Positions 1 to 32,419 of a stretch of 32,419 nucleotides of DNA are shown in pieces. Numbering within the stretch: position 1 is the first letter of the stretch; every line of letters starts with the position of its first letter. Under the pieces are notes generated by a model. That model saw only the letters and a program-made list of their open reading frames with translations, was not told the DNA's origin and searched no databases. The DNA is from Spirogloea muscicola (taxonomy: Eukaryota > Streptophyta > Zygnematophyceae > Spirogloeales > Spirogloeaceae): contig WELB01000068.1 of the NCBI GenBank assembly GCA_009602725.1, positions 340,910 to 373,328 of the forward strand, given 5' to 3'. The position numbers and the translations under genes were made by a program.

Positions 1-1
1 G

Positions 2-3000
2 GCGGCGGCGGCGCCGGACCTGCCGCTGGAGATCATGGCGCACGTCCTGGCGCTCGTCCCGGCGACGCGCGACCGCAACGCCTGCGCGCTCGTCTGCCGC
101 GCGTGGCGGCGCTGGGAGCGCGAGACGCGCGCCGCGCTGCACCTCCGCGGCTCCATCGCCGGCCTCTCCGGCATCGTCGCCGCCTTCCCCTCCGTCACCG
201 ACCTCGACCTCACCGACGTCAACCCCGGCTGGGACGGCAGGTGAGGCGACGGGACCATAGTCTCCACAAGCAAGGGTCAAGGGTTCGAGTCCCCCTTCTC
301 CTGACGCAGCACTCCTTCTTTGACACGGCGCCGTTGCCGCCGGCGCCGTTGCCGCCGGCGCCGTTAAGGCTGCAGTTATCCTGCAGTATATACATTGACG
401 AGCTCGACGTCACGGATAATTGGTAGATTAGGGCAGTGGCCAACTTCATGTCTTGGCGCTTTGCTGCATGCAGCGAGGTGGAGCTTCGTGGGATTTTCCA
501 GGCGGCCTTCCCGCACCTGCGCAAGGTCAAGGCCAACGTCAGCCCGTCGGGCCTCAAGTACATCCGCCACTGCTGGCCCGACCTCCGCGAGGTACGATGC
601 GCCTGCCGCCGCTGCTCGAGCCCTCTCCGGGCCCTCACTGTGAAGCTCCTACTCAGCGCATTACCAGTGTTAGTAGTCCAGTATTGATGTTATTGTCATC
701 ATCATAGTCAATATATGCCATAATTGCGCCTCACATCAATACTGGTGATTGTGCTGGGGGGTTATCAGGCGCAACTCTTATCAGTACACAAATTAGTGTT
801 TTCCACGCATTATCATGAGCAATACAGCTTAGAATAGCTATCATTGAAGTCACTGCCAGTCATCTGGAGGACAGCTGGTACTTAAGCTGCACAGTGGTAG
901 GAAGCGCAGGTGGTGATTGGGCACTGGGACGGGCCAGACGACTTCCTGGAGGGCCGCCACGTCGCGGACCTGCTCGCGACGTGCTCGCGCATCACCACGC
1001 TGGACCTGTCGTGGAGCCGCACGTGCGACTTCAACGACCTGCCACGCGAGCTCGCGCGCCTGCCCTTCGTGCGCCTGCGCGCCCTCAACCTGCTCGGCGG
1101 GCCCTGCAAGCTCCGCGACGCCACGCTCGCCGGTCTCGCACAGGCCTGCCCCAAGCTCGAGGTGCGCTTCTGTAACCTCCACGACATTCCGAGCTAATGC
1201 TATCATAAATGTCGCTGTTCCTCAGTAAGTGCTAATCTGCCAAGCTGGGCTGTGAGTGTCAGCTGAGCGACGCCCACTGTGGCCCCTTTGCTGCAGGAGC
1301 TGTGCTTCTCCATTGGACAGGGGACGGTCAGCGATGCAGGCATTGCAAAGCTGGCCGCCGGCTGCCGCGAGCTGCGGCTGCTGAGCATCGAGGACGAGGC
1401 GCACGACATCAACAACGAGCACAGCCTCACGGGGCCCATCACTGCGCTTTCGCTCTACCAGCTGGCACGGTATTGGTACGTATCTTCAACCCCCAGCCGA
1501 CCAATTAAATGAAAGTTGGACTGACCAATCAACTGAACCTGTTGCGCAATCTGACAAGCAACTTCCTTCGCCACGACTTATGATCATGCAAGTTACATGT
1601 CTATATGCAATTTTCTCTACGCTGATGCTTGCTGTCAGGGATGTGCATGAACGACGTGTGAGGTGTAAATCTTGTGCGCGTGCAGCTGCAACCTGCGCGT
1701 GTTGTCCCTAGTGCTGGCCAAGTACGTGCGGAGCTCGGGCATCGGTTTCGAGTGGCTCGGTGCACGCTGCCCACGCCTGCAGACGTTGCGCATCGCACGC
1801 TTCCTGGGGCTTTGCTCCGCTGAGCCAGTTGGCGAGAAGGGCGACCTCTGCCGGCCCGCCAACTCTGGCTTCGAGGTCCGGTCATGGGCTCCTGCATCGT
1901 GCTCATCAGCCACTTGTGTTTGTGTCTTTGCACCACAACAGTGATACATCATGCTACCTTCAACAGTGATGCGTCGTGCTTTTAAGTCTCAGCAAAATCC
2001 ACTGGCAAACCCTCAAGGTTTCTCTCTCGCGCAGGGGCTGGCTGCATGCCGGAGCTTGACTGAGCTGGAGATGCAGAGCTGCCAGGACCTGTCCAACAAG
2101 GATGTGCACGCCATCCTCGCAAGCTGCACAAAGCTCCGGCGTCTCCAGGTCAGGAACAGACATTGCTTGCATTTAGTCATATACTCCGCAGCTTTTCAGA
2201 AAGCCTGAATAACTTCTTGGAGTCTTGACAGCCTTTTCCTAGCTTTCCGCCGCATCTGAAGTATTGTGCAGTACACGACTGGCAACATTGTGACTATCTG
2301 TCATATGATATTAATCTACATCCCGAGAGACTTTCCCAGATCATGGCCAGTCAGAAGCTTACTGCAAAGGCCTTCAAGACAACAAGGGGCACTAAGTGCT
2401 CGGCCACTCTGCTGGACCACCTTCGAATACTCCAGGTGTGCAGGGCACTCCGGCTGTTGTTGGGAAGGTCCCTTTGCCTCTGGGCGAACTCGTCTTGCAG
2501 CATGAATACTGCTTTATGAAAAACCGTGCAAATTCCGACGGTTGCCAAATAGGATACATCAATAACATGTTGCATATCAACTAATTTTCACGTAAGTGAC
2601 ACAGTTCATGCACACTGTCAGTGAATGCCCTTTGTTGACTTGAGTAAAAGTGGTGTGGCTTCCTCTGTCCCCAGTGCGACCGTGTCTCGACAGTTGACGT
2701 CGTGCAGCGGGTGCGGCCGATGCGGGACTCCCTGGTTGGCCTGGAGCTGACATGCAACTGGCAGCCGGGAGCCCCGTCCGAGCAGCTCCTCCCGCCGCTG
2801 CCGCTTCAGGGCTTCCGCTCACTCGTCTCCCTCTACCTCCAGTTCCGCATTGGCGCCTCCCTGCTCCCCCTCGCCAGGTAATTACATTCCATGATCATCC
2901 AATTCATAGCTACCCCAGTGATCATTTACATACAAGAAATATGGTTGGGTAATGTGGATGAGTCATAAAAAGAGATTCTTGATTTAATTACCGCCGAAAA

Positions 3001-3995
3001 TGAATATGGATCAGCTACACGAGACATGTAGTGAGCAGTAGCCACTGCACTTGGATGATCTATGCTGTGACATTTGTGCCAAGTGCCATGTGTTATTGAA
3101 ATATCTGGCCCTGATTACTAAGCTCTTCCTGGAGTAGATTGGTGTTTTACTAATGTTTCCTGATTGTGATCTGCCTGCATTCATGCAGAGCTGGGCTGGA
3201 GACTTGCACCAACCTGAAGTTCGTCTACCTCACTGTCTACGGCGAGATCGATGCACTGGCTGTGTGGACCAGCCAGGCGACGGACCTCTCGTTCCTCACC
3301 GGCTGCCATGCGCTCGACTTCCTCTACATTGCCATGGAGCGCACTGGCGGCCCCCGGGCCGTGGTTGACCAGTGGGAGCGCGGCTACATGGAGGTGGGGT
3401 CACCAAGCGCCCATCAGATAGCCGGAGATATAGCAAAATTTACGCGTGATGCAGCTGAGATGAGCTATATAGATGGTCAACAAATTATATGTGAGGATTC
3501 CCTTGTTTGGCTTAAGTTCTTCTGTACCTGAACAGATGCCAACTTGCACTTAGCAGATGCCATTTGTGCTTGCACGACTCATTGAATGTGACTATAAAGT
3601 GACTGAAGAAGAAACCCACTTGTGGCAAGCAGAAGCTGCCGTGCCTGGACCTTTCCGAGATGGAGTACCACCCCGCGCCAAACGAGCACGGTCTGGACAT
3701 GGTGTCAGTAGAGGCGGCGGAGATCTTATCGCGCTGCCGGCTGCTGCGCAAGCTCTCGCTCGGCGGCGTCGCCCGGCAGGACGCGCTCACCGTGCTGCTC
3801 GAGAACCGCAGCCTCCGTGACGTGCTCTTCCACCTGCCGCCCGACTGCTCCGACAGCTTCCGGCAGGAGTTCTACCGCCGGCTCACGTCGCGTGACTACT
3901 CCGACCAGGTTCACGTGGCCAAGCCGCGTGCAGCCGCCCTGCCTGAGCTTCCGGGCCCCGTCACGCGTCAGCGGCGGCGCCTGCTTGAGCTATGA
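2..3995 (+). CDS. MAX2: MAX2/D3-like F-box leucine-rich-repeat protein, 5' partial, 9 exons
   Basis: Exons by splice site and phase: 2-240 (partial), 474-591, 910-1161, 1297-1475, 1686-1875, 2035-2148, 2675-2877, 3189-3393, 3633-3995, giving about 620 residues before the TGA at 3993-3995 (Arabidopsis MAX2 is 693). All introns are GT-AG and all phases join. The F-box lies in exon 1 (PDLPLEIMAHVLALVP, then RNACALVCRAW). The ATG at 35 is inside this domain, so the true start is upstream of the window. Leucine-rich repeats follow, for example LTELEMQSCQDLSNKDVHAI. The last exon has YHPAPNEH, LLRKLSL, NRSLRDV and FYRRLTSRDYSD, which match the order and spacing of the MAX2 C-terminus. Family role: SCF E3 ligase receptor subunit that works with D14/KAI2 hydrolases and SMXL targets. 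Role in this organism is inferred. Other LRR F-box receptors (COI1, TIR1) fit the C-terminus less well. Confidence 0.85.
327..365. repeat. 15-bp GC-rich tandem repeat in MAX2 intron 1
   Basis: The unit GGCGCCGTTGCCGCC occurs about 2.6 times head to tail. Just upstream (about 280-298) the intron has GGGTTCGAGTCC, a good pol III B-box/tRNA T-arm sequence. I see no matching A-box or acceptor stem, so it is at most a tRNA-derived fragment. Confidence 0.7.
678..745. repeat. Perfect 13-bp inverted repeat in MAX2 intron 2
   Basis: CCAGTATTGATGT at 678-690 is the exact reverse complement of 733-745, with a 42-nt spacer. It lies wholly in intron 2 (592-909) and could form a stem in the pre-mRNA. No function is claimed. 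Confidence 0.75.
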
Positions 3996-4729
3996 CTCCT
4001 AAGTGACTGCTCAGCTATGCTACCCACTCACATGCCGACCTTTAGTAAACCCCTGGACTTCAAATGCCTCAACTTGGATACTGACTTTGAAAGTCCTGTC
4101 TAGGCAATAACCTCATGTTCTGTGGCAACCTTAGCTTCTGCATTTACAGTAACCTCCTCTGTCTTCTTCATCCCAACAGTGGCATATTCATGTTCTCGCA
4201 GAGTCCATGTGCAATATCCCTGCAAGGTTTGGGTCAATCGTCAATCGTTGACCCCCATTGATGTAATTTCTGCCCCCGAAAAAGAGCTCTGTAAGAGTAA
4301 CATGCTATTTGCTCCTCGGCAGTCCTGAGCACTTGCTGTAAGAAATGCATTGTGCATCATGGTCTTTCTTTGCAAATGAGTATTTAGTGTGATAAAATAT
4401 AATGAGGACTCTGGGAAATTGTGGGTATGTACCAATAACTGCCTTCTCTACAGTAAGCACTTGTTCAGGGTACATGATCAACCTTAAGTATAAATTTGGC
4501 AAAGTCGTCAGAGGGGCGGGCTTAAGATTAGTTATACTGCGGTCTTTGGACTGACAAGGACTTCCCACACACTGAGCTTTGCAGCCTAGAGTTGCGTGGC
4601 TGTACGGCCAATCTGAATAGATCCTCAAGCCTGTTCCGAGTCAATAATTGTTCAGACAATGTCCACATCTGGCACATGAGAGAGGGACATGCTCCTAGCT
4701 TGTGGTTGACTGTCTGTGTAATTGACTAC
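3996..4729. other. Convergent 3' region between MAX2 and DHAR
   Basis: About 730 bp lie between two convergent stop codons (TGA at 3993-3995 and, on the minus strand, TAA at 4732-4730). It must hold both 3' UTRs. I see no ORF with family features here and no confident polyadenylation signal. Confidence 0.6.
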
Positions 4730-6640
<1,911 letters not shown>

Positions 6641-7190
6641 GCCGCGCGCAGCGACGGGCCGCCGACGCCCGGCGGCGCNAATGCTGCCCTCGCCGACGCC
6701 TCTGGCACAAGTTGTGCGCCGCCGCCGCCGCCGCCGCTGCTCCTGTGCTTGCTAGCTGTGCTAGCCTTGGCACTTGGCCAGCTCTGGCCCGGTCTGCTTT
6801 CGGAAGTGCTATTTGTTCTTCCTTCTGATTTACTTGTTTCATTTTAAATCTTCTGGGAGTGCTTCTTCTTCAGGAGGAGGTGCGGAGGCTGAGGAGGCCA
6901 GCCGGAAAGAGCGGCCAGAGCGGCAAAGCTGCTTCTCCTGTCGCAGACACGCTGTCATTTTCCCATTGCAAAGCCGCCGCTGTGCTGTCGTCTCTGACGT
7001 CAGTCCGCTCGTCAGGCGCCTCTACATATATATCCACAACCAAACGCCTTCCGGCTTTGGTTGTGGACATGCCGTATGCCATATGTCGCGCTTTGGCTTC
7101 TCTATGGGCGAGCACTTTATTCAGCCGTCTGGCAATCCGCTACCCGCCATTTCGGAGACTGGTCTTTCTGACCTGCGGCTGCTAAAAGAA
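6641..7190. other. Upstream region of DHAR; no gene
   Basis: GC-rich sequence with a (GCC)n run near 6717-6737 and one unresolved base at 6679, then a perfect hairpin at 7033-7067. One copy of the phrase TTCTCTATGGGCGAGC (about 7097-7112) belongs to the dispersed repeat family described below. The open frames here have no family features. The DHAR promoter is presumably within this stretch. Confidence 0.5.
7033..7067. repeat. Perfect 12-bp hairpin upstream of DHAR
   Basis: TCCACAACCAAA (7033-7044) pairs exactly with TTTGGTTGTGGA (7056-7067) around an 11-nt loop. It is about 400 bp upstream of the DHAR start codon. Confidence 0.8.
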
Positions 7191-7268
7191 AAAAAAGAAG
7201 GCTCGCCCATAAAGAAAGAAGAAGGCTCGCCCGTAGAGAAAGAGGGGCTGGCAAAGCCAGCCCAAAAA
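7190..7268 (-). repeat. Hairpin cassette, copy S1
   Basis: Read on the minus strand it gives TTTTTGGGCTGGC, a 3-nt loop, GCCAGCCC, CTCTTTCTCTACGGGCGAGC, then a second GGGCGAGC and a T-rich run. The stem is 7245-7252 with 7256-7263 (8 bp, perfect). The same cassette occurs at 7385-7455, 9325-9378, 11225-11310 and 12200-12280. I interpret it as the end of the 3' non-coding part of the retroelement family here. Confidence 0.7.
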
Positions 7269-7300
7269 TCCCCTACCCCTACCCCCCTACCCCCTACCCC
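7269..7300. repeat. C-rich (CCCCTA)n tract
   Basis: Imperfect repetition of CCCCTA/CCCTA/CCCCCTA units, similar to but not the same as the plant telomere unit CCCTAAA. It sits exactly between cassette S1 and the left terminal repeat of the 182-bp element at 7299-7480. Confidence 0.7.
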
Positions 7301-7480
7301 TAGTATGTTGTCGTGATTGGTAGAGAGAAGTGGCACTCCCAATTGGTAGAGTAGAGGAGTCCTTCCTCGGCTTCTCATTCTTCGGCTTTGGACATTGTCC
7401 ATTCTTTTTGGGCTGGCGTTGCCAGCCCCTCTTTCTCTATGGGCGAGCCTTCTTTCTACCAATCACGACAACATACTAGG
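7299..7480. mobile_element. MITE-like element with 32-bp terminal inverted repeats
   Basis: Left end 7299-7330 (starting CCTAGTATGTTGTCGTGATT) and right end 7449-7480 are inverted copies with one mismatch in 32 bp. The interior carries another hairpin cassette (7385-7455), which runs into the right repeat. No ORF or clear target-site duplication is visible. The right end falls exactly where sequence shared by the retroelement copies at 7481 and 11358 begins, so it looks inserted at, or recombined with, that 3' end. A plain inverted duplication is the alternative. Confidence 0.6.
7385..7455 (+). repeat. Hairpin cassette, copy S2
   Basis: Plus-strand copy of the cassette: TTGTCCATTCTTTTT, then GGGCTGGC (7410-7417), loop GTT, GCCAGCCC (7421-7428), then CTCTTTCTCTATGGGCGAGC. 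The stem is perfect. It is inverted relative to copy S1. Confidence 0.7.
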
Positions 7481-8761
7481 GAAGCTCAGTACCCGCGAGT
7501 GACCAACATCAGGTCCGAGTAGCTCGAGGCAGGGAAGAAAGGAGGAGGAGGCACTCCGCCGAGACCCGGAGGCAACGGCCAGAGCGCGTCCTGCGCGCGT
7601 GTGGACAGCGTGGGCAAGGGATCGCTGGAACGATACCGCCAAGCGCATGCGAAAGACCTGGGCGAGCGACCCGGCGGCGTTGAAGCCGGGCAGCGCCCCG
7701 GGCGGGACCCGACCGCCGATCAATAGCCTGACGAGCAAGCCGCTGGAGGAGATCCAGCCAGCGGCTGCCGAAGGCCCCGTGAACATCTATCGCCAGGGCC
7801 GCGAACTCATCACCGACCGGGTGATCGGCATTTTTCGCTCTTTTGCCCGGGCTGCCAGGCCTACCGCATGCCCTGCAAACGACGTCGACCTGTTGGAATT
7901 GTTGGAGTCGTAGCAGTCAGTTCTCACCACGTCGGCGATGATTCGGGAACCGCCGCCGGGCGGGATAGCGACCAGGTCGGCGCGTCGGGTGTGCGACTGG
8001 CCGTCCTCGCCCCGCAGGATGGGCATGACTGAGGAGCACTCCACCGCCACCTTGAAGCCCGCCTCCGCAAACACCCCCTGCATACCATCGGGCAGGAGAT
8101 CATGGGAAGCGGTCCGCTCGCCTCCGTGGGCGCAACGGAGCATGTGCGCGGCCAGCTCCGCAGGGTCGGCGTGCCGGGCGCCGCACTCGCACTGTGTGAC
8201 ACCCACTAGGCAGGGAGGGAGGAGCCCCAAGAGCCGATGCACCGCCGTCCGGTAGACTTCGTCTGGCATGGTAATTGCTGCATAGAGTGGGAGCGCTTGG
8301 AGCCACGCCGCCGCCCCAGGGGAAGAGGCGGAGAGAAGCCGAGCACGCCCGCGAACGTCAGACGGAGGGAGAAGCTCCACCGCCTGGTCAGAGGCCACCT
8401 TCTCGACCAACGCCGTGAAGCGTGCCTGGGCACGCAGGTCTGGAGTGTGGGCGAGGTGCCGGAAAGGAACAGTCTGCTCGGACATGTTGGGGTGGACCTG
8501 CAGGAGCCTGTCGCGGGCAGTGCGGAGGGCGACTTGGAAGGGGAGTTGGCCTGTCTCCACATCGGCTGCCGCCCGCTCCAGGGCGCGTTGTCCGTGCACG
8601 AGGAACCTCTGACACATGGGGGCGGCCACCTGCGCCCAGCTTCCCAGGAAGGCCGCCTCACAGACGCGGGCAACTGAGCGGCATAAAGAGGGGCTTACTG
8701 AGTTGCCTAGTGGCCACTTGAGTCGCCTTGTGCTTCGATGCTTCAACGCCACTGCTGTCAC
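7481..8761 (-). pseudogene. C-terminal part of a non-LTR-type retrotransposon protein (zinc finger plus restriction-like endonuclease), degenerate copy 1
   Basis: The 324-codon frame 8761-7787 continues, after a frameshift near 7830, in another frame to about 7489. In order: a tail of the RT/thumb type (FLGSWAQ), SDVRGRARLLSASSPGAAAWL, FRTAVHRLLGL-like YRTAVHRLLGLLPPC, a finger C-E-C-G-x5-D-P-x6-H-x3-C followed by HGGERTASHD, an endonuclease core RRADLVAIPPGGG with I-I-A-D-V-V, then AKERK and a helical C-terminus SVSFQRSLAHAV. This matches the C-end of R2-type LINE proteins with PD-(D/E)XK nucleases. No reverse transcriptase domain is present. Near 7830 the copy lacks one base compared with the other copies, so it is inactive. 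Family call is from motif memory. Confidence 0.7.
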
Positions 8762-8789
8762 TTTGCAAAAGCTGTTTGTTTACCCGTCC

Positions 8790-9045
8790 CTCCGAATATT
8801 GTTCATTCCTATGTCTGGATTGGTATGTGCTCACCCGTGGATATTTACGTCACACTTTCACCTTAGACACCTTAGCATGAGGCTTCATTGTTGTAGCCCT
8901 ATTTCTTGCACTAGTTTTTGCCTGAACAATGTATTGGCTTGGATTGGCCTCCCTTTCATTACATGCGCACCGTGCGCCTTCTCTCTCCAATCCAGCTATC
9001 GCCCTCTCCTGAAAGAGTTTTTCTCTTTCACGATGGGCAGGCCAG
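8790..9045 (+). repeat. Retroelement 3' module, plus-strand copy
   Basis: It starts with the phrase GTGCTCACCCGTGGATATTT (about 8826-8845), then CACCTTAGACACCTTAG, TGCCTGAACAATG, TTGGCCTCCCTTTCATT, the hairpin GCGCACCGTGCGC (8965-8977), and ATCGCCCTCTCCTGAAAGAG. The same order of blocks is found inverted at 9380-9545 and in part at 10560-10695. No coding part of the same orientation precedes it; it abuts the 5' end of copy 1. Confidence 0.65.
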
Positions 9046-9203
9046 GCTTTGGCTGCTGCTTCTGGGTCTTGACGTGTGGCAACAGATTCCGGCTGTCAGC
9101 TACTCCAACTTGCGGCTAATGACTAGCCCTTAGACAATGAGCCCCACATGTAGCTGCTTGCATAGCTGCATGGTTGCGCTTTCTGGCACCTGTAAAATTT
9201 GTC

Positions 9204-9322
9204 ATTTACTCTTGGATTGCGTGTATATGGGCGGACAACCAGGCGGCAGCCCCTGGGCGAGCACTTCTCTGGGGAGGATGCAGACAGCAGCCGCGCGCGT
9301 CCCCAAAGGTCGTCAGAGAGAA
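9204..9322 (-). pseudogene. Short fragment of the endonuclease-bearing retroelement
   Basis: Minus-strand frames contain WGRARLLSASSP and, after a frame change, PGAAAWL. These match consecutive segments of copy 1 (RGRARLLSASSPGAAAWL). The rest is absent. Confidence 0.6.
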
Positions 9323-9324
9323 GA

Positions 9325-9378
9325 GAAGGGCTCGCCCATTGAGGATAGGGGCTGGAAAAGCCAGCCGAAAAAAGAATG
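9325..9378 (-). repeat. Hairpin cassette, copy S3 (degenerate)
   Basis: On the minus strand: TTCATTCTTTTTTC, then GGCTGG/CCAGCC stem (9350-9355 with 9361-9366), then CCTCAATGGGCGAGCCCTT. One stem position is lost compared with S1 and S2. Confidence 0.6.
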
Positions 9379-9379
9379 A

Positions 9380-9756
9380 ACAAAGTACGAGAAGAGAAGG
9401 CGCGCGGGGCGCATAATGAAAGAGAGGCCAATTCAAGCAAAAACATTGTTCAGGCAGAGTCGAGTGCAAACTAAACAAGGCTACATAATACGGAGACCAA
9501 AACTAAGGTGCCTAAGGTGACAGTAGTAGCCACGGGTGAGCACAAACAAATCTGACAAGCTAACTTGGGGAGCTGGAGCGCCGCCACGAAAGCCGGAGGC
9601 CTGACTTAGAGCGCGCCCTGCACGTTGCAGAGAAGGGAAGGCAGAAGCCCCATCGCCGCGGTGAAAGAGGCCGCATCCACCTCCGCCATAAGGCGAGCTT
9701 GGGCCCGGAGATCGGGCGTGCGCGAGAGGTGTGCAAAAGGGACTGCCCGTCAATAT
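9380..9756 (-). pseudogene. Internally deleted retroelement copy with its 3' module
   Basis: One minus-strand frame from about 9753 reads VPFAHLSRTPDLRAQARL, then MAEVDAASFTAAMGLL, equivalent to VPFRHLAHTPDLRAQARF in copy 1. The finger and nuclease are missing. From about 9560 it goes to LLLTRG-type sequence (LFVLTRGYYCHLRHL), then the 3' block GTGCTCACCCGTGG (9531-9544), GCCTGAACAATG, TTGGCCTCTCTTTCATT and the GC-rich hairpin near 9400-9413. The block order equals 8790-9045 in inverse orientation, so the two form a large inverted repeat. Confidence 0.6.
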
Positions 9757-9782
9757 CCGCAGGCCAGCCCGTAGCCCGTTGC

Positions 9783-10080
9783 TCCAGTATCCGCTTGTCG
9801 CCGTTTAGTGGCACTTCCCTCGTGAATCATACCAGGGCGTCCTCCATCCCGGGGCCCGGGCCTCGCCGCCGCGTTGGATGAGCCACCGCCTGGCCGCGGA
9901 GTCGTCGCGCTGCGCCCACCGCTGGGCGAGCTGGACCCCTTTGCAGCTGGAGCCTTGGGGTCCAGCTCCCTCAGCGGCGGGCGCAGCGCGACTCCGCGGC
10001 CAGGCGGACGCGATGGACGGCGTTGGAGGCCCTGGTATGGTATACAGGGACGTGCCACCATCACGGCGACAAGCGGAGCC
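9783..10080. repeat. Long imperfect foldback (inverted repeat)
   Basis: Arms of about 125-155 bp: 9783-9939 and 9957-10080, with a 17-nt centre. Matching pieces include CCGCTTGTCGCCG, GTGGCAC, CATACCAGGGC, CGCCTGGCCGCGGAGTCG, GCGCTGCGCCC and CTGGACCCC, all found inverted in the other arm. The left arm has an extra GGGGCCCGGGCC-type insertion. It lies inside the retroelement nest. Both strands carry open frames only because of the high GC and symmetry; I see no protein family. Confidence 0.8.
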
Positions 10081-10559
10081 TGGAGGTGGGGGAGGAGGGG
10101 AAGCAGCGCCGCGAGCTCGGGACCCGCCCTGCCCCCGGCTATTCCCTTCTCGTGCTGCCGGCACGATTCGAACAGGGGATGTCGCGGACCAGGCGTCTCC
10201 ACCAACGTCACGGGCAAGGCCCAGGGCGGCCAGGGTACCCCGTAGGATGCGACAGACATTCGATTTCCGGTCTGTATGGACATAGTCTATTACCTCATCC
10301 GCTAGCCGCTGGCTACTGATCGTCGGTGTTGGCCCCATCCGATACAATATCCTCTGTACGTAGTCGGGCGGGTAGCTTAGGCCATTCTAGCGTCCTGCAA
10401 ACCATAGCTGCATGCTTTAGAATGCGGTTATCGTTGAGTCTGCAGCGAGTGCCTGAGAGCAAAGCTCTCAGGCACTTGCGATCCACCAGCGTGCTGGTTG
10501 TGCATTAGCCCAGGCTAATGGCTTCCGTGGGGGTGGTTTGGCTCCTCAGTATAGCTTGT
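10081..10559. other. Unassigned, no gene
   Basis: GC-rich up to about 10350, then mixed. Weak coding-like frames exist on both strands without recognisable motifs. A short palindromic phrase GAGTGCC/GCCTGAGAGC-AAA-GCTCTCAGGC lies near 10447-10476 (GCCTGAGAG then CTCTCAGGC), a good 9-10 bp hairpin. Confidence 0.4.
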
Positions 10560-10695
10560 CAGATATGCATGTGCTCACTCGGGGATATTTAGTGTCCCCC
10601 TTAGCCAGCTCATTACCCAGTTAAAAAGACATTTGTAAGGCTAGAATTGGCCTCCCTTTCAATTTCATGCGCACCGCGCACCTTCTCTCTTTCTG
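10560..10695 (+). repeat. Retroelement 3' module, partial plus-strand copy
   Basis: Contains GTGCTCACTCGGGGATATTT, a CCCCCTTAGCC variant, GAATTGGCCTCCCTTTCA, TTTCATGCGCACCGCGCACC and TTCTCTCTTTC. It aligns by eye with 8828-8990. It is followed near 10729-10770 by an inverted, degenerate hairpin cassette (GGCTGG..CCAGC then AAAAGGAATGGACAA). Confidence 0.6.
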
Positions 10696-10749
10696 TGCTT
10701 TGGAGCAAGCGCGGCCAGGTTGACTGGTGGCTGGGAGAGGCCAGCACAA

Positions 10750-11157
10750 AAGGAATGGACAAGGATAGAAGGACGACGCTGGAAGGACGCTGTCTTCAGG
10801 ACGGCTGTCCACAGGCTCCTGGGCCTCCACCCTCCCTGCCTCTTAGGCGGCATGCAATGCAAGTGCGGCGCCCGCCACGCCGACGCTGTGGAGCTGGCGG
10901 CACACATGCTCCGCTGTGCACACAGGGACCGGTTCCCACGGCCTCCTGAGGGACGGCATGCAGGGCGTGTTCATGGAGGCGGGCTACGGGGTAGCCATGG
11001 GAAACACGTCAATGCCCACGCGGTCGGCCTGGCGGCTCGTGGCAAGGAGCGGAAATATGCCGATCACCCAGCGGGTGATGAATTCGAGGCCCTTGGCGAT
11101 CGACGTCCACGGGGCGTCTGGCAGTCGTTGGCTGGACCTCCTCCTCCGCGGTGACTG
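10750..11157 (+). pseudogene. Plus-strand fragment of the retroelement C-terminal domain
   Basis: The frame from 10720 reads FRTAVHRLLGLHPPCLLGG, C-K-C-G-A-R-H-A-D finger, LAAHMLRCAHRD, then changes frame. HAVGLAARGKERKYADHP (about 11016-11070) follows directly, so the PD-(D/E)XK core (RADLV...IADV) is deleted. It ends with IDVHGAS-type sequence and TGA near 11158. Orientation is opposite to copy 1. Confidence 0.65.
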
Positions 11158-11224
11158 AGCGGGTCATTCTGCTGTAGGTTATGTAGGTCTTAGATGTGCT
11201 TGCCTTTGGACTTGGCCATTTAAG

Positions 11225-11310
11225 AAGAAATTGCTCGCCCTAAGAAAAAAGGGGCCAGCAAAGCCAGCCCAGAAAGAATGGACAATATCCGAAAGCCAAA
11301 GAAAGAAAAA
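11225..11310 (-). repeat. Hairpin cassette, copy S4
   Basis: On the minus strand: GGATATTGTCCATTCTTTCT, GGGCTGGC, TTT, then GCTGGCCCC (two stem positions changed), then TAGGGCGAGCAATTTCTTC. It lies directly downstream, in sense, of the retroelement fragment ending near 11380, as expected for a 3' UTR part. Confidence 0.65.
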
Positions 11311-11379
11311 ACACACAGCTAGGCAGCTAGACAAGAAGACACAACGAAAGCACAGGAAGCTGAATACCCACGGGTGAGC

Positions 11380-11868
11380 AACATCAGGTCAGGCTCGACG
11401 CCGGAAAAGGTGCATTCAGACGCGACCCAGAAGCGGCCGCGATAGCGCGACCTGCACGCGAGTGGACGGCATGAGCAAGAGAGCGCTGGAGGGACACGGA
11501 GAGCCGCATCCGAAAGACCTGGGCCAGGGAGCCGGCCGCGGTGAAGCCGGGCAGCCCCCCTGGCAGACCCGGCCGCCGCTCGATGGCCTGCCGGGCAAGC
11601 CGCTGGAGAAGATTCAGCCAGCCGCTGCCATAAGCCCCGTGGACGTCTATGGCAAGGGCCGCGAACTCGTCGCCGGGGGGGCCATCCGCGTACTTCCGCT
11701 CCTTGCCCCGGGCCGCCACAGCGACCGCATGCCCCGCGGTCGACGCCGACTTGGAGGAGTTAGCGGAATCGACACAGTCGGCGGTCACCACATCCGCAAT
11801 GATACGCGGGCCGCCGCCGGGCGGGATGGCGACGAGGTCAGCGCGCCTGGTATGGATCTGGCCGTTTT
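11380..11868 (-). pseudogene. Retroelement C-terminal endonuclease domain, copy 3
   Basis: A single minus-strand frame (11887-11384) holds HTRRADLVAIPPGGG, RIIADVV, GHAVAVAARGKERKYAD, FAALAIDVHGAYGSGWL, LQRLARQAIERRPG, FRMRLSVSLQRSLAHAV and a stop. It is the most intact nuclease core in the window (D, D and K of the PD-(D/E)XK pattern present). Everything N-terminal of the core, including the finger, is missing. Its 5' side abuts an inverted partial copy at 11886. Confidence 0.7.
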
Positions 11869-11885
11869 TCGTTTGTTCCAAATAC

Positions 11886-12160
11886 ACGAAAATTCCTCCA
11901 GCGGCTTTGCCCGCCAGGCAATCGAGCAGCGGCCGGGTCAGCCGGGGGAGCTGCCCGGCTTCACGCTGCCGGCTCGCTAGTACAGCAGGTGTTCCGCATG
12001 AGTCTGTCGGTCTCGTTCCAACGCTCCCTGGCTCACGCAGTCCACTCGCGAGCAGGCCGCGCTATGGCTGCTGCATCTTGGTTCAGGCGGAGTGCCTCTT
12101 TCCCAGCGAGTTACTCGGACTTGCTGCTGCTCACTCGTGGGCAAAGAGCTTCCCTCTGCG
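11886..12160 (+). pseudogene. Retroelement C-terminal end, inverted copy 4
   Basis: Plus-strand frames give FARQAIEQRPGQPGELPGF, then after a frame change VFRMSLSVSFQRSLAHAV, SRAGRAMAAAS and LLLLTRG. This equals the last third of copy 3 in inverted, head-to-head orientation. It is followed by hairpin cassette S5 in sense. Confidence 0.65.
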
Positions 12161-12199
12161 TCGTCTCGTGTCAGCTGTGTAGTTTTCCTTTTTGGCACC

Positions 12200-12280
12200 T
12201 GGTTTGGCTCTTTAGAGTGTGTACATTCTTATTCAGCTGGCCTTTGCCAGCGCCTCTTCTCTATGGGCGAGCAACTTCTT
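12200..12280 (+). repeat. Hairpin cassette, copy S5
   Basis: Plus strand: ACATTCTTATTCA, GCTGGC (12236-12241), CTTT, GCCAGC (12246-12251), then GCCTCTTCTCTATGGGCGAG (12251-12270). With S4 it bounds a roughly 1.05-kb inverted structure (11225-12280). Confidence 0.65.
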
Positions 12281-13093
12281 TAGCGCGGTCGTTGAAAAGT
12301 ACTCGACTGACACTTGGAGCTAGAAAGGCTTATGCTACAAGGGACTGCTACACATTGAATTCGTTTCAGCTTTGACAGATGTCTGAGGCGTGTTATTACA
12401 TGGCAAGAGGGAAGAGTATGCAAAATATCTGAAACATGCAAGTCTTTGTCGCAATGTGGCAATCACGTGATTGGCAGGATATTAATTTTCACAGCAGTGT
12501 GGAAGTTGGGGCTTGTCCTGCAAGGCCCCAAGTCTGGAGGCTGGTAAGCTGTTGCCCTAGGAGGTGCCAAGGTAGCACCATCTCACTTCAGCTTACTGCC
12601 ATTGCGCAGGAGGCTTTTGGCTCTTGAGCTCTACAAGCCAGTGAGCAAATGATTCGTTTCAGATAAGTCGGCCCTCAGCCTGCACAAGATAGGGGAAAGA
12701 GAGCTGACTTTGACCATACTATCAAAACACAAAGGCATGTTCCGAATCTCCTGAGAATGAGGAGGTTGGAGAATGAGCACACTCAACGTGCTGGACCCTG
12801 ATTAAAGAAAGGACAAATATCAGCAGAGGATGTGTGTCAGTCTGTGAGCCAGTGCATGGACTTTGGAGAAGTACGGCAAGCTGGTGGACCCGACCTTGAC
12901 TGGGGACTTCTCAAGATCTGGGAGGCAGACGCCAAGAATGTAATGTGTAAAGTACAAGCTTGCAGTAGGCTGGGCAACAATTGAGATTGCATATCCATGC
13001 AGCACACTTCTTTTAGCCTCATTGATTGAGTTGTCATATGTATGACATAACAGGCAATTGCCATCACATGCTCATCTAGACTGCTGCCTACTC
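12281..13093. other. Unassigned region 3' of EXO1
   Basis: About 810 bp without motifs that I recognise in any frame. The EXO1 3' UTR must lie at its right end. The short frames here are probably spurious. Confidence 0.5.
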
Positions 13094-16000
13094 CTATCTC
13101 CTGGCACAATTAGTGGCAGATGAGGGCTTGCTAAAATCGCCGGTACTTAAAGCACGCGGCTCAAAAAATCGATTGATGCCTTTCCGCCTACTTGTGCCAG
13201 GAGAGGTGGCATAGGAGGCGCCGTGCGGAAGCCTTCCACAAGAGCTACTCTTCGCATCCGTCTCCTTCACCAAGCTAATGAGAGCATCTTCTCCTGCAGC
13301 ATTGGCTCGGTCAGCTAAAGCACTTCGCAGATTCTGGCCTCCATTGCAGCCAGCTACTGCTCCTCTTGCCCGCTTCACTAGCGGAGATGTGCTGCATTTC
13401 TGAAGGTGCAGATGGACACATCCAGGTCTTCCAGGCAGCATATCAGCTGCGCATCTCTTGCTTGGAGTGGCCACAATTTGACTGCTGCTGTTTTGCGTAG
13501 CCGACACGCCTAGCACGGCAATGTGTGGACCACAGGAGGGGGAGGCCCTCCAAGCACCAGAACCCACGTCATCACAAGCCGTGCCAAAGTCCAATACTTG
13601 GGGAAAAGGGTTGGAGTATTGGTTGAGCTTTCCAATGTGTTGTGTCATAGCTTCTGGCTGCGTGAGCCTCTGCAGGAAGCTCACGGTGGCTGCCTTTGTT
13701 ACCTTGAAGGGATTGCTAGAGGGCAGCGAGGTAGGGGGCGGCAGGTCTCGGCTGCGCGACCGGCCTGCCCCTCTGGGTGTCGTGAAAGCACCACTGGCAC
13801 TGGTGGCGTCCGCTGCATGGCCTGTTTCATAACCAGCTATGCCATGTGCTCCTGGAAGTCTGTGCTCACTTTCCTCTGGAGCACTGTCCCTCACAACATC
13901 ATCACTAGTTGAAGAGGTGGTGGATGTTTCTGCCTTGGCTGTGCGAGCAGCAGAACTCAGTGTGCAAAGGACGCTGAAGTCATCCACGATGGGAGCTGTG
14001 GGCAGGGTTCACAATGTTGCAGAGACGATGTTCAGGTGCAAGTCAGGAGCTGAAGCACAAAGCGTTCTGCTTTGACCCATTCAAGTGCTCGGCAGAAAGG
14101 CCTGAACCCAGAAGGATCTCTGTCAAGGTAACCAAGCTGAAAACGTCTCGAAGCTTACAGATCCTTGAACCAGGAGTAGCAAGTCCTGAAGCAATTAAGA
14201 GTGTGCAACTACGATACATTTGTAGGTCATATCTTGCTTACCTTCGTCAAGTGCACGCGTCCTGTCTGCTGGCAGCGAGGAGTCCTGTGGTTTGCTGGAC
14301 TGGCACCTCCGGAGCATCCTAGGGCCAGTCATTGCCTTCAGCTTGGTTGCTTGCAACCCGCTTGCTGAAATTGCAGATGTCATGGGACTGCCACCTGCCG
14401 GCCAGCTGACACATGGAGATAGGTGGAATGCTTCCATTGTAAGCGGGTTGACCTCTCCCACAGCAATGGCTTGGGCCATGGAGCTTGGCATATCGCTTCT
14501 CATTGTCAAGGCCCACACTTGAAGGACAGCAGATGTCAGTGGGCCTTGAGCCAAGGAATGCAGTCCATGCCTACTGGCATACTACGCAGCATGTTATGGG
14601 ACAACAAGAGAGCTTGCATCTTTGGAGGATACGCGCCAAGAAAGTCACTGTCATTCCCACACTGAGACAGGAAGTCCCTAGCCAGTGGTGACAAGTGTAC
14701 CAAACCTCCTGTGCGTGCATCGTAACTGCAGGAGGGCACATTCAGATGCTACTTAGTGACATGCTCAACAAGGCCCAAGGAAATTAATTTCTATGACGAA
14801 ACGGCACTTGGGACCACTATCATGCTGAGCGCCTAAGGAAGTGCATGTCAAAATGTTTGTCGATACAGTCACCACAGTCAAGTTTCTGAGACATACAACC
14901 GATGTCTTTACTTGTTAACAGCAGGCTTTGTGCTTGCTCTTCCCTTGGCATGCCAGCAGTGGATGGGTGCAGGGCTGCTTGTCATTGACAAGTGTTGACA
15001 AACAAACACAGAATATTTGGATAAGGCAGCAACATACTCACACCCGAGCATGCATGAAGGTGGCCATAGCCTGCCAAAAATTCTGAGTGTAGTCCTTTGA
15101 CACTTTGAGCTTTGGATCTTGAGCCAGCTTGAAGAGGACCTGGTGCAGGGTCTCAGTGAGTAGAGGAGCTGGAGTACTATTGCGTCAGATAACAGGCAGG
15201 TCCTCTGTCCACAGAGTCATGGAAGATTGCGATGGGCCAAACAATGTATAATTATTGTTGTAACCATTCTCACCCGAGGTAGATTGCCATTGTTCCGGTC
15301 AATAAGACCGTGTGCCCTCTTGATGCCAATACCAGGAATGGATGGCAAAAAGTCACAGCCAGAGAGGATGCACATTGCTGCACCACAATATTGTACTGTG
15401 AATCATTTCTGAAGGAGATTCTGTCTGAGGGACAGGCGCTCCAATGTTGAATAAAGGAAGAATGGTTACTGACAGTCCCATTTGTGCTGCTCAGCCACAA
15501 AGTGAGTCTACTGAAAGTGGTCGTTACACTGCATGCTGGTCGCATAGTTGTGCTGATTGATCAGCAGATTGTTGAGCAAGTTGGCAGAAATTGTCAGAAA
15601 AGCGGCTTAATTCAAGACTGTTGGATTGGTCAACAGTATACCCAAAAATTTGTGACTGTCAAAGCGCTTGAAGGAGAAGTCCAACCCAGGCCGGCAGGGT
15701 GCTCCAAATATGCTCTTGAGGCTGATTCTCTCTGCATGGCCATCCCTGTCCATCTTGTACATCACCTGCATGTGGCTGTGAAGAACGTCAATTACACAGA
15801 GACTGGATGACTGTGCTATGGTCGTGTTGCACATTCGTGTGTGCTTCCAAGTGGCTTGGCTAGTGCCAGACGAAGATGAGTATGGTAACACTCCTGATGG
15901 CATAAGCAAGCTTGGAGAGAGACAGCATAAGATGGAGCATGGCCCATGACTGCTGGACGCAAGACAGCCGCGAACAATGCGTGATTGACTCGACTAAGTG

Positions 16001-17585
16001 TAAGGTGACCATCAAGAGGACTGTTATTATAAATATAGGAGTCCTTACCGCCTTGTTTACTGCTCACCTCATCGCAACCGTATGCAAGGAGGTCACTGTC
16101 CTCGCTGATAACGGCCGCAACGCCCCCTAACTCTGCTGGCAAACTCGCCAGGTACGCCAGCTGGGCGTCTGCCTCGTAAGGGGCCACCACAAACTCCACA
16201 CTCTCCTCCTTCAGCACCTTTGCTCCATCTCAGCACAAAATCAACTTTGATCAATAGTCCAACCCTGCTTGAATATCAGCAGCCGCTCATTATTATCATC
16301 TCTGAACTGTGCTTCCGACGACCAATTGGTATTTGAGCCCCCAAGCAAGAGCCTACAATGTAGTAAGTAAAGGAGGATGCCTTCTCCAGAAGGAGTTTGG
16401 TCCTACTACAGATGACTGTTAGTGCGGTCATCTCGCATCACTGACAGAGGCAAGCACGTCACTGACAGTGGCAAGCACGCCAGGTGTTGCTCTCGTTGCA
16501 AACGAACGAGCTTGCATGTGACCAAGCTACCTGGATGAGCTCGTATGCCATCTCAGGTCGGATCTCAACCGCCCTCTGCAGGGCATCCAGCTGTAGGAAT
16601 TAGCTTTAAAATTTTTGCCTCGGCACATTTTCCTTTTCTCCTCTGCTTGGCCTTTGTCCTGGTTCACCACAACCGCTCTGTCGCTCTTGCTGCTGCCTGT
16701 TAGTGTTACCAGCAATGGTGCTGCTCCAGCGACCAGCTCACCTGAAAGTGATCCGAGGCACCTTGCACATCGCCGACCTGAAGCCTCGCTCGTGCCTGTT
16801 CCATGCTGGCTTCCCTCCTCCTGCAACATCGTCACAGTACTTCAACTTGTTATGGAGCTAGCAAGACACTGGCTTGCAGTGCCAGTAGTGGAAGCAGGGA
16901 GGAAAGTGTGTTCAAGACGGAGCACCTCTGGCGCTCCTGCTCAGTGGCCGCTTTGATTGGCAGCCGTGCGCCATCGAGCACCATGACGGGCACGACTCCG
17001 TGGAAGCGAAGCAAGCGTACGCGGTGCATGCAGTAGGCTACATAGGCTGGCGCCTGGCCTGGCCCCCTGCAACTTGGCTGGGTGCCCTTCAGGCAGATGT
17101 CCATGCTGCAGGCATATGCTGCACCAAGCAGAGACCAATCAGTTAATGGACACTTGACGAAAATTCCTACGCTATAGACCCATCAATAGAGAGCTCATTA
17201 AATTCAGCTCAGCCTTAGACCAATCAGTCACATCGAAGCTGGCTATCAGGCCAGCGGAAGAACGACGGCTCCATCTTCAATGGCGAGAGCAAAGAGAGCT
17301 CATTGCCGTTGCTGCAGCCTGGGCTGTGCTTACCGCCCTTGTGCAACCAGGAGTAGGCATCGACACCGACCTGCGCCATGCTTCGTGACCACCCCACTTC
17401 AGTGTCTTCTCTCTCAGAGTGCACAATGCAAGTACATGGCGGGTCTAAGTCACAGGCTGTGAGGCACGCAGACATCACAGCTGAGAAGGCGATCTGGGAG
17501 AGCTCACTCGCTTGCCACAGTATGCTGCAACATGGACTGGCTCCACAAAAGGCTTCAGAGCTGGCAGCAGGCCCTGTATGCCCAT
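13094..17585 (-). CDS. EXO1: Exonuclease 1 (5'-3' exonuclease/flap nuclease, XPG/FEN1 family), 12 exons
   Basis: Minus-strand exons: 17585-17508, 17370-17334, 17118-16926, 16820-16742, 16575-16531, 16217-16068, 15765-15642, 15377-15274, 15139-15042, 14725-14633, 14495-14242, 13995-13094. Every phase joins; the product is 718 residues (Arabidopsis about 735). EXO1 resects DNA 5'-3' in mismatch repair, break repair and meiosis. Seen: start MGIQGLLPALKPFVEP; VDAYSWLHKG (D30); VMVLDG (D87); MAYELIQVLKEE; VAPYEADAQLAYL (E159, D161); ISEDSDLLAYGC (D184, D186); CILSGCDFLPSIPGIG (D244, helix-hairpin-helix); KRAHGLI; RVYDARTGGLVHLSPL; DSDFLGADMPSSMAQAIAVG. Residues from about 420 form a low-complexity Ser/Thr-rich tail ending near RRKGINRFFEP, a degenerate PCNA-box-like site. 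An insert of about 9 residues precedes YVAYCM. Two acceptors (AAAG, GAAG) lack the usual C before AG. Confidence 0.95.
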
Positions 17586-18104
17586 GGCTGCCGCAAGAGC
17601 TTGTCCAGGTCGAACGAGCTGCCGTGGAGGGCAGCAGAAGAGATTGCTTGCTTGATGCTACCACAGGCAGGGTCAATGGGTGCGTGCCATGATGGTCCCA
17701 GTCACTTCCTCAATGCATCATCTCCGCCTGCATCCAGCAGCAGTCCGACGCAGCTCATGTTCGGCAGGGAAGGATGCTATACGTTGGCGCTGATGGCCTT
17801 ATTTAGTGGAACCAGCGCGAAAGCGAATGGCGGAGCTGGCGTGGGTCGTCAGTTGGGTAGTCACGCGCTGGATTTGGGTGTTAAGCGGAAGAGCAAGGGG
17901 TGCGAGAGGGCGGGGGATGAGGGAAGAGGCAGAGGCGGGGGAGAAGGGAAGAGAGTGTGTGAGAGAGAGAGAGGGGTGGGGAAGGGGAGAGGAAGAGANA
18001 GGGGGGGCGCAGGAGCGATGGAGGTTATGAGGATGGGGGAGGAGGGGGGGCGGGGTGGCTGCAGTTTGTGCGCCGGTTTTGGCGGGAACGCGTGGTGTCG
18101 GGCG

Positions 18105-18138
18105 GCCTGCCGCCCGACGACGGCGTCGTCGGGCAGGC
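18105..18138. repeat. Strong GC-rich hairpin upstream of EXO1
   Basis: GCCTGCC-GCC-CGACGAC pairs with GTCGTCGGGCAGGC around the loop GGC, with a 3-nt bulge. An overlapping second palindrome GTCGGGCGG/CCGCCCGAC (about 18097-18118) shares the same bases, so two alternative stems compete. Confidence 0.75.
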
Positions 18139-18184
18139 GCCGACGTTCAGGTTCCCACAGGCAAACACCGCCTCGACCTGAGAG

Positions 18185-18235
18185 GAGAGAAGGCGCATGG
18201 TGCACATGAATTGAAATGGAGGCCAAATTAAGCCA
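18185..18235 (-). repeat. Dispersed copy of the retroelement 3' module
   Basis: On the minus strand: TTGGCCTCCATTTCAATTCA, then TGTGCACCATGCGCCTTCTC. It is equivalent to the block at 8941-8985, with the GCGCAC/GTGCGC stem mutated. A lone TTTTCTGGGCTGGCC (about 18350-18364) may be a half cassette. Confidence 0.55.
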
Positions 18236-18239
18236 ACAC

Positions 18240-20065
18240 ACTTTTCTGGCGGGTAGAAGTTCCTCTACGAACTAAGCGGTGGCGGCCATGTGCATATTCC
18301 CTGCCCCATCGGGCTATGTGCAGTCTTTTCCATATCCATTAATACTATTTTCTGGGCTGGCCTGTTAGACCCGTTGTCCCATTTTGATAAAGCCTTCACT
18401 CAAATGACCGGCAAGCACTGCAGCTTCTCATGGCGATGAGGCTGCTTGATGAGCCCCAGACAGCAGCTGGACGTACGGCTTGACAGAACGTGCGCGGCTA
18501 AGCAAGACAGAAGGGCTCGTTTAAAAAAGAGAAGGCTATTCATGATAGAGGCCGTGGCTCTCTTTCTCTGTGGCTGAAAGATGGCAACTAACGAAATCTC
18601 TCTTTCCGGCCCTTTTGAACCTTGTAAATCCTTTCGGCTGGACACCCACATCCATTACCGTATACTGGACGAGTTAGTGATGTAACGGAAGATTTGAAAA
18701 GTGCTCTAAGCAGTGTAGATCATCGATTGCCCAAATGGACCAGTAGTTGTGTGTGTGACCACACAAGTGAGCTGGAAAGGTGATGCTTTTTCCAAAGCCT
18801 GGCCACTTAGTAACTGTGACGTGGGCGGGGAGCTTCAGCCACTGCTATCGAGGGCGAGCATGGTTGTGGACACATCAGGGCAGAATTGATGGCGGCAGAC
18901 TTGTTTGTTGCTTGAGGAATGAACAAATGAAGCTCCACTTGTTGCTGTGAGGTTGAAGGCGGCAGATTTTGCTTACCTTCTCGTGCCGGCCACTGAAGCA
19001 AGGGGGCGCTTCTGCAAAGTGTTTTTCCGTCAGTCACGGCCACTGCCACTTGAAGAAGCTCCTGAGTCTTCCTACAAAGGCTTTGATCGGCTGGCCCGAA
19101 AGGAAAGTCCACAGACTACTACACAGCAGGAGTCAACACATGAGGCGCCAAAGACACAGCAGGCGTCAGGGTTTGGCGCCGGATGCAAGCTAAAAGGTAG
19201 CATCGCAACGGTAGCAACACATTTGAGAAGTCAACACGGTCAGAGCATAGGACAGGATGAGCAATAATTTTGGATGCATGTCACACATCAGAATTTCAGG
19301 TTAGAAATTACACCTAATGATTGCACGCAGATTTCAATCCTGCCAACTGTCACTTGGATCTTTCAACCATCAGAAACAATCACAGCATGCGGAAAAGCTA
19401 AGATACACATTAAAGGATTACGCCTTTTCACAGAATTTTATCAAGAGTATACGGTCGTGCTTAGAAGAGCCACTTTACAGTGACAGTGTCTGCGAGCAAG
19501 CTTTGTCCGGCAGGAATGACATGAATCTTACAACCCATATTTCGTATGATACGTCTTCTTAGTGCGCCTTTCCTCACTACGTTAAACTGAACGGTATATT
19601 CAACAGGAGTCGTGGACCACAGTGAGGTCATTGTCGTAGAAGCTCAACTATGCCCTCCCTTGAACATGGTAGTCACATGCCTTTAAATGTCACCAATGAC
19701 AAAGCTGAATGCAGGAAAGTGACATTGCAACATGGATGCAATCTCACACCCTGTGTATCACGAAGGGTTCTTGAACGCATGAACAAAGCGTGAAGGTGTT
19801 TACCTTCTAGCAGCAAATTCAATTTGCATGATTTGTCAATATGGTCAATATGACCAACGACAGCAAAACTCATGTCTTGTAAAAAATGTTGCACTTTCAA
19901 TCAGATAGCAGCTCCACTTAAAAAGGAAAGAAAAGTTGGAACAGTATCAGGGAGTATTGGTACCTACTTGGCGTCCTGCTTAGCTAGACAACCAGCCGAC
20001 GTGACGCACAGTAGCTGCGAGCCATTTTTCTCAATGCTAGCAAACTTCTTCTCTAGATACCAAAG
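18240..20065. other. Long intergenic region without recognisable genes
   Basis: About 1.8 kb between the EXO1 upstream region and the 3' end of the first beta-helix gene. The open frames are short and motif-free. Besides the half cassette near 18350 I see no structure. It should contain the 3' UTR of the beta-helix gene near 20065. Confidence 0.5.
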
Positions 20066-22564
20066 TCAGTATTGGCGGCCAGTCCTGTAGATGTTGAAGT
20101 TGCCAAAATACACGGAAATTGCCACCTTTTTGGGCCCATTTTTGGATTTGGGGCATGACTTGAAATCTGGGTTGGACGTGAGAATCGGGGAGTCAAGCTT
20201 GAGGCCATAGTCATTTGCGGTGGCGTTCAAAAAATTGTCTTGAATTGCTGTTGTCTCGTTGTACACCGCCCAAGATTGGCTGTTGAGCCTTGGCACAAAC
20301 TCCAGGCCCTGACACCCTAGGAAAGTTGGCAGATAGTTCCTAGTGGCAGGTGCCACGACCGCGTACTGCATAGCATGTCATGTCCAAGTCGCCAGCATCA
20401 ATGAGAACCGGCAGTGTCTTGGGCATTATCAGACTTATAAGACTAGTAAGTACATGTATAACAGGTTCAAACTTGTACAGTACGTACAGACACAGTTATG
20501 TGTTTCCGTCGATATAGTGTTTCCGTCGATATAAACACACATCAATACAGAACACAATAGAGTACCACTGTGCATCTGCTTATCTGCAATCTGCTGGCAC
20601 AAGCTCAAGAGGAAGCATGCAGACCAGGATAGAACAAGCACTTCTATCACCTGCTGTATGTTGTCGGTGGGAAGGCCGCTGCAATTGCCAGTCACGTCAG
20701 CAGGGTACTGTGCACCAGGTGGGTTGCACTCGACGCCATTCACAGAGGTCTCGGAGCAGATTGTGGAGTACCAGGGGTTCTGATTCGCAATTACACCACC
20801 GGCGGGGTACTTGGCTGTGCCTCGGGTATACCACGTAGAGCCAGGCACATGAAGGCAGTTGTTCACGTCGACAAGCTGGCAACTTATCCACCCAGCAGTA
20901 CTCGTAGCACCGACTACTACCACGCTTGTAATGTTGTTGTGCTTGCCGTTGTTCTCCTTGATGCCATTGGTCTGGTTGACGCATACCATTCCGTCAATCG
21001 TTATACCAGAGCTGGCATAGTCGATGTAGAGGCAATGCTCCCCACCAAATATGTAGTTGCAGGACAAATAATTTCCTGAGACGCGCAGCAGTGATCAGCA
21101 CCATCTCAGCATGCCAAATTTAGCAAAGTACACGAACTCGTTAGGCTCAGCAACAAAAGCGTTTGAGCAGGTCTCCTTGCTTCAGGTGTCAAGAGGCCCA
21201 GTGAAGAGCTGCTCAGTCCTCACAGAAGTCACTAGAAATGCACGTACCAGGATTGTACCAGTGTGTTGCAAAGTATATTCCTGCAGCATCTGTGACCTTT
21301 TCTCCTGGACGGACGAGAATGAAGTTGTTGGTGATGTTGTGATTCAGGGAGTCGGCAACGTTGGTGATGCCAAGCCCAATCTGGACGCAGGTCCAATGAA
21401 GGCTGTGGCAGTAATTGTTGGACACGGTCACACCAACTGCTGATCCGGCAAGAAGCACTCCAATATCACCGCTGTAGATACGGTTGTTGGTAACACGAAT
21501 GCTGCTGTTTGTCAAGCCATTGCTGTTTCCACAGCCCGTGCCGACACGAACATTGATACCCGCCTTGTATGATGTGAGATTCATGTTGTCGAGTGTGATG
21601 AAGGAAGCATCGTGCATGTCTGAGGACAGAGGACGCTTTGATCAGCTTGCTTTACCAAATACTGGACATCACAGCACGTCCTCCATAATCTAGCAAGCTG
21701 CAGTAGGAGGTGGTAAGACTATTTCTTCCGTTCAGTGGCTGTGCCATCTTGACCTCCTGCTTTGCCAAGCCTCATAGGTGACCTACCGACGCGCCCATAA
21801 ACTGTGCCTTGGGTGATCTGTACGTCGAATGCGCCACCAATGAAGATGGCCGGGCAGGGCTGCTTCCCATTCTGGGACACCGTGACGGTGGCGAAAGCAC
21901 AGGCAGTGTTGGAGGAGTTGGCCGTGAGCGGGATGTTGAATGAGACACCATTGAAAAGGATGTTGTGCGGCGATCTGCCACCAATGTTGACAACCGCAAA
22001 GGAGTCGTTGGCAGCCGACAGCGTGTAGCCTGGCGATGGCACTGCCGACATGAACATGGTGCAGGAGAACTTGCTATTGAGAGCAAGCGTGGCGTCGAGC
22101 GTGATGTTGTTCTGGAGCACAATTACGACCGTCTGGTTGGAGTGGTACTGCGTCCGATAGAGAATGTCGGAGACGGTGATTGCATTAATGAAGACCTGGG
22201 TTGCGCTGCATGGACCCCCTGCATCGCTTAGCAGGAACGATAAAACAGGCAATTACTGTCTCGCTAGCTATGGCAATACGAGAGGAAGTCCAGAGGTCGG
22301 TGTCACAAGCAATGCCGCTAGATGTTGAGCAGTGACCATGACGCGATAGCTAGAATGCCGCTCACCCGAGACGCCCGGTGGGACGAGGGCTCCGCTGGTC
22401 TGACGGTAGCGTCCGTGGGTGTCATGATGGCCTATCTTAGTCGGCAAGGGGCCGCCACTGTGCCGCTGTGCCCGCTGCTGGACCAGGACGGCACCTGCAA
22501 TCGGATTAGCCACCAGCACAACGGCGAGCACGAGCGCAGCAGCTCGCAGAGCTCGGGCAGCCAT
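20066..22564 (-). CDS. Secreted right-handed parallel beta-helix (pectate-lyase-fold) protein, copy A, 5 exons
   Basis: Minus-strand exons: 22564-22366, 22218-21787, 21619-21248, 21075-20651, 20365-20066; phases 1,1,1,0 all join to a 575-residue protein. Residues 1-25 (MAARALRAAALVLAVVLVAN...) form a typical signal peptide, so the product is probably extracellular or in the secretory pathway. The body has many short Asn/Gly/Val-rich repeats of beta-helix type (SIRVTNNRIYSGDIGVLLAG, VTVSNNYCHSLHW, GGEHCLYIDYASSGITIDG), several N-x-S/T sites and scattered Cys. No catalytic residues of a known pectinase can be assigned. Function is unknown, perhaps cell-wall polysaccharide binding or modification. 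It is the paralogue of the gene at 29661-31989, with identical exon phases. Confidence 0.85.
20503..20536. repeat. Two-copy 17-bp tandem repeat in intron 4 of beta-helix gene A
   Basis: GTGTTTCCGTCGATATA is present twice in direct succession within the intron 20366-20650. Confidence 0.75.
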
Positions 22565-22779
22565 GGCTGCAGGCTGGCCCTGCTAATCGTCGCCTAGAAG
22601 CTTGGCCGGAGACGAGAGCAAGGGCAGCAGAGTAATTGGAGGGCAGCAAGCAGCAGTGGATGTAGATGAGAGCTGGGGAGCTGCCTGCAATGGCTGGCGC
22701 CGAGCTTTGTAAGGCTGCAGCCGCAGGCCGGCTGGAAGCTGCAGGCAGCTCGGGAGCTCGGACCGGCCTGGCCAAGCAG

Positions 22780-22810
22780 AGGAGAGAGAGGGAGGGAGGG
22801 AGGGCAGGGG
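22780..22810. repeat. Short GAGA/GGGA microsatellite in the 5' region of gene A
   Basis: GAGAGAGAG followed by four GGGA units on the plus strand, about 220 bp upstream of the gene A start codon. On the gene's own strand this reads CCCT then CT repeats, the same order as at 32325-32415 upstream of gene B when read on the plus strand. Confidence 0.7.
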
Positions 22811-23060
22811 ACCACGAGTCCAGTGCGCGTCGTGTGGGGTCCCGCCTGCAGTTAGTTGGGCGGCGGAGTCTCCTGCGCCCCTCTGTCCTGCCTTCCCTCC
22901 TCAGCTTCCCCCCACGTCGAGCTCAGAACACACCATCATGCGCCTTCGTCCCCCGAAGGTCCGCCTTCCGTCCTTTCCCCACCCTCTGGCTCTCTGCATG
23001 CGCTTTTCCAACCCATGTACTCGCCCTCACTACCTCTCACCATTCGATTCGTTTGCGCTA

Positions 23061-23062
<2 letters not shown>

Positions 23063-23123
<61 letters not shown>

Positions 23124-23150
23124 NCTCCCTCCCTCCCTCCTCTCGCTCGC
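23063..23150. repeat. (CT)n microsatellite upstream of beta-helix gene A
   Basis: About 61 bp of pure CT dinucleotides (23063-23123), one N at 23124, then CCCT and CGCT units. It lies about 500 bp upstream of the gene A ATG; on the gene's strand it is (GA)n. The N means the true length is uncertain. Confidence 0.9.
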
Positions 23151-23440
23151 TCGCCTCTCTCATCCTGCGCGCGCGCTATCCCACCGCTACCTTACCTGTG
23201 CTTCGCCACAAGCTCACGTAGCGGTCTCCGTCTTTATTATTGGCCATCAACCCCCCGTCTCCCCACTTCCGCAGCCACCAGTTCGCCAGGACCAACTGCA
23301 GACAACGTCCCCTTCCTGCTGTCGTCCTGTAGCAGTCGCTGTCCCCCACCTCCTCGTCTCCCCATTTAGCCCCCCGCTTCTGTGCACTCTGGCCCCCTCG
23401 GATCCCCAGGTCACGTATAAATTAGAGATTGTTGAGAAGA

Positions 23441-23740
23441 GCTCTTCCAGCGGGGGGCAGTGGCTACAAGTGGCCAAACTGGCACTCCAACATTCTGAAT
23501 GATTGTCGACTGAACCCATGAGGCGGGCTGCAAGAAAAATGAATGCAAGACCTGATAGAGGATCAAATGCGCGTGGTGCACGTGTAAAGGAAGGGAGGCC
23601 AAGCCGAGCCAAACCCCTGCAACCTCCATGCTAAAGGCAAAGGATGTTAAGATTGTCGGGCTACACAAAGCGAGAAAACAGTGGCTACGAGACCAGGGCG
23701 AAAGAAGAGAAATCGCTTCCAGTAGAGGGCGGTGGCTGTG
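23441..23740 (-). repeat. Dispersed repeat-module copies downstream of the microsatellite
   Basis: On the minus strand a CAGCCACCGCCCTCTACTGG block occurs at 23713-23740 and, diverged, at 23441-23470. Between them (about 23569-23610) is TTGGCCTCCCTTCC, then ACGTGCACCACGCGCATTTG, the block also seen at 8941-8985 and 18185-18235. The CGCCCTCT block also occurs at 8992-9017 (+) and 29491-29520 (-). Confidence 0.55.
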
Positions 23741-25316
23741 AGGGGCCAGTCCAAAAGTAAGAATCAACAAGTTAACAAGTTCGAAAGCACGGCCGGTGGC
23801 AGATACGGTACCCAAGAGTAAGCATTTACGCCTGGCGCCCAGCGTGCTCATACAGGGCCAAGGCCTGCGAGCCTGCAGGCTCAGCGAGAGCCCCACTTTG
23901 TGATATGCAATAATTGCCCTAATATTGTCAATTAAGAACAACGTAAGAAAGCATTAGGAAGAGCAGCAGCGGAGGATGGGCGTGTAGCAGCTAGGGCAGT
24001 ACTTGTGAAAGGCCCGCCAACATGATTTTAGCATAAATAGGAGCGCCAGCAGGAGAAACTCACGGAAAGGAGCCCTCCTTTTTCATGCTCAGTTTGTAGC
24101 TGGCCCACTTTATCGATTCAAATCAAGCCGTGTCACAAGGATGCAGCACCTTCCAGGAGACATTGCAATTTGAAATGCTCCCCGCCATTTGTGGACACTT
24201 TGTGTTCTTGAAAAGTGAATGTAGCAATGACTTTTCTGATCAGAAGGGGTTTCACACGGAATAAAGAATGCAGTAAAGGCCTTCGGTTGGATTGATGAGG
24301 TCTGCCATGGAAGACGACAATCATCCGTCATGCAGCTCTAGGTAGCCCATGTGAAGCTGCCACGATAGATTCAGCTGTTACAGGAATGGAAGTTGCCAAG
24401 GGGTTGTCATGCGCAAGGGAGTCGATTGCGCAATGGCGTCGATTAGTCTAGATAACGACAAACAGTGACGTGCTAGGCTACACATGTAACAAACCGAATG
24501 GAATTGTCGACCTTGTTGGCCAAGCTGAAAGATAACAGTCAAACGAGAGGCCAACATTGAGAATTGTTAATAGTCTCACAACATAAGAAGAAAAGTAAGA
24601 ACAGTCCAAATTAGAACTCGTAGCTTCCCCCCCCCCAACTGTCAGTCCTGGCACAGGATGACGAGTTGGGTAAGCACTTGAGTAGTTCACACCGAGGATA
24701 TCAGGTTGTGGAACAAAATCAACACCAATACATCCATATCACTTATCTTCACTGGAGAATGTGGAGTCTTGATGCTCAATGATGTGTCAGGTGTAAAGTG
24801 CGGCTTCACCCTGTGCTTGATGTCACCCTTCTGTAAGGCGAATATGTCAAGAAGAAGTATGCCAGTCTGACTACCTCTCAGAACTGAAACATCTCCAAAC
24901 CAAGTATATCATTAGGAACACCAAATATAGATGCAGAAGATGTAGATGTTGATAAACAGATGTGTGAAGCAACCAAATTGTGAGATACAGAAACAGTCTC
25001 AACAGCTAAATGCAAGCAACAGTCCAATGCAGCAAAATCAAGCTCAGAATCTGATTGCCAGCCAAATGTGCGATGCGCTGGGTATCCCGAGCTTGGTCAC
25101 GAGTGTCCAGAACCAAAGTATCATAGTGTCACTATCTACTTGTTGGTCTCGAGTGCCCAGAACCGAAGTATCGTAGTGTCACTGTCTACTTGCATTGGGT
25201 GACCACCCCGAAGGATGGTCGCTATCTACTCGAGCAATTGTTCTCGGGCAAGCCCGCACCTTTTCTGTTTTTGTGAGTTAAGCAAGCCATGCAGCCAATG
25301 CATGCATGCAAGCACT
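23741..25316. other. Unassigned region; likely remains of the LTR-type element
   Basis: No recognisable protein. Because the protease frame (minus strand) ends at 25317, reverse transcriptase and integrase would be expected here, but I see none of their motifs. A run of nine or more C lies near 24630-24638. Confidence 0.45.
25093..25192. repeat. Two-unit 50-bp tandem repeat
   Basis: 25093-25142 and 25143-25192 are direct copies with about five mismatches (unit starts TTGGTC, includes GTATC.TAGTGTCACT and ends CTACTTG). A partial third unit (CTATCTACTCGAG) follows near 25221. Confidence 0.85.
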
Positions 25317-26033
25317 TCATTTGAAAACATGCACGCGAATAATGAGCACAACATTTTGAGTGTAAGACGTGCAAAGAGCAACACAATGTGTAGGACTGCT
25401 TACAACAGACTTACGACGACTGCAGGATTGGTTGGCCATCGATGCGGAACACAACTCCTTCTGTAAAGCACGCAAACGTTGATGTGTGGAAACAGCCTTA
25501 ACATCTAAAGAGGTTAGCTGCTTCTGCTGCCCTGTCAGTGGAGGACACTTTTTGCTGGTCAGCTGCGGTATGTCAGCTGATAGTCCGCCTGTATGTACTG
25601 CAGTAAAATTGCTGTTAGCCTGCAAGTCTGCATAAGACCAGTGCTTGAGTAATGGCAACTCAACTTTAGCAGTACCAGAATTGTACCAATCGGGTCTGTA
25701 CCATGCAGTTCCAGTGTAATAATCTAGACCGAATCCTAATGGCAAAAGAAATTCAGTCCCAAGCAGAATATCATAAGTGTCTGCTTCAGTAATGATGCAA
25801 GGGACTGACAATGACGTCTGCTTGTTAGGATCATCCGAATACAGTGTAATCTGCAAAGGATTTTTGGTAATACCGATCATGTTGTCCGTACCACCAGTGG
25901 CAGTCTTAATCTTCATGTCACTAGAGACAATATCACAGGACTGCAGCTTCAATGCAGCAACCATATTTCTGCCCAAAGGTACAGGTTGAGCTCCTGAGTC
26001 GATGAGAACCAGTGGAGGCAGAATCGACTCAAA
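25317..26033 (-). pseudogene. Aspartic protease of an LTR-type retrotransposon
   Basis: The minus-strand frame reads PPLVLIDSGAQPVPLGRNM, with the catalytic D-S-G encoded at 26000-25992. It then shows VPCIITEADTYDILLGTEFL (ILLG being the flap/second hydrophobic-hydrophobic-Gly motif) and GFGLDYYTGTAWYRP. It is in the +1 frame relative to the upstream gag-like frame, whose TGA (26031-26029) overlaps the join. It ends at 25317 without any RT sequence, so the element is truncated. Confidence 0.75.
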
Positions 26034-26775
26034 TATTTAGGATGCCAGAACTATTGTCCAGTATAGTAACAGAAGAGAACTTCTTCTTCCTCTCTTCGAG
26101 TGACCTGTCCAACAGCTGTTCAGCTGACAACTTGCAATCAACAGTAAGTGAGGCACTGTCAGCAGCCTTCGATTTTGTGGTCTGCACAACAACCTGAGGC
26201 TTAGCATCATCACCCCGTTTCACTGGGTCTCTGAGTGCTGGGTTAGACTGTGGAACTGCAGAAACAACAGCGGCCAGGTGAGAGTACATGTGATTGTGAG
26301 AAGTCCCTGCACCATGCTGAGTTACATACAATCCTTCAAGGTCATCACCATCTTCTTCCACGGTAGAATGCATCACAGCCGTTGCAGCTGTCTTAGTTCT
26401 GGACTCGGCTCTGGCTTCACTGGCAGCTAACTGTTTGATTAGTTGTTCTACAAGTTTTTCCAGCTTCTCAATCTTGGGCAGTCCACCTTGTACAGCGTCA
26501 TCTGCGGAAGATCTCTGTCCACTCACATTCATATTGCGAAGGTGAGCAGGCATTTGGTTAGGATACTTTTTCCAACATTGATTGTCAATATGACCTATCC
26601 TTCCGCAAAAAGCACAAGTGGCTCCCTTGGTCTCGTGTAGAGCAGTACAATCCCGCCTAATGTGTCCAACCTTACCGCAATTGTGGCAAGTAACAGCAGG
26701 ACGAGGCGTATAACGACCTTCCTGAATATCAGATCTCTGAGATGCATCAGGCATTGCTACATTCACAGTAGGCAT
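26029..26775 (-). pseudogene. Gag nucleocapsid part with two CCHC zinc knuckles
   Basis: A 248-codon frame. Two knuckles are clear: CHNCGKVGHIRRDC (residues 30-43) and CAFCGRIGHIDNQC (about 54-67), followed by a coiled-coil-like Lys/Glu/Leu stretch (KIEKLEKLVEQLIKQLAAS) and a Ser/Asp-rich end. The frame overlaps the end of the upstream gag frame in a different register and stops at the start of the protease frame. Confidence 0.85.
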
Positions 26776-27659
26776 ACCTGAAAGTTTCTGTTTGTTGGTA
26801 ACAGTGATTGTAGTTTCGTGTTACCCCTTGCTAAGGACCTCTGAGCACCTGAGAAACGTTCATTAAGGCTGCTCATAGTGAAGTCCTGCGCCTCCTTGTC
26901 CATCATCACCTGGTGAACATCCTCCAGGTCATAGTGTGGCTTCTCCAGCTGCTGCCTGCGCATGATGAGAAGATTCTCTACATGCCCCAGAGCTTCACCA
27001 GCTACCACACATAAGAATTGTGCTGCTAAATCCTGTTGGCTGATGGTAGTCTCCGACTGCTCTATCAACCTAACATAACGACAATAACAGGCTGTTATGC
27101 TTTCTTCAGCTTCACAATTAAATCTATAGAGTTCCTCTTTATATCTGATTGTGTCCTCAGGGAACTGCATGGCAAACCGTCTGAATATCTCTGCCACAGG
27201 GTCCTCAAGGAGTTGGGGACCTGCCAGCTTTTCTGCGTCAGTTGCAGTCTCCGCAACTGGTGTCCGCATGGTCAGAACCTCATGCCTGATCCTACGATAC
27301 ATATGTCCCGCATGACCAGTGAAATATTTTGCTAAGAGAGTGATCTTTGCCTACCTGCTCACCTTAATCCCCTGTAGATCCAGTTGGCATAGCTCTGCAA
27401 GAAAATGAGTTTCAACTTCGGATAGAGAAGTATCACATTTTGTACCTTGGTAATTTGGCAAGTTTCCTGACGCCATGCTGATCCTCCTCCGAACACGAGA
27501 GGTTGACAAAGGTGGAGCTGCAGCAGTCTCAACAGATCGTGGTACAACTGCAGCCACAACAGATTCAGACACAACTGCAGACATAGATAGATCAGAGTCA
27601 ACCAGATCTGCAGTAGTCTGATCACCCAGATTGACGACTTTGCCTGACCTAAGTCGCAT
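26763..27659 (-). pseudogene. Gag capsid part with an in-frame TAG
   Basis: Two open stretches (27659-27354 and 27350-26763) share one frame, separated only by TAG at 27353-27351. Across the stop the order fits retrotransposon gag: SLSEVETHFLAELCQLDLQG, then KITLLAKYFTGHAGHMYRR, then FAMQFPEDTIRYKEELYRF and ITACYCRYVRLIEQ. It then ends in another register than the zinc-knuckle frame. So the gag region carries one stop and one frameshift, with a second frame change before the protease. Inactive copy, or programmed recoding; decay is more likely. Confidence 0.75.
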
Positions 27660-27673
27660 ACAACAGCTGACAA

Positions 27674-28535
27674 AGGTAGGTCAAATATTCACACAACAAC
27701 TGATTTATAAAACTGAAAGCAATCAAACTCAGCAGTCCCAGTCACCCTAAGCGCCTCGAGGTATAGTCCGGCGCTAAGACACGAGTCCGCTTTGCAAGTG
27801 TGAGTGATGACTGTCTACTGAGTGATTGCGAGCAATATTAGAAAGCATAACACAAGCAAATGTGCATTCCCTTGACCACAAGATGATCACTTGAGCAAGG
27901 TCAATGAATGCCGCTCGATGACGGTGCTGTCAGGCCTCAATGCACAGCCTTGACTGATGCAACTTGAGAACCAGTGCTCAGCTGCTCAGCCTAGTGAAGC
28001 GTGCGACACGCAGCGCAATACTCGAGGCTGCTCACCACAGAATCACCACGACTTCTCGCAGTCGCGCCGCGGGTCCGTGCTAAGGTTCACTAGCTGCTGC
28101 GGCTCCTGCCCTGGGCTCTACGCTTCTATGGCGCGGCGTTGGCGCAGGCGTGGCTCGCGGCAAGAGGGTGAAACTTGCAAAGCGGACTGCTTTGCAAGGG
28201 CTGCTCGCCCCGACTTGGGCCGGGCGCGGCAAAGATCCTAGCGCTGCCTGATAGGCCCGGCTCGGCCGTCGGCTTACGCGTTGGTTAGCTGGATGGCCGG
28301 TTGTCGTGGACCGTCACCCGTCGCAACGGCCGGCTCAACCGTAGGATGGTCATCTTCAGCCGTCCGTTCCACGACCGCCCCGCCACCGCTTCGATAGCGC
28401 CCACCTTCAACGGTCTTGTGGGTGGTTGAGGTACCTCCAGATGGGCTTCACTCGTTGCGCCTCGAACGGTCTTCTGACGGTCGGCGTCGCGTGTGGGCCA
28501 GGGCCCTTGTAGTCGCTCCGTTGTCGATGTCGTCC
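27674..28535. other. Region 5' of gag, possible LTR/leader; no gene
   Basis: It would contain the 5' LTR and primer-binding site of the element, but I could not find a matching second LTR near 24-25 kb or a clear tRNA-complementary site. A self-complementary stretch AGCGCC...GGCGCT lies at about 27749-27776. The open frames in 27957-28535 are GC-rich and motif-free. Confidence 0.4.
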
Positions 28536-28660
28536 GCATTTGATGAGCGGGTAATGTTGTTGTGGACGGCCGCATTGGATGAGCGGTCGATGTCGTTGTT
28601 GTCGCCGAGATGTTGTTGTCGCCTAGATGTTGTTGTTGTCGCCGAGAGAGAGAGTCAGAG
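28536..28660. repeat. Degenerate GTTGTTGTCGCC-type tandem repeats
   Basis: TTGATGAGCGG...ATGTTGTTG recurs as TTGGATGAGCGG...ATGTCGTTG, followed by repeats of GCCGAGATGTTGTTGTC and GCCTAGATGTTG. Low-complexity sequence, not coding. Confidence 0.7.
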
Positions 28661-28664
28661 ATGG

Positions 28665-28806
28665 GTGGACCTCCATTGTCAGCGTGAATCACACACAAAA
28701 GTGTATGACCCAGCCTAGGAGCCACATAGGGAGAAAAGTGGTCCTCCATCCTCAGCGTGAATCACACACCGAAGTGGGTGAGTCAGCCTAGTGAGGCCAC
28801 GGGTGA
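28665..28806. repeat. Two-unit 73-bp tandem repeat
   Basis: 28665-28737 and 28738-28806 share GTGG.CCTCCAT..TCAGCG, then TGAATCACACAC, then CAGCCTAG and a GCCAC-type end. Confidence 0.85.
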
Positions 28807-29660
28807 AGCCCAGTCAGCTGTCCTAGTCGGATCGACACAAATAGGCAGTCGACAGGATATTGCACGACAGGGTACTTGAAAAGCTCAGCTGCTATCGGAA
28901 GGTTATGCAAGGTATGTGCTTGGTACATGCTTCTTGTTAATAAGTGCTTGATTGACGGTTGCAGATACAGACAATATAATAGTGTCAAATTATACGCACT
29001 TCGATTACGTCATGTTGGCGGCAACACGTTAATGAGAATGGCAGATGACCGCCAGTACAGCTGGGTGATAGATGACTGCATACACGAGAATGGAGGCCGA
29101 AAATATGACCTGCCTAGAAAGTGCTGGGAAAATGATGGCTGCATATATTTTATGTTGTATGGTGGATAGGTGTCCTTGCAGGTCCTTCATAATGTCAGTA
29201 CATAAATCGCCTCAGCTACAGTTTTAATAAGGAGGGGGTATCAAGAAGGAGGTGGTAAAAAATCTGACATTGCAGCTCTTGCCTTGCCACTCGTGGAAGG
29301 CCGGCCTAATCCTTGATCGACTACAACATTCAATCTAGGTGAGAGATTGCAAGTGTATCTTCACTACATGTCGGGTATTTTGATCAAATGACCCTCCCAA
29401 GCCGAGCCTGGCGACTGTATTCTGCTCTACTCTTGTACAAGTCGACGAATACCAGTCGTGCCTATGTAGCGGAAAACTCGTTGAAGAAAGACTCTTCCAG
29501 TAGAGGGCGATGGCTGTGATTTATAATAGTCTAGTAAGAAGACACAATAAATTCGTGGCAATGTGCGCCAAAGGTGGTGGACGCCTCGGATGTATGTAGA
29601 GATTACAGCAGTATGGAGCGGAGCCTGATGACGCCATTACGCTCAGACCCTGGAGCTGCG
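28807..29660. other. Intergenic region 3' of beta-helix gene B
   Basis: No gene motif. It contains one copy of the dispersed block CCCTCTACTGGAAGAG (minus strand, 29491-29520). The 3' UTR of gene B should begin at 29660. Confidence 0.5.
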
Positions 29661-31989
29661 TTAGTATTTGCGGCCAGGGCGGTAAATGTTGAACTCGGTG
29701 AAGTACGTTGCTGTTGCCACAGGCTGTGGCCCTGCCATGGACCTGGGGCATGACTTGAATCGCGGATTGGTCGCCAGGATAGGAGCTCCTGCTTTTAGCC
29801 CAAAGTCTCCAGCAGCAGCGTTGACAAAGTTGTCCTGCAAGGCTGTTGCCTGATTGTACTCCACCCAAGAGACGCTGTTGAGCTGGGGCACGGACACTAA
29901 GCCCTCGCATTCTGTGAATATGGGCCGATGCTGGCTGGCGGCTTTCACAATCGCATACTGCACAAAAGTCGTGCTCTTCAGAATGTTACCAGAGTGCCTA
30001 GAACACTGTATGCTTGTGCTTGATTCAAGTCACTTCGTACATAATGCTAGCTTACCAGCAGGATAAGAGCAGGTGAGACGTCTATGGCACTGAGAATGCA
30101 ACAGCAAAACTGTGTTGCAGAAGTGAGCGATAGTTGTACATGGTGTATGTTGCCAGTGGGAAGGCCGCTGCAGTTGGCAGTCACATTGGCATCGAAGGCG
30201 CCATTTACAGGGTTGCAAGGAATGCCATTCACTTGAGTCTGAGAGCACAAATTAGGGTACCAGGGGTTCTGTTTGGCAATGACGCCACCAGGAGGGTACT
30301 TGGCTATGCCGCGTGCAAACCAGCCCGAGCCTGGCACATTGAGGCAATTGTTTTTGAAGAAGTTCTGGCAGCTGATCCAACCCGCGTTGTTCTGGGTGTT
30401 CACAGCCAGCACACTTGTGATCGTGTTGTACTTGCCGTTGTTCTGCTTGATGCCGTTGGTGGTGTTAACGCACACAGCTCCATCGATGGTCAGCCCGGAG
30501 CTGGCGTAATCGACATAGATGCAATGCTCGCCCCCGATGACGTAATTGCACGATAAATAATTGCCTGAGGCATGGCATGCATGCATGTCATTTGTCAGCT
30601 CAGATCATAGATATCATCACAACTGCATACCACAGTGAAGCTGCAGGCCAAGGATAAGCGTTCCACAGAAATAGAGAGCCATTTGTATATTTAATAAATA
30701 CAGGTCGGAGGGCTAAGGACAAATCGGCATATTGGCTTGAAAGCCGCAGAGGTGCAGTACACATACCAGGGTTATACCAGTGCGTGGCAAAGTAAATGCC
30801 TGCTGCGTCGGTCACTTTTTCGTTCTTGTGAACGACAATGTAGTTGTGCGATACATTGTTCATCTGTGCATCCGCAACATTTCCAATACCGAGTCCAATC
30901 TGGACGCACGCCCAATGGAGGGCGTGGCAGTAGTTGTTGGAGATTGTGACGCCAACAGCAGATCCAGCCACGAGCACGCCCGTGTCGCCACTGAAAATGT
31001 TGTTGTTGGTCACGCGGATGTTGCTGCTGGTCAGGCCGTTGCTGTTGCCACAGCCAGTACCCACGCGCACATTGATGCCCGCCTTGTACGAGGTGAGTAT
31101 CATGCTATCAATCGTGATCCAGTAAGCGTCATGCAGATCTGCGAGCACGATATGGCAGTGGTGCGTCATCAGTTAGGGGCAACTTTACGCTGTCGCTTGT
31201 TGCCGCCGAGTAAGCACAGATGTACATGTCTACGAAGTAAATGAAGCAAGCGCTTGCCACAACCGCAAGACAATCTCGTGAGCGCTTGAGCTCACCGATA
31301 CGGCCGTACACCCTGGCTTTGGTGATCTGGACGTTGAAGGCGCCAGCGATGTAGATAGCGGGGCACGGCTGCGGGTTGTTTTGCGATAGAGTGATGGCGG
31401 TGTAAGCGCATGCAGTCGTGGAGGAGTTGCCAGTGATAGGTATAAAGACGGAGACACCGGTGAAAAGAATGTCATGAGCGGCCCCGCTCACGCGGATGGC
31501 TGCGAACGTGTCGCTGGCTGCTGACAGCGTGTAGCCTGGGGATGCCGCCGACATGAAATGGTGCAGGAGAAGCTGCTGGTGATTGCAAGCGTGCTGCCAA
31601 GCACGATGTCGTTCTGGAGTACAACGACCACTGTCTGATTGGCGGGGTACTGCGTGCGGGACAGAATGTCGTTGGTGCTGCTAGCATTCATGCGGACTTG
31701 GTCCACACTGCAGGGGCCACCTGCATCGACTACGACGAGGAAAACATGAGCATGCTTGTAAGGACAGGCTTGCAGCCACAAACTTGAAAGTGGAATCGGT
31801 CGAAGCTGCATGATGCTTCATTGATGGGGCGATTGAGCTCAGCCTTGAGCCAAAGAGGGCATCGTCATCCATGATCTGACCTGGGGACCCAGACGGGACT
31901 AGCGCGCCGGTACTTGGTGTCACCAGCGAGCCAGCCGCTAGCGCCGAGGCCAGCACAAGGGCGAGGGCCGAAATTCGGACGGCGGCCAT
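29661..31989 (-). pseudogene. Secreted beta-helix protein, copy B, with a one-base frameshift in exon 2
   Basis: Minus-strand exons: 31989-31881, 31720-31296, 31138-30767, 30564-30140, 29957-29661. Exons 3 and 4 have exactly the same lengths as in copy A (372, 425), and the phases match. The signal peptide is clear (MAAVRISALALVLASALAAG); the N-terminal region is about 30 residues shorter than in A. The body shares GGEHCIYVDYASSGLTIDGA, NNYCHALHW and FATHWYNPG with A. In exon 2, after FSCT, the frame breaks: A has ACC-ATG-TTC-ATG, while B lacks one base (plus strand 31556-31560), then resumes as SAASPGYTLSAASDTF. Exon 2 is 425 nt where a multiple consistent with the phases would be 426. The rest of the frame is open and well kept, so it may be a recent loss or a sequencing error; if the latter, this is a normal CDS of about 542 residues. 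Confidence 0.8.
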
Positions 31990-32324
31990 GTCGCCGCGAG
32001 CTCCTCTTCAGATGAGCAGTCAAGACAAGGGGCCTGGCGGGGTGGCCGCTGACAAGAGAAGTGCAGACGGGGGAGGAAGGGGAAGCTGCCGGAGGTGCGG
32101 CGTCTGCAGCCATGGCCAGCCTTTATGGGCTTGCCCGACGGCGCTCGGCCTTCAGCCCGCACCTGGCCCACCGGCAGCTCCCCGTGGAGGAGGAAGGACG
32201 AGGGGTCGTGGCTGGCGAGTGGCGGGGCGGCGGTGCGAGGCTTGTGGCCCTCCTGCAGCCGGCGCTGCAGATCCCCCTCCTGCCACTCGGCTTGCTCGAT
32301 CTGAGGTACACCTCTATCTCTATC

Positions 32325-32334
32325 CTCCCTCCCT

Positions 32335-32415
<81 letters not shown>
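32325..32415. repeat. (CT)n microsatellite upstream of beta-helix gene B
   Basis: Four CCCT units (32325-32340), then about 75 bp of pure CT to 32415, ending the window. It is about 340 bp upstream of the gene B ATG; on the gene's strand it is (GA)n. It parallels the microsatellite upstream of gene A. Confidence 0.9.
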
Positions 32416-32417
<2 letters not shown>

Positions 32418-32419
32418 GG

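Follow-up and report, generated by a model that had tools for sequence, protein, structure and literature searches.

The question raised by this locus is what the short sequence blocks are that recur, in both orientations and together with hairpins, between 7 and 12 kb of the window, meaning the whole 32,419-nt stretch of Spirogloea muscicola DNA analysed here. A sequence-only reading had interpreted them as one ordered two-hairpin module at the 3' ends of a degenerate retroelement family, with outlying copies near 18.2 and 23.6 kb. The recurrence is genuine and above chance, and nhmmer profiles confirm it for the cluster and for both outliers. A long-tail profile built on copies E, G and H matches 9594-9393(-), 8811-8989(+) and 10520-10692(+) and, outside its input, 18252-18185(-) with E=1.9e-12 and 23668-23566(-) with E=2.4e-7. 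The short-tail profile, whose input copies are B, C, E, F and Ai, matches 12198-12282(+), 7375-7458(+), 11305-11226(-), 9398-9322(-) and 7268-7216(-), plus two weak sites outside its input at 7097-7121(+) (E=0.0017) and 10763-10729(-) (E=0.0022). Local counts of single blocks, which take in unrelated sites, were set against 100 shuffles: TTGGCCTCCCTTTCA with at most 3 mismatches occurs at 7 local sites versus 1.16 in shuffles, ATTGTCCATTCTTTTT at 4 versus 0.22, GGCTGGCNNNGCCAGCC at 12 (4 of them hairpin 2) versus 3.64, and GCTCACYCGTGG with at most 2 mismatches at 14 versus 6.2, the maximum shuffle reaching 13. The blocks most likely represent the tails of fragmented copies of a single ancient LINE-like retrotransposon, lying inside or next to one another.

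The region as a whole is quite probably an assembly of dead copies, truncated at the 5' end and nested, of a single LINE (non-LTR retrotransposon) family. The copies are decayed, have their 3' part in common and differ in their start points; both the degenerate retroelement family and the placement of the blocks at 3' ends are upheld. In this reading, the ORF of the family ended with a zinc-knuckle-like motif, a probable restriction-like endonuclease (RLE) and an SDLxxLTRGY-type peptide. Copy A (7790..8779, minus strand) is a 330-aa open frame spanning a linker and the zinc-knuckle-like and RLE-like region, with a frame-shifted continuation to about 7478; this C-terminal part (7478..7786, minus) lies in other frames and runs up to SYSDLMLVTRGY and a stop. 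Copy B (11225..11887, minus) includes an RLE-like domain, the C-terminus with its last codons in another frame and a complete short-type 3' tail, copy C (11894..12280, plus) runs from the C-terminus to LTRG in one frame and also ends with a complete short-type tail, and copy D (10786..11144, plus) is a frame-shifted zinc-knuckle-like and nuclease fragment. An older nuclease copy, K, is interrupted by an insert, E; its first part (9642..9749, minus; E=2e-6) corresponds to about aa 102-138 of A and its second (9230..9311, minus), a weak match of E=0.011, to aa 141-162 as two short pieces past the insertion.

The acidic pair of RLEs is PD...D/E with X12-14 spacing. Copies A and B carry RAD-X14-D, in which the P of PD is replaced by A, and the motif KX2KY is found as KERKY in B, A having KERKM. 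RAD-X14-D and KERKY are taken as RLE marks, and the proposed position of a nuclease, probably restriction-like, upstream of the blocks in sense is upheld. Such fragments precede the tails in A, B, C, E1 and H, but the claim does not extend to G, where none was detected, and M and N hold part of a tail only. Both KX2KY and a knuckle of the form CX2-3CX7-8HX4C are described for RLE LINEs (PMC5678591), whereas the knuckle of A and D reads CX1CX12HX3C, and because of this mismatch in spacing the nuclease is called RLE-LINE-like rather than a proven RLE-LINE member. GXW is absent from the RLE part of the nuclease; B has GSGW. Pfam detected no RT or nuclease in 41 of the 43 stop-to-stop frames of at least 80 aa free of N between 6.5 and 12.5 kb (all except 9134-9376 on the plus and 8853-9095 on the minus strand, copy A being scanned as 7787-8761), and searches of NCBIfam and PDB sequences with the nuclease gave no match. 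AlphaFold models were poor (mean pLDDT of 45.8 for A and 40.8 for B). No relatives were found in viral and prokaryote contigs by protein and 0 by DNA pattern, nor among phages by tblastn, and no description of the family appears in the titles and abstract openings of the open-access papers retrieved. One match to a viral contig (L001) was rejected as a chance similarity of a GC-rich stretch, the last 178 bases having no other block by eye.

Block 1 (GTGCTCACCCGTGG) had been counted among the UTR motifs and turns out to be coding. It consists of the final ORF codons, L/V-T-R-G, translated as LTRG in five of six copies and as VTRG in A, and over its four codons these copies display one extra base kind at first, none at second and five at third positions. 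LTRG is in one frame with the preceding C-terminal sequence in C and E1; in A and B its frame differs from that of the RLE, which is taken as decay. Past coding is also visible between copies, in-frame differences at first, second and third codon positions being 12/10/28 between A and B (59 codons), 6/6/16 between D and A (46 codons) and 10/11/19 between K and A (36 codons). A pairing of block 1 with the terminal ATGGGCGAGC, which would close the short tail, is unproven. This pairing is present in the MFE folds of B, C and E, is absent from that of F, and involves 11 of 12 pairs in C and fewer in the four other combinations tried, the level of C being matched by 23 of 64,814 12-mers of the window. 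Against it, variation falls mainly on third codon positions, and the partner is missing from the long tail.

Two kinds of tail come after the same ORF C-terminus. The long one terminates near GCGCACCGTGCGC in E1, G, H, M and N, and the short one is terminated by GGGCTGGC-n3-GCCAGCCC plus GGGCGAGC in B, C, F, Ai and E2. Among the long type, G (8811..8989, plus) includes the last codons and hairpin 1 at 8965-8977, H (10416..10692, plus), a profile match, has a decayed C-terminus and hairpin 1, and M (18185..18252, minus) and N (23566..23668, minus) are isolated fragments, the former with hairpin 1 and the latter more decayed. Copy I (9035..9232, plus) associates a decayed C-terminus at 9035-9141 with a probable tail of uncertain 3' end. 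Short-type tails are found in F (7331..7448, plus; hairpin 2 at 7410-7428), which is inverted relative to copy A and sits between its nuclease sequence and its tail, and in Ai (7201..7268, minus), where hairpin 2 is followed by a second GGGCGAGC 24 nt on; J (7097..7121, plus) is reduced to the final bases of such a tail and L (10729..10763, minus) to a decayed hairpin-2 fragment. Long and short tails stand in series at one place only, E (9330-9628, minus), which alone carries both hairpins, and the single ordered module is not borne out. The hairpins are best read as marks of two different 3' tails found together only once, and the "two-hairpin module" is thus mostly an ordinary feature.

Relative to A, insert E splits K between aa 138 and aa 141. 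Its first part, E1 (9401..9628, minus), is a 5'-truncated long-tail copy that starts within C-terminal nuclease coding sequence (C-terminal match, E=0.00023) and ends with hairpin 1, whereas E2 (9330..9388, minus) is a short-tail terminus, hairpin 2 plus GGGCGAGC, which would represent a further, very short insertion. Three pyrimidine tracts of low complexity, a caveat for the repeats that they form, accompany these parts: P1 (9629..9641, minus; CCTTCCCTTCTCT) and P3 (9317..9329, minus; CCTTCTCTTCTCT), the 5' and 3' flanking direct repeats taken as target, and P2 (9389..9400, minus; CCTTCTCTTCTC) between E1 and E2. P1 and P3, identical at 12 of 13 positions, flank the whole insert and 0 of 2000 random regions are as good; P2 and P3 form a perfect 12/12 repeat on both sides of the short tail (null fraction 0.0005), and P1 and P2 agree at 11 of 12 positions (0.0035). 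With a repeat of 12 nt around the short tail and one of 12 of 13 around the whole insert, E is rather probably the product of two successive target-primed insertions within K. Alternatively, E would be a single element showing the genuine 3' UTR of the family, with the two hairpins in series, and the other copies would have lost one or the other. That P1 and P3 flank E as a whole favours this possible but doubtful explanation, as do CTCTTTCACGATGGGC in G, which agrees with the short-tail end at 14 of 16 positions, and a gapped, loosely scored short-tail match at the right place in N. Yet no short-tail match 3' of the long tails G, H, M and N stands out from 300 shuffles each, with 44, 42, 94 and 79 shuffles equally high under strict scoring and 197, 100, 102 and 23 under loose scoring. 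Moreover, both hairpins occur in no other copy found, P2 equals P3 across 12 nt, G, H and M part from E shortly past CCTTCTCT, and the complete short tails of B and C are without the hairpin-1 block. Convincing flanking direct repeats are restricted to E, none being detected at the eight other sites tested, M, G, H, C, B, I, N and F (null fractions of 0.25 to 0.96).

Two further explanations concern what the tails are. Their hairpins might be a structured 3' UTR under selection that the element's RT recognises, as in R2-like or stringent LINEs, which is compatible with dead nested copies but, on analysis, somewhat unlikely. In its favour, hairpin 2 has an 8-bp stem, perfect in F and Ai and with two wobbles in B, its five inner pairs are intact in all six copies, and stem-loops near 3' ends are known in stringent LINEs (PMC4176376) and in one monocot L1 lineage (PMC3747384). 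The paired decay of the stems described earlier was seen in neither hairpin, in sets of only six and five copies. In the hand-set alignment of hairpin 2, the 48 cells from six copies comprise no two-sided change, two one-sided wobble-preserving changes and seven broken pairs; with the MAFFT alignment, equally good scores arise in 148 of 500 shuffles, the sole two-sided cell falling in row C, itself misplaced by one base. For hairpin 1, 0 of 25 cells from five copies is two-sided, between 371 and 500 of 500 shuffles do equally well, and the changes are mostly CG <-> TG or CA. Every copy seen is dead, so that decay alone suffices to explain them. Recognition of the tails by the element's own RT is plausible by analogy with other LINEs. 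As for SINEs sharing a LINE 3' end, they are reported with their LINE partners in Chlamydomonas (PMC3747384), and M and N are indeed short, isolated and without detected nuclease. Nevertheless, this explanation is very improbable: C-terminal coding continues into the tail in E, H, B and C, ARAGORN finds no tRNA gene and Rfam no family at gathering score in the window, and M and N begin at different tail-profile positions, 137 and 108, in the manner of truncated LINE copies. Among short copies the clearest is E, which starts within nuclease coding like a 5'-truncated LINE, at odds with the suggested SINE-like copies sharing the tail only. A bacterial terminator scan also flags both hairpins, with 10 sites versus 5.4 in shuffles, a result uninformative for a eukaryote.

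Returning to truncated LINE copies, their 3' ends have a common neighbourhood. CTTCT or CTTTCT is found within 12 nt at 11 of the 13 listed ends, against a background of 1.6% of 12-mers; this count is without L, where no end is present, I, whose end is uncertain, and three further exact TGGGCGAGC sites (6586-, 7659+ and 9923+), which CTTCT does not follow. The CTTCT past the ends may belong to the element tail rather than to the target. No poly(A) occurs in the 14 nt past the 13 listed ends, and none of them runs into ATT repeats. In the proposed mechanism, the element protein would nick a pyrimidine-rich target of the CCTTCYCTTCTCT type, reverse transcription of the element RNA would begin from its 3' end and frequently halt early (target-primed reverse transcription), and later copies would land within earlier ones; by analogy with stringent LINEs, the RT of the element would use the hairpins as landmarks at the end of its RNA. 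A bolder reading, which we consider speculative and improbable, is that the copies belong to a new RLE-type LINE family in which either of two 3' tails can follow one ORF terminus. Such a family would home to pyrimidine tracts resembling CCTTCTCT, also where these lie in its own copies, and would form Zepp-like self-nested clusters by a different nuclease. If both the two tails and the preference for pyrimidine tracts held genome-wide, the family would be an RLE-type LINE building Zepp-like nested clusters, in which one could ask whether target choice or RT recognition depends on the kind of tail; on the present window alone, it is a useful annotation of ordinary LINE debris.

Neither self-nesting truncated LINEs, Zepp among them, nor structured LINE tails are new. 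R2 inserts into 28S rDNA, and no rRNA family match was found in the window by Rfam. RLE-encoding LINE clades include R2, NeSL, Utopia and HERO, Dualen/RandI having both APE and RLE (PMC4640811). The zinc-knuckle-like motif followed by RAD-X14-D and KX2KY recalls these clades, whereas the knuckle spacing and the A for P of PD differ, and RT and N-terminus are unseen here. Zepp, an L1-clade LINE with a 3' poly(A) repeat (PMC8226300, PMC3747384), forms in Chlorella and Coccomyxa clusters of nested, 5'-truncated copies consisting mostly of 3' ends (PMC8226300, PMC3446292). The present cluster has the same organization, but its 3' ends mostly run into CTTCT rather than poly(A) and its nuclease is RLE-looking. 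The RandI/Dualen elements of Chlamydomonas with SINEX tails are green-algal LINEs with 3' tails common to other elements, but their families end in (ATT)n or (CTATTT)n (PMC3747384), in contrast to the CTTCT or CTTTCT found here; in the present copies the N-terminus is absent and no RT was seen. Stringent LINE tails, as in zebrafish ZfL2 and monocot L1, resemble those described here in their stem-loop near the 3' end. For the monocot L1 lineage, compensatory changes are reported, unlike here, along with CGAG 3' of the stem (PMC3747384); CGAG is also found past the stem in the present tails, about 15 nt on in F.

Past the TRGY codons that close the reading frame, the copies of this LINE-like family diverge into two types of 3' tails. 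The short tail is composed of TTGTCCATTCTTTTT, the stem-loop hairpin 2 and CTATGGGCGAGC; it is carried by copies A, B and C and lies at 11305-11226, 7268-7216 and 9398-9322 on the minus strand and at 12198-12282 and 7375-7458 on the plus strand, with an inverted piece in copy A between the TRGY codons and the tail. The long tail, TTGGCCTCCCTTTCA followed by hairpin 1, is carried by E1 (9594-9393, minus), G and H (8811-8989 and 10520-10692, plus); isolated pieces of it lie on the minus strand at 18252-18185 and 23668-23566. The sequence-only reading had joined these blocks into a single two-hairpin module. Their recurrence is real, as motif counts exceed those of dinucleotide shuffles, and in self-BLASTN 7480-8004 of copy A recurs directly at 11355-11865 (75%), while 11894-12155, 11017-11144 and 10786-10985 are inverted pieces of stretch 7478-8263. 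The single module does not hold: 9330-9628 (minus) is the one place where the two hairpins follow each other. Downstream of the remaining long tails (G, H, M, N) no short tail rose above shuffles, N being the closest with 23 of 300 shuffles as high under loose scoring. Comparison of the copies thus points to two tails rather than one module.

A further sequence, ATCGCCCTCTACTGGAAGAG, recurs with 0-2 mismatches at 8998-9017 (plus), 23714-23733 (minus) and 29492-29511 (minus), three sites against none expected, each followed by what appears by eye as a pyrimidine-rich stretch; a more degenerate piece was seen by eye near 23450 (minus). It may be a third tail type. The tail of copy A includes interleaved inverted repeats (7219-7268/7405-7454, 96%, and 7298-7330/7449-7481, 97%), which reflect a fold-back or an inversion at this site; a CCCCTA-like tract separates them (7270-7300). 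A 24-bp tandem of 2.2 copies at 7191-7243 contains GGGCGAGC and perhaps reflects repeated addition of terminal bases.

Block 1, the first recurring block of that reading, is coding. Translated in frame, the ORF ends with GTGCTCACCCGTGG, and the block gives SYSDLMLVTRGY-stop in A, DLMLLTRGY in B, YSDLLLLTRGQ in C, SLSDLFVLTRGY in E1, DWYVLTRGY in G and SLSDMHVLTRGY in H. Its frame is that of the preceding C-terminal sequence in C and E1; in A and B it differs from the frame of the restriction-like endonuclease (RLE) region, a mismatch taken as decay. Among L/V-T-R-G codons, one first, no second and three third positions vary and, because variation is mostly at third positions, the conservation is that of a peptide. 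In C, LTRG codons 12129-12140 pair at 11 of 12 positions with the short-tail terminus 12261-12272, which may be chance.

In the protein, CX1CX12HX3C is found in A and D, RAD-X14-D in A and B, and KERKY in B (KERKM in A). LINE-type RLEs are described (PMC5678591) with a CX2-3CX7-8HX4C knuckle and, as catalytic lysine, the first K of KX2KY; the lysine motif of the copies agrees with this description, whereas their knuckle spacing does not. The nuclease protein had no match in Pfam, NCBIfam or PDB, and no reverse transcriptase was found in 41 of the 43 frames of at least 80 aa at 6.5-12.5 kb. Differences between copies are mainly at third codon positions, and the copies therefore descend from genes under protein selection.

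The stems had also been read as kept or as showing paired decay. For hairpin 2, with arms set by hand, 41 of 48 pairs form in six copies, with no two-sided change, two wobble-kept cells (both in B) and seven broken ones; on a MAFFT alignment, in which C is misplaced, 148 of 500 shuffles were as good. For hairpin 1, 21 of 25 cells pair, again without two-sided change, and the changes are mostly CG versus TG or CA; E1 also has a single A to C. The stems exist, but selection on them is not supported in these few copies (six for hairpin 2, five for hairpin 1). Perfect 8-bp stems with loops of 3-4 nt number five in the whole window; two of them are hairpin 2, and the remaining three are at 10453, 18098 and 18114. 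One is the core of a perfect 13-bp hairpin in decayed copy H (10448-10476, AGTGCCTGAGAGC-AAA-GCTCTCAGGCACT, loop AAA), and two neighbouring perfect 8-bp GC-rich hairpins adjoin fragment M (18098-18132).

The exceptional arrangement at 9330-9628 is segment E, composed of E1 with a long tail and E2 with a short one. It breaks an older nuclease copy, K, between residues 138 and 141 of A (the part of K beyond E is short, E-value 0.011) and starts within C-terminal coding sequence. Its flanks, CCTTCCCTTCTCT and CCTTCTCTTCTCT, are alike at 12 of 13 positions, which 0 of 2000 random regions match as well, and CCTTCTCTTCTC, between the two tails, matches the 3' flank at 12/12 (null fraction 0.0005) and the 5' flank at 11/12 (0.0035). 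The simplest account would be two successive insertions at one pyrimidine tract, its weak point being the low complexity of these repeats; none of the eight other copies tested has similar flanking direct repeats. CTTCT or CTTTCT occurs within 12 nt after 11 of 13 ends (all but J and N; background 1.6%), these ends, eight short-type (B, C, E2, F, Ai inner, Ai outer, J and the mini piece 9254-9262) and five long-type (E1, G, H, M, N), being chosen by eye and related by descent, so that a binomial figure for them does not give a fair probability. At E, the tract is target because it is also present 5' of the point of truncation; after the other ends, it may be element tail. K also carries at 9254-9269 about 16 extra bases, TGGGCGAGCACTTCTC (by eye), which look like an insertion of the last bases of the short tail only. 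A 36-nt inverted repeat (92%) lies between K and H at 9904-9992.

The sequence-only reading is partly right in what it observed and partly right in how it interpreted it, and the region consists of LINE debris of an already known type. Nested clusters of 5'-truncated LINEs, mostly 3' ends, are reported for Zepp (PMC8226300, PMC3446292), and other reports describe stem-loop 3' tails of LINEs (PMC3747384, PMC4176376), SINE/LINE tail pairs, Chlamydomonas included (PMC3747384), and RLE LINEs with microsatellite targets (PMC4640811). No description of the family itself was found in the open-access literature searched, a scope outside which Repbase and the source genome lie. What is of modest interest is that one ORF terminus leads into two tails and that the family may prefer pyrimidine tracts.

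The 32,419 bases include three single N. An XPG-type exon at 15816-16217 and a gag-like ORF with a zinc knuckle at 26029-26775, both on the minus strand, point to eukaryotic DNA, and its composition prompts the guess of a green alga. An LTR-retrotransposon-like gag with zinc knuckles extends over 25317-27302 (minus), with a retropepsin-like end (DILLGTEF, judged by eye) in ORF 25317-25976. Two diverged copies (68-74%) of a multi-piece gene, at 20065-22226 and 29660-31728, encode what looks by eye like a repeat-rich, secreted protein.
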